Below the pieces are notes generated by a model. It was given only the letters and a program-made list of their open reading frames with translations. It was not told the origin of the DNA and searched no databases. Shown here piece after piece: positions 1 to 41,734 of a stretch of DNA of 41,734 nt. A program made the position numbers and the translations under genes. The stretch lies in IMG/VR virus record IMGVR_UViG_3300037141_000012, positions 1 through 41,734 of that record. One strand, 5' to 3'. The stretch's first letter is position 1. Every line of letters begins with the position of its first letter. Source of the stretch: a virus.

Positions 1-270
1 GGCGTCCCTGGCGGCCCTGGCGTCCCAGGCGGCCCTGGCGTCCCTGGCGGCCCTGGCGTCCCAGGCGGCCCAGGCGGCCCAGGCGGCCCAGGCGGCCCAG
101 GCGGCCCTGGCGGCCCTGGCGTCCCAGGCGGCCCAGGCGGCCCAGGCGGCCCTGGCGGCCCTGGCGTCCCAGGCGTCCCTGGCGTCCCAGGCGGCCCAGG
201 CGTCCCTGGCGGCCCTGGCGTCCCAGGCGTCCCTGGCGGCCCTGGCGTCCCAGGCGTCCCAGGCGTCCCT
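1..270. repeat. 9-nt imperfect tandem repeat tract
   Basis: About 30 units of the 9-mer family GGCGTCCCT/GGCGGCCCA with two variable positions (gtc or ggc; cct or cca). The tract continues beyond the left edge. It keeps codon phase in the leftward gene, giving (R/W)-(D/A)-A triplets. It is prone to copy-number slippage and to short-read assembly collapse. Confidence 0.95.
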
Positions 271-759
271 GGCGTCTTTCTTGAGCGCAGCAGCGTCGCG
301 CTCGGCTGCTTCCAACGCCGCGCGCAGCGGAGGCGTGGTTTCGAAGTCAGTGATCTCCGGAAGGCTCTCCAGCGCCTTCGCCTGCCCCTCCAAACCGGCA
401 AGACGCAACCATGCCGGCGTATCCACCCGAATCAGCCAATCGCTGATCATGATGACCCGGCGTCGTTCGAGGTCGGGCGAGCCGCGCGTGCCGACCAGCT
501 TGGGCAGCAGCGGCCGGAGGAGCGTGGTGCGCTTTTCGTCGGGCAGATTGTCGTTCCACGAGCGCATGAATGCCCCGATGATCGGGCAGGCGCACTCAGG
601 ATGGTCCGACCACGGCTCGCCCGCTATCCACGAGACAACCTCCATCGCGCAGGCTTCGAAGTCGTCGCTATCGCGAGGGCCTTGGGGCGGTTTGTGACCA
701 CCGCCGCGAAGATGGATCAGCGGCAGTTTCTCAACGCGCTCGGCGATGATCTCTGGCAT
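1..759 (-). CDS. Partial phage protein with C-terminal (R/W)(D/A)A triplet repeats
   Basis: The frame starts at ATG 759-757 behind GGAG (7 nt spacing) and is open for 253 codons to the window edge, so the C-terminus is missing. The first ~160 residues are a non-repetitive globular-looking region (start MPEIIAERVEKL, with a C-x-C near residue 64). The last ~90 residues are an uninterrupted run of RDA, WDA, RAA and WAA triplets, strongly charged and predicted helical. Such Ala/Arg/Asp/Trp repeats occur in unnamed phage proteins; function unknown. It is last in the leftward operon, 33 nt after the preceding gene. The opposite strand reads as a collagen-like Gly-X-Pro tract, but it lacks a start and the surrounding genes run leftward, so the minus frame is preferred. 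Confidence 0.75.
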   Translation of the reverse strand, partial: MPEIIAERVEKLPLIHLRGGGHKPPQGPRDSDDFEACAMEVVSWIAGEPWSDHPECACPIIGAFMRSWNDNLPDEKRTTLLRPLLPKLVGTRGSPDLERRRVIMISDWLIRVDTPAWLRLAGLEGQAKALESLPEITDFETTPPLRAALEAAERDAAALKKDARDAWDAWDARAARDAWDARAARDAWAAWDARDAWDARAARAAWAAWAAWDARAARAAWAAWAAWAAWAAWDARAARDARAAWDARAARDA

Positions 760-792
760 AGTGGTTCTCCGGTTGGGTCTGGCTGTGAGGGT

Positions 793-957
793 TTAGGCTT
801 CGCGCTCTTCGACCTTGCGCAGGACGGCTTTAAGTTCGTCGTCCGTGATCTGGTCCTCTGGCAGGGAGCCTTCTTCCATGAAGGGGTTCTCGCCGACGAT
901 GACGAAGTTCAGCACGTCGGCGATCACGGTGTAATCACGCTTGGTCAGGCGGCGCAT
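793..957 (-). CDS. Small acidic phage protein, 54 aa
   Basis: Starts MRRLTKRDYTVIADVL and ends in an acidic helix (EDQITDDELKAVLRKVEE). I do not recognise the family. A longer in-frame reading reaches a TTG at 1101 or an ATG at 1083, but its added N-terminus is Arg/Ser-rich and unconvincing and would overlap the palindromic operator sites. Starting at 957 puts the gene 2 nt after the stop of a 23-codon ORF that has its own ribosome site, so translation is probably coupled. The repeat-containing gene follows 33 nt downstream. Confidence 0.6.
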   Translation of the reverse strand: MRRLTKRDYTVIADVLNFVIVGENPFMEEGSLPEDQITDDELKAVLRKVEEREA

Positions 958-959
958 AA

Positions 960-1031
960 TCAGCGGCGCCCAACGTGATCGTGAAAGCTCGTATCGAGAG
1001 CGGGCGAGTCGTCTGGTGTTTGAGAAGGCAT
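960..1031 (-). CDS. Possible 23-aa leader peptide
   Basis: ATG at 1031 preceded by GGGGACACGGAA; encodes a 23-residue peptide beginning MPSQTPDDSPALDTS and stopping at 960-962, two bases before the next gene's ATG. The site and stop-start spacing suggest translational coupling to the 54-aa gene, which has no ribosome site of its own. It may equally be only a leader. No homology is recognised. Confidence 0.35.
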   Translation of the reverse strand: MPSQTPDDSPALDTSFHDHVGRR

Positions 1032-1071
1032 TTCCGTGTCCCCAATGGGCGCTGCGATGCAGCCGACAAGA

Positions 1072-1085
1072 AAGTGATATCATGT
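1072..1085. promoter_or_regulatory. Palindromic operator-like site (TGATATCA) A
   Basis: TGATATCA at 1075-1082 in an AAG-preceded half site, centre 1078.5. It lies upstream of the leftmost two genes. Its centre is 31 bp from that of the next copy, about three helical turns. Read leftward, TTGCGT sits 16 bp before TATCAC, so the site could cover a -10 element. Confidence 0.6.
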
Positions 1086-1102
1086 TATCGAGGGAACGCA
1101 AG

Positions 1103-1116
1103 AAGTGATATCAGAA
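1103..1116. promoter_or_regulatory. Palindromic operator-like site (TGATATCA) B
   Basis: AAGTGATATCAGAA, core 1106-1113. The TGA stop codon of the XRE-type regulator gene (1113-1111) is formed by the palindrome itself. It pairs with the site at 1072-1085. Confidence 0.6.
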
Positions 1117-1329
1117 TTGTTCGAAGCCTTCCGGCATGAACCCAGCGAGCATGGCCTCAACTGCTGTCGCAATCGGTCCCGATATCTCCCGGCGCCCTTC
1201 TTCCATTTCCCGCACCCGTTCCATCAGGGCATTCGGGGAACCCTTCATCCGCAGCGCGCGGCCCAGGTCCGGCTGAGACAGCATCAGGGCCTTCCGGGCG
1301 CGCTTTAGGTCTTTGCCGGTGGTGATCAT
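1111..1329 (-). CDS. XRE/Cro-type helix-turn-helix regulator
   Basis: 72 aa starting MITTGKDLKRARKALMLSQ. The segment DLKRARKALMLSQPDLGRAL matches the first helices of a Cro/C1-type HTH (an Arg-rich helix, then SQPDLGRAL as the helix 2 equivalent), followed by a variable loop and a V-x-x-MEEG segment like the end of helix 4. Such proteins bind operators as dimers; the target here is unknown. The start at 1329 overlaps the previous stop as ATGA, supporting it over an upstream ATG at 1347. Its stop lies in a TGATATCA palindrome, making it one of two candidates for recognising that site. Confidence 0.75.
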   Translation of the reverse strand: MITTGKDLKRARKALMLSQPDLGRALRMKGSPNALMERVREMEEGRREISGPIATAVEAMLAGFMPEGFEQF

Positions 1330-1514
1330 GGGCGGAAACTCGCCCAAAACTCCTCGAACGCCTTCACGAGCCGAGCCCTATATTCCGCGTCCGGTTCTGG
1401 GGGCTCTTGATGCCTGCGCACATTGATTCCATCCAGCGCGCCCAACATGTCGAGACCGTGACCGGTGGCCGTGTGAACGGCGTTATCAGGGTCGATGAAG
1501 ATCAGCGCTTTCAT
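1326..1514 (-). CDS. Hypothetical small phage protein, 62 aa
   Basis: Starts MKALIFIDPDNAVHTATGHG behind a strong GGGAGG ribosome site with 6 nt spacing, which fixes the start at 1514. The start overlaps the previous gene's stop as ATGA, and the stop overlaps the next start in the same way. An N-terminal beta-like segment with D-P-D is followed by a C-terminal amphipathic helix (EYRARLVKAFEEFWASF). No family recognised. Confidence 0.75.
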   Translation of the reverse strand: MKALIFIDPDNAVHTATGHGLDMLGALDGINVRRHQEPPEPDAEYRARLVKAFEEFWASFRP

Positions 1515-1666
1515 TCCCACCCTCCCGACGCGACAGACCGCGCCACACCGCCGAGCCATCGCCCAAGACGGTTGACAGGGTGACGCCACTCGCGCTCTCG
1601 TCTGATCTGCTCTTTAAGCAGGCGAAGCGCTATCTGGGCGCGCAGTTCATCGGTCTTCGACGGCAT
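1511..1666 (-). CDS. Small basic phage protein, 51 aa
   Basis: Starts MPSKTDELRAQIALRLLKEQ behind GAGGAGGGG, one of the best ribosome sites in the region, and ends exactly at the following gene's start (ATGA overlap). Rich in Arg and Trp, with one long helix (residues 5-28). Fills the gap between its neighbours completely. No function recognised. Confidence 0.7.
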   Translation of the reverse strand: MPSKTDELRAQIALRLLKEQIRREREWRHPVNRLGRWLGGVARSVASGGWE

Positions 1667-1927
1667 TCACCCCTCCTCGGCCAGGGCGGAGTCGATAAAG
1701 GCGTTGTGAGCCTCAATGACCGTCACGGCGTCTATCTGGCCAACCGAAGCCGACGCGGCGATGGCGGCATGTTCGTCGGCGTCCTCGTAGCGTGTGGCCT
1801 TAATCATCGCGCGTACCTGTTCGGAGAGCCTTTCGCGCTGATGGGGCTCAAGGTCATCGAATTTGGCTTTCATCGGCGAGCGCTGGGTATCCCAGAAAGC
1901 CCGCGCTACGCGCTCAACCATGCTCAT
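1667..1927 (-). CDS. Small phage protein, 86 aa
   Basis: Starts MSMVERVARAFWDTQ at an ATGA overlap with the preceding gene. The MVERVARAxW opening followed by a helix-rich body (HQRERLSEQVRAMIKATRY) resembles a group of unnamed small proteins common in alphaproteobacterial phages. No catalytic motif. The C-terminus is acidic/alanine-rich. Confidence 0.75.
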   Translation of the reverse strand: MSMVERVARAFWDTQRSPMKAKFDDLEPHQRERLSEQVRAMIKATRYEDADEHAAIAASASVGQIDAVTVIEAHNAFIDSALAEEG

Positions 1928-2115
1928 GGCTTACCCGCCTCCACCCGGACCTCTATGAATCTGAAAACCTGTTCGACGGTCAGTTCGGCTTTCCCCGTGC
2001 GACCGTCGATCTCAATCCGGCGCAGGATAAAGCGGCAGCCTGAGACCTCGATAAGATCGCCGATCACATGGTTTGTGACGTTGGGAGGCGTGGGCCATGG
2101 TCCATCTGCGCTCAT
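1924..2115 (-). CDS. Hypothetical phage protein, 63 aa
   Basis: Starts MSADGPWPTPPNVTNHVIGD; the region from about residue 17 looks like alternating beta strands (VIGDLIEVSGCRFILRRIEI, then LTVEQVFRFIEVRV). The start overlaps the stop of the 30-aa membrane peptide (ATGA), and its own stop overlaps the next ATG. No strong ribosome site, consistent with coupling. Family unknown. Confidence 0.65.
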   Translation of the reverse strand: MSADGPWPTPPNVTNHVIGDLIEVSGCRFILRRIEIDGRTGKAELTVEQVFRFIEVRVEAGKP

Positions 2116-2204
2116 GACCAAGTGCGCCCCCAGATCAGCGCGCCGATCGCACAACCGACGAACACGCCAATAACGAAGGCTATCCCAGCGAGGGTGATGG
2201 TCAT
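2112..2204 (-). CDS. 30-aa single-pass membrane microprotein
   Basis: MTITLAGIAFVIGVFVGCAI continues with GALIWGRTWS and stops. It is almost wholly one hydrophobic helix with a basic C-terminal end, so a membrane insertion role is likely. AAGG lies 8 nt before the ATG. Both ends are ATGA overlaps with neighbours, hard to explain unless it is translated. Small phage membrane peptides may act as accessory, exclusion or lysis-related factors, but nothing here decides. Confidence 0.65.
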   Translation of the reverse strand: MTITLAGIAFVIGVFVGCAIGALIWGRTWS

Positions 2205-3145
2205 GGGCGAGCCTTCTTGGATGCGTCCAAAGCCGCGTCCAGTGCTTTGAGCGCCGCGAAGGTATCAGGTCCCGCTGCGGTGACGGTTACGGCGTCTTCA
2301 CCGACGCGATAGGCGACGGTCATGGTGATAGATCCGCCGCGCCCATCCGCCGCGTCCATCGTCTTGATCTCAGGCTCTTGGGGTGGGAGGGCGGTGGCCA
2401 GGGCGGAAAACAAGCGTGCGGCCTGGACTTCGAGGTGAGGGGCGTACTTTTCGCCGTAGGCCACCACCTCCCGCGCCGCCTTCACCAGCGCATCCCGCTC
2501 GGCCTGGACGTCCAACTTCAATCGGAGAGCCGTGTTCAGCGTCTCCCGCGCCCGTGCGAGTTCGGCCTTTCCAGCTTCTAACTCAGCTGTCGCTCGGCGA
2601 AGTTCCGCACCGGCCATCTCCACGTCCCGGTTACGGTCTGCCATCTGCTGGCCGTAGAGTTCATCCTCGGCGCGGCGCTGGCGCAACTCGGCAAGCATTT
2701 TCGCCATGAGGGCAATCGGAACAGCCTTTGTTTCAGCGGGACCTCTCTTCGCTCGCACATTGAAGGCATCCGTCCATAGCGCCAGCAGTTCGTCTAGTTG
2801 AAGACAAATGGGTTCATCGTCATGACCAAGCGCGTATATTCGCTGATCCTCGGCGCGGCGCTCAGTGATTTCAGCCCACATGCGCCGGCTGAGTTCATTG
2901 GGACAGCGGACTGCCCACGCCGAGCGTGTCAGGCCATCAACACTCGCAAGCTCTGCACCCGTCAGACGTTCGGCGGTCGAAGCGATGGTTTCTCCGTCGC
3001 TCTGCGCCCGCGCCTGCCTCACCTCGGCGATCAGACTGAGAAGATCGGCGCCCCCGACGTGAAACGACGTGCCGGCGGCGAAGGCAACCTCGGCGTTGTG
3101 AACCCACCGCGCCAACGTGTCCTCATCGATTATCGGGCGATCCAT
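2201..3145 (-). CDS. Coiled-coil phage protein, 314 aa
   Basis: Start chosen at ATG 3145 (MDRPIIDEDTLARWVHNAEV) behind AGGA with 8 nt spacing; a GTG at 3262 is in frame, but the extra residues are Cys/Arg-rich and overlap a hydrophobic frame. Residues ~160-235 are a long charged coiled coil (ERAELARARETLN-like heptads). The last ~60 residues form a separate, probably beta-rich domain (GGSITMTVAYRVGEDAVTV). The largest early gene here; function not recognised. Its stop overlaps the next start. Confidence 0.7.
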   Translation of the reverse strand: MDRPIIDEDTLARWVHNAEVAFAAGTSFHVGGADLLSLIAEVRQARAQSDGETIASTAERLTGAELASVDGLTRSAWAVRCPNELSRRMWAEITERRAEDQRIYALGHDDEPICLQLDELLALWTDAFNVRAKRGPAETKAVPIALMAKMLAELRQRRAEDELYGQQMADRNRDVEMAGAELRRATAELEAGKAELARARETLNTALRLKLDVQAERDALVKAAREVVAYGEKYAPHLEVQAARLFSALATALPPQEPEIKTMDAADGRGGSITMTVAYRVGEDAVTVTAAGPDTFAALKALDAALDASKKARP

Positions 3146-3153
3146 GGTCGATC

Positions 3154-3273
3154 CTATCTGAACAAATGGGTGAGAAGCCACGCGACCGCGGCAAACGGCA
3201 GCAGGCAGAGCGACCACCAGCCGACAATCGCAGCCACAATGATCGGGGCGCCGATCAGCCACGAGACGATGAT
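3154..3273 (-). CDS. Hydrophobic reading frame without clear start
   Basis: A frame encoding two adjacent hydrophobic segments (VSWLIGAPIIVAAIVG and LCLLPFAAVAWLL) ends at TAG 3154-3156, 8 nt before the next gene. No ATG or GTG precedes the hydrophobic stretch. The frame is -1 relative to the membrane gene ending at 3255, so it could be a frameshift extension, an alternative-start gene or chance. Boundaries are nominal. Confidence 0.25.
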   Translation of the reverse strand: MIVSWLIGAPIIVAAIVGWWSLCLLPFAAVAWLLTHLFR

Positions 3274-3482
3274 CGCGCCCTTGGAATCGGAATTAAAATC
3301 ACCCTCCCGACGATCAACACCACGGCCAGCCAGAAACCGATCTGAGGCGCGAAGGCTGAAGCGGTTGGCCCGCAAATCCACCCGGGCGACCGGATCGGCG
3401 ACGAATGCCAGGCGACCAGAAGCCACGGCAGGCCGAGCGTACCGGCGCCGAGCGCGAATAGCCAAATGATGGGATGAAGCAT
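3255..3482 (-). CDS. Small membrane protein, 75 aa
   Basis: Starts MLHPIIWLFALGAGTLGLPW behind AGGAG with 6 nt spacing. Two hydrophobic helices are visible (residues ~3-25 and ~50-68) joined by a polar loop; the C-terminus is Arg/Ser-rich. It is the first gene of the long leftward operon, starting about 45 bp from the operator at 3525-3538. A holin-like or exclusion role is possible but unproven. Confidence 0.7.
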   Translation of the reverse strand: MLHPIIWLFALGAGTLGLPWLLVAWHSSPIRSPGWICGPTASAFAPQIGFWLAVVLIVGRVILIPIPRARSSSRG

Positions 3483-3524
3483 CTTGGTCTCCTGAAACAG
3501 GGCGTTCGGTTCGAACTGACGCGG

Positions 3525-3538
3525 GTTTGATATCACGA
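3525..3538. promoter_or_regulatory. Operator-like palindrome in divergent promoter
   Basis: TGATATCA at 3528-3535, immediately followed by a second palindrome CGAAATTTCG (3536-3545). Both lie in the AT-rich gap between the leftward operon (start 3482) and the rightward gene (start 3606). Read leftward, TTGTCG lies 11 bp and TTGCAT 18 bp before TATCAA. Confidence 0.6.
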
Positions 3539-3605
3539 AATTTCGACAATATGCAATTAACCGATTTCGCCTTAGCATTAGCGATCTCATCCCCGGGGAA
3601 TACGC

Positions 3606-4295
3606 ATGGGCAAGCCGAAGCCGAACAAGGCGCCAGCCGCGCGCCAGGTATTGACTGCATCCGACGAAGCCCGGCGACGGTTCGACCGAGAACAGCAGCA
3701 ATCGGAGGAATACGAGCGCGCCAGGGCCGTTCGGACATCCTCAAGCGGTGATGGCCCTGAAACATGGGGTGTGGACGCCGGGATAACCGAACTCCAGACG
3801 GGCAATGGCGTAACGCTGCGCCGGGACATCACCGGGAAGATCACATACGCCGAGCGATCGGAGGTGTTCGACATCCTGGCTCGAACTCGGCTCAAGAGCG
3901 GCGCGACCGTGCTGGACGCCGCCCACATGGTCTGCATCGATCGCCTGCAGAAAGACTTGGCCATCCGTCACCAGACCGTAGGCGCATCGGGCATGGGCGC
4001 ACCGGTGGACAATTCAGGCAACCGAGACGGAATGGATCTTCGCCTCGCGGCCGGCGAGCGCCTCGACTTCGTCGCCCAGCACTGCGGCGTCAAGAGTTAC
4101 GAACTCCTGTTCTCGCTGCTCGGCCCCTCGATCACCCGCGGCGAATCCGTCGACTGGCGAGCCGTGGTTGAGCGCGTCATGGGCGTGACCAACGAAGCCG
4201 CCCAGCCGTCCCAGGTCCGCCATGCGTGCGATAACCTCCTGGGGGCCTACACCCTCCACGATAACGCCCGTGCGCGCCGCCGCGTAGCCGCGTGA
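3606..4295 (+). CDS. Phage regulatory-type protein, DUF6456-like C-terminus (tentative)
   Basis: 229 aa, start MGKPKPNKAPAARQV behind GGGGA. The N-terminus (1-60) is basic and disordered with many Gln/Glu. From about residue 75 it resembles the alphaproteobacterial DUF6456 pattern: Y-A-E-R opening, a middle helical stretch (LAAGERLDFVAQHCGV) and a C-terminal HTH-like segment (DWRAVVERVMG... QVRHACDNLLGAYTLH). Such proteins are thought to be regulators; recognition is from memory and weak. Transcribed divergently from the leftward operon across a shared operator. Its stop overlaps the next start as GTGA. Confidence 0.6.
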   Translation: MGKPKPNKAPAARQVLTASDEARRRFDREQQQSEEYERARAVRTSSSGDGPETWGVDAGITELQTGNGVTLRRDITGKITYAERSEVFDILARTRLKSGATVLDAAHMVCIDRLQKDLAIRHQTVGASGMGAPVDNSGNRDGMDLRLAAGERLDFVAQHCGVKSYELLFSLLGPSITRGESVDWRAVVERVMGVTNEAAQPSQVRHACDNLLGAYTLHDNARARRRVAA

Positions 4296-4507
4296 GCCGC
4301 GCGCCGAGTTCATGCGCGACAACCTGCCACGCGAGCCGCTGGGCGCCGTGGTTCAATCGCCAGCGCGGGGAATGGTACGTCCAGCGTCAGGTCAGGGTCG
4401 CGGGCTGCATGGAGCGTGAGGTCGAACAGCACGAGGGCCGCGCTACGGGCTATCCAACGGAACGCCGAGCCCAGATGCGGTGCAGGATGCTCAACGGCGT
4501 GGCCTAG
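4292..4507 (+). CDS. Small phage protein, 71 aa
   Basis: GTG start overlaps the previous stop (GTGA). The C-terminal half (EWYVQRQVRVAG... GYPTERRAQMRCRMLN) follows the layout of small phage proteins with a strand pair, a Y/F-x-T-x-x-x-A segment and a final C-x-x-LN helix. It ends at TAG 4505-4507, which shares the CTAG tetranucleotide with the stop of the convergent leftward gene. The overlap at both ends supports it, but composition is Arg-rich and the family is unassigned. Confidence 0.5.
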   Translation: MSRAPSSCATTCHASRWAPWFNRQRGEWYVQRQVRVAGCMEREVEQHEGRATGYPTERRAQMRCRMLNGVA

Positions 4508-4695
4508 AGGCTCATTCCAAGGCGTCGGGCAAAGTCCAGCAATTGCACCATCACTGCCGGCTCAAGCGCAACGACGCGGTTCTCATGGTGGTTCGCGGCC
4601 AGCCAAATCTGGTATCCGTCAAAGGACGCATAGACGCCGTCGCCCAGGTATTCGGGCTGCGGGCTCGGGGGTTTCGGACTGACATCCTCGGCCAT
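4504..4695 (-). CDS. Small conserved-type phage protein, 63 aa
   Basis: Starts MAEDVSPKPPSPQPEYLGDG behind AGGAG with 8 nt spacing. After a proline-rich linker the body EYLGDGVYASFDGYQIWLAA followed by V-x-ALEPAVMVQLLDFARR is a pattern I recognise from many phage small proteins (a beta unit reading YLGDGVYA-x-x-DG then a terminal helix). No biochemical role is established. It ends the 6099-4504 leftward operon. Confidence 0.8.
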   Translation of the reverse strand: MAEDVSPKPPSPQPEYLGDGVYASFDGYQIWLAANHHENRVVALEPAVMVQLLDFARRLGMSL

Positions 4696-4726
4696 GGTCT
4701 CGTCTCCTATTGATTGTTTGAACCAG

Positions 4727-4927
4727 TTAGCCCGCGACCCTCACGACCCACCGCACACCCTGCGCACGGCCACAGCAGACCTTACCGAGCGCCAGCACGC
4801 CGAGCACAATGGCCCAATCATCGTCTATCCGCATGATCTGGGCTTTGAACTCGCCGAGCGTGGTCGCGTAGGGCTCGCCATCCGCGATGGAGACTTCGAC
4901 CGGGGTGGAGTTGGTGAGGTCGGTCAT
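4727..4927 (-). CDS. Hypothetical phage protein, 66 aa
   Basis: The start at 4927 (MTDLTNSTPVEVSIADGEPY) overlaps the stop of the 46-aa membrane protein as ATGA; an in-frame ATG two codons earlier has no ribosome site. Predicted beta-rich (FKAQIMRIDDDWAIVLGVLA) with a C-terminal basic strand. No family recognised. Confidence 0.65.
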   Translation of the reverse strand: MTDLTNSTPVEVSIADGEPYATTLGEFKAQIMRIDDDWAIVLGVLALGKVCCGRAQGVRWVVRVAG

Positions 4928-5064
4928 CGGCATATCGGAGCAGAAGCCATCGCAATCATCAGCCCTGCCATTATGCCTCCCAGAAAGGCCGCGCTGGCGC
5001 CTATGAAGCAAAGGGTGGCGAATAGGCATGGCATCTCGAATCGATGTCTTTTCACGGTCATCAT
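4924..5064 (-). CDS. Small membrane protein, 46 aa
   Basis: MMTVKRHRFEMPCLFATLCF leads into two hydrophobic segments (FATLCFIGASAAFL and GIMAGLMIAMASA). The basic N-terminus (KRHR) points to N-in topology. The start overlaps the previous stop (ATGA) and its stop overlaps the next start (ATGA), so it is embedded in the operon's coupling. A role at the inner membrane is likely, otherwise unknown. Confidence 0.65.
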   Translation of the reverse strand: MMTVKRHRFEMPCLFATLCFIGASAAFLGGIMAGLMIAMASAPICR

Positions 5065-5432
5065 CCCACCGCCGCCATCAGCCGCGACACCGCACCCGCG
5101 CGGCGCTCCAGTTCGCGCTGCCCGCGAAAGGACAGCGGCAAGATCACATCGACATTGATGCCGCCGAGAAAGCTCTTGGATGCCATCGCCTTCACAGCCT
5201 CGACGGGAAGCCGCTGGATGCCCTCGGAGATGAAAGACAGCCGATAGGTGATCCCGGCGCCCCCGCCGCCCACATGCTCGCCCGTGCGCTCCAGATCGGC
5301 GATGATTGCCGCTTCGTCCAGACCTTCGTTGTCCGCGAAGAACTCGCGCATTTCGATCACGGTGAATTCGGTCCCCGCGTGAAGCGTGACCAGCGTGTCG
5401 GGGCGGATGGGGAACTTGGGGGCCTTGGCCAT
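5061..5432 (-). CDS. Hypothetical phage protein, 123 aa
   Basis: Start at 5432 (MAKAPKFPIRPDTLVTLHAG) is chosen because GAGGA lies 8 nt upstream; longer readings to 5447 or 5504 lack a site and run into the operator. Helix-rich: EMREFFADNEGLDEAAIIAD then a Gly-rich loop and a C-terminal helix (RGQRELERRAGAVSRLM). No known family. It is the first gene after two operator copies, so it probably has its own promoter. Confidence 0.7.
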   Translation of the reverse strand: MAKAPKFPIRPDTLVTLHAGTEFTVIEMREFFADNEGLDEAAIIADLERTGEHVGGGGAGITYRLSFISEGIQRLPVEAVKAMASKSFLGGINVDVILPLSFRGQRELERRAGAVSRLMAAVG

Positions 5433-5474
5433 CTGGGTTGTCCTCATGAGAGCGTCCGGATCGGACTGACAAAC

Positions 5475-5488
5475 AAGTGATATCACTT
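5475..5488. promoter_or_regulatory. Perfect operator palindrome AAGTGATATCACTT
   Basis: The only perfect 14-bp copy of the motif (centre 5481.5), about 43 bp upstream of the gene starting at 5432. Read leftward, TTGCTT lies 16 bp before TATCAC, the same geometry as at 1072-1101. The next copy is 56 bp away. Confidence 0.7.
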
Positions 5489-5530
5489 TGCGTGGGGGAA
5501 GCAATAGAGAAGGCGAGGAGCGACGAAAGA

Positions 5531-5544
5531 AAGTGATATCAGGT
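5531..5544. promoter_or_regulatory. Operator-like palindrome AAGTGATATCAGGT
   Basis: Core TGATATCA at 5534-5541, between two leftward genes and abutting the stop (5544-5546) of the upstream one. Forms a pair with the perfect site at 5475-5488. Confidence 0.6.
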
Positions 5545-5771
5545 TAGAGATAGACGCGCTTCACGAACGAGGCCTTGACCTCAACGCCTTCGGGGAAGCC
5601 CCACCCGTCAAGCAAGCTGTCGGCAACATCGTCGCAATCAGTGTCCGATGGCAGCGGCATCTCGCCCTTGGGGTCCGGGTGTGTGACTTCGACAATGTAC
5701 GTCGTCTTGAACTTCGCGTAGACGGTCCCAGCGGGCATCGCGAGGAACGTGGCGCGGTCAACGATGCGCAT
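5544..5771 (-). CDS. Small conserved-type phage protein, 75 aa
   Basis: Starts MRIVDRATFLAMPAGTVYAK, an opening seen in many phage small proteins (MRIxDRxTFLxxPxGTVxxK). The remainder is an acidic, probably beta-rich body ending EVKASFVKRVYL. It overlaps the end of the ribbon-helix-helix gene by 14 nt. No function established. Confidence 0.75.
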   Translation of the reverse strand: MRIVDRATFLAMPAGTVYAKFKTTYIVEVTHPDPKGEMPLPSDTDCDDVADSLLDGWGFPEGVEVKASFVKRVYL

Positions 5772-6099
5772 TGGGCTTGCCCTTGGTCGGTTTCAGCATT
5801 GAGCCAAACGCTGGACGCCGCGGCCCGACCTGAACCCCCTCCAGTTCATGCACGATCCCATGCGACGCCACGGCTTCGACGCGCTGGCGCTTCGCAGGCA
5901 CAACCACCGTGCGCGCCCGTCCATGGGAGAACGAAGGCCCTCCCGGCTTGGGAACAGCAGGAACAGAGGCGCCACCACGCCCGTTGCGCCATGCATTGAC
6001 CAGAACGTCGGTCACCGTGATCCCCAACGTCCGCGCCTCAGAGCGCATCGCTTCGAGGTCGGGGGCGTCTACCCGTATGCTTATCAGCGTCTTTTTCAT
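5758..6099 (-). CDS. Ribbon-helix-helix type DNA-binding protein
   Basis: 113 aa. Start at 6099 gives MKKTLISIRVDAPDLEAMRS; a longer reading to 6183 would cross the operator. Residues 3-10 (KTLISIRV) form a basic beta strand, 12-27 a first helix, and TVTDVLVNAWRNG a second helix after a turn: the layout of a ribbon-helix-helix domain, which dimerises and reads the major groove with its strand. The rest (Pro/Gly/basic) is not recognised. First gene of its operon, directly downstream of an operator copy at 6123-6136, so autoregulation is plausible. Confidence 0.65.
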   Translation of the reverse strand: MKKTLISIRVDAPDLEAMRSEARTLGITVTDVLVNAWRNGRGGASVPAVPKPGGPSFSHGRARTVVVPAKRQRVEAVASHGIVHELEGVQVGPRRPAFGSMLKPTKGKPNAHR

Positions 6100-6122
6100 G
6101 GGCTGTATGTACACGAGAGTTA

Positions 6123-6136
6123 CGCTGATATCAACT
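6123..6136. promoter_or_regulatory. Operator-like palindrome before RHH gene
   Basis: TGATATCA at 6126-6133. Read leftward, TTGATA followed 17 bp later by TACATA could be a promoter whose -35 lies in the palindrome, about 30 bp before the regulator's start codon. Confidence 0.55.
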
Positions 6137-6196
6137 TGCGGAGTAGAACCCCGAGGGGGTAGAAACTTTTCAGTCGGTGACAATGCGGCGTTATCT

Positions 6197-6230
6197 GCCA
6201 GAGGAAATTCCCCGGGGCCTCCCCTCTGGC
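6197..6230. repeat. Inverted repeat, 8-bp stem
   Basis: GCCAGAGG (6197-6204) pairs with CCTCTGGC (6223-6230); the 18-nt loop contains CCCCGGGG. No T-run follows on either strand, so a simple intrinsic terminator is not supported. Confidence 0.5.
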
Positions 6231-6516
6231 CGACGTCGAACGATAATCGACAAAGTCGGGCTCATTTCAGAGAGGTTGCACCGACCCGCGTCTAAGCACG
6301 GCTCTGCAGGCCGATGGCGTGTGAACCTCTCCTCCCTTGCCCAGCCTTAATCCTGAGCCTATACGCGTTGAGACGCTCGGATTGCGCCCTCCCCATTTTC
6401 ACCGGGAACTATCCGGTTGACGTACCAGACGCTAAATGTAGTGTCCGCCAACCAACGATGCGTTCCCTAGGCCCTCTCCGTCGCGGCGTCAAAATTGAAG
6501 TGCGAAGGAGAGCGCC

Positions 6517-6732
6517 GTGGACGGTGAGAGCGAACTGGACACCAAAGAGATCGAGATCACGCCTGAGATGATCGAGGCGGGAGGCGAGGCTTTGGCCGGC
6601 TACAACCTTGATTTCTACGGGGAGGAAGACTGGGCTCGCTGGGTCTATGTCGCTATGCGTCGGGCGAGTCGTAGGAAATCAGCGTCGACGAATGAGGGCG
6701 TTGCACATGGGCAAGCTCTAAGTCGAACCTAG
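6517..6732 (+). CDS. Small conserved-type phage protein, 71 aa
   Basis: GTG start behind AAGGAG (8-9 nt spacing). The segment EITPEMIEAGGEALAGYN followed by DWARWVYVAMRR is a pattern I know from many phage small proteins (ITxEMxxAGxxAL... V-x-x-x-Y-x-AM). No role is established. First rightward gene after the divergent region, 99 bp before the small terminase. Confidence 0.75.
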   Translation: MDGESELDTKEIEITPEMIEAGGEALAGYNLDFYGEEDWARWVYVAMRRASRRKSASTNEGVAHGQALSRT

Positions 6733-6746
6733 CGGGACGGCATGAC

Positions 6747-6778
6747 TTGACCTCTAAATCTGATATCAAATCTATATG
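6747..6778 (+). promoter_or_regulatory. Putative promoter with operator before terminase genes
   Basis: TTGACC (6747-6752) followed by TGATATCA (6761-6768) and TCTATATG (6771-6778). -35 to TCTATA spacing is 18 bp; TTGACC also lies 11 bp before TATCAA, the same spacing as TTGTCG at the divergent 3528 site. The palindrome would let the early repressor silence the packaging/head operon. Promoter function is inferred. Confidence 0.5.
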
Positions 6779-6831
6779 TCGTGCTTTGGTACATCAACCG
6801 GATAGTTCCCTTTTCACGCGAGATTTCACGC

Positions 6832-7362
6832 ATGGCTCGCGACCCGGATGATCTCCTGGACATTAGCCCCGAACCAAAGCCAACCGTCGTCACCGACGAA
6901 ATTCTTGAGGAAATGTGCGCCCGTCTGACTGATGGTCAGAGCCTTCGTCGCATCTGCAACGACGCCCACATGCCCACACGGCAACAGGTCTTTAGATTGC
7001 TCGGCCGCCCTGGCCCTGAGAACCAACCGCTCCGCGACCATTACGCACGCGCGACCACAGCATCCGCGACCGCTTTCGCCGACACCATCGTCTATTACAA
7101 CGAAGAGGTTGCAGCCAAGCGGATGGACCCGGCGGCGGCTCGTGTGGCCATCGACGCTCTGAAATGGACGGCGGGCAAGCAGCAGCCGAAGAAGTACGGC
7201 GATGCCACGCAGATGAAGATTTCCGGCGCCGTGGGAACATTCGATCCAACCAAGATGGCGACCGATGATCTCACCAAGCTCCTCGCAATTGTTGACGGGT
7301 CTTCCTCCAGCGGAGGTGATGGCCCGGATGGTGAGGGAGGAACTGGCGAGGCGGAAGGCTGA
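6832..7362 (+). CDS. terS: Terminase small subunit
   Basis: 176 aa, start MARDPDDLLDISPEPK at 6832; a GTG at 6781 is in frame but lacks a ribosome site and overlaps the promoter. Residues ~22-62 form the DNA-recognition HTH typical of this TerS family (EEMCARLTDGQSLRRICNDA, then MPTRQQVFRLLG), followed by the oligomerisation part with RVAIDALKWTAGKQQPKKYG. TerS recognises phage DNA and presents it to the large subunit. The last ~20 residues are Gly/Asp/Glu-rich. The 3' end overlaps the large terminase frame. Confidence 0.9.
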   Translation: MARDPDDLLDISPEPKPTVVTDEILEEMCARLTDGQSLRRICNDAHMPTRQQVFRLLGRPGPENQPLRDHYARATTASATAFADTIVYYNEEVAAKRMDPAAARVAIDALKWTAGKQQPKKYGDATQMKISGAVGTFDPTKMATDDLTKLLAIVDGSSSSGGDGPDGEGGTGEAEG

Positions 7363-9898
7363 GACCGAGCGCCAGCGGGTTGAGCAGGACGCAGAGGCCA
7401 TCCGGGCGCGGTGCACGAGCTTCGCGGGCTTCGTCAAAGAGGCCTGGCACGTCATTGAGCCGAACACGACTTACGTGCCTTCTTGGCACATCAATGCCAT
7501 TTGTCTGCCTGGGGATACGGAGATCGCGACCGAACGCGGCCCAATGCAGATTGGTCAGATCGTCCGCACCGGGTGGGTTGGGAGGGTCCTAAGCGCGAAC
7601 CACCAAACAGGCGAACTTGAATGGCGCAAAATCACACGTCATATGCGGTCACCTAGAGATAGTATATTTGCCGTCGAGACCCAAAGTGGTTTAAGGTTTA
7701 AGGCGACCGGAAACCATCCTGTCTATGTTGCAGGTAAGGGCTATGTGCGAACTGACGAACTCAGAATCGGCGATCAAGTTGTCGAAATGCATGAACTGTG
7801 CGAAGCAGTTTGCGCCGAAAAGCACCAAGGGCATGTATTGCAGCAGGGCGTGCCACTACGCTCACCGGCGCGCGACGACCCTGGCGCAAAAGGGAACGAA
7901 TTGCAGTCATTGCGGAAAGCGGTTTCACCGCTCTCCCTCTCACATGATCGGCACATTCTGCTCGATGGAATGTTTCGGCCTTTGGAAGACGAAACCGGAA
8001 ACGCGGGCCTGTCCGAAGTGCGGCGGCGTGAAGTCGCCGGGCGCGAAGGGGTGCATGGCCTGCCGTGCAAAAGCACAGTTAAGGTCGGCGCCGACGCCAT
8101 GTCGCCAATGCGGGGCGCCGGTGTATCGAAGTCCAGCGAAGATGCGGGGCTCGGCAAGAACTCATGGGGTGTTTTGCAATCGAGATTGTCACGCCGCGTT
8201 CGTGGTTGGGCCGAACAATGCGGCCTACATCGACGGTCGGCAACCTGCGGCCTACGTGCGCGGATGGGACGCAGCGAAGCGGCGTGTGCTAAAGCGAGAT
8301 GGCCGCGTCTGCTTCATCTGTTCCGGAACCAAGCGTCTGGATGTGCATCACATAGATCGGAATCGAGGCAATCATCGGATGGACAATCTGGTGACCCTGT
8401 GCAGGCGATGCCATGCCAACCAGCACTTGCCTCCGCTGGAACTGGTTATGGCGCGTTCACGGGCGTTATCGCAGCAATTGAACGCGAAGTTCGGCGATCA
8501 GGTCCCCTTTTCAACCTAGAGGTTGAGGGCAATCACAACTACTTCGCCAACGGCGTCCTGGTGCATAACTGCGAACACCTTGAAGCCGTGAGCGCTGGGC
8601 GCATTACGCGCCTTCTGATCAACGTCCCGCCCGGGTCCAGCAAGAGCCTCCTGGTCAGCGTCCTATGGCCAGCGTGGGAGTGGGGACCGCTCGGCCGCCC
8701 ATGGCTGCGCTACCTGTCCACGTCGTTCAATGAAGTTCCGGTCAAGCGTGACACCCGCAAGATGCGCGACCTTGTGGATTCGGAGTGGTATCGAGCGCTC
8801 TGGCCAGAGGTAGTGTTGACGCGCCGCGGTGAACTGAGCTTCGCGAATTCGGCGACCGGCAACCGAGAGGGCGTTCCCTTCGGTTCTCTTACGAGTCAGC
8901 GGGGGGACCGCCTTACCTGCGACGATCTTCACTCAGTCGACACCGCCGAGTCCGCGGTTGAGCGCAACGCGACCACCAGGCGCTTTCGTGAGGGCGCCAC
9001 CAACCGCCTGAACGATCAGCAACGATCAGCCATCGTGGTCGTTATGCAGCGCCTCAACGAGGGCGATGTGAGCGGTGTGATCCTGTCCCTGGGCATGGAA
9101 TACGTCCACCTCATGATCCCGATGGAGTTCGAGCCTGACCGCCGGTGTATCACCTCGATCGGCTGGAAAGACCCCAGGACCCAGGACGGCGAACTCCTCG
9201 ACCCGATCCGCTTCCCGCGGGCCGAAGTCGAGAAGCTCAAGCGCGACATGGGGTCCTACGCCTACGCTGGCCAGTACCAGCAGCGCCCCGCCCCCCGCGA
9301 AGGCGCGATGTTCAACCGGGCATGGTTTGAGATCGTCAAGGCGACGCCAGCCAAGGTCCGCCGGGTGCGCAAGTGGGACCTGGCGGCCACCGTCCCCAAG
9401 GATGGCAGCGACCCCGACTGGACCGTGGGGCTGCTCATGGCTATCGACCAAGACGGCTTCGTCTACATCGAGCATATCGCCCGGATGCGGGTTTCATCCT
9501 TCAACGTCGAGCGAGCGATCAAGAACACGGCCGATCAGGACCGCGCGACTTACGGGCATGTGAAGATCCACATATCCGAAGACCCGGGGCAGGCGGGCAA
9601 GTCTCAGGCCGCGGCGATGGTCCGCTTGCTCGCTGGCCACGTCGTCATGACCGAGCGTGAGACCGGCCCAAAGGAAACGCGCGCCGAGCCCTTCGCCGCT
9701 CAGGCCGAGGCTGGGAACGTCAAGTTGCTGCAGGGCGACTGGAACGAAGCCTTCCTGGGCGAACTTGAGGTTTTCCCCATGGGCGGCCACGACGATCAGG
9801 TCGACGCCGCCAGCGGGGCCTACGCCACCCTCGCGATGAAGCGCCCGCTCTACATCAGCGACAAGATGCTCCAGCGCTCGGCGATGCAGCGGGGCTGA
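7265..9898 (+). CDS. terL: Terminase large subunit, interrupted by an intein
   Basis: 877-codon precursor; residues 80-435 are an intein, leaving a 521-aa mature protein of normal TerL length. N-extein has the WHINAI segment typical just before the ATPase. C-extein has Walker A-like VPPGSSKS (454-461), Walker B LTCDD (550-554), and nuclease-domain acids KWDLAA (D705), SEDPGQAG (E772) and GGHDDQVDA (D843, D844). It packages DNA into proheads and cuts it. 7265 is the outermost ATG; 7319 or 7328, near a GGAGG, may be the true start. Activity should depend on intein removal, because the insertion lies ~20 residues before Walker A. Confidence 0.93.
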   Translation: MISPSSSQLLTGLPPAEVMARMVREELARRKAETERQRVEQDAEAIRARCTSFAGFVKEAWHVIEPNTTYVPSWHINAICLPGDTEIATERGPMQIGQIVRTGWVGRVLSANHQTGELEWRKITRHMRSPRDSIFAVETQSGLRFKATGNHPVYVAGKGYVRTDELRIGDQVVEMHELCEAVCAEKHQGHVLQQGVPLRSPARDDPGAKGNELQSLRKAVSPLSLSHDRHILLDGMFRPLEDETGNAGLSEVRRREVAGREGVHGLPCKSTVKVGADAMSPMRGAGVSKSSEDAGLGKNSWGVLQSRLSRRVRGWAEQCGLHRRSATCGLRARMGRSEAACAKARWPRLLHLFRNQASGCASHRSESRQSSDGQSGDPVQAMPCQPALASAGTGYGAFTGVIAAIEREVRRSGPLFNLEVEGNHNYFANGVLVHNCEHLEAVSAGRITRLLINVPPGSSKSLLVSVLWPAWEWGPLGRPWLRYLSTSFNEVPVKRDTRKMRDLVDSEWYRALWPEVVLTRRGELSFANSATGNREGVPFGSLTSQRGDRLTCDDLHSVDTAESAVERNATTRRFREGATNRLNDQQRSAIVVVMQRLNEGDVSGVILSLGMEYVHLMIPMEFEPDRRCITSIGWKDPRTQDGELLDPIRFPRAEVEKLKRDMGSYAYAGQYQQRPAPREGAMFNRAWFEIVKATPAKVRRVRKWDLAATVPKDGSDPDWTVGLLMAIDQDGFVYIEHIARMRVSSFNVERAIKNTADQDRATYGHVKIHISEDPGQAGKSQAAAMVRLLAGHVVMTERETGPKETRAEPFAAQAEAGNVKLLQGDWNEAFLGELEVFPMGGHDDQVDAASGAYATLAMKRPLYISDKMLQRSAMQRG
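7502..8569 (+). mobile_element. Intein in large terminase with out-of-frame endonuclease
   Basis: 356 codons in the TerL frame. Block A: CLPGDTEIATERG with C80 as the first residue. Block B: ATGNHPVYV with T148 and H151. Block F/G: LFNLEVEGNHNYFANG then VLVHN ending in H434-N435, followed by extein C436. All splicing residues are present. Between about residues 175 and 398 the TerL frame is low-quality sequence (Ser/Arg/Gly-rich, no endonuclease motif), merely free of stops, because this DNA encodes the HNH protein in the +1 frame. So this is functionally a mini-intein with a long linker. Confidence 0.93.
7743..8519 (+). CDS. HNH homing endonuclease nested in intein, +1 frame
   Basis: 258 aa from ATG 7743 (an ATG at 7725 is also in frame; a later one at 7791 would lose the first Cys of the first zinc knuckle). 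Four C-x2-C...C-x2/3-C zinc knuckles (starting CMNC, CSHC, CPKC, CRQC) precede a classical HNH domain: WDAAKRRVLKRDGRVCFIC, then LDVHHIDRNRGNHRMDNL, then TLCRRCH. This is the nuclease expected of an intein, but it is encoded out of frame with TerL. Its first ~15 codons overlap intein block B-side strands and its last ~19 overlap the strand before block F. AGGTAAGG upstream is a weak ribosome site. Expression by internal initiation is inferred. Confidence 0.88.
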   Translation: MCELTNSESAIKLSKCMNCAKQFAPKSTKGMYCSRACHYAHRRATTLAQKGTNCSHCGKRFHRSPSHMIGTFCSMECFGLWKTKPETRACPKCGGVKSPGAKGCMACRAKAQLRSAPTPCRQCGAPVYRSPAKMRGSARTHGVFCNRDCHAAFVVGPNNAAYIDGRQPAAYVRGWDAAKRRVLKRDGRVCFICSGTKRLDVHHIDRNRGNHRMDNLVTLCRRCHANQHLPPLELVMARSRALSQQLNAKFGDQVPFST

Positions 9899-9918
9899 TC
9901 CACCCGCCAATCTGTCAC

Positions 9919-9937
9919 GGAGGCCGCGTTGACCTCC
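9919..9937 (+). promoter_or_regulatory. Hairpin masking a ribosome site
   Basis: GGAGG (9919-9923) can pair with CCTCC (9933-9937), leaving the TTG start (9929) in the loop. The ribosome site of the following gene would be closed unless ribosomes ending terL open it. Confidence 0.4.
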
Positions 9938-10204
9938 ATGACCATGACGTTGATCACGATCGAAACCGAGGCTCTCCAAGACACGGCCAACGAACTGATC
10001 ATCTTGCGGCGCATCCTGGCGAGTAGGCATGGCGAACCGTTCCGGGCGCTTGACCGGCGCCTTGAAGCCCTCCCGGCCCTCACGCTCCCGACGCCCATCC
10101 ACCCGCTGCACTCTGACGACGGCTCATGTCAGTTCATGGTGCAGCCCCCGCAGGAATGGACCGACATCTTGATCCAAGCACGGGCTCTAGGGGTTCTGGT
10201 CTGA
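9929..10204 (+). CDS. Small phage protein, 91 aa
   Basis: TTG start 5 nt after GGAGG; an ATG at 9938 is the alternative. Starts MTSMTMTLITIETEALQDTA; a helical segment (residues ~15-45) is followed by a proline-rich stretch and a C-terminal helix (PQEWTDILIQARALGVLV). Lies between terL and the portal, stop overlapping the portal ATG (TGATG). No family recognised. Confidence 0.65.
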   Translation: MTSMTMTLITIETEALQDTANELIILRRILASRHGEPFRALDRRLEALPALTLPTPIHPLHSDDGSCQFMVQPPQEWTDILIQARALGVLV

Positions 10205-11976
10205 TGGCCAAGGGAAAGAAGGCCAAGCGGGCTCGCCAAGAAGCGCGGCGCGCGGCGCGCACGGCAGCGGTAGCCGCGCCGGCGGTCGAACATCCCCCCG
10301 TGGTCAAACTGAACATCCCGCCCCCGTGGAAGGTCACAGACGCCGCCTTGGCGATGAGCCGGCGCAAGACTGGCCAGCAATCCGATGTAATCCCGGTGAT
10401 CTTCGAGATGCCCAGGCATCCGCCGCATGTTGTTCCGGCCGGAACTCCCAAGCATGAAATCTTAGCCAATGATGAACAGATCATCGAGGTCAACGCCTGG
10501 GCTGGCCAACAGGCTTACGGCGGCGCCTATGCCAACGGCGTGATGTGGCTTGGCTATACCGAACTCGCGACCATGGCGGTCCGGACCGAGTATCGGCGCA
10601 TGGCGGAAGTCGTCGCGACCGAAGCCACGCGCAAGTGGATCAAGCTGCAGTCGGCATCCGCGAAGGGGAAGAACAAGGGCAAAGACCCGAAGGCCGGGAA
10701 AATCGCCGAGCTTGCCGCAGAACTGACGCGCCTCGATGTGCAGGGCGCATTCCGCAAGCTGATCGAACTGGACGGACTGTTTGGCCGCGCCCACCTCTAT
10801 CTCGACACGGGCGACACGGACAATCGCGAAGAACTCGTCATGCCGATTGGCAACGGGCGCTCTGCGGCCAGCGTGGCGAAGTTTGCCGGGCGCACGGGCT
10901 TCCTCCAGGCCGTGAAACCGGTCGAACCCGTGTGGTGCTACCCCGCGAAGTACAACGCGACCGATCCGCTCAAGCCCGACTGGTACAACCCGCAAAGCTG
11001 GTTCTGCCAGGGCAAGGAAATCCACTCGACGCGGCTGCTCCCGTTCGTCGGCCGTGAAGTGCCCGACCTTCTCAAGCCGAGCTATAGCTTTGGGGGCCTT
11101 TCGCTCTCACAGATGGTCAAGCCTTACGTCGACAACTGGTTGCGCACGCGCCAAGCCGTGGCGGACCTTATCTGGTCGTTCAGCGTGCGGGGCATCCAAA
11201 CCGACCTGTCGAACCTCATGGCGCTCGACGGCGACGCCATGTACAAGCGCGCCGCCTTCTTCGCGAATATCCAGACCAACCAGGGGATCATGCTCCTGGA
11301 CAAGGAGAGCGAGGAGTTCTTCAACGTCGTAACGCCGCTGGGGTCGCTCGATGCGCTCCAAAGCCAAGCGCTCGAACACATCTGTTCGGCGACCGGCATC
11401 CCGAGGATCAAATACACCGGCATCCAGCCAGCTGGCTTCAATGCCTCGTCAGATGGGGAAATCCGAGTCTGGCTCGATTGGGTCGCGGCCTTCCAAGAAA
11501 AATTCATGACCGCCAAGTTGGGCACTGTCCTGGATTTCGTCATGTTGTCGCTTTGGGGTGAGGTTGATCCTGATATCACTTTCGATTGGGAGAGCCTTGA
11601 GGAACTCGACGACAAGGAAATCGCCGAACGCGACAAGATGCGCGCCGACACGGCGACCGAGTACATCGAGGCTGGCGTTCTTGCACCGATAGATGAGCGG
11701 GCTCGCTTGAGCGATGACCCGGAGGGTGTTTATAGCGGCATCGACGTGGACGACCTCCCTGAGCAGCTCGACATGTTCGGCGAGGAAGGCGCGATGCCGG
11801 ACCTTGGGACTGGCGCGGGCCAACTAAGCGCCACAGAGCGCCCACCGCGCGACGATCGGAGCCGCGACAGATCGGATGAAGGTGATCGCGGTGCGCGGGG
11901 CGAACGGCCCGACCGTGACCGCTCTCGCCAAGACGGCGAACGCTCAGACAGGGCGCGCGAACCGCAGGACGCTTGA
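10204..11976 (+). CDS. Portal protein, DUF1073-like
   Basis: 590 aa, start MAKGKKAKRARQEARRAART overlapping the previous stop; the in-frame GTG at 10126 is not needed. A basic N-terminus (1-25) leads into a portal fold: YTELATMAVRTEYRRMAEVV, a helical stem region (YVDNWLRTRQAVADLIWSF), and GIPRIKYTGIQPAGFNASSD followed by VWLDWVAAFQEKF, as in DUF1073/Acb1-N-type portals. It forms the dodecameric ring through which DNA is packaged. The last ~50 residues are a Arg/Asp/Glu/Ser-rich tail (DRSRDRSDEGDRGARGERP) unusual in length. A TGATATCA at 11571-11578 lies inside the gene. Confidence 0.88.
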   Translation: MAKGKKAKRARQEARRAARTAAVAAPAVEHPPVVKLNIPPPWKVTDAALAMSRRKTGQQSDVIPVIFEMPRHPPHVVPAGTPKHEILANDEQIIEVNAWAGQQAYGGAYANGVMWLGYTELATMAVRTEYRRMAEVVATEATRKWIKLQSASAKGKNKGKDPKAGKIAELAAELTRLDVQGAFRKLIELDGLFGRAHLYLDTGDTDNREELVMPIGNGRSAASVAKFAGRTGFLQAVKPVEPVWCYPAKYNATDPLKPDWYNPQSWFCQGKEIHSTRLLPFVGREVPDLLKPSYSFGGLSLSQMVKPYVDNWLRTRQAVADLIWSFSVRGIQTDLSNLMALDGDAMYKRAAFFANIQTNQGIMLLDKESEEFFNVVTPLGSLDALQSQALEHICSATGIPRIKYTGIQPAGFNASSDGEIRVWLDWVAAFQEKFMTAKLGTVLDFVMLSLWGEVDPDITFDWESLEELDDKEIAERDKMRADTATEYIEAGVLAPIDERARLSDDPEGVYSGIDVDDLPEQLDMFGEEGAMPDLGTGAGQLSATERPPRDDRSRDRSDEGDRGARGERPDRDRSRQDGERSDRAREPQDA

Positions 11977-11999
11977 CGCATAGGCGCTCGCCGTCCACC

Positions 12000-12039
12000 C
12001 TTCTCCTACGGTTCCAACCATGGGGCCGGTTAGGAGAAG
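12000..12039 (+). promoter_or_regulatory. Stem-loop sequestering the next ribosome site
   Basis: CTTCTCCTA (12000-12008) is perfectly complementary to TAGGAGAAG (12031-12039), with an inner CGG/CCG stem. The right arm contains the AGGAG ribosome site of the gene starting at 12044, so folding should block translation. Confidence 0.6.
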
Positions 12040-12043
12040 ACAA

Positions 12044-12310
12044 ATGCTGATCGTGAAAGTTATGCACGGCGCCGAGACTCCCGGCCCCGATGGACCATGC
12101 AGCCTCTATGGCGATGTGTCGTCCGTCCACTTCCCCTCCGAGCGCGGCCAGCCCCTCAAGCTCTACCAGCGCGAGCCGGTCAAGACTGCGCTGGTCGGCG
12201 GCTTCGTCGAGAGCGAGCGGTTCGTCGACATCGACAGCGCGGTCTATGTGCTGAATGAGAATGGCAGGACGATATCATCGTTCAGGTGGCCTGAGCCGGC
12301 CGTGAAATAG
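12044..12310 (+). CDS. Small phage protein, 88 aa
   Basis: Starts MLIVKVMHGAETPGPDGPCS; AGGAG lies 7-8 nt upstream inside a strong hairpin. Predicted all-beta: strands around LIVKVMH, SVHFPSE, PVKTALVGGF, VYVLNENGRTISSFRW. The layout resembles small phage proteins encoded near portals, but no function is known. Regulation by the hairpin is inferred. Confidence 0.7.
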   Translation: MLIVKVMHGAETPGPDGPCSLYGDVSSVHFPSERGQPLKLYQREPVKTALVGGFVESERFVDIDSAVYVLNENGRTISSFRWPEPAVK

Positions 12311-12319
12311 GATACCGGG

Positions 12320-13117
12320 ATGGGCGTGGCGAAGAAGGAAAAGACCCTCCCGCCCGTCCATCCCAACTGCGGCGTGGAAATGGACTTCCGGCGTCGCCTT
12401 CTAAAAATAATTCGACAGATGAATGCAGACGTGACACAGACGCTCAGTGTCGCCTTTCGCGCCGACCCGCCAACCATCACCGCAAATGACGCCGATCCAG
12501 CCGACGCGCTCCGTAGGGCGATGGCGGACCTATCCAAGCGCTGGACCGCCCGCTTCGACGAAGCGGCCGAGGAATTGGCGGCCTACTTCGCCCAAGCGGC
12601 CTCGCAGCGGACCGATACCGCGCTCAAAGCGATCCTTCGGAAGGCCGGGATCAGCATCAAGTTCAAGTTGACGGCGGCGCAGCGCGATATCCTGAAAGCC
12701 ACGGTCAACGAAAGCGTGGCGCTCATTCGAAACCTTCCGGATCAATATCTGACCAGCGTGAACACGGCGGTCATGCAGTCGGTGAAGACTGGACGCGACC
12801 TGGGCGGCTTGACGGATGAACTCGCAAAAATCCACGGGATCAGCCGTCGGCGCGCCGCCACGATAAGCCGGGATCAGAATAACAAGGCCAGCGGAGCGTT
12901 GACGCGGGCTAGGTTCATCGAACTTGGCATAGTCGAGGCCGTATGGAAACATAGCCACGGCGGTCGCGTTCCTAGACCTGCCCACGTTGCTATGGATGGC
13001 AAGAAGTTCAACGTAAAAGAAGGAATGTACGACAGTAAAGAGGATCGCAATGTGCACCCTGGGGAATTGATAAATTGTCGCTGTACTAGCCGACCTATCA
13101 TTCCCTCGTTGTCGTAG
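12320..13117 (+). CDS. Mu gpF-like head morphogenesis (minor head) protein
   Basis: 265 aa, AGGA 8 nt upstream. The N-terminal two-thirds is helical. The C-terminal domain carries the family signature: SRRRAATISRDQNNKASGAL, WKHSHGGRVPRPAHVAMDGK, FNVKEGMY and HPGELINCRC (the conserved PGE-x-x-NCRC end). In Mu and SPP1 these proteins are minor capsid components needed for head assembly or DNA delivery. Placement directly after the portal is typical. Confidence 0.88.
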   Translation: MGVAKKEKTLPPVHPNCGVEMDFRRRLLKIIRQMNADVTQTLSVAFRADPPTITANDADPADALRRAMADLSKRWTARFDEAAEELAAYFAQAASQRTDTALKAILRKAGISIKFKLTAAQRDILKATVNESVALIRNLPDQYLTSVNTAVMQSVKTGRDLGGLTDELAKIHGISRRRAATISRDQNNKASGALTRARFIELGIVEAVWKHSHGGRVPRPAHVAMDGKKFNVKEGMYDSKEDRNVHPGELINCRCTSRPIIPSLS

Positions 13118-13119
13118 CT

Positions 13120-13167
13120 ATATTTCGAGGCCGCACGGTGTTACCAGCACCGCGCAGCCCCTAACCA
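13120..13167 (+). promoter_or_regulatory. Hairpin leader before HNH gene
   Basis: Sequence ATATTTCGAGGCCGCA, then hairpin CGGTG (13136-13140)/CACCG (13148-13152), then CCCCTAACCA. Nearly the same arrangement precedes the GIY-YIG gene at 16802-16845: TCGAGGCCG and CTAACCA are 36 and 34 nt apart respectively. Confidence 0.5.
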
Positions 13168-13188
13168 CACGAGCGTTGGAGCGCCCGA

Positions 13189-13851
13189 ATGGCTGTTGCG
13201 ACAGAACCACAAAATCTAGAAGAAGTCGCCGTCTACAAAGACAGGTATGCTCGCTATCGAGCCAAACACCGGGAACGGCTTCACGCTGAAAGGCTCGCTA
13301 AATCAGCGGTCCTATTGGCGCTCAACCCAAATCACTATCGAGAGATTCGGATCGCCAACAGGGAGCGGCGGCTTATCGCCGAAGCCAAGTGGCGCGAGCA
13401 AAACCGAGAATTGGCGCGGGAGCGCGTAAAACAGTTTTTGGCGGCCAACCCTGGTAAGGAACTGGAATATGCGCGGCGCTATCGGGCGCGCGACCCGGAG
13501 CTGACTAGAAAACGTAATAAAGCGGCTCGCGAACGCCGAGGGGACAAGGAAAAGGTCTATCGGAAGGCGTATTGTGCTGCCAATCTCGACAAGTTGGCAG
13601 CCAAGGCTGCGCTCAGACGCGCCCTGAAGTTCAAGGCAACCCCCTCTTGGGCGGATGAAAGCGCCATCCTGATGGTCTATGGCCGCGCAAAACGCCTCAC
13701 TAAGGAAACTGGCATTCCGCACCACGTCGACCACATCGTTCCGCTGAAATCGAAGATCGTTTGCGGACTGCATTGGGAGGCGAACCTCCAGGTTCTGCCG
13801 GGGGATGAAAATCTCTCAAAGAGCAACCGCCATTGGCCAGACATGCCCTGA
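13189..13851 (+). CDS. Free-standing HNH homing endonuclease
   Basis: 220 aa, GGAG 9 nt upstream. The first ~140 residues are a very basic, Arg/Glu/Ala-rich helical region, likely DNA-contacting. The C-terminus holds the HNH nuclease: HHVDHIVPLKSKIVCGLHWE, then ANLQVLPGDENLSKSNRHW, with metal-binding His and Asn residues. Sits between the gpF-like gene and small head genes where no nuclease is needed for assembly, so it is best read as an invading homing gene. Preceded by a hairpin leader shared with the GIY-YIG gene. Confidence 0.9.
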   Translation: MAVATEPQNLEEVAVYKDRYARYRAKHRERLHAERLAKSAVLLALNPNHYREIRIANRERRLIAEAKWREQNRELARERVKQFLAANPGKELEYARRYRARDPELTRKRNKAARERRGDKEKVYRKAYCAANLDKLAAKAALRRALKFKATPSWADESAILMVYGRAKRLTKETGIPHHVDHIVPLKSKIVCGLHWEANLQVLPGDENLSKSNRHWPDMP

Positions 13852-13882
13852 GCCCGATCATCCCTGGTCTGTAGGAACGCGC

Positions 13883-14086
13883 ATGGCCCGATACGCCGCA
13901 ATCGGCTGGATCGCCGATCAACCCCGCGAGCGTCCATCTGGCCTCACGGTGATGAGTGAAGACGCCCGCACCATGCAGGTAATCGACGTGGACGCCGCGC
14001 CCCAACCGACCGGCCTTCTCGATCACCGGGGCATCAAGATTTACCGGATGCCTGAGCGCGTCACGATGGGGTTTCGCTCCAAATGA
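13883..14086 (+). CDS. Small phage protein, 67 aa
   Basis: Start MARYAAIGWIADQPRERPSG behind AGGA (6 nt); an in-frame ATG at 13805 lies inside the HNH gene and is rejected. Probably beta-rich (TMQVIDVDAAPQPTGLLDHR, GIKIYRM). Stop overlaps the next start (ATGA). Family unknown. Confidence 0.65.
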   Translation: MARYAAIGWIADQPRERPSGLTVMSEDARTMQVIDVDAAPQPTGLLDHRGIKIYRMPERVTMGFRSK

Positions 14087-14268
14087 ACCTCGATCATCCG
14101 GACCTGGCAGACGACCGCGCGGCATTCGAAGCGCGGCTTAACGACCTCGGACCCGACACCGTGCGCACGATGCTCGCCGCCGGCATGTTCCCCACCGGGC
14201 ACAATGTCACGATTCAGGAATGGCTCGGCTCTCAAGGCAAGCCGAAGAAGGCGACCAAGAATGTCTGA
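14083..14268 (+). CDS. Small phage protein, 61 aa
   Basis: ATGA overlap with the preceding gene fixes the start: MNLDHPDLADDRAAFEARLN. Helical, acidic, with a terminal Lys-rich tail (QGKPKKATKNV). No motif recognised. Overlaps the next start by 8 nt. Confidence 0.65.
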   Translation: MNLDHPDLADDRAAFEARLNDLGPDTVRTMLAAGMFPTGHNVTIQEWLGSQGKPKKATKNV

Positions 14269-14482
14269 CACGGTTTGCATGTCGGCTAAGACCGGCGCTG
14301 CGATCCTCAAGGCCCTCGGTCTTGAGCCGAATGTCTTGTCGCTCACGATCACTATCGGCCCCGCCGGCTCAATTCCAACGATGACCATTGTGCGTCCGAT
14401 CCAGGTCGCTGCTGGCGATGCCTTCGCTGAGGTCATGGAAGAGTATTTCCTGGCTGAGAAGGCGACCGCGCCTAAGGAGTGA
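14261..14482 (+). CDS. Small phage protein, 73 aa
   Basis: Starts MSDTVCMSAKTGAAILKALG, 8 nt before the previous stop. Contains a strand-rich centre (VLSLTITIGPAGSIPTMTIV) and a C-terminal helix (AFAEVMEEYFLAEKA). Resembles small proteins of unknown role found near head genes. An in-frame ATG at 14204 would overlap the previous gene and is rejected. Confidence 0.65.
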   Translation: MSDTVCMSAKTGAAILKALGLEPNVLSLTITIGPAGSIPTMTIVRPIQVAAGDAFAEVMEEYFLAEKATAPKE

Positions 14483-14486
14483 CGCG

Positions 14487-15749
14487 ATGGCCGACTTCAA
14501 AGAGGGCGATCATCCGCGCGCTGACAATGGCGAGTTTAGACAGGGCGCTGGTGAGTCCCACGCCACGCCGACCGATCTAGCCGACGCGCTTGAGAAGAAG
14601 CATCCGGGCCTGAAGCTCGATTTGGGCGGCAGCGGATCGGTTGTGACGCTTTCGCGGATTGTGGTTCCGAAAGACGCGCGAAGTGCGGGCGCCGGGTCAG
14701 CGGTCATGAAGGCCGTCACTGATTGGGCCGACAAAAACGGAAAAACGGTAGCGCTGTCACCTTCGTCCGACTTTGGCGGCAGCAAGTCGCGGTTGGTCGA
14801 ATTCTATAAGCGGTTCGGGTTCGTCGAGAACAAGGGCCGCGAAAAGGACCACGCCATTTCGGAGACGATGCATCGGACACCCAAGGGCGCGGCCAACGAC
14901 GCCGAGCCGGAACCAGATAGCGTCGGGCGCATCCATTACGAGCGGCGCCCGATCAGCAAGGCCCAGATCGACGAATACAAGGGCGATGAGATTCCCGGGT
15001 ATAAGGAACTCGGCCTGTCGCCTGATGTTCGCTACAAAATGCTGCGATGCCCAAAAGAATTGGCCGCGGCGGCTTCCACGTTCAACGGGATTCAGTTGCT
15101 CCATCGCCATGTTCCTGTGTCGGTGGACGATCACCGACCCTATGACGTTGTGGGCGCGCTGGGCACGAACGCCGAGTTCGAGGACCCCTATCTCTACAAC
15201 GATATCAGCGTGTGGACCCAGGCGGCGATTGACGGCATCGAGGACAAGAGCCGCCACGAGCTCAGTTCGTCCTACCACTACACGCCCGACATGACGCCCG
15301 GGACCTACAAGGGCGAAGCCTACGACGGCGTGATGCGTGCGATAGCCGGCAACCACACCTGCCTGATCCCCAAGGGCCGCGTCGGACCCGATGTCGCGCT
15401 TGACGAAGCAGCACTGGAGGGTTCCATGCTGCTGGCGCTTGATGCTGAGATCAACTGCAACAGGCAATGGGCAGTCCTGGCCGATGCGATCTTGGCGATG
15501 GACGAGGTAAAGCACGATCCAAAGAACGGCCAGTTTTCTAAGGGTGGCGGCTCTGGCGGCGGCAAGGGCGCCAAGAAGCCGAACCAATTTCATCAACAGA
15601 AGCACGAAAACGCCACGAGCGCCGCTCACAAGGCGGCCGATAAGGCGCACGCGGACGCGATGAAAAAAGGGCTCGGTAAGGCCGTGTCAGATGACCGCGC
15701 TGCGGCTGCCTTCCGCAAGGAATACGATACCCAGATGGCAAGATTCTAG
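14487..15749 (+). CDS. GNAT acetyltransferase domain fused to DUF2213-like prohead protein
   Basis: 420 aa; AAGGAG 7 nt before ATG 14487. Residues ~25-120 look like a GNAT acetyltransferase: beta strand VVTLSRIVVPKDAR, acetyl-CoA loop SAGAGSAVM, and terminal LVEFYKRFGFVENKG. Residues ~145-330 match DUF2213 (GRIHYERRPISKAQIDEYKG, DHRPYDVVGALG, HELSSSYHYTPDMTPGTYKG), a phage family of prohead protease-like proteins. Both the N-terminus (HPRADNGEFRQG) and residues ~345-357 (KHDPKNGQFSKGG) carry the D-x-NG-x-F motif. The C-terminus is Lys/Ala/His-rich. Enzymatic activities are inferred; the fusion is directly visible. Confidence 0.8.
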   Translation: MADFKEGDHPRADNGEFRQGAGESHATPTDLADALEKKHPGLKLDLGGSGSVVTLSRIVVPKDARSAGAGSAVMKAVTDWADKNGKTVALSPSSDFGGSKSRLVEFYKRFGFVENKGREKDHAISETMHRTPKGAANDAEPEPDSVGRIHYERRPISKAQIDEYKGDEIPGYKELGLSPDVRYKMLRCPKELAAAASTFNGIQLLHRHVPVSVDDHRPYDVVGALGTNAEFEDPYLYNDISVWTQAAIDGIEDKSRHELSSSYHYTPDMTPGTYKGEAYDGVMRAIAGNHTCLIPKGRVGPDVALDEAALEGSMLLALDAEINCNRQWAVLADAILAMDEVKHDPKNGQFSKGGGSGGGKGAKKPNQFHQQKHENATSAAHKAADKAHADAMKKGLGKAVSDDRAAAAFRKEYDTQMARF

Positions 15750-15763
15750 GAGCGACCCAAAAC

Positions 15764-16783
15764 ATGAGCCGCTTGATCGCTGAACTTCGCCGCAAATATC
15801 GCACCCCACAGGATGCTCTTCGAGCGCTGGGCATGGACCATGCTCTTCTTATCCAACCATCATCCAAGGAGCCCGAAATGGCTGCGAAAACTGCAATGTC
15901 CCGCACGGCCATTCGTGTCCAGGGCGCGCTGACTGCCTATCTCGCACCAGCGCTGGCTATGGATGCCAAGCTGGACCTGTCGCCCGTTCTCAAGGGGCTG
16001 ACGGCGAAGAACCTGAAAGCCCGCACGCCCGCGCTGGTCAAGTCCATCCTCGCCATGGATGGGATCGAGGAAGCCCTGGCGCCGGCTGGAGCCGCGACCG
16101 GCGCCACGCCGGACGATGTGATCATGCGGGTATTGGATCTGGTCGGCGGCCAGGTCGCTGGCGATCCCGAGCCCGACGTTCCGCCTGACCCCGCTGCGGT
16201 TGACCCCACCGCCGGCCCCGTCGAGGACGATCCTGCGGCCGGCGGCGACCCCAGCGCCAAGATGTCCGAAATGCTCAAGGGCCTCGCTCCCGAGGAACTG
16301 GCCGCGCTCAAAGCCCTCCTGGGCGGCGGTGGGGCCGAGGACGAAGAAACCGAAGAGGAAAAGGCCGCTCGCATGGCAAAAGAAGGCGCCAAGGATGATC
16401 TGGGCGGTTGGCCCGATGCCGACAAGCCCCCGACAAAGGCCGCCATGGACGCCGCTCTCGTGGCTCACGGTAAGGCCGTGGAACAGCGCGTGCTCAAGAC
16501 GCAGCGCGAGATCAGTCAGGCCCGCGAGTTCGTCCGCCCGTGGACCGGTTCCCTCGCGATGGACAGCGCCGAGAGCGGGGCCGACGTGTTCCGCGGTGCG
16601 CTCAAGGCCCTTGGGGTCCAGGGTGTCGACACCCTCCATGCCGACGCGCTCAAGCCGATCCTGAGCGCCCAGCCGAAGCCCGGCGCGCGCCCGGCGCGCG
16701 ATCCCGAGGTCGCTATGGACGCGGCCGGCGTCGACAGCTACGCCACGCGCTTCCCGGGCGCGATGAAAGTCGCCCTGAACTAA
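15764..16783 (+). CDS. Scaffold-like protein
   Basis: 339 aa. Residues ~125-230 are Pro/Asp/Glu/Ala-rich, including an acidic run (EDEETEEEKAARM); the C-terminal ~100 residues (QREISQAREFVRPWTGSLAM, FRGALKALGV) resemble the C-terminal part of DUF2213 proteins from related phages, so protease-like and scaffold-like parts are probably split here. Scaffold proteins shape the prohead and leave before maturation. AGGAG lies 11 nt before ATG 15764, but a better AAGGAG lies 6 nt before an internal ATG at 15878, so two products are possible. Confidence 0.7.
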   Translation: MSRLIAELRRKYRTPQDALRALGMDHALLIQPSSKEPEMAAKTAMSRTAIRVQGALTAYLAPALAMDAKLDLSPVLKGLTAKNLKARTPALVKSILAMDGIEEALAPAGAATGATPDDVIMRVLDLVGGQVAGDPEPDVPPDPAAVDPTAGPVEDDPAAGGDPSAKMSEMLKGLAPEELAALKALLGGGGAEDEETEEEKAARMAKEGAKDDLGGWPDADKPPTKAAMDAALVAHGKAVEQRVLKTQREISQAREFVRPWTGSLAMDSAESGADVFRGALKALGVQGVDTLHADALKPILSAQPKPGARPARDPEVAMDAAGVDSYATRFPGAMKVALN

Positions 16784-16801
16784 GACCGCAAAGGATGATA
16801 T

Positions 16802-16845
16802 AAATCGAGGCCGGCAGCGTTCGAGCGCTAACCGGCCTCTAACCA
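16802..16845 (+). promoter_or_regulatory. Hairpin leader before GIY-YIG gene
   Basis: GAGGCCGG (16807-16814) pairs with CCGGCCTC (16832-16839); inner stem AGCG/CGCT. Followed by CTAACCA. No T-tract. Matches the leader at 13120-13167 in flanks and spacing. Confidence 0.55.
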
Positions 16846-16860
16846 ATCCGACCAGGATCA

Positions 16861-17688
16861 GTGATCGATATGGCTACCACCCCGATACAACGCGCGGATT
16901 TCTACGTCTATGTTCTCTTCCGGCCCGATACCGGAGCGCCATTCTATGTCGGTAAAGGTCTTGGAGATCGTTGGCGCAAGCATCTGAACGTAGACCGCGC
17001 CGGCGATAGCAATCGGCACAAGAAGTCGATCATCAAGAAGGCACAGGACGCAGGGTTAGAAATTCCCTGCGTCAAGGTGCGCGAAAACCTCACCGAGCCC
17101 GAAGCCTTCGAGACCGAGCGCGCGTTGATCGCAACGCTAGGGCGAGCGCAATTCGGCGGCATCCTGACAAACCTGACCGATGGCGGCGACGGCGAAAGCG
17201 GCAAAAGCTACACGCCTGAGACGCTTGAGAAGATGCGCCAAGCCAAGCTCGGCAAGAAGTTATCGGAAGAGCACAAAGCGAAAATAGGTGCGGCATCGCG
17301 CGGTCGAAAAATCGGGCCGATGTCACTAGAGACGCGGCAGAAATTGAGCGCAGCTAGGAAGGGGCATGGCCCCTCACGCGCTCATATTGAGATGCTCGCC
17401 GACAAATGCCGGGGAAAACCCGGACGCAAGCAGTCTGAGGAAACCAAGGCCAAACTCAGAGAGGCGCGCAAGCGGCAGGCTCCGATGTCTGCCGAGGCGC
17501 GAGCGAAGATTTCAGCTGCCGGCAACGGTCGTCCACACGTATACGCAGGCCACACCCAAGATGGTCTGGCGAGAATAGCAGCATCGGCAAGAGGCCGTCG
17601 TCACACCCCTGAGTCACGCGCTAAGATCAAGGCCGCTTGGGTCTTGAGAAAAGCGAAGAAACTCGCAATCAAACCTACGGAGAACTGA
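16861..17688 (+). CDS. GIY-YIG homing endonuclease with NUMOD3 repeats
   Basis: 275 aa; GTG start at 16861 or ATG at 16870. N-terminal nuclease: FYVYVLFRPDTGAPFYVGKG (the Y-V-Y/Y-V-G pair) with the catalytic Arg in GDRWRKHL and Glu in ETERALIATLG. C-terminal half has about five NUMOD3-type DNA-binding repeats of the form S/T-x-E-x-K/R-x-K-I/L-x-A-A (SEEHKAKIGAASRG, SLETRQKLSAARKG, SEETKAKLREARKR, SAEARAKISAAGNG, TPESRAKIKAAW). Inserted between scaffold and cement genes. Such genes spread by cutting related genomes that lack them. Confidence 0.93.
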   Translation: MIDMATTPIQRADFYVYVLFRPDTGAPFYVGKGLGDRWRKHLNVDRAGDSNRHKKSIIKKAQDAGLEIPCVKVRENLTEPEAFETERALIATLGRAQFGGILTNLTDGGDGESGKSYTPETLEKMRQAKLGKKLSEEHKAKIGAASRGRKIGPMSLETRQKLSAARKGHGPSRAHIEMLADKCRGKPGRKQSEETKAKLREARKRQAPMSAEARAKISAAGNGRPHVYAGHTQDGLARIAASARGRRHTPESRAKIKAAWVLRKAKKLAIKPTEN

Positions 17689-17689
17689 A

Positions 17690-18685
17690 ATGAGCGGAGT
17701 TGGAGGCCGGCAGACGGCCGTTTCTGTTCAGCCTGCAGTTGGCGTGTCGGGCGATTTCTGCGACGTTAACCCCCGCTACACCTATGATGCGGGAGCGGGC
17801 GCCCTGGTGGCCGGCCCGCTCGGCTGCACCGTGGGCCGCTTCGCTTGGGTCAGTGCGCCCGACGATTCCAACGGCAACGGCGGCGTGGTGAACAACTTCG
17901 GCTCCGGTGTTCCGGCGGGCTACATCGCCCGTGAGCAACAGGGCCTGAACACCACCTACCTGTCCGACGGCTCGCAGTTCATCCCGGCCGGTTTCCCCGT
18001 GACGCTGTTCACCGGCGGCGGCTTCTGGATGCACAACCTGGGCGCCACGACCGCTCTGCCTGGCCAGAAGGCCTACGCCAATCTGTCGACCGGGAAGATC
18101 AACTTTGCCGCCACGGCCACGCCGAGCGCGGGCGGCACGTCCACCGCGTCGACCATCGGGGCCAATACCAACGGCGCCACCGGTACGATCGTCGGCAATC
18201 TGTTCACTGCGGTCAGCGCCCTTTCCGGCACCCTCTATCCCGGAACCACGCTCAGCGGCTCCGGCGTCGCGTCGGGAACCAAGATCCTCTCGCAAGTCGT
18301 TCCGCTGTTGTCTGGCGAAGCCTACGGCGGCCTGGGACGCTACTACGTCTCGATCGCCGAGCAATCCGTCGCCTCCACCGCAATCACGGGTACTTACGGC
18401 CTGCTGACCGTGGGCGGCACGGTGGTCGCTGGCTTCAACGTCGGCAACGCTCTGACGGCTTCGGGCTCGGTTGTCGCCGGCACGACCATCACCGCGGGCA
18501 ACAGTGTCGCGACCCCTGCTCTCACGGGCGTCGGAGGGGCTGGGACCTACGTGGTGGACAACAACACCGGGGTCACGAGCCAGGCGATCAACGTCGCGGC
18601 GGTCAACGTCGAGACCAACTTCGTCGCCCGCTCGACCGGTCTGACCACTGAACTGGTCAAGGCGTCGAACCAACCCACCCCGTAA
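17690..18685 (+). CDS. Capsid cement/decoration protein, Gp24-like, with beta modules
   Basis: 331 aa, 1 nt after the GIY-YIG stop. The first ~140 residues follow the structural cement pattern: QPAVGVSGDFCDVNPRYTYD, GPLGCTVGRFAWVS, NNFGSGVPAGYIAREQQGLN, IPAGFPVTLFTGGGFWMHN, GQKAYANLSTG. Two Gly/Thr/Ser-rich beta modules follow (residues ~164-234 and ~236-303), then a short conserved end. Expected on the outer capsid surface. Position just before the major capsid gene is typical. Confidence 0.8.
   Translation: MSGVGGRQTAVSVQPAVGVSGDFCDVNPRYTYDAGAGALVAGPLGCTVGRFAWVSAPDDSNGNGGVVNNFGSGVPAGYIAREQQGLNTTYLSDGSQFIPAGFPVTLFTGGGFWMHNLGATTALPGQKAYANLSTGKINFAATATPSAGGTSTASTIGANTNGATGTIVGNLFTAVSALSGTLYPGTTLSGSGVASGTKILSQVVPLLSGEAYGGLGRYYVSIAEQSVASTAITGTYGLLTVGGTVVAGFNVGNALTASGSVVAGTTITAGNSVATPALTGVGGAGTYVVDNNTGVTSQAINVAAVNVETNFVARSTGLTTELVKASNQPTP
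18179..18391 (+). repeat. Beta module copy 1 (cement protein)
   Basis: Encodes the G-T-I-V-G-N-L-F-T-A-V opening, LSGSGVASGTKILSQ centre and RYYVSIAEQSVASTAI end of the recurring module. It has a longer central loop than other copies. Confidence 0.75.
18395..18598 (+). repeat. Beta module copy 2 (cement protein)
   Basis: Tandem second unit: VGNALTASGSVVAGTTIT, GVGGAGTYVVDNN, TGVTSQAINV. More diverged, with the first strand partly replaced. Confidence 0.6.
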
Positions 18686-18699
18686 CGTCCCCTCGGACA

Positions 18700-18718
18700 G
18701 CCTAAACAGGGCTTAGGC
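18700..18718 (+). other. Small hairpin before major capsid gene
   Basis: GCCTAA (18700-18705) pairs with TTAGGC (18713-18718), 7-nt loop, in the 85-bp gap before the capsid gene. No T-tract; possible mRNA processing or stabilising element. Confidence 0.4.
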
Positions 18719-18770
18719 AACCCTCTCCGCGCCGATGCGAATCGCCGCCTTCCCATTGATGGAGCCTTCC

Positions 18771-19874
18771 ATGTCCCCTCGCATGAGCGTTGCTGAAGCG
18801 CGTTCCCTGTTCCAGGCCGACCGTGCAATGCACGAGGAACGCGGCGTCTACATCCACGGCGCGCAGTCCTATCTGCCGGAGGAATATCGCCGCAATTATC
18901 AGTTGGCGATGGACGCCCAGCCGCAACTGAGCACGGACCCGAATTCGTCCGTGCCCGCGATGCTCACGACCTGGATCAGCCCGGACGTCTATGAGGTGGT
19001 GTTCGCGCCCCTCAAGATGGCCGAGATCCTCGGGGAGCAACGCCAGGGCGACTGGCTGCAACAGACCGCCATGTTCCCGATCGTCGAGAGCACCGGCGAG
19101 GTGAGCTCCTACGGCGACCGGTCCAACAACGGACGCGTGAATGCCAACACCAACTGGCCGCAATTCCAGTCCTACCTGTTCCAGATCGTCATGGAATATG
19201 GCGAACTCGAACTGGAGCGTGCCGGCCTGGCGCGCATCAATTGGGTCAGCGAGCAGCAAAAGGCCGGCACGCGCCTGCTGAACACCTTCGCCAACCTGAC
19301 CTATGCGTTCGGCGTCCAGGGCCTCCAGAACTATGGTCTGCTGAACGACCCCACCCTGCCGGCCAACCTGACCCCCTCGACCAAGGCGGCCGGCGGAACG
19401 GCCTGGTTCACCGCGGGCAACGCGCCCAACGCGAGCGCGAACGAGGTCTACAACGACATCGTGGCCCTCTATGAGACGCTGGTGCAAACCAACCAGGGCA
19501 ACGTCGACAAAGATACCAAGATGACCCTGGCGATGTCGCCTGGGTCCGAGGTCGCCCTGACCTTCACGAACGCCTTCAACGTGAACGTCGAAGACCTCCT
19601 GAAGAAGAACTTCCCGAACCTGACGATCAAGTCGGCGCCGCAGTATGGCGTGCTGAACGCCTCCAACCCCCAAGGTATCGCGGGCGGCAATCTGATCCAA
19701 CTGATCGCAGACAGTGTCCAGGGACAGCAAACGGGGTTCTGCGCCTACAACGAAAAGCTGCGCAGTCACCCGATCATTCGGCAACTGTCTTGGTTCGAAC
19801 AAAAATGTACTTCGGGAACCTGGGGCACGATAATTCGTTACCCTGCCGGTATCCAGGGGATGCTCGGGGTATAG
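18771..19874 (+). CDS. Major capsid protein, DUF2184-type
   Basis: 367 aa, GGAG 7 nt before ATG 18771 (an in-frame ATG at 18735 lacks a site). Opening SVAEARSLFQADRAMHEERG followed by GAQSYLPEEYRRNYQLAMDA and PAMLTTWISPDVYEVVFAPL is characteristic of DUF2184-type capsid proteins; the middle has ERAGLARINWVSEQQKAGTR and the end LRSHPIIRQLSWFEQKCTSG then GTIIRYPAGIQGMLGV. Forms the HK97-fold icosahedral shell. Confidence 0.9.
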   Translation: MSPRMSVAEARSLFQADRAMHEERGVYIHGAQSYLPEEYRRNYQLAMDAQPQLSTDPNSSVPAMLTTWISPDVYEVVFAPLKMAEILGEQRQGDWLQQTAMFPIVESTGEVSSYGDRSNNGRVNANTNWPQFQSYLFQIVMEYGELELERAGLARINWVSEQQKAGTRLLNTFANLTYAFGVQGLQNYGLLNDPTLPANLTPSTKAAGGTAWFTAGNAPNASANEVYNDIVALYETLVQTNQGNVDKDTKMTLAMSPGSEVALTFTNAFNVNVEDLLKKNFPNLTIKSAPQYGVLNASNPQGIAGGNLIQLIADSVQGQQTGFCAYNEKLRSHPIIRQLSWFEQKCTSGTWGTIIRYPAGIQGMLGV

Positions 19875-19916
19875 TGCCTATCGACCAATTCTATACTTAG
19901 GACCAAGGAGCAAACC

Positions 19917-20468
19917 ATGTCCGAAGACCACAACGGCGCCGACGATCTCTTGGACGCCGCGCCCGCGCGTGAGCGCCTGAAACCCGGTCCCAAGCCGAAG
20001 TCAGCGAGCGGCGCGAAGGTGACCGTTGCTTGCAAGATGGAGACCGGCCTTCGCCTGCGTGTCTTCAACATGGCCACGAGCCACGAACCGGTGCTCGGCG
20101 GCGGTTCTCGCGAGGTCAAGATCGCCCGGTTCGCCGGTGAGGTCTGGGTCAACGGGGTCGGCAAGAAGATCGAGCTCGCGCCCAAGGCCGAGATCGTCGC
20201 GGGCTATGCCCTCACGCACGGGATCGACCGGGACCATTGGGCCAAGTGGTTCGCGGACAACGAAGAGTCCGACATGGTCGAGAACCAGTTGATCTTCGCG
20301 CACGAGGATCCGGACTATCTGCGTGGCTGGTGTCGCGAGCGCGAGGCCATGCGCTCTGGCACCGAGCCTCTGACCGGCGGCGACGATGCTCGCGCGCCCA
20401 AGTCGGCCCTCCGGATCGAGGACGAAGAAGGCCGCGCCAAGTCCAGCCCACGCGTCCGCGCGGCTTAG
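19917..20468 (+). CDS. Phage head-region protein, 183 aa
   Basis: AAGGAG precedes the ATG by 6 nt. After a basic linker (RLKPGPKPKSASG) comes a core common among unnamed proteins encoded next to this capsid type: VACKMETGLRLRVFNM, PVLGGGSREVKIARFAGEVW, IVAGYALTHGIDRDHWAKWF, NQLIFAHEDPDYLRGWCRER, MRSGTEPLTGG. Probably a head or neck accessory protein, by position only. The C-terminus is disordered. Confidence 0.75.
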   Translation: MSEDHNGADDLLDAAPARERLKPGPKPKSASGAKVTVACKMETGLRLRVFNMATSHEPVLGGGSREVKIARFAGEVWVNGVGKKIELAPKAEIVAGYALTHGIDRDHWAKWFADNEESDMVENQLIFAHEDPDYLRGWCREREAMRSGTEPLTGGDDARAPKSALRIEDEEGRAKSSPRVRAA

Positions 20469-20472
20469 TCCA

Positions 20473-20970
20473 ATGGGCTGCAGTCCCGTCCAGTTCGTAT
20501 ATGCCACCTGGACGGCGACCTTCCCCGAACTCGCCTCGGTCCCGGAAGCCCAGGCCGACATCTATTTCCAGATGGCCGAGTACATCAACCGGAACGACGG
20601 CACCGGGCCGGTCTCCGATCCTGGCCTGCAACTGACGCTGCTGAACCTGGTCACCGCGCACCTCGCGACGCTCTACACCCAAAGCCTAGGCGACCAGTCC
20701 CCAGGAACCGCCAAGCCCGCGAACAGCCCCGTGGGCCGCATCAACAGCGCCTCTGAGGGTTCCGTCTCTGTACAGACGGATTACGGGACGAACATCAGCC
20801 AACAGATGGCGTATATGGTCTCCACGAAATATGGCGCCCAGTGGTGGTTTATGACCGCCATCTATCGGAAGTTCCGATATGTCCCGGGCGCGCTTCAATC
20901 CGGTCAACAGGGTCTCGGCTACGGGGGCTATGGCTTCGGCGGCTTTCCTGGCTACGGAGGATTTCGATGA
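20473..20970 (+). CDS. Head-tail connector-type protein, DUF4054-like
   Basis: 165 aa from ATG 20473, 4 nt after the previous stop. TFPELASVPEAQADIYFQMA, LTLLNLVTAHLATLYTQSLG, VGRINSASEGSVSVQTDYGT and YGAQWWFMT follow the DUF4054 layout (helical adaptor with the G-R-I-x-S-A-S-x-G-x-V-S-V segment). These act between portal and tail. The end is Gly/Tyr-rich (GLGYGGYGFGGFPGYGGF). Confidence 0.8.
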   Translation: MGCSPVQFVYATWTATFPELASVPEAQADIYFQMAEYINRNDGTGPVSDPGLQLTLLNLVTAHLATLYTQSLGDQSPGTAKPANSPVGRINSASEGSVSVQTDYGTNISQQMAYMVSTKYGAQWWFMTAIYRKFRYVPGALQSGQQGLGYGGYGFGGFPGYGGFR

Positions 20971-21374
20971 AGAAGCCCCGCACGATCCCCCAGGAGCAGC
21001 CCATGCGCGTCGTCTCAGTGGCGTGCGGCGTGTTCGTCTCGCCGACCGATCTTCCCGTGGCTGGCCTCGCGACGAACGGCGCGCGGATCGTGGATGGCTT
21101 CGCGATCACCGATGGCATCCCGGCGGACGTGTGGGACACCTGGCAGGCCGCGAATATCGATACCGACATCGTGCGCAACGCCCTGATCTACGCGATCGAG
21201 GCCCCGGCGGTTGAGACCGCGCCAGAGGCCGAAGCGCCCGCTCCCGAGTCGGAACCTGAGCCCGAACCCATCCTGGTCGAGGCGGAAGCGCCGGCCGAGC
21301 CGCTCGCCGAGCCTGAGCCGGAACCCGCAGCCGAACCGGCGCCCGAACCCCACAACGAGGAACCGCCCGCATGA
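20967..21374 (+). CDS. Small virion-region protein with Pro/Glu-rich tail, 135 aa
   Basis: ATGA overlap with the previous gene and GGAGG 6 nt before the start. Residues ~15-70 look folded (VVSVACGVFVSPTDLPVAGL, VWDTWQAANIDTDIVRNALI); the last ~60 residues are Pro-Glu-Ala repeats (EPEPEPILVEAEAPAEP). Role unknown. Confidence 0.7.
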   Translation: MKKPRTIPQEQPMRVVSVACGVFVSPTDLPVAGLATNGARIVDGFAITDGIPADVWDTWQAANIDTDIVRNALIYAIEAPAVETAPEAEAPAPESEPEPEPILVEAEAPAEPLAEPEPEPAAEPAPEPHNEEPPA

Positions 21375-22192
21375 CCGGCAAAACCACTCTCTGGTCCGCC
21401 CCGCTCGGCGATGTCGTCTTCCCGATGACGCCGACGTCCATCGACGGGATGACCATCGGGGCGACCACGCCTGAGCCCGCGACCGTCACCACCCTGCACG
21501 CCACCGGCGCAAGCGCTCTGGATGGTGCTGTCACGGGCGCTGGCTTCGTCGCGGCGGTCAAGGCCATCGCTGGCGCGGGTCAGGTCGAGGTTCGCAAGAC
21601 CGTGATCCTCGCGCCTCTCCCGGCCGATCTGATCTCGGTCGTCAACGCCGTGACGCCATCCAACGTCGCCCTGACGATCGCGGCCCAGCCTCCCCAGGCG
21701 CGCAAGCTCCAGATCCGCATCGTGATCGGAACCACGACCACCACGGCGATCACCGCGGGCAACCTGGCCCTCGTGGGTTTCGACCAAGACGGCAACGCGA
21801 TCACTGAGAACATCAGCCTGATCCAAAACGCCAGCGCGACCCTCAAGTCGGCGAACTGCTTCGCCACCCTGACGTCCGCGACCGTGTCGGCCTATGCCGC
21901 GAGCGGCTCTGGAACCGGCAACACCGTGGGCATCGGACCTTCCAACGATTTCGGCATCCCGTGCGGTCAGGGCGCCATCGGGGGCTTTGCGCTCCTCAAG
22001 GCGACCAAGAACACGCGCAACGTCGTGGGCTCTGGGACCGCCGTCACCACCTGGACGAACGTCGTGGCCGATGATGTCGCCACGAGCGCAACGGTGGACG
22101 CCGCGGCCCGCTCTGTCGCCCCCACGACTGCGCCGGCGGCTACGGGCGCCGTGGATTTTGAGATGACCTGCAGCTTCACATTACAGGCGTAG
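21371..22192 (+). CDS. Putative virion structural protein, 273 aa
   Basis: ATGA overlap with the previous gene. Thr/Ala/Gly-rich and probably all-beta: TTPEPATVTTLHATGASALD near the start resembles the beginning of phage fibre/decoration proteins, followed by NLALVGFDQDGNAITENISL and a C-terminal FEMTCSFTLQA. Likely a head fibre or decoration protein by composition and position. Confidence 0.6.
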   Translation: MTGKTTLWSAPLGDVVFPMTPTSIDGMTIGATTPEPATVTTLHATGASALDGAVTGAGFVAAVKAIAGAGQVEVRKTVILAPLPADLISVVNAVTPSNVALTIAAQPPQARKLQIRIVIGTTTTTAITAGNLALVGFDQDGNAITENISLIQNASATLKSANCFATLTSATVSAYAASGSGTGNTVGIGPSNDFGIPCGQGAIGGFALLKATKNTRNVVGSGTAVTTWTNVVADDVATSATVDAAARSVAPTTAPAATGAVDFEMTCSFTLQA

Positions 22193-22732
22193 GTGGCGCG
22201 CGCCGTCGAGATCAAGGGCGGCGACAAACTCGACGCGTATTTGCGCGAGATGTCCAAGAAGGTCACCAGCGCCGCCACGGTGTCGGTTGGCTTCCCAGAA
22301 GGCAGCACAGAGAGCGACGGCACGTCCACCCCTATGGTCGCCGCGATTCAGGAATTCGGCGCTCCGAACCGAGGCATTCCCCCGCGCCCGTTCATGCGCC
22401 CCACGGTGGCGAACAAGAGCGACGAGTGGGCCGAGCGGCTAGGCGCGGCGCTCGTTCATACGAGTTACGATGCCAAGGCGTCGCTCACGATCTTGGGCGC
22501 GACAATGGCCGTCGACTTCTATGACGCAATTGCCGATCTGCAGTCCCCGGCTCTGAGCCCGATCACCGTCATGCTGCGCGGGATGAAGTCCAAGGGCGTC
22601 GTGGTCACCGGAAAGACGGTCGGACAGGCTGCAAAGCGCGTCGCCGAGGGCAAGACCAATTACGGCGCATCGACGAAACCGCTGATCGATACCGGGGATA
22701 TGCAGAGCAATATAACGTCCGTGGTCGAATAA
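22193..22732 (+). CDS. HK97 gp10-like / tail completion-type protein
   Basis: 179 aa, GTG start directly after the previous stop. The VSVGFPEGS segment, then AAIQEFGAPNRGIPPRPFMR, is a signature of gp10-like and virion morphogenesis proteins, followed by helices and LIDTGDMQSNITSVV at the C-terminus (LIDTG-x-M/L-x-x-S-I typical). These connect head and tail. Confidence 0.82.
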   Translation: MARAVEIKGGDKLDAYLREMSKKVTSAATVSVGFPEGSTESDGTSTPMVAAIQEFGAPNRGIPPRPFMRPTVANKSDEWAERLGAALVHTSYDAKASLTILGATMAVDFYDAIADLQSPALSPITVMLRGMKSKGVVVTGKTVGQAAKRVAEGKTNYGASTKPLIDTGDMQSNITSVVE

Positions 22733-22747
22733 ACCGGGAGGCAGAAC

Positions 22748-23365
22748 TTGAATCTGCATTCCGTAATTTCTGGCGTTATTCAGAGTGTCAACCAGTCCTT
22801 CATCGGCACACTGAAGTTGTCCGCAGGATACGCCTACGTCGGCGATGCGGTGTTCACCGGGTCCATCGCCGGAACACTGTTGACGATCTCCGCTGTGACC
22901 TCTGGCGCCGTGGTGGCGGGTTCGACGATAGCCTCGCCGCCGGTCAACCCAGGAACGACCGTCCTAGCCATTGTGAGCGGCTCCGGAGGGATTGGGACCT
23001 ACACGGTATCCCAGGCCCAGAGCGTCACCTCAACGGCCATGACGGCGGCTGGGACCGGCCAGCGCGTCACCCTCTATACCGAGGTCACCGGCCTGCCGAT
23101 GCAGGTCCAAGCCCTGACGGCCCAGGAACTCCAACACATCGACGGGCTCAATATCCAAGGCATCGTCCGCTACGTCTATATGAACGGGCGCATCGAAGGC
23201 CTGGATCGCCCGAACTTGATGGGCGGCGACATCCTCCTGATCCCAACAGGGATGACCACAGCCAACCCCGATGTCTGGCTGGTGACCCAGGTCATGGAGG
23301 ACTGGGACGCTGGCGGCTGGTCAAAAGTCCTTGTGACGCTCCAGGCGCCGACGCAGAGCCAATGA
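22748..23365 (+). CDS. Neck/tail protein with inserted beta module
   Basis: 205 aa; TTG start 6 nt after GGGAGG. N-terminus MNLHSVISGVIQSVNQSFIG and C-terminal half (PMQVQALTAQELQHIDGLNI, GDILLIPTG, WLVTQVMEDWDAGGWSKVLV) match an unnamed protein family I know from this tail locus. In such homologs the segment between GYAY and RVTLYTEV is only a few residues; here a ~66-residue beta module (residues 36-101) is inserted. Stop overlaps the next start (ATGA). Confidence 0.75.
   Translation: MNLHSVISGVIQSVNQSFIGTLKLSAGYAYVGDAVFTGSIAGTLLTISAVTSGAVVAGSTIASPPVNPGTTVLAIVSGSGGIGTYTVSQAQSVTSTAMTAAGTGQRVTLYTEVTGLPMQVQALTAQELQHIDGLNIQGIVRYVYMNGRIEGLDRPNLMGGDILLIPTGMTTANPDVWLVTQVMEDWDAGGWSKVLVTLQAPTQSQ
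22853..23050 (+). repeat. Beta module copy 3 (neck/tail protein)
   Basis: FTGSIAGTLLTISAVTSGAV, VNPGTTVLAIVSGSGGIGTY, TVSQAQSVTSTAMT. Clean insertion in a compact domain. Confidence 0.8.
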
Positions 23366-23895
23366 CCCCATCCATTACGCAGGATCAGGTCAATGCGATC
23401 CTGCGCGCCTTCATCCTGAACATCCTGCCGGCTGGCGTCGAAGTCGCCATCGCCCAGCAGAACCGCGTCCCAGAGCCGACCGCCGACAATTTTGTCCTGA
23501 TCACCCTGCTGCGCCGAACGCGGCTGGGAACAACCGTCTCCGATTGGGACCAGTCCCCGAGCGCCTCTCCCGTCGTGCTCAACAACATCGAGTCCGTCAG
23601 CATTTCGATGCAGCTCGACTTCCACGGGGCCGATTCAACCGACAACGCCCAAGTCTTCGCCGGGCTTTTTCGCTCCAGCTACGCATTCCAGTTCATGTCC
23701 GCATCTGGAGTATATCCAGACTACTGCGATGACGGAACGCAGATGCCGTTCATAAATGGCGAAGATCAGTTTGAAGACCGGTGGGTCATAAACGCAGTGA
23801 TGGACGCGAATATAGGCGTCCAAACCCAACAACAATTCGCGAACACAATAAAGGTCGGCCTGATCGAGGTTGACGCCGTTTACCCACCTTCATGA
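23362..23895 (+). CDS. Tail terminator/neck-type protein
   Basis: 177 aa. Start MTPSITQDQVNAILRAFILN; contains VEVAIAQQNRVPEPTADNFV, SVSISMQLDFHGADSTDNAQ, FAGLFRSSYA, and a C-terminal QQFANTIKVGLIEVDAVYP. The layout (strand with QN-x-VP-x-P, D-x-H-G centre) matches neck terminator-like proteins of contractile-tailed phages. It caps the tail before head joining. Located directly before the sheath. Confidence 0.72.
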   Translation: MTPSITQDQVNAILRAFILNILPAGVEVAIAQQNRVPEPTADNFVLITLLRRTRLGTTVSDWDQSPSASPVVLNNIESVSISMQLDFHGADSTDNAQVFAGLFRSSYAFQFMSASGVYPDYCDDGTQMPFINGEDQFEDRWVINAVMDANIGVQTQQQFANTIKVGLIEVDAVYPPS

Positions 23896-23909
23896 TTGAG
23901 GTCTGAACC

Positions 23910-25622
23910 ATGTCCCTCACGCAATCTATCCCAGCGTCCAACTATGTGACCATCAACCCCGGTGTGCTGTCCGCTGGTGGCGCTGGGCCGAGCATGAGCG
24001 GCCTCTACCTGACCACCTCGACGCAGGTTCCGATTGGGACCGTCGTTAGCTTTGCGTCAGCGCTGGCGGTGGCCACCTACTTTGGGGCCGGCTCGCTTGA
24101 GGCGGCGGATGCGGCAATCTATTTCTCCGGTTTCACCAACAAACAACAGACCCCTGGCGCGCTGTTGTTCACTCAATATCCATGGGCCGTGTCCGTTCCG
24201 GCCTACTTGCGCGGCGGCAACATTTCCGGACTGACGCTGGGCCAAATCCAGGCGATCACCGGCACGATCACCCTGACCATTGACGGCCAGTCGGCGACCT
24301 CCGGAGCGCTGAGCGGTCTCAGTTCGGCAACCTCGTTCTCGAACGCCGCCTCAATTATCCAGACCGCACTTGGCTTCTACGATGCCGTGGTCACCGCTTC
24401 GATCACCACGACCAACATGACCGTTTCAGCGGTCGCTTCCGGTGTGTTGGCGCCGGAACAAACCGTCTCGGGCGCCGGCGTGACGGCCGGAACGACCATC
24501 GTAAGCCAGACCTCGGGCTCATCCGGTGGCGCTGGCGTCTATGTCGTTTCGGTGTCTCAATCGGCGTCGTCCACTACGGTCTCGGCTGGCCCGGCTCTGG
24601 TGACCTATGACAGCGTCTCCGGGGCCTTTATCATCACCGGCGGCACGCCAGGTTCGGCAGGGGCCATCACGGCTGCCAGAGGCTCCGCTGCGGCTCCGCT
24701 GCTGCTGACGACGGCCACGGGAGCTGTAACCTCTCAGGGCGCCAACATAGCGACCCCCGCGGCGTTCATGACCAATCTCATTTCGGTCACGCAGAACTTC
24801 GCTGCCTTCGCCACCAACTTCGAGCCGACGCCCACCGACAAGATCGCGTTCGCCCAATGGAATGCGACGCAGAACGACGCCTACGGGTATGTCTACGACA
24901 GCACCGAGGTCGCGCTGACGACCAATTCCGACTCGGCCACGTCCCTCTACAGCATCATTCAGGCCGGCTACGGCGGAACGATCTGCAACTACCAGCCCAG
25001 CTACCTCCATACCGCGGCCTTCGTCATGGGCATGATCGCGTCGATCAATTTCGGGGTTCCGAACGGTCGGATCACCCTGGCCTACAAGAACTCTCCGTCC
25101 CTGGCCCCCGGAGCCTTCTCGCAGACCGTGGCGGCCAATCTGGAAGCCAACGGCGCCAACTACTACGGCGCGGTCGCCAACGCCTCGAACGCCTGGAATT
25201 TCTACTATCCCGGCCAGATCACCGGCCCGTACAAGTGGGCTGACAGTTACGTCAACCAGATCTGGCTGAACCAGTCGCTTCAGACCGCCATCGTCACCCT
25301 GCTGACCTCGGTCAACTCAATCCCCTACGATCAGCCCGGCTACGATCTGGTCTCGGCGGCCTGCAATGACCCGATCCAGGCGGCCGTCACGGCCGGTGTC
25401 ATTACCCCAGGCGTTACCCTTTCGGCGCTCCAGGCCCAAGAGGTCAACACCGCCGCTGGCGCCAATATCTCCGGAACGCTTTCGGTTCGCGGCTGGTATC
25501 TTCAGGTCGGCCCCGCGACCGCCGCCCAGCGCGCGGCTCGTCAGTCGCCGCCGTGTACGCTCTGGTATTGCGACGGCGGCTCGATCCAGCGGATCAACTT
25601 GGCCAGCATCGTGGTGCAATAA
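23910..25622 (+). CDS. Tail sheath-like protein, DUF3383-type
   Basis: 570 aa. Opening SIPASNYVTINPGVLSAGGA, FASALAVATYFGAGSLEAAD, YFSGFTNKQQTPGALLFTQY and LTLGQIQAITGTITLTIDGQ are DUF3383 features; later FAAFATNFEPTPTDKIAFAQ, YKNSPSLAPG, NQIWLNQSLQTAIVTLL. These proteins form the contractile sheath, so the phage should be a myovirus. A beta module is inserted near residues 160-227 in what would be an exposed domain. Confidence 0.87.
   Translation: MSLTQSIPASNYVTINPGVLSAGGAGPSMSGLYLTTSTQVPIGTVVSFASALAVATYFGAGSLEAADAAIYFSGFTNKQQTPGALLFTQYPWAVSVPAYLRGGNISGLTLGQIQAITGTITLTIDGQSATSGALSGLSSATSFSNAASIIQTALGFYDAVVTASITTTNMTVSAVASGVLAPEQTVSGAGVTAGTTIVSQTSGSSGGAGVYVVSVSQSASSTTVSAGPALVTYDSVSGAFIITGGTPGSAGAITAARGSAAAPLLLTTATGAVTSQGANIATPAAFMTNLISVTQNFAAFATNFEPTPTDKIAFAQWNATQNDAYGYVYDSTEVALTTNSDSATSLYSIIQAGYGGTICNYQPSYLHTAAFVMGMIASINFGVPNGRITLAYKNSPSLAPGAFSQTVAANLEANGANYYGAVANASNAWNFYYPGQITGPYKWADSYVNQIWLNQSLQTAIVTLLTSVNSIPYDQPGYDLVSAACNDPIQAAVTAGVITPGVTLSALQAQEVNTAAGANISGTLSVRGWYLQVGPATAAQRAARQSPPCTLWYCDGGSIQRINLASIVVQ
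24387..24590 (+). repeat. Beta module copy 4 (sheath)
   Basis: TASITTTNMTVSAVASGVLA, GAGVTAGTTIVSQTSGSSGG, AGVYVVSVSQSASSTTV. Nearly identical in protein pattern, and visibly similar at DNA level, to copy 5 in baseplate J. Confidence 0.85.
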
Positions 25623-25670
25623 GCGCCCAGCGCCCGTCCCGACATTCATTCTCAAGAAGGGCTCTAAGCC

Positions 25671-26114
25671 ATGATCTCTATTGGTTCGATCACCAGCGCC
25701 AATGCGTCGATGACGATGACGGCGGCGGGCCTGTTCACGGCTCCGCAACAAATCTATCAGTTCGATGTCGACGATATGTTCGACTCTGAAGCGGTCGAAA
25801 ACGGCCAGATCGAAAAGGGCGTCGATGGCTATATCGCGGCCGGTTGGCTTCCGACGCAGCCGAAGCTGAACCTGTCCCTGCGCGCCAACAGCCCCTCGGT
25901 GGGTTTTTTCGATCTGCTGTTTCAAACCGAACAGCAGTCCCAGAGCAAAATCCTGCTTCAGGGCGTCATCAGCGTTCCAGCCATTTCGACGCAGTACAAC
26001 CTGCTCAACGGCTATCTGATGAACTTCATGCACCTGGCCCCGGCGAAGAAGGTTCTCCAAGGCCGCAAGTATGTCCTGGTGCTGGATGACATCACCTATT
26101 CGGCCCTGTCCTGA
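25671..26114 (+). CDS. Tail tube-type protein
   Basis: 147 aa. SITSANASMTMTAAGLFTAP, YQFDVDDMFDSEAVENGQIE, GVDGYIAAGWLPTQPKLNLS, then LLNGYLMNFMHLAPAKKVLQ are typical of small tube proteins directly after DUF3383 sheaths. Forms the inner tube around which the sheath contracts. Stop overlaps the next ATG by 1 nt. Confidence 0.8.
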   Translation: MISIGSITSANASMTMTAAGLFTAPQQIYQFDVDDMFDSEAVENGQIEKGVDGYIAAGWLPTQPKLNLSLRANSPSVGFFDLLFQTEQQSQSKILLQGVISVPAISTQYNLLNGYLMNFMHLAPAKKVLQGRKYVLVLDDITYSALS

Positions 26115-26521
26115 TGAGGCGCACCTCCACGGTCACCATTGACGCCGATGGGCGCGACAAGGGCAAGACTTTTGTGATCACCGAGATGTACGCTGATCAG
26201 GGCGAGGAGTGGGCAATCCGCGCCCTGCTGGCCCTGGGTCACGCCGGCGTGGAAATCCCCGATGAGGTCGCCTCTGCCGGCTGGCAAGGAATGGCGGCCA
26301 TCGGGGGGCAGATGCTCCTGAAGGGCTTCAGCGGGCTCGAATTTCCGGAGGCCAAGCCGCTCTTGGATGAGATCATGGATTGTATCCAGATCAAGGAGCC
26401 GAGCGTCACCCGCGCCCTGACCCGCGACGATATCGAAGAGATTCAGACCCGCTTCTTTCTTCGCGGCGAGGTGCTGAAGCTACATGTGGATTTTTCCAAA
26501 GCCGCGCCCGCACCGGAATAG
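26114..26521 (+). CDS. Tail assembly chaperone, short form
   Basis: 135 aa: MRRTSTVTIDADGRDKGKTF, VITEMYADQGEEWAIRALLA, then a helical middle and EIQTRFFLRGEVLKLHVDF. The analog of lambda gpG / Mu-like chaperones that load the tape measure during tail assembly. Ends at 26519-26521 just after a TTTTT run, and a -1 extension follows. Confidence 0.78.
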   Translation: MRRTSTVTIDADGRDKGKTFVITEMYADQGEEWAIRALLALGHAGVEIPDEVASAGWQGMAAIGGQMLLKGFSGLEFPEAKPLLDEIMDCIQIKEPSVTRALTRDDIEEIQTRFFLRGEVLKLHVDFSKAAPAPE

Positions 26522-26721
26522 CGCCCGGGCCTGAAGTCTTCGGCTGCATCGAATACCCTAATGTCCCTGGAACCATAGGCGCGGTGGTTTCCAGCGGGAA
26601 GGCGTCCCTTGTGGAATTGCAGACCCAGCTTGGGGTGCGCGACCTCTACCGGCTCGTCGAGATTATTGGGGTCGACGCCCATAACGCCCGCATGGCCCAA
26701 AAGAGACACGGGGGAGCATAG
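26114..26721 (+). CDS. Tail assembly chaperone, -1 frameshift product
   Basis: A second frame, -1 relative to the first, runs to TAG 26719-26721 without any ATG/GTG start in its meaningful part. It encodes FGCIEYPNVPGTIGAVVSSG, SLVELQTQLGVRDLYRLVEI and AHNARMAQKR, like the second chaperone cistron of related phages. A slip of tRNA-Phe on TTT 26492-26494 within TTTTT (26491-26495) would give a 202-aa fusion. The slip site is inferred; it is not a perfect X-XXY-YYZ heptamer because TCC would re-pair as TTC. Confidence 0.65.
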
Positions 26722-26723
26722 CC

Positions 26724-29441
26724 TTGGCCACCGTAATCGACAGCCTCGTGGTAATGCTGGGCTTGGATGCCTCCGGCTTCAAAAAGGGCCGCGCCGACGC
26801 CAAGGTCTCCCTTGATCAGATGCGCACCGACGCGCAGACCGCCCAGAACGCGATCGATGAGATCAAGGCGAAGTCGGCCAAAGCGGCCCGTGCCAACGCC
26901 GCCCAAGAAAAGCTGATCGCCGACCAGATCGCGGCGGTCAAACGCAATTCGACGGCTCAGACCAAGGCCGAGGACACCAAGCAGATCAAATCTCTGGAGG
27001 CCGCGCTTCAGACCAAGCGCGCCGCCGCTCGCGAGGAGAAGGCGCAGACCGAGGCGCAGATACAGTCCCTTCGCGCCACGCTGACCCAGCGGAAGAAGTC
27101 CATCAAGGACACTGAGCGCGGGGAAAAAGACCAACTCGACCGGGAGAAGAAACAGACCCAGCAGACCCACGATGAGACCGGCGCAATCGAGACCTTGACC
27201 GGAAAGGTCGTTGGTCTCTTCGCCGCCTTCACCGCCGGGGCTGGACTGACGGACTTCATCAACAGCACCTTGACCGGCGCGGCGGCAACGGGCCGTCTGG
27301 CGGACAATCTCGGCGTCGATATCGAGGCGCTTGGAGCCTGGGAGGGCGCGGTTCGCCGGGTCGGTGGGGCCGCTGCTGACGCCGATAGCGCCATTGCCGC
27401 GTTGGTGAAGACCCGCGAGCTGATCAAGGCTGGACAGCCTGCCGGCATGGCCCAGGCGAACGTCTACAACTCCCTCGGAATCACGACCCAAGACCTGAAC
27501 GATCCCATCGGGGTCATGACCAAGCTGGCCGACAAAGCCAAGACGATGTCCAAATCGCAGTTCAGTCTGCGGTTGGGCATGATCGGCTTCAACCAGAACG
27601 CCATCAATGCCCTCGAAAAGGGTGGCGACGCACTCAAGGCTCTTATGGACGAATCCCGCAAGGCCGGGGTGGTCGATAAGGACCTCGCCGCAAAGGCGAT
27701 GCTGGCCCAGGACGCCATGGTCAACATGGCCGACGCCTCGCGCAAGCTTGGCCAGATCATGCTGGCCGCGCTCGCCCCGTCGATCCAAAAGGCCGCGGAC
27801 TGGCTGGCGAAGTTCGCCGAGATGGCGCAGCAGCACATGCCTGCGGTCATAGCGGGCGTAGCGGCGCTGACGACGGTTGTCGTGGGTCTCGGGGTTGCCG
27901 TGACGGCTTCTCTCATCGGCCCCACCCTTGCGGCCGCCGCTGCCTTCGCGCCCCTGATCGCGGCCCTGGCGGCTGTTGGCGCCGGAATCGCCTTCCTGGT
28001 CAGCGACTTCGAGAAGTTCCGCGATACCGGCAAGTCGGCGATTGATTGGTCTCAGTTCATTCCGATCTGGAACAATCTGAAACAGGCGATGGTTGAAGTC
28101 GCCGCGGCTGGGGGGCAGGTTATCGCCGCCATCCCGCCGGGCGTAATCCAATTCCTCGGCGGCGTCTTCAGGACCCTCGGAACGATCATCCGCGACAGCG
28201 TGATCATCGTTCTGCATGGCCTGATCGATGCGCTTCACATTGTCCGGGATGTCCTCAAGGTGATCGCCGACCTTCTCCAGGGCAACTGGAGCGGGGCATG
28301 GAAAGACGCCGGCAAGGTTCTAGGCGACTTCGCGGCTGACGCGATCAGTAAGGCTCACGACGTCAAAGAGGCATGGCTGGATACGTGGTATGCGGTCACG
28401 CACCACGGTCAGCAGCGCCCGCGCATGTCGGACATAGATAGCCCATCGAATAACACCCTGATCACGTCCCCGCTAAATACTGATCCGGCTGCTCTCTCGG
28501 CCCAATGGTCCAACGTGGCGGCGCAATATGCCGCTATAGCAAAAACTCCGAGAAACGCCCACGCGGGGAACGTTGGTGCGCACGCGGCAATGCAGGCAGC
28601 GATGGAGTGGGCCGGCGCCGCAAAAATTGACGCTGCTGGCGCGGCAGACTTGTCAGCGCGGTGGTCCAAAGTCGCCGCAGAATATGCGGCCCAAGCGAAG
28701 ACCGCGCGAGACCCATATGCGGATCAAGTTGGCGCACATTCGGCATCTTTGGCGGCGCAACAATGGTCGGATCGGGCACGACAACTGGCATCCGGCGGCG
28801 GAAATGGCTCCCGGGCGGACAGAAACAACAATCCAGGCAATCTGACCGATGGCCGCGGCCAGTTCCTGTCGTTTCCGACAAAGGAGGCTGGCTTCGCCGC
28901 GATGAAGCGCCAACTCCTTATCGACGCGCGCCGGGGGCAAACGTCAGTTGCGGCGATTATCAATGACCCGAGGCATGGTTGGTCAAACCAGTGGTCCCCT
29001 GGCAACTCCGCTAGATCCACGGGGAACTATATCGCCCGCGTCTCCAAGTCTCTGGGCGTTTCGCCCAACCAGCAGTTGGACCTTTCCAATCCCGATACCT
29101 TGCACCGCTTGGCGCTGGCCATGAATGCCGTAGAGCGGGGTAGCCGGTTGGGCGGCGGCGTACCGGACCCAACCCGACAGGCGTCGAACGGTCCGCAGTC
29201 GCTCAAGGTGCTGGCCTCCTATACGATCCAGCCGATTGACCGCGGCCTGAACCCCGGCGCCAGCGCCAGCTACGCCCAGCACACCACCTCGAACGATAAC
29301 AGTTCCAATGTCACGGCCACGACCCATATCGGTCAGATACATGTCGTGGCTGGCGACAATGCCAACTCGGTTGCCAGCGGAATCGAAACCTCTCTCCAAA
29401 ATCGCTCCCTGGCTTACAACGCAGCATCCGGTCTTGCCTGA
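26724..29441 (+). CDS. Tape measure protein with C-terminal cell-wall-type domain
   Basis: 905 aa; TTG start behind GGGGAG. Residues ~25-150 are a charged coiled coil; 160-370 the conserved tape-measure region (GRLADNLGVDIEALGAWEGA, LRLGMIGFNQNAINALEKGG); ~370-430 strongly hydrophobic, as needed to cross the host membrane. Residues ~595-690 contain two copies of a ~65-residue repeat (LSAQWSNVAAQYAAIAKTPR / LSARWSKVAAEYAAQAKTAR). Residues ~695-790 (DRNNNPGNLTDGRGQFLSFP, GFAAMKRQLL, NYIARVSKSLGV) resemble the P5-like muramidase/transglycosylase domain found in phage tails. Sets tail length and probably aids wall penetration. Confidence 0.87.
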   Translation: MATVIDSLVVMLGLDASGFKKGRADAKVSLDQMRTDAQTAQNAIDEIKAKSAKAARANAAQEKLIADQIAAVKRNSTAQTKAEDTKQIKSLEAALQTKRAAAREEKAQTEAQIQSLRATLTQRKKSIKDTERGEKDQLDREKKQTQQTHDETGAIETLTGKVVGLFAAFTAGAGLTDFINSTLTGAAATGRLADNLGVDIEALGAWEGAVRRVGGAAADADSAIAALVKTRELIKAGQPAGMAQANVYNSLGITTQDLNDPIGVMTKLADKAKTMSKSQFSLRLGMIGFNQNAINALEKGGDALKALMDESRKAGVVDKDLAAKAMLAQDAMVNMADASRKLGQIMLAALAPSIQKAADWLAKFAEMAQQHMPAVIAGVAALTTVVVGLGVAVTASLIGPTLAAAAAFAPLIAALAAVGAGIAFLVSDFEKFRDTGKSAIDWSQFIPIWNNLKQAMVEVAAAGGQVIAAIPPGVIQFLGGVFRTLGTIIRDSVIIVLHGLIDALHIVRDVLKVIADLLQGNWSGAWKDAGKVLGDFAADAISKAHDVKEAWLDTWYAVTHHGQQRPRMSDIDSPSNNTLITSPLNTDPAALSAQWSNVAAQYAAIAKTPRNAHAGNVGAHAAMQAAMEWAGAAKIDAAGAADLSARWSKVAAEYAAQAKTARDPYADQVGAHSASLAAQQWSDRARQLASGGGNGSRADRNNNPGNLTDGRGQFLSFPTKEAGFAAMKRQLLIDARRGQTSVAAIINDPRHGWSNQWSPGNSARSTGNYIARVSKSLGVSPNQQLDLSNPDTLHRLALAMNAVERGSRLGGGVPDPTRQASNGPQSLKVLASYTIQPIDRGLNPGASASYAQHTTSNDNSSNVTATTHIGQIHVVAGDNANSVASGIETSLQNRSLAYNAASGLA

Positions 29442-30109
29442 TGGCCATGTTTCCCATGGTCCCGAACGTGCCGGGCGTCCCTACGGTCGCGCGCAACGCC
29501 CTGAACTCTATCGGCAATAACGTCAGCAGTTCCATACCGGGCGTCATCGGCTCCCTGACGGGTGATTTTGACGTCCTAAACAGCGACGGACCCGGAATTG
29601 CCAATGTGAGCGATGGCCCCTCCTGGGGGCTGTTCGACAGTGACAATAATCTCGTGATCACCCCAGATAGCTTCCTCGGCATGGAGGCGTTGAAGGACTA
29701 CAAGGTCTCTGACTATCCGGTGGAGGAGGGGGCTTTTGCCTCCTACAACAAGGTAGAGACGCCATTCATCGGCAAGGTCACCTATGGCAAGGGTGGCGAT
29801 GAGGGCGAGCGGACGCAGTTTCTCACGGACATAGCAACCGCTGTCGCCTCACTCGACCTGTACACGCTGGTCACCCCCGAGGTCAGTTACGACAGCGTCA
29901 ACGTCACCCACTTCGACTATCGCCGGACCTCTAAAAACGGGGTGACGATGCTGACGGTCGAGGTCTGGGTTGAGGAAATCCGCGACACCGTCCAGGCGTC
30001 GTTTTCCAACACCCAACAGCCGGAGGGAGCGGACACCAGCAATAACGGCGGCGTTCAACCCCAAACCCCCACGGCATCGCAAACCGCAGCCATTGGGACG
30101 CCGACCTGA
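29441..30109 (+). CDS. Dit-like baseplate protein
   Basis: 222 aa, start overlapping the tape measure stop. WGLFDSDNNLVITPDSFLGM, YKVSDYPVEEGAFASYNKVE, FLTDIATAVASLDLYTLVTP, VTHFDYRRTSKNGVTMLTVE fit the Dit-like N-terminal domain of myovirus baseplate proteins. The last ~40 residues are disordered Gln/Thr/Pro-rich. Confidence 0.82.
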   Translation: MAMFPMVPNVPGVPTVARNALNSIGNNVSSSIPGVIGSLTGDFDVLNSDGPGIANVSDGPSWGLFDSDNNLVITPDSFLGMEALKDYKVSDYPVEEGAFASYNKVETPFIGKVTYGKGGDEGERTQFLTDIATAVASLDLYTLVTPEVSYDSVNVTHFDYRRTSKNGVTMLTVEVWVEEIRDTVQASFSNTQQPEGADTSNNGGVQPQTPTASQTAAIGTPT

Positions 30110-30429
30110 TGTTGCTCGTTCCCCTTAGTGTCAAGCCGGCCCAAACGCTCACAATTCAGCTCTCTAACCAAGCCTGCACGATCACGGTCAGGCAGCGGTC
30201 AACGGGGCTGTTCATCGATCTGTTCGTGAATGACGCGCCGATCATCACCAGCGTGATCTGCCAGAACCGAAACCGCATCGTCCGTGACGCCTATCTGGGC
30301 TTTATCGGGGACCTGGCGTTTTTCGATACTCAGGGCACAGACGATCCGGTGTGGACCGGCCTGGGTGCGCGTTGGGTTTTGGGCTACCTTACCCCTGGCG
30401 ATCTCGCCGCTGACGGCTTGACGGCTTAA
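30109..30429 (+). CDS. Baseplate plug protein
   Basis: 106 aa, 1-nt overlap with the previous gene. SNQACTITVRQRSTGLFIDL, VNDAPIITSVICQNRNRIVR, YLGFIGDLAFFDTQGTDDPV, LGARWVLGYLTPGDL match small plug proteins of simple contractile-tail baseplates. Sits between Dit-like and hub proteins, as expected. Confidence 0.82.
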   Translation: MLLVPLSVKPAQTLTIQLSNQACTITVRQRSTGLFIDLFVNDAPIITSVICQNRNRIVRDAYLGFIGDLAFFDTQGTDDPVWTGLGARWVLGYLTPGDLAADGLTA

Positions 30430-30433
30430 TCCC

Positions 30434-31405
30434 GTGGCCTACAGTCGGAAGCTCCTCACCGCTGCGTTTCAACTCGGTAAGGGATCGTTCGGAGATGGTG
30501 GCTTTGACACCATCACGATCCCGTCCGCGGACAGCCCCCAAAAGCTTCGGATTTCGGCCACGATCAACAAGGCCGGCGGCGTGTCGATGAACACCGCCTC
30601 GATCAAGGTCTACGGGCTGACTCTGGATCAGATGAACCAGTTGTCCCAGCTGAAACAGCCCATCCTTTCGGGCCGCTACAACATCATCACCCTGTCGGCT
30701 GGAGACACCGATGGCGGGATGTCGACGGCCTTCACCGGGGGCATTACCGAGAGCTGGCCGAACATGGAGGGCGCCCCGGAGGTGTTTCTCGATATCCGGG
30801 CGCAAACCTCTGTGATCGACGCGCTTCGTCCGGTCCCGCCGTCGAGCTACAGCGGTCCTACGGATATCGCGGTGATTATCGGGGGGCTTGCGACCCAGAT
30901 GGGTCTCGGCTTCGTCAATAACGGCGTCAAATGCATTTTGCCGAGCCCCTACTACCCTGGCACGGCGCGAGACCAAGCCATCGCGGCGGCTCAAGCTGCG
31001 AATTGCAACATCATCTGGGATGATGGCTCGGCCCCGATGCAGTCGGGCGCCGATAATCCCACGGTCCCCAGCGGAACCTCTGCCGGGTCCGGACTGCCCA
31101 AGATCATCATCTATCCGAAGGGCGGAACGATCGGCGGCCAAATCCCGCTGATCTCTCCCGACACCGGCATGGTCGGCTACCCTACGGTGACATCCCAAGG
31201 GATCATTGTTCAGTCCGTCTACAACCCATCCCTGGCCTTTGGCGGGTCGTTCCGGTGCAAGTCCTCCCTGACCGTGGCTAACGGGACCTGGGGGATATTC
31301 AACCTCACCCATGATCTTGAGAGCGAACTTCCAGGCGGCAAGTGGTTCACGCGGGTTGAGGGGTCGGCTCTTGGCGCGCCGGCTCCGATAGCGAACGCCA
31401 AATGA
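30434..31405 (+). CDS. Baseplate hub protein
   Basis: 323 aa, GTG start 4 nt after the previous stop. Contains KLLTAAFQLGKGSFGDGGFD, IKVYGLTLDQMNQLSQLKQP, ALRPVPPSSYSGPTDIAVII, NCNIIWDDG and LIGYP-like GMVGYPTVTSQGIIVQSVYN. The pattern is that of gp27/gpD-like hub proteins binding the spike. Its stop overlaps the spike start. Confidence 0.78.
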   Translation: MAYSRKLLTAAFQLGKGSFGDGGFDTITIPSADSPQKLRISATINKAGGVSMNTASIKVYGLTLDQMNQLSQLKQPILSGRYNIITLSAGDTDGGMSTAFTGGITESWPNMEGAPEVFLDIRAQTSVIDALRPVPPSSYSGPTDIAVIIGGLATQMGLGFVNNGVKCILPSPYYPGTARDQAIAAAQAANCNIIWDDGSAPMQSGADNPTVPSGTSAGSGLPKIIIYPKGGTIGGQIPLISPDTGMVGYPTVTSQGIIVQSVYNPSLAFGGSFRCKSSLTVANGTWGIFNLTHDLESELPGGKWFTRVEGSALGAPAPIANAK

Positions 31406-32070
31406 CCACTGACACGACCGACACGACAAACCAAGCCTACATGGGCTCGGCCGACCCCTCGTCGGCATCGTCTCACTTCAACACCTGGTCGTTTCTGATC
31501 AGCCAGGCCCTGACCAAGGTGCGCACCGCATCGGCCGTCAAGGTGGTCGCCTGCACCAATAGCGGGGGGCTTTCCCCGGCGGGGACGGTGGATGTCCAGC
31601 CCCTGGTCCACCAACTCGACGGGTATGGTCAACCCACACCGCACGGGACCATCTTTGGACGCCCCTATCTGCGTTGGCAGGGCGGCACAAACGCCATCAT
31701 CATGGACCCTGTGGCGGGCGATACGGGATTACTGGTCTGCTGCGACCGCGACACATCGAACGTCCTGAGCGCTCTTGCGCCCGCCAATCCCGGTAGCCTG
31801 CGCAAATTCGACTTCGCCGATGGCTTTTACATCCAGGCCATCGGAGCTGGGACGCCGACGCAGTTCATTCAGTTTGCCGCCGCCGGCATCACTGTGACGT
31901 CTCCGACGCTGATCACCCTCCAGGCCCCCACGGTCGCTGTGCAAGGTAATCTGACTGTCAGCGGCAGCACGACGGGGACGGGGGATGGCGTCTTCAGCGG
32001 GACCGATGTCCACACCCACACACATAGCGGGGTGACCGTTGGATCTGGCAATACGGGAGCGCCGGTCTGA
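31402..32070 (+). CDS. Baseplate spike (gpV/Gp138-type) protein
   Basis: 222 aa. N-terminal OB-type part (VKVVACTNSGGLSPAGTVDV, VHQLDGYGQPTPHGTIFGRP, YLRWQGGTNAIIMDPVAGDT) followed by a beta-helix-like stem (LITLQAPTVAVQGNLTVSGS) and a tip with HTHTHSGVTVGSGNTGAPV. The repeated His can bind an iron ion, as in P2 gpV. Punctures the outer membrane. Confidence 0.85.
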   Translation: MTTDTTDTTNQAYMGSADPSSASSHFNTWSFLISQALTKVRTASAVKVVACTNSGGLSPAGTVDVQPLVHQLDGYGQPTPHGTIFGRPYLRWQGGTNAIIMDPVAGDTGLLVCCDRDTSNVLSALAPANPGSLRKFDFADGFYIQAIGAGTPTQFIQFAAAGITVTSPTLITLQAPTVAVQGNLTVSGSTTGTGDGVFSGTDVHTHTHSGVTVGSGNTGAPV

Positions 32071-32432
32071 TGGACACAATGTTACTTGATCAGGCCCAAT
32101 GGGATGTCTGCGTCGATGTCGCCGGCAACTGGGCTCTGGCGACTGAGCCTTACGCCATCGCCCAGGATGCCGCCTCGGCCATGCGGACCTTCCGCCGCGA
32201 GGTCTATTACAACACCACGATAGGCATCCCGTACTTCTCGACCGTGCTGGGCAAGCGGCCTCCATCGGGCCTGCTGAAGTCCTACTTCGTCAGCGCCAGC
32301 TTGACGGTTCCGGGCGCGGCCTCAGCTGTCTGTTACCTCGCGCTGGGGGCCAGTCGCGAACTGCTCGGACAGGTCCATATCACGACGGATGCGGGTCAAG
32401 TCGTGGTCGCCAACACTGGACCGGGGACGTGA
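32070..32432 (+). CDS. gp25-like baseplate wedge protein
   Basis: 120 aa. The pattern D-V-A-G-N-W-A-L-A, then ASAMRTFRREVYYNTTIGIP and RPPSGLLKSYFVSASLTVPG matches gp25/Mu gp46-like wedge subunits that initiate sheath attachment. 1-nt overlap with the spike gene; baseplate J starts 2 nt downstream. Confidence 0.8.
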   Translation: MDTMLLDQAQWDVCVDVAGNWALATEPYAIAQDAASAMRTFRREVYYNTTIGIPYFSTVLGKRPPSGLLKSYFVSASLTVPGAASAVCYLALGASRELLGQVHITTDAGQVVVANTGPGT

Positions 32433-32433
32433 C

Positions 32434-34068
32434 ATGACCGCCGTTCCGAACCTGACCTTTACGCCGACAGGATTCCAAGCCCCGCCGGAAAGCGCGGTTC
32501 TTAACGGCGTCCAGGCCGATCAAAATGCAGCCTTCCGGGGCAACCTCAACCCGGCCCTGAACACGCCTCAGGGTCAAATCGCATCTTCGACCACGGCGAT
32601 TATCGGCCAGTCGGACACGGACTTCATCACCCTGTCGCAACTGATGGACCCGGCCTTTAGTTTCGGGCGCTTTCAGGACGCGATAGGCCGCATCGTTCCG
32701 GGCAACGGGTTCGCGCGCAACCCTCCGCAGCCGACCGTTGTGCAGGGCATCTGCAACGGCGCCCAAGGGGTCAACATTCCCATCGGGCAGACCGTCGCTG
32801 GGGCGGACGGGAACCTGTACGTCTGCGTCGAAGCGGGAACAATTCCGGTCAGCGGGTCGATCGCTCTGACCTTCCAGTGCACCGTGACAGGCCCGATTGC
32901 GTGTCCGGAGGGCAATCTCGGGCCTCAGCCGTATCAGGCTCTCCCAGGGCTCGATACCATCACCAATACGTCCCCTGGCGTTGTCGGCAACGTCGTGGAG
33001 TCCAGGGCGGATTTTGAGTTTCGACGCCAGGGGTCCGTGGCGGCCAATGCGGTTGCGGTGCTTCCGGCGGTGCGCGGTGCGGTGTTCGAGGTCCCGAACG
33101 TCATCGACTGCTACACGGCGGAAAACGATAACAGTTCGGCCTTGGTTGTCGGCCCCTCGGCGGCTGTCACCGGATCGATCACCACCACGAACCTGACGGT
33201 TTCAGCCGTAGCGTCTGGTGTCGTTGTCGTCGGCAATCTGGTCTCCGGAACGGGGGTCACAGCCGGAACCACGATTGTTTCCCAGACGAGCGGCGCGACG
33301 GGCGGTATTGGGGTCTATGTCGTCAGCGCGTCTCAAACCGTTGGCAGCGAGGCCCTGACCATCGGCGGCGTCTCGCTGATTGCCAAGAGCATGTATGTCT
33401 CGGTCACGGGCGGCGCATCCGCTGCGGTCGCGCAAGCGATTTGGTCCAAGAAACCCCCAGGCTGCGCCTACAACGGCAACACCTCTGTCACGGTCTACGA
33501 CACCTCGCCGCCCTATGTGTCGCCCTATCCGAGTTATACCGTCAGCTATGAAACCCCGGCGCCCCTACCGTTCGTTTTCAGCGTCGTAATCTCCAATAGT
33601 GCAGGAGTTCCATCGAGCGCCCTGGCACTGATCCAGACGGCAATTCTGGCCGCCTTCGCTGGGTCGGACGGGGGAGCGAGGGCGCGAACTGGCTCCTCAA
33701 CCTACGCCAGCCGGTACTATGCCAATGTCGCCGTGCTGGGCTCTTGGGCCTCAATCATAGACGTTCAGATTGGCTCGCCAAACACCCCGGCGGCATCGTT
33801 TACCGGCTCTGTGTCCGGAGCCACCCTGACCGTCGCGTCGGTGCAGCAAGGCGCGGTCGCCATCGGGCAGGCGGTCTTTGGACCAGGCGTCGCGACCGGC
33901 ACCTATATCACCGGTGGGTCAGGAACATCCTGGACGGTGAACATCTCTCAGACCGTGGGCGCGAACACGGCGATGACCGGCGTTACCGCCAATCAGAACA
34001 TCGTCACGGCGCAGATCAACCAAGCTCCAACGCTGGACGCCTCAAATATCGCGCTGGTTCTCGTCTAG
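32434..34068 (+). CDS. Baseplate J-like protein with two beta modules
   Basis: 544 aa from ATG 32434 behind GGGGA; an ATG at 32389 in the preceding gene is rejected. ADQNAAFRGNLNPALNTPQG, GQSDTDFITLSQLMDPAFSF, GRFQDAIGRI, ESRADFEFRRQGSVAANAVA and VRGAVFEVPNVIDCYTAEND are typical of baseplate J proteins. Beta modules interrupt it at residues ~244-312 and ~455-516; the second lies near the C-terminus. Forms the baseplate wedge that links to fibres. Confidence 0.85.
   Translation: MTAVPNLTFTPTGFQAPPESAVLNGVQADQNAAFRGNLNPALNTPQGQIASSTTAIIGQSDTDFITLSQLMDPAFSFGRFQDAIGRIVPGNGFARNPPQPTVVQGICNGAQGVNIPIGQTVAGADGNLYVCVEAGTIPVSGSIALTFQCTVTGPIACPEGNLGPQPYQALPGLDTITNTSPGVVGNVVESRADFEFRRQGSVAANAVAVLPAVRGAVFEVPNVIDCYTAENDNSSALVVGPSAAVTGSITTTNLTVSAVASGVVVVGNLVSGTGVTAGTTIVSQTSGATGGIGVYVVSASQTVGSEALTIGGVSLIAKSMYVSVTGGASAAVAQAIWSKKPPGCAYNGNTSVTVYDTSPPYVSPYPSYTVSYETPAPLPFVFSVVISNSAGVPSSALALIQTAILAAFAGSDGGARARTGSSTYASRYYANVAVLGSWASIIDVQIGSPNTPAASFTGSVSGATLTVASVQQGAVAIGQAVFGPGVATGTYITGGSGTSWTVNISQTVGANTAMTGVTANQNIVTAQINQAPTLDASNIALVLV
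33162..33370 (+). repeat. Beta module copy 5 (baseplate J)
   Basis: TGSITTTNLTVSAVASGVVV, GTGVTAGTTIVSQTSGATGG, IGVYVVSASQTVGSEALTIG. Closest to copy 4 in the sheath. Confidence 0.85.
33796..33981 (+). repeat. Beta module copy 6 (baseplate J)
   Basis: FTGSVSGATLTVASVQQGAV, FGPGVATGTYITGGSGTS, WTVNISQTVGANTAMTG. More diverged, shorter loop. Confidence 0.75.
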
Positions 34069-34092
34069 CGCCCCTCCAAAGGAAATCCGACA

Positions 34093-34674
34093 ATGAACGA
34101 ATCTGCTAACACCGCGGATGGCCTCGCCATGTCCATGGGTTCTAGCCACGAAGCCCGCGAGGTCGCCGAGGTCCACGGCGTCTTCCATTTCTGCCTTCGT
34201 GAATCCGAAGACGGCCCGATCATTCGCGAGTGGAACAGCGACAACGTCGTCACCACGGTCGGCCGCAATCTCGCGCTGGACACCTTCCTCGCGGGGTCTT
34301 CCTACACCGTGGTTGGCCCATACCTCGGGCTGATCAGTTCGGCCTCCTATTCGGCGGTATCGGCGTCAGACACCATGTCGTCACACTCCGGCTGGCTGGA
34401 GGCGGGAAGCGCCAATGCGCCGACCTATTCCGGCACGCGCGGAACCTGCGCCTGGAGTTCGGCGTCTGGCGCCTCCAAGAGCCTGTCGGCCCCGCTGACC
34501 TTCACTTTCACCGGGACGGGCACCGTGCAAGGCGCATTCTTGACCTATGGGACCGGCGCGGTGACCACGATTGGTTCGACTGCCGGCATCCTCTACTCGG
34601 CGTCGGCCTTCGGGACCCCGCAGCCGGTGATTTCCGGCAACATTCTGTCGGTCAGCTACACCGCATCAATGTGA
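34093..34674 (+). CDS. Phage tail-region structural protein, 193 aa
   Basis: SDNVVTTVGRNLALDTFLAG, YTVVGPYLGLISSASYSAVS, SHSGWLEAGSANAPTYSGTR and FTFTGTGTVQGAFLTYG form a pattern shared by many phage proteins encoded just after baseplate J. All-beta, probably a fibre-attachment or appendage protein. No enzymatic motif. A ribosome site AAAGGAAA lies 10 nt before ATG. Confidence 0.72.
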   Translation: MNESANTADGLAMSMGSSHEAREVAEVHGVFHFCLRESEDGPIIREWNSDNVVTTVGRNLALDTFLAGSSYTVVGPYLGLISSASYSAVSASDTMSSHSGWLEAGSANAPTYSGTRGTCAWSSASGASKSLSAPLTFTFTGTGTVQGAFLTYGTGAVTTIGSTAGILYSASAFGTPQPVISGNILSVSYTASM

Positions 34675-34684
34675 GGCTAGGACT

Positions 34685-34909
34685 ATGGCTCATACGACGG
34701 ACGCGGTGATTTACGACCTCGCCACGATGATCGTTCAGATGATCGTCATTCCGGAAGATGACGCCCAACTTGCGGATCCGTCCTTCAATCCGGCCGGCAT
34801 GAGCGTTCTGCTCTTTCCGCACGTCCCCAACGGCAATGTCGTCGCCTTGGCGCTCGCAGCCCTTCCGGCGCTCCTGATGTCACCCCCGGCGGATGATCCG
34901 TCCGCATAA
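34685..34909 (+). CDS. Hypothetical tail-region protein, 74 aa
   Basis: MAHTTDAVIYDLATMIVQMI at the start and VVALALAALPALLM near the end are hydrophobic helices; the middle is polar. AGGAC precedes the ATG. In tail regions such a protein could be an assembly factor; no family recognised. Confidence 0.6.
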   Translation: MAHTTDAVIYDLATMIVQMIVIPEDDAQLADPSFNPAGMSVLLFPHVPNGNVVALALAALPALLMSPPADDPSA

Positions 34910-34918
34910 GGGCGCGCC

Positions 34919-36820
34919 ATGTCCGTTGTCATAATCCTCACCAGCGGCACAAGCTGGACGGTTCCGGCTGACTGGACGAGCACCAACACCATTGAGGGCC
35001 TAGCCCCAGGCGGCAAGGGCGCTAACGGCACCACCACAGATGCCGGCGCGGGCGCGGGCTCCGGCGAATACGCCATCATATCGAATCAGGTTTTGACGCC
35101 TGGAGCGTCCATACCGATTGCAATAGCTGCTGCAAACTCAGGCGGCGCCACGAAATGGAACACCACGGCGCTCGTGGTCAATGGCGGCGGAAACGCCTCC
35201 GGGCTCACGCCGGGCGTCGCAGGCACGGGTGGAACCGGCTCCACTGTAACCCTTGGCACGGCAGGCGGCGCGGCAACGTCTGGGGGCACGGGCGGCGGCG
35301 CGGGCGCGCCCGGTCCCTCGGGGTCCGGTAAGGTTGGCGGCACGGGCGGCGCATCTCCAACCGGCGGCGCTGGCGGCGGCGGCTCCAACGCCGGATCATC
35401 GACGACCGGCGCGTCTGGCTCGGGCTCTACCGGCGGCGCTGGCGGCGTCGGGTCTGGTGGCACAGGAGGGGGAAGCGGCGGCGCGTCCGGCGTCACCGGC
35501 GTGCCCGGAAGCAGCGGCGGCGGCGGCGGTGGTGGCGGCGGTAGTTTGGGAGCAAATGGCGGCGGCGGTGGTGCTGGCGGCAACGACGCTACATGGGGCG
35601 CGTTTGGCGTAGGCGGCGGCGGCGGCGGTGGTGGCTTCGGTGGATCATCAGCGCACATCGGCGGCGCTGGCGGTGTCGGGGGTTATGGCGCTGGCGGCGG
35701 CGGCGGCGGTATAGGTACGGGCAATGGCGGCGCTGGCGGCAATGGCGGCGCCAGCCTTATTGTTATAAGTTACACGCCGGTCCCGGTTTCAGAATCAATT
35801 ACCGAGGCGGCATCGGCGGTTGACGTCCCCACGGGGGCGCTATCCGCGCCAGTTTCCGTCTCGGAATCGGCGACCGCGACCGACAGCCCTTCCGGAAGCA
35901 TCTTTCTTTCCGTCACGGAGACGGCATCAGCGACAGATACGCCTGCCGGAAGCGCATCCGCGACGGCAACAGAAGCCGCTGCTGCACTAGATGTTCCGGC
36001 AGGCATCCTAACCGCGACGGCAGCCACTTCTGAAGCGGCGTCGGCGTCGGATGCGATTGCGCCCGGACTGCCGATCACGGTCACTGTAGCCGCTACGGCT
36101 ACAGGCACGCCGACCGGGGCTTTAACGGCCGCCGCGTCCATTTCCGAGGCGGCATCGGCTACCGATACAGTCTCGATCTCGCACGTCACCATTCCCGTCA
36201 GCGTGGCGGAAGCTGCTGATGCGCAAGACGCGCTGACCTGCACGCTTTACGCCCGGTGGAACTATCTCCCCACGGTCATCAGCCAGTATCGAAATAGCCC
36301 GATCCTGCTGCAACTGATCGACAACGTCAGCCAGTATTTCGACCAGAACTACAACATCAACCAGTTCTACCAGATGATGTGGAACATCGACACGGCTGAA
36401 GGCTACGGCCTGGATGTCTGGGGTCGGATCGTCGGCTTGTCCGGCAGGGTGATCCAGGTCAGCAACTCGACCCTGTTTGAGTTCAATCAGCAGGGCCAGC
36501 CATCAAGTCTACCATTCGGCGGTGGCTCATTCTTTTCCGGCACGGTCTCGACTTCGAACTATTCGCTTTCGGATTCGGCATATCGGCAAGTGATCCTCGC
36601 CAAAGCGGCGGCCAACATCTGCAATGGCTCCGTCCCCGCGATCAATAAAATACTGATGATGCTCTTTCCGGGCATGGGGAATTGCTACGTCACGGACGGC
36701 GAAGACATGACCATGACCTATACGTTCGGTCAGGCCCTGAACCCAGTGCAATTCGCCATCGTCACCCAAACCGGCGTACTTCCGCGTCCGGCGGGCGTCA
36801 GCGCAACGATTGTTGATTAA
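34919..36820 (+). CDS. Glycine-rich fibre fused to DUF2612-like baseplate domain
   Basis: 633 aa in three parts. Residues 1-280: fibre head SGTSWTVPADWTSTNTIEGL followed by a very glycine-rich stretch (GGGGGGGGSLGANGGGG-type), as in phage tip adhesins with polyglycine helices. Residues ~285-435: about eight 18-20-residue repeats of the type SVSESATATDSPSG. Residues ~440-633: DUF2612-like baseplate domain (RWNYLPTVISQYRNSPILLQ, MMWNIDTAEGYGLDVWGRIV, YRQVILAKAAANICNG, GVLPRPAGVSATIV), normally a separate ~200-aa protein after baseplate J. The reading frame is continuous, so this is a genuine fusion unless an assembly error joined two genes. Confidence 0.82.
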   Translation: MSVVIILTSGTSWTVPADWTSTNTIEGLAPGGKGANGTTTDAGAGAGSGEYAIISNQVLTPGASIPIAIAAANSGGATKWNTTALVVNGGGNASGLTPGVAGTGGTGSTVTLGTAGGAATSGGTGGGAGAPGPSGSGKVGGTGGASPTGGAGGGGSNAGSSTTGASGSGSTGGAGGVGSGGTGGGSGGASGVTGVPGSSGGGGGGGGGSLGANGGGGGAGGNDATWGAFGVGGGGGGGGFGGSSAHIGGAGGVGGYGAGGGGGGIGTGNGGAGGNGGASLIVISYTPVPVSESITEAASAVDVPTGALSAPVSVSESATATDSPSGSIFLSVTETASATDTPAGSASATATEAAAALDVPAGILTATAATSEAASASDAIAPGLPITVTVAATATGTPTGALTAAASISEAASATDTVSISHVTIPVSVAEAADAQDALTCTLYARWNYLPTVISQYRNSPILLQLIDNVSQYFDQNYNINQFYQMMWNIDTAEGYGLDVWGRIVGLSGRVIQVSNSTLFEFNQQGQPSSLPFGGGSFFSGTVSTSNYSLSDSAYRQVILAKAAANICNGSVPAINKILMMLFPGMGNCYVTDGEDMTMTYTFGQALNPVQFAIVTQTGVLPRPAGVSATIVD

Positions 36821-36829
36821 GGACCGTCG

Positions 36830-38293
36830 ATGCAGGATTCAGGCGTTCCGGCCAAGTTCACAACCATCTTCGCGGCAGATGCTGGCGGAAGCTATATCCG
36901 GGCCATCCCCGCCACCACGGTCGACCCGAACGCTGCCAGCTACGCCCTTGGGTTCCCCCCAAATGTATTCGTCCCTACAGATTCCGGTGGCGATGCTCCG
37001 GATGGCCGCGACTTCAACGGGCTGTTCAAGCAGCTTAGCGCATGGGCGCAGTGGCAGGCGGCGGGCGGACCCGTTGTTTATGACGCGACGTTCCAGACCG
37101 ACATTGGCGGCTATGCCAGCGGCGCGATAATCACTTCCGGAACCACGCCGGGCAAACTGTGGATGTCCACAGCGGACAACAACACCTCTGATCCGGATAC
37201 CGGTGGGGCCAACTGGACCGGATGGGTGTTCGGATCATCCGCCGCGGCTGTGACATCGCTCACGGCGGGCCTCGGTCTTTCCGGCGGTACGATCACCTCA
37301 ACCGGAACGATTGCCCTCCTGCAAGCCTCCACGGGCCAACTCGGCGGCGTCAAGGTCGATGGGACCACGATCACCATTTCCGGGTCTGGGGTAATCTCGG
37401 CAGTTCAGAGCATCGGGACCGTGACCAGCGTGGGCTTGGTCTCGCCATCCTTCCTGACCAGTTCAGGGGGGCCAATCACAGGGTCAGGAAACCTTACCCT
37501 CGCCCTGGCAACGCAATCGGCCAATCTGGTCTTTGCCGGACCCGCCAGCGGTGCGGCGGCGGCGCCGACGTTCCGCTCAATCGCGGCGGCCGATTTGCCA
37601 AACGCCACGTCCGGGCAAAAGGGCGCGGTTCAGGTCGACGGCTCTACCGTCTCCATGACCGGACAGATTCTAAGCGCCAATCTGGCGACCAGTAGCGCCC
37701 CCGGCATCGTCAAGCCTGACGGGACCAGCATCACGATCTCTGGTGGCGTAATTTCCTCTACCGCGAGTGGCTACGTCCTGCCGGCAGCGACAACCAGCGT
37801 TCTCGGCGGCGTCCAGCCTGACGGGACGTCCATCCTCGTCTCCGCTGGGGTCATATCGGCCAGTACCGTCTTCAACGGCACGGCGTCGACGCCGGCGGCA
37901 CAGTTCGTCAATGCCTTGGAGGTCGCCGACATCATCGGCTCCGCTCCAGCCTCGACCTACAATCTCTATGTCGCCTCCGGCGCGGTTCAATATCACACCT
38001 CGAACGCCACAAATAACTGGACCATCAACTTCGCATGGTCGTCCGGAACGACTATGAATGCGGCCTTGGGGACCGGCAATGTCGCCACGGTGACCCATAT
38101 TGTCACTCAGGGCTCCGGAACCTATTACGCCAACGCCTTCCAGATCGATGGCGTTCCGGTAACGCCGAAGTGGCTGAGCGCCAACGCGCCCGGTGCGGGC
38201 CATGCATCCAGCCTTGATGTCTACACCTATTCGATCATCAAGCGCGGCTCCGGGGCCTACACCGTCTTGGCGTCTCTCACGCAGTACGCCTGA
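36830..38293 (+). CDS. Tail fibre protein
   Basis: 487 aa. N-terminus PAKFTTIFAADAGGSYIRAI, GFPPNVFVPTDSGGDAPDGR and DFNGLFKQLSAWAQWQAAGG are typical of fibres attached to myovirus baseplates. The middle is repetitive fibre sequence (GTVTSVGLVSPSFLTSSGGP, SGQKGAVQVDGSTVSMTG, LGGVQPDGTSILVSAG). The C-terminal ~120 residues form a distinct domain that may contact the host. The stop TGA shares a base with the next ATG. Confidence 0.82.
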   Translation: MQDSGVPAKFTTIFAADAGGSYIRAIPATTVDPNAASYALGFPPNVFVPTDSGGDAPDGRDFNGLFKQLSAWAQWQAAGGPVVYDATFQTDIGGYASGAIITSGTTPGKLWMSTADNNTSDPDTGGANWTGWVFGSSAAAVTSLTAGLGLSGGTITSTGTIALLQASTGQLGGVKVDGTTITISGSGVISAVQSIGTVTSVGLVSPSFLTSSGGPITGSGNLTLALATQSANLVFAGPASGAAAAPTFRSIAAADLPNATSGQKGAVQVDGSTVSMTGQILSANLATSSAPGIVKPDGTSITISGGVISSTASGYVLPAATTSVLGGVQPDGTSILVSAGVISASTVFNGTASTPAAQFVNALEVADIIGSAPASTYNLYVASGAVQYHTSNATNNWTINFAWSSGTTMNAALGTGNVATVTHIVTQGSGTYYANAFQIDGVPVTPKWLSANAPGAGHASSLDVYTYSIIKRGSGAYTVLASLTQYA

Positions 38294-38973
38294 TGCCCCT
38301 GATCATCACACTGGGTGCCCTATCGGCGAGGGGAGAGGGGTTTCAGGTCGCGGAATCCTACACATTCCCGCCCGGAACCAGCACATGGACAGCCCCCTCC
38401 GGCACCAGTTCGCTGATCTCGATCACGGGCATCGGCTCCAGCGGAACTTCTGACGGCTACAGCAAGGGCGTCGTCGCCGAGATCGACGTCTTGCCGGTTA
38501 TAGCGACGGGATTAAACACACCGCCCCCCGTGCCGTGGTCCGTTGTCAACAATGAAATTCCTGTTCTGATCAGTGGGTTTTCGTTTACCGGCCCTACCGC
38601 CGCGCACTACATCACGCTCACATTCGAAGTCGGAACGGATGGCTCGGTTTCAGGGATATCGAGCACGGGCGCCGCAATCAAATGCTACGGGCAAGCCTAT
38701 GTCGACGGACCAACCAACAGCATTCCGACATCGGGTTATATTCCCTCCTCCGGAGCTTATGGGCACGCCTACATCTTTGTGCCCAACCTCCTGACGACTG
38801 GTCACGCGGGTTCGGCTACGGTCGGTTTTGGGTTCACATTTCCGGGGGGCGCATACATCTCCGGTGTCGGCTACCCAGCCGGCTCGCTGACCATGACGAA
38901 CGTCCCCGTGACGCCAGGGCAAACCTACACGGTCACCAACAACGGATCGCTGACGATCTCTTATTACAGCTAG
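38293..38973 (+). CDS. Tail-tip or fibre-associated protein, 226 aa
   Basis: Start MPLIITLGALSARGEGFQVA overlaps the fibre stop. YTFPPGTSTWTAPSGTSSLI resembles the opening of glycine-rich adhesins, followed by beta-rich, Ser/Thr/Gly-rich sequence ending GQTYTVTNNGSLTISYYS. Probably receptor-binding or an accessory to the preceding fibre. Stop TAG is formed by CTAG shared with the opposite gene. Confidence 0.65.
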   Translation: MPLIITLGALSARGEGFQVAESYTFPPGTSTWTAPSGTSSLISITGIGSSGTSDGYSKGVVAEIDVLPVIATGLNTPPPVPWSVVNNEIPVLISGFSFTGPTAAHYITLTFEVGTDGSVSGISSTGAAIKCYGQAYVDGPTNSIPTSGYIPSSGAYGHAYIFVPNLLTTGHAGSATVGFGFTFPGGAYISGVGYPAGSLTMTNVPVTPGQTYTVTNNGSLTISYYS

Positions 38974-39191
38974 AACGTGATGCCGCTCCGGCGGGTCATC
39001 TCTGCGTCAGACTCGCCGTGGTACATGCAGAGGTAGCGGCCATGGGCGCCGGCGATAGTGCGCATGGCCTGCGCGCGCGCCTTGGCCGATGCCATGCAGG
39101 CCGCATGGGTCGGAAACCGCCAAGTCGCAATCGACGGGTCGGCTGGCCCAAGTTGGCCATTAACGATCAGCGCGATAACGATGAACCACAT
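38970..39191 (-). CDS. Small reverse-strand protein with N-terminal hydrophobic segment, 73 aa
   Basis: MWFIVIALIVNGQLGPADPS begins with a short hydrophobic stretch (signal or anchor), followed by a Cys-containing body (CMASAKARAQAMRTIAGAHG, RYLCMYHGESDAEM). The style matches small phage proteins of unknown role with an N-terminal anchor and two cysteines. AGGA lies 10 nt upstream. The only leftward gene in the late module, so it may be expressed independently, for example as an early or lysogenic gene. Confidence 0.6.
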   Translation of the reverse strand: MWFIVIALIVNGQLGPADPSIATWRFPTHAACMASAKARAQAMRTIAGAHGRYLCMYHGESDAEMTRRSGITF

Positions 39192-39348
39192 GGCGACGGC
39201 GTCCTAAAGCGCCCACGCGCAAAAAGCAATACGCGCGACACCAACAGAGTCCGCTCCTGGGTGCTCAGGAGCACGGGCAAGGCGCGCGGCTGGATGTCTT
39301 CCCTCGGGTATCCAGCCGGCGCTGATCCGACAATTTAAGGACAAAACC
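39192..39348. promoter_or_regulatory. Divergent gap with two strong hairpins
   Basis: Hairpin 1: GCTCCTG (39253-39259)/CAGGAGC (39266-39272). Hairpin 2: CGGCTGGAT (39287-39295)/ATCCAGCCG (39310-39318). They lie between the reverse gene and the rightward secreted gene. No T-tract on either strand. An AAGGA ribosome site follows before ATG 39349. Confidence 0.5.
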
Positions 39349-39714
39349 ATGAAGTTCAAAACGCCCGCTCTGGCGCTGTTGCTGCTTGCCTTGGCGAGCC
39401 CGGCCTTGGCCCAACAGGTCACGCCGCGCGCGCTTGCGGTCAATGTGGTGATCACGGGCGGAACTCCGGTAACGCCTGTCTCCGGTCCCACGAACGGCTG
39501 CTATATCTTCAATTTCGCGACCGCTGCTGAACAGGGCATCGTGACGGCTGAACCGCTGCTGATCGATCCGGTGACCACTGCGGGTTCTTCCAGCGGCGGG
39601 ACGACCATCGCGATTGCGCCTGGTGCGGCCTGGTTTTGCCCGCCGGGGTCCACACTCCCGGTGAGCGTCAATGCGGCCACGAGCGGGCACAAAATCGGCG
39701 GGGTGCGCTGGTGA
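39349..39714 (+). CDS. Secreted or periplasmic phage protein, 121 aa
   Basis: Clear Sec signal peptide: MKFKTPALALLLLALASPAL followed by AQQ, with a likely cleavage after ALA. The mature part (~100 aa) is Gly/Thr/Pro-rich, probably beta (VNVVITGGTPVTPVSGPTNG, GCYIFNFATAAEQG), with two Cys (GCYIF; WFCPPG) that could form a disulfide. Stop overlaps the GTG start of the next gene. Role in adsorption or superinfection exclusion is possible; unknown. Confidence 0.72.
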   Translation: MKFKTPALALLLLALASPALAQQVTPRALAVNVVITGGTPVTPVSGPTNGCYIFNFATAAEQGIVTAEPLLIDPVTTAGSSSGGTTIAIAPGAAWFCPPGSTLPVSVNAATSGHKIGGVRW

Positions 39715-41734
39715 ACCGTTTCGCGCTCATTGCGGCGCTAGTTGCGCTCGCTGGTCCCGCGCTGGCCCAACAGGGCGGCCCTGCGGCCTATCAGCCCGGT
39801 CCCGGCCCCGCACCAGCCCCATCTAGTGCGACGCCGTCTGGCGCGGCCGGTGGAGACCTCGGCGGGACGTACCCCAACCCGACCGCGCTGAAGACCAACG
39901 GCGTGGCGTTCGGTTCGCTGGCGACCCTGAACAGCATCAACAACTCGAATTGGTCGGGGACGGCCCTTTCAGCTGGCAACTTGGCGGCCGGCGCCGCGCT
40001 GTCGAACCTCGGCTATACCCCGGCCAACGTCGCCTCGAACCTGTCGGACCTGGCGTCAGCGGCGTCGGCGCGGACCAACCTGGGGCTGGCGACGGTGGCG
40101 GCGAGCGGGCTGGCTTCTGACCTCACCGGCACGCTGGGGTGCGCCCAACTCCCCGCGCTGACGGGCAACGTGACGACCTCGGGCTGCGCGGCGACCATCG
40201 CCAGCCTGCCGGCGATCAGCGGGGCGAACCTGACGGGCCTGAACGGCTCCAACGTCTCCTCTGGCACCGTCGCCGACGCACGCCTGAGCGCGAACGCCGC
40301 CCTGTATAACGGCACGAGCCCGTTCACCGCCAAGCAAACCATCAACCTGAACGCCACCGCCGCTCAAGCCGCGCCTACCGGAACGATCCTCCAAGAGGTT
40401 GGCACGGACGCCACGGCGGCGGTGCACGCTGTCGACGCGTTTGGCGCTTCCGCGTTCTTTGTTGGTCGGCGCTGGCAGGGCACAAACGCATCCCCTACGG
40501 CAGTTCAATCGAACACCATCCTCCTTAGCGTCGGGGGACGCGCCTTCGACGGAACGGCGATTCCGACAACCTCAACCGGCGCATTGCAGGTTGTAACTTC
40601 CGAAATACAGTCGGCGACGAACCACGGGACGGATGTTCTCCTTAACTGCACCGCGATCACCACCCTGACAACGGCGGAATGCGCGCGGGCGAAGTCGACC
40701 GGCTTCACCATTCCGACCGGATCAACCTACCAGATCAACGGGACGCAGATCACGACGGCGGCGCTGTCGGACGCGGCGAATATCGCGCTGCTGGGGACGG
40801 CTCAGACGTTTACGGCGGTCAATAAGTTCCCAGCTGGCTCTGCCGCTGCTCCTGCCCTTGTGGTGGGCGGCGGGACCACGGGCCTGTACTCGGTTTCCAC
40901 TACCGGCCTCGGCCTGACTGTAAACGGAACGGTTCAGGGTGACTTCGGCATCACACACGGCTCGGCGTGGACGATGCCGGGCCAATTCTACGCTACTTAC
41001 GTTCACGCAGACGGCCAGATTCAGATCGGGGCTAAGGCTTATCTCATCAGCCCAGACAACAACACCTTCGGGATCGAGAACCTCAGCGGGATGGCGATCA
41101 CATATTTCGGCGTTGCGGCCAACAACGTCCTGCACTTAGGCAAAGCCGACTCCGGCACCCCCGTAGCCCAGACCCTCGGTGTTCAGGGGGTTGTGGCGGG
41201 GACGACGAACACGGCTGGCGCTAACTTCACCATCGCGGGCTCGCAAGGCACCGGCACGGGTGCGGGCGGCTCGATTGTGTTCCAGACGGCTCCGGCAGGG
41301 TCTACGGGGACGGCGCAGAATGCGTTGGTTACGGCGCTGACGATTGACAGCACGCAGAATGCGACCTTCGCGGGAATCGGAGCATTCCTCGGCGTAACGG
41401 TGGGGGGATCAAACCTAGATATCAGCGGCGGCGGCTTCAATATCTCCAATTACTTGGACGCAAACCAGTCGCAGAGCGTCGGTCTCGTTCAGACCAGCGC
41501 CAAGGCGTTCGGCATTTCCAATTCGACAACCACGTTCTCCACGACAGACGTGCGCCTGTCCCGTCTGGCTTCAGGCGAATGGTCCGCCGACACAACCACC
41601 ACGGGGGACGGCCTGGCTGCATTTGCGAGCCGCACTCTCGTCGCCACCGGCGCGGCCCCCACCCTCACAGGAACCTGCACCACCGGAACGCAAGTCGGCG
41701 GCAACACGGCGGGCTCCTTCGCGGCGACGTGCGT
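39711..41734 (+). CDS. Partial tail-fibre-like protein with signal peptide
   Basis: GTG start in a GTGA overlap; open to the window end (674 codons, C-terminus missing). Begins MNRFALIAALVALAGPALAQ, a Sec signal almost parallel to that of the preceding gene. Then the fibre motif GGDLGGTYPNPTALKTNGVA, repeated short fibre segments (LSDLASAASARTNLGLATVA; ALTGNVTTSGCAATIASLPA), and a long beta-rich shaft. The last visible part (GAAPTLTGTCTTGTQVGGNT) resembles the C-terminal region of fibre/adhesin proteins, so not much may be missing. Confidence 0.75.
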   Translation, partial: MNRFALIAALVALAGPALAQQGGPAAYQPGPGPAPAPSSATPSGAAGGDLGGTYPNPTALKTNGVAFGSLATLNSINNSNWSGTALSAGNLAAGAALSNLGYTPANVASNLSDLASAASARTNLGLATVAASGLASDLTGTLGCAQLPALTGNVTTSGCAATIASLPAISGANLTGLNGSNVSSGTVADARLSANAALYNGTSPFTAKQTINLNATAAQAAPTGTILQEVGTDATAAVHAVDAFGASAFFVGRRWQGTNASPTAVQSNTILLSVGGRAFDGTAIPTTSTGALQVVTSEIQSATNHGTDVLLNCTAITTLTTAECARAKSTGFTIPTGSTYQINGTQITTAALSDAANIALLGTAQTFTAVNKFPAGSAAAPALVVGGGTTGLYSVSTTGLGLTVNGTVQGDFGITHGSAWTMPGQFYATYVHADGQIQIGAKAYLISPDNNTFGIENLSGMAITYFGVAANNVLHLGKADSGTPVAQTLGVQGVVAGTTNTAGANFTIAGSQGTGTGAGGSIVFQTAPAGSTGTAQNALVTALTIDSTQNATFAGIGAFLGVTVGGSNLDISGGGFNISNYLDANQSQSVGLVQTSAKAFGISNSTTTFSTTDVRLSRLASGEWSADTTTTGDGLAAFASRTLVATGAAPTLTGTCTTGTQVGGNTAGSFAATC

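Follow-up and report, generated by a model that had tools for sequence, protein, structure and literature searches.

Three configurations of inteins, full-length, mini and split, are listed in a review of these elements (PMC7765530). Inteins of the large terminase subunit (TerL) have been described as full-length, canonical ones, with splicing demonstrated for the Gaia TerL intein (PMC5050341), and the dCTP deaminase of cyanophage CL131 carries an intein with an in-frame HNH nuclease (PMC6293099). The systems closest to the locus analyzed here are ShiLan, which is not an intein, and the fractured genes, which involve split inteins. Out-of-frame HNH genes are known from insertions in phage methylase genes that are not inteins (PMC11855218, PMC12613952), whereas free-standing endonucleases of the Vsr-like family reportedly accompany the split inteins of the fractured genes (Dassa et al. 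2009, Nucleic Acids Res 37:2560). Overprinted nested genes are themselves familiar in phages, for example Rz1 within Rz.

The window, that is, the whole stretch of DNA analyzed here, is a viral sequence of 41,734 nucleotides (IMG/VR record IMGVR_UViG_3300037141_000012). Its terL gene contains an intein and, nested in that intein in a different reading frame, a nuclease gene. The relevant features are the following.

6781..7362, + strand: terminase small subunit, upstream context (phrog_1482, 5.5e-31)
7265..9898, + strand: TerL gene, interrupted by the intein; ORF of 877 aa (Terminase_6C, 1.7e-13; psiM2_ORF9, 2.9e-19)
7502..8569, + strand: intein coding region, 356 codons in the TerL frame, C1 ... 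H355 N356 / C+1 (Intein_splicing, 7.4e-12; TIGR01445; TIGR01443)
7502..7795, + strand: N-terminal splicing half, intein residues 1-98, with C1, T69 and H72 (AF2 pLDDT mostly >90 to residue ~98)
7733..7739, + strand: Shine-Dalgarno-like AGGTAAG(G) before the ATG at 7743 (seen in the sequence; duplex energy -4.0, moderate here and stronger in many relatives)
7743..8519, + strand: zinc-finger/HNH homing-endonuclease gene, 258 aa, +1 relative to the TerL frame (Pfam HNH, 1.1e-4, above the cut-off)
7743..7795, + strand: first dual-coding stretch, 53 nt, where the N-terminus of the nuclease overlaps the final strand of the N-terminal splicing half
7796..8431, + strand: core of the nuclease gene, with the TerL frame open and encoding a predicted disordered linker (AF2, frame identities)
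8432..8519, + strand: second dual-coding stretch, 88 nt, C-terminal tail of the nuclease over the C-terminal splicing half
8432..8569, + strand: C-terminal splicing half, intein residues 311-356, with H355 and N356 (AF2 pLDDT rising from ~311, >90 from ~321)
10126..11976, + strand: portal protein, downstream context (phrog_146, 1.5e-93)

Elsewhere in the window, two adjacent ORFs (14388-15749 and 15764-16783) both match the head maturation protease phrog_2229 and represent a split or duplicated protease region, and the tail sheath (23910-25622) and baseplate (32389-34068) genes have in common a stretch matching phrog_21413, perhaps a shared add-on domain.

The insert in TerL is an intein in which all the splicing residues are in place, namely, C1, T69 and H72 of block B, the penultimate H355, the terminal N356 and the +1 cysteine (C80, T148, H151, H434, N435 and C436 in TerL numbering, the intein comprising residues 80-435); this is shown by the sequence, whereas the splicing activity is inferred. 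In an alignment of 27 inteins, C1, T69, H72 and N356 are invariant and H355 is nearly so, and the TerL frame of the insert matches, in addition to the Pfam family, the NCBIfam intein_Nterm and intein_Cterm profiles. In 26 intein-free TerL homologs, the motif WHxxAI|CxHLEAV, for example WHIDAI|CxHLEAV, runs uninterrupted across the site with small variations, so that the borders of the intein are exact; precise removal of the insert restores TerL, and the TerL frame has no stop between 7265 and 9898. Occupancy of the site is patchy. For the intein frame, AF2 yielded a confident Hint fold assembled from residues 1-98 and 311-356, with the Mtu RecA intein splicing domain as the best PDB match in Foldseek (2imz, TMt 0.86); the Hint fold thus rests on model prediction. 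The intervening residues 102-310 are predicted to be disordered (pLDDT mostly <50), and no nuclease family was matched by this segment in searches against the Pfam and NCBIfam profiles.

The nuclease ORF extends from the ATG at 7743 to the TAG at 8519, wholly within the intein, with AGGTAAGG upstream of the start, and carries zinc-finger cysteine pairs along with an HNH domain. Across 26 homologs, C120, C123, C145, C149, C190, C193, H202, H203, N215, C220, C223 and H224 are invariant, the last eight of these, together with the significant Pfam match, identifying an HNH (beta-beta-alpha-metal) domain with zinc ligands. The HNH core was modeled by AF2 with pLDDT >90, and the top Foldseek matches include the HNH domains of McrA, DotN and IscB, with weak E-values but a core probability near 1.

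Over the same alignment columns, the window and its four closest relatives are 0.39-0.46 identical in the HNH frame vs 0.19-0.24 in the intein frame. When the 774 nt of the nuclease were shuffled synonymously with the HNH residues fixed, 6.0 stops were expected in the TerL frame and none is observed (P=0.0010); in the reverse shuffle, with the TerL-frame residues fixed, 3.15 stops were expected in the HNH frame, again with none observed (P=0.02). The third frame contains 9 stops vs 9.5 expected. A dN/dS-type test rests on other pairs of elements (see below) because no close relative of the window copy exists; a search for close relatives of L210, the sister of the window element, returned only L210 itself.

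The initial annotation had proposed, for this locus, a complete splicing intein at 7502-8569 with the residues listed above, a full zinc-knuckle/HNH protein at 7743-8519 in the +1 frame, an HNH tail and an intein strand read from the same DNA at 8463-8519, and a TerL frame that is stop-free without encoding a meaningful protein. All four claims held: the first on the motifs, profiles and empty-site homologs, the second and third as proposed, and the fourth in that the TerL frame is open here and encodes a predicted disordered linker.

A scan with the window intein retrieved helicase inteins with a zinc finger and a Vsr-like (DUF559) nuclease in the +1 frame. In later scans, the nuclease sequence alone was the query and the intein halves were then located nearby; the seeds of the intein HMM included nested members but also fractured inteins, mini-inteins and one in-frame intein. 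As the scans were capped at the best 80 each, the counts that follow, which for the first two families include the seed loci, are not frequencies. Among the Vsr-like loci, 85 of 92 are nested at +1 in an unbroken intein frame, with none in frame and none broken. The zinc-finger HNH loci comprise 43 nested at +1, one in frame and 122 without a nearby intein. Stops in the intein frame are absent from all nested +1 loci of these two families. In HNH_3, the third family, 66 of 84 loci have the nuclease nested at +2, and five of the 84 are broken. Altogether, the class consists of 105 non-redundant +1 elements and about 60 elements at +2, cultured phages included, so that the view of the window as a unique oddity had to be rejected: the search for similar arrangements, which the initial annotation had called for among TerL inteins, revealed three well-populated families with two offsets.

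The insertion sites differ between the families. Vsr-like elements mostly occupy DE|CHH of DEAD/DEAH helicases (the helicase Walker B motif), zinc-finger HNH elements reside in TerL at WH.DAI|C.HL (the window and L210-L213) or in the TerL Walker B motif TGKGAH|C.IIDDP, and HNH_3 elements at D..NH|CIDALRY of TerL. Named phages with +1 elements include Gordonia phage Clown, Synechococcus phage S-EIVl, Pseudomonas phage MR14 and Vibrio phages CP-T1, 1.088.O and 104E43.1; +2 elements are present in Acinetobacter phage Highwayman, Tetrasphaera phage TJE1 and Rhodobacteraceae phage LS06-2018-MD07, the isolation status of the latter being unclear. The profile of the nested Vsr-like nucleases matches PDB 3r3p, a mobile intron protein. 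The Vsr-like nuclease is matched by 40 phage records, and those inspected carry only the names of helicases or other host proteins. Nested nuclease genes have generally gone unnoticed in gene annotation.

Several loci deserve separate mention. L282 is the sole in-frame HNH intein found among the relatives of the window nuclease. L096 and L097 are two helicase-like genes on one phage contig (IMGVR_UViG_3300049719_000183), both with nested inteins; the two elements are nearly identical in the ends of the nuclease and in the C-terminal splicing half and differ elsewhere, possibly owing to a recent exchange between them. In Pseudoalteromonas phage PHS3 (L124, KX912252.1), an intein-like insertion in the TerL ORF (2501-3410) contains an HNH CDS annotated on the opposite strand (2541-3251), which may be the antisense counterpart of this layout. 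In Xanthomonas phage FoX3 (L123, MT161383.1; 2569-3366), a LAGLIDADG_2 nuclease (9e-22) lies at +2 within a helicase intein, perhaps as a nested gene or as an in-frame domain shifted out of frame. The TerL inteins of mycobacteriophage Gaia, considered as an already tested nested intein, and of Eureka were rejected as nested inteins, inspection by eye having revealed an in-frame LAGLIDADG domain in each.

Across the class, purifying selection acts on the nuclease frame, and stops are kept out of the intein frame. With the nuclease residues fixed, 907 intein-frame stops were expected in the 105 non-redundant +1 elements and 144 in 51 elements at +2; none is observed in either set. The third frame of the same 105 elements contains 1505 stops vs 1364 expected. 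In five fractured loci that serve as controls, the two intein halves belong to different ORFs, and intein-frame stops occur at chance level (observed/expected 15/16.7, 8/7.9, 11/11.1, 14/14.3 and 17/17.5). Among pairs of related elements, substitutions in the nuclease region number 448, 370 and 875 at the first, second and third positions of the nuclease codons (~2,420 sites each), and those in the N-terminal splicing half number 101, 69 and 223 at the respective positions of the host codons (~578 sites each). Thus, protein-level constraint changes frame at the nuclease boundary.

The offset is constant within each family: +1 for the Vsr-like and zinc-finger HNH nucleases and +2 for HNH_3. The +1 offset is permissive because a synonymous third-base change in the nuclease codon removes any stop in the intein frame. 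The 89 nested +1 nucleases examined contain no pairs of residues that would force such a stop at +1; placed at +2, the same 89 sequences would carry 2.5 forced stops on average, and stop-free coding would be possible for only 3 of them. The HNH_3 family, at +2, must avoid the stop-forcing pairs.

As for the expression of the nested genes, the best start in the nuclease frame is an ATG in 79 of 104 nucleases, and the median anti-Shine-Dalgarno energy is -6.9 for these own-frame starts vs -4.9 for the other two frames treated alike; strong examples include AGGAGG in L088 and GGAGGT in L106. No promoter-like sites were detected inside the window intein, and terminator-like sites number one vs 1.3 expected. 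Internal initiation is the favored and, in our judgment, likely route to the nuclease, an inference made without expression data and with only a moderate site in the window (-4.0). A point against it is that an internal start within a translated gene faces competition from elongating ribosomes.

With regard to origin, Acinetobacter phage BP10 (L375, OP585104.1) encodes, at 2498-3139, a free-standing HNH_3 relative that is about 50% identical to its nested homolog and is located upstream of TerS and of a normal-length TerL, whereas in Highwayman the homolog lies out of frame within the TerL intein. This contrast fits the possibility that free-standing homing genes invaded inteins. The BP10 gene is also a candidate for homing in trans. 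In the tree of the splicing domains, built from few columns and with many open forks, the nuclease types are strongly clustered (8 changes vs 42 when shuffled), and the window groups with L210-L213 (support 93); the tree hints at several gains without fixing the number of origins. In one element, L172, a single stop close to the first zinc finger breaks the nuclease frame but leaves the intein frame intact. We regard L172 as a decaying element, occasional decay being expected for homing elements; in L091, the HNH domain is shortened.

Taken together, these observations are likely to reflect a cis-splicing mobile intein with the homing endonuclease as a separate, independently started, overprinted gene; splicing, nuclease activity and the start site are inferred. 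Under this scenario, ribosomes reading terL would produce a single precursor, with its two Hint halves folded around the disordered linker of ~200 residues, and the intein would be excised by splicing to yield intact TerL. Other ribosomes would initiate at the internal ATG at 7743 and make the free nuclease, which would cut intein-free terL at WH.DAI|C.HLEAV, a target inferred from the insertion site only; in a mixed infection, the cut gene would then receive a copy of the whole intein. The nuclease would gain expression of its own from an essential gene, and the host protein would be protected by splicing. The uncoupling of nuclease expression from splicing, already proposed in the initial annotation, is still an inference, as is homing on the intein-free allele, for which patchy site occupancy is the sole observation. 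The long disordered linker could possibly slow splicing or be proteolysed, which counts against this model.

Among the alternatives, the one that fares best, although we deem it unlikely in the absence of a dedicated search for shift sites, is that programmed ribosomal frameshifting from the intein frame, rather than internal initiation, yields the nuclease as a fusion with the N-terminal splicing half. The constancy of the offset within each family is compatible with frameshifting; however, most nested nucleases have their own ATG with Shine-Dalgarno signals above background, and stop avoidance is a simpler cause of the constant +1. It is very unlikely that the layout is a functionless relic, with the endonuclease mutated out of frame and now dead DNA. 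The stop in L172, the shortened HNH in L091 and the +2 LAGLIDADG of FoX3, which could be a shifted in-frame domain, speak in favor of this view, but for the class it is contradicted: purifying selection acts on the nuclease frame, the catalytic and zinc residues are invariant, the 907 stops expected in the intein frame are all absent, and a relic would lose both frames, which are intact in nearly all elements. Disruption of the nuclease frame with the intein kept, which the initial annotation had named as a refutation, is clear in L172 only.

A fractured intein, with halves made separately and trans-spliced around a nuclease gene, is all but excluded for the window. True fractured relatives exist in Proteus PM2, Klebsiella KP13-7 and Streptococcus GXN1 and among the IMG/VR sequences (for example, L434 and L435), but in fractured relatives the intein frame has 8-17 stops, whereas in the window and the other nested elements it is open across the nuclease. 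All but excluded, too, is a sequencing or assembly error in which two compensating indels, the check proposed in the initial annotation, conceal an ordinary in-frame HNH domain: no supporting evidence was found, a second contig (IMGVR_UViG_3300037140_000160) is 100% identical to positions 4876-10858 of the window (5,983 bp), making a random indel unlikely, and more than 150 other elements, some in complete genomes of cultured phages, share the layout.

Fractured inteins with a free-standing nuclease were observed in L122 (GXN1), L127 (KP13-7), L129 (PM2), L406, L416, L424, L434 and L435. Such inteins are useful as controls and are possible descendants of nested ones. If the nested reading is correct, it also bears on how split inteins may arise, since a nested element that acquires an intein-frame stop has moved closer to being fractured.

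Having settled on the cis-splicing intein with an overprinted nuclease gene as the preferred reading, we compared it with the known systems. That no described case is known, as stated in the initial annotation, held only in part: for phage insertions other than inteins, out-of-frame HNH genes have been reported (PMC11855218), and our claim of novelty is limited to the open-access literature searched, where no published description of a nested out-of-frame endonuclease in an intein was found. Like the canonical inteins, the window element has a splicing domain, is inserted at conserved ATPase/nuclease motifs and carries the endonuclease between the Hint halves; however, the canonical nuclease is encoded in frame with the intein and forms part of one polypeptide with it, as in the Gaia TerL control, whereas that of the window is in the +1 frame, so the element does not qualify as a canonical full-length intein. 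Rz1 resembles the nested nucleases in being a second gene in another frame with its own start, but it is not mobile, and the outer protein, Rz, does not splice. ShiLan (and Applejack, PMC12613952) shares with the window an out-of-frame HNH gene carried by an insertion that introduces no stop into the host gene, and its patchy distribution likewise suggests homing; the ShiLan insertion, however, lacks splicing domains and is presumably retained in the host protein, and its authors report no ribosome-binding site, in contrast to the Shine-Dalgarno sequences of many nested inteins. As the insert in the window is an intein, it cannot be assigned to the ShiLan type, which is defined by the lack of splicing domains. 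The fractured genes of Dassa et al. have in common with the nested elements a separate endonuclease gene, from the same Vsr-like family, between phage intein halves, but there the host gene is in two pieces and splicing is in trans, whereas here the host frame is continuous and splicing would be in cis; the host/intein frame of the window not being broken into two ORFs, it is not a fractured gene. If this reading is correct, the detection of mobile inteins changes, given that in-frame HMM searches miss the nuclease, and so does the understanding of their mobility, with the nuclease dose decoupled from that of the host protein. Long dual-coding genes that are maintained by selection and occur in cultured phages, moreover, provide cases in which gene overlap can be tested and the preference for one offset is clearly explained. 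In a bolder interpretation, which we consider likely, these elements represent an architecture of phage inteins in its own right, cis-splicing with a separately translated, overprinted homing endonuclease. This architecture would comprise at least three families of nucleases, each with its own offset, would be common among TerL and helicase genes while largely escaping annotation, and could plausibly connect intact inteins with fractured genes; an intein overwritten by a separately expressed nuclease would then be a fourth configuration, next to the full-length, mini and split ones.
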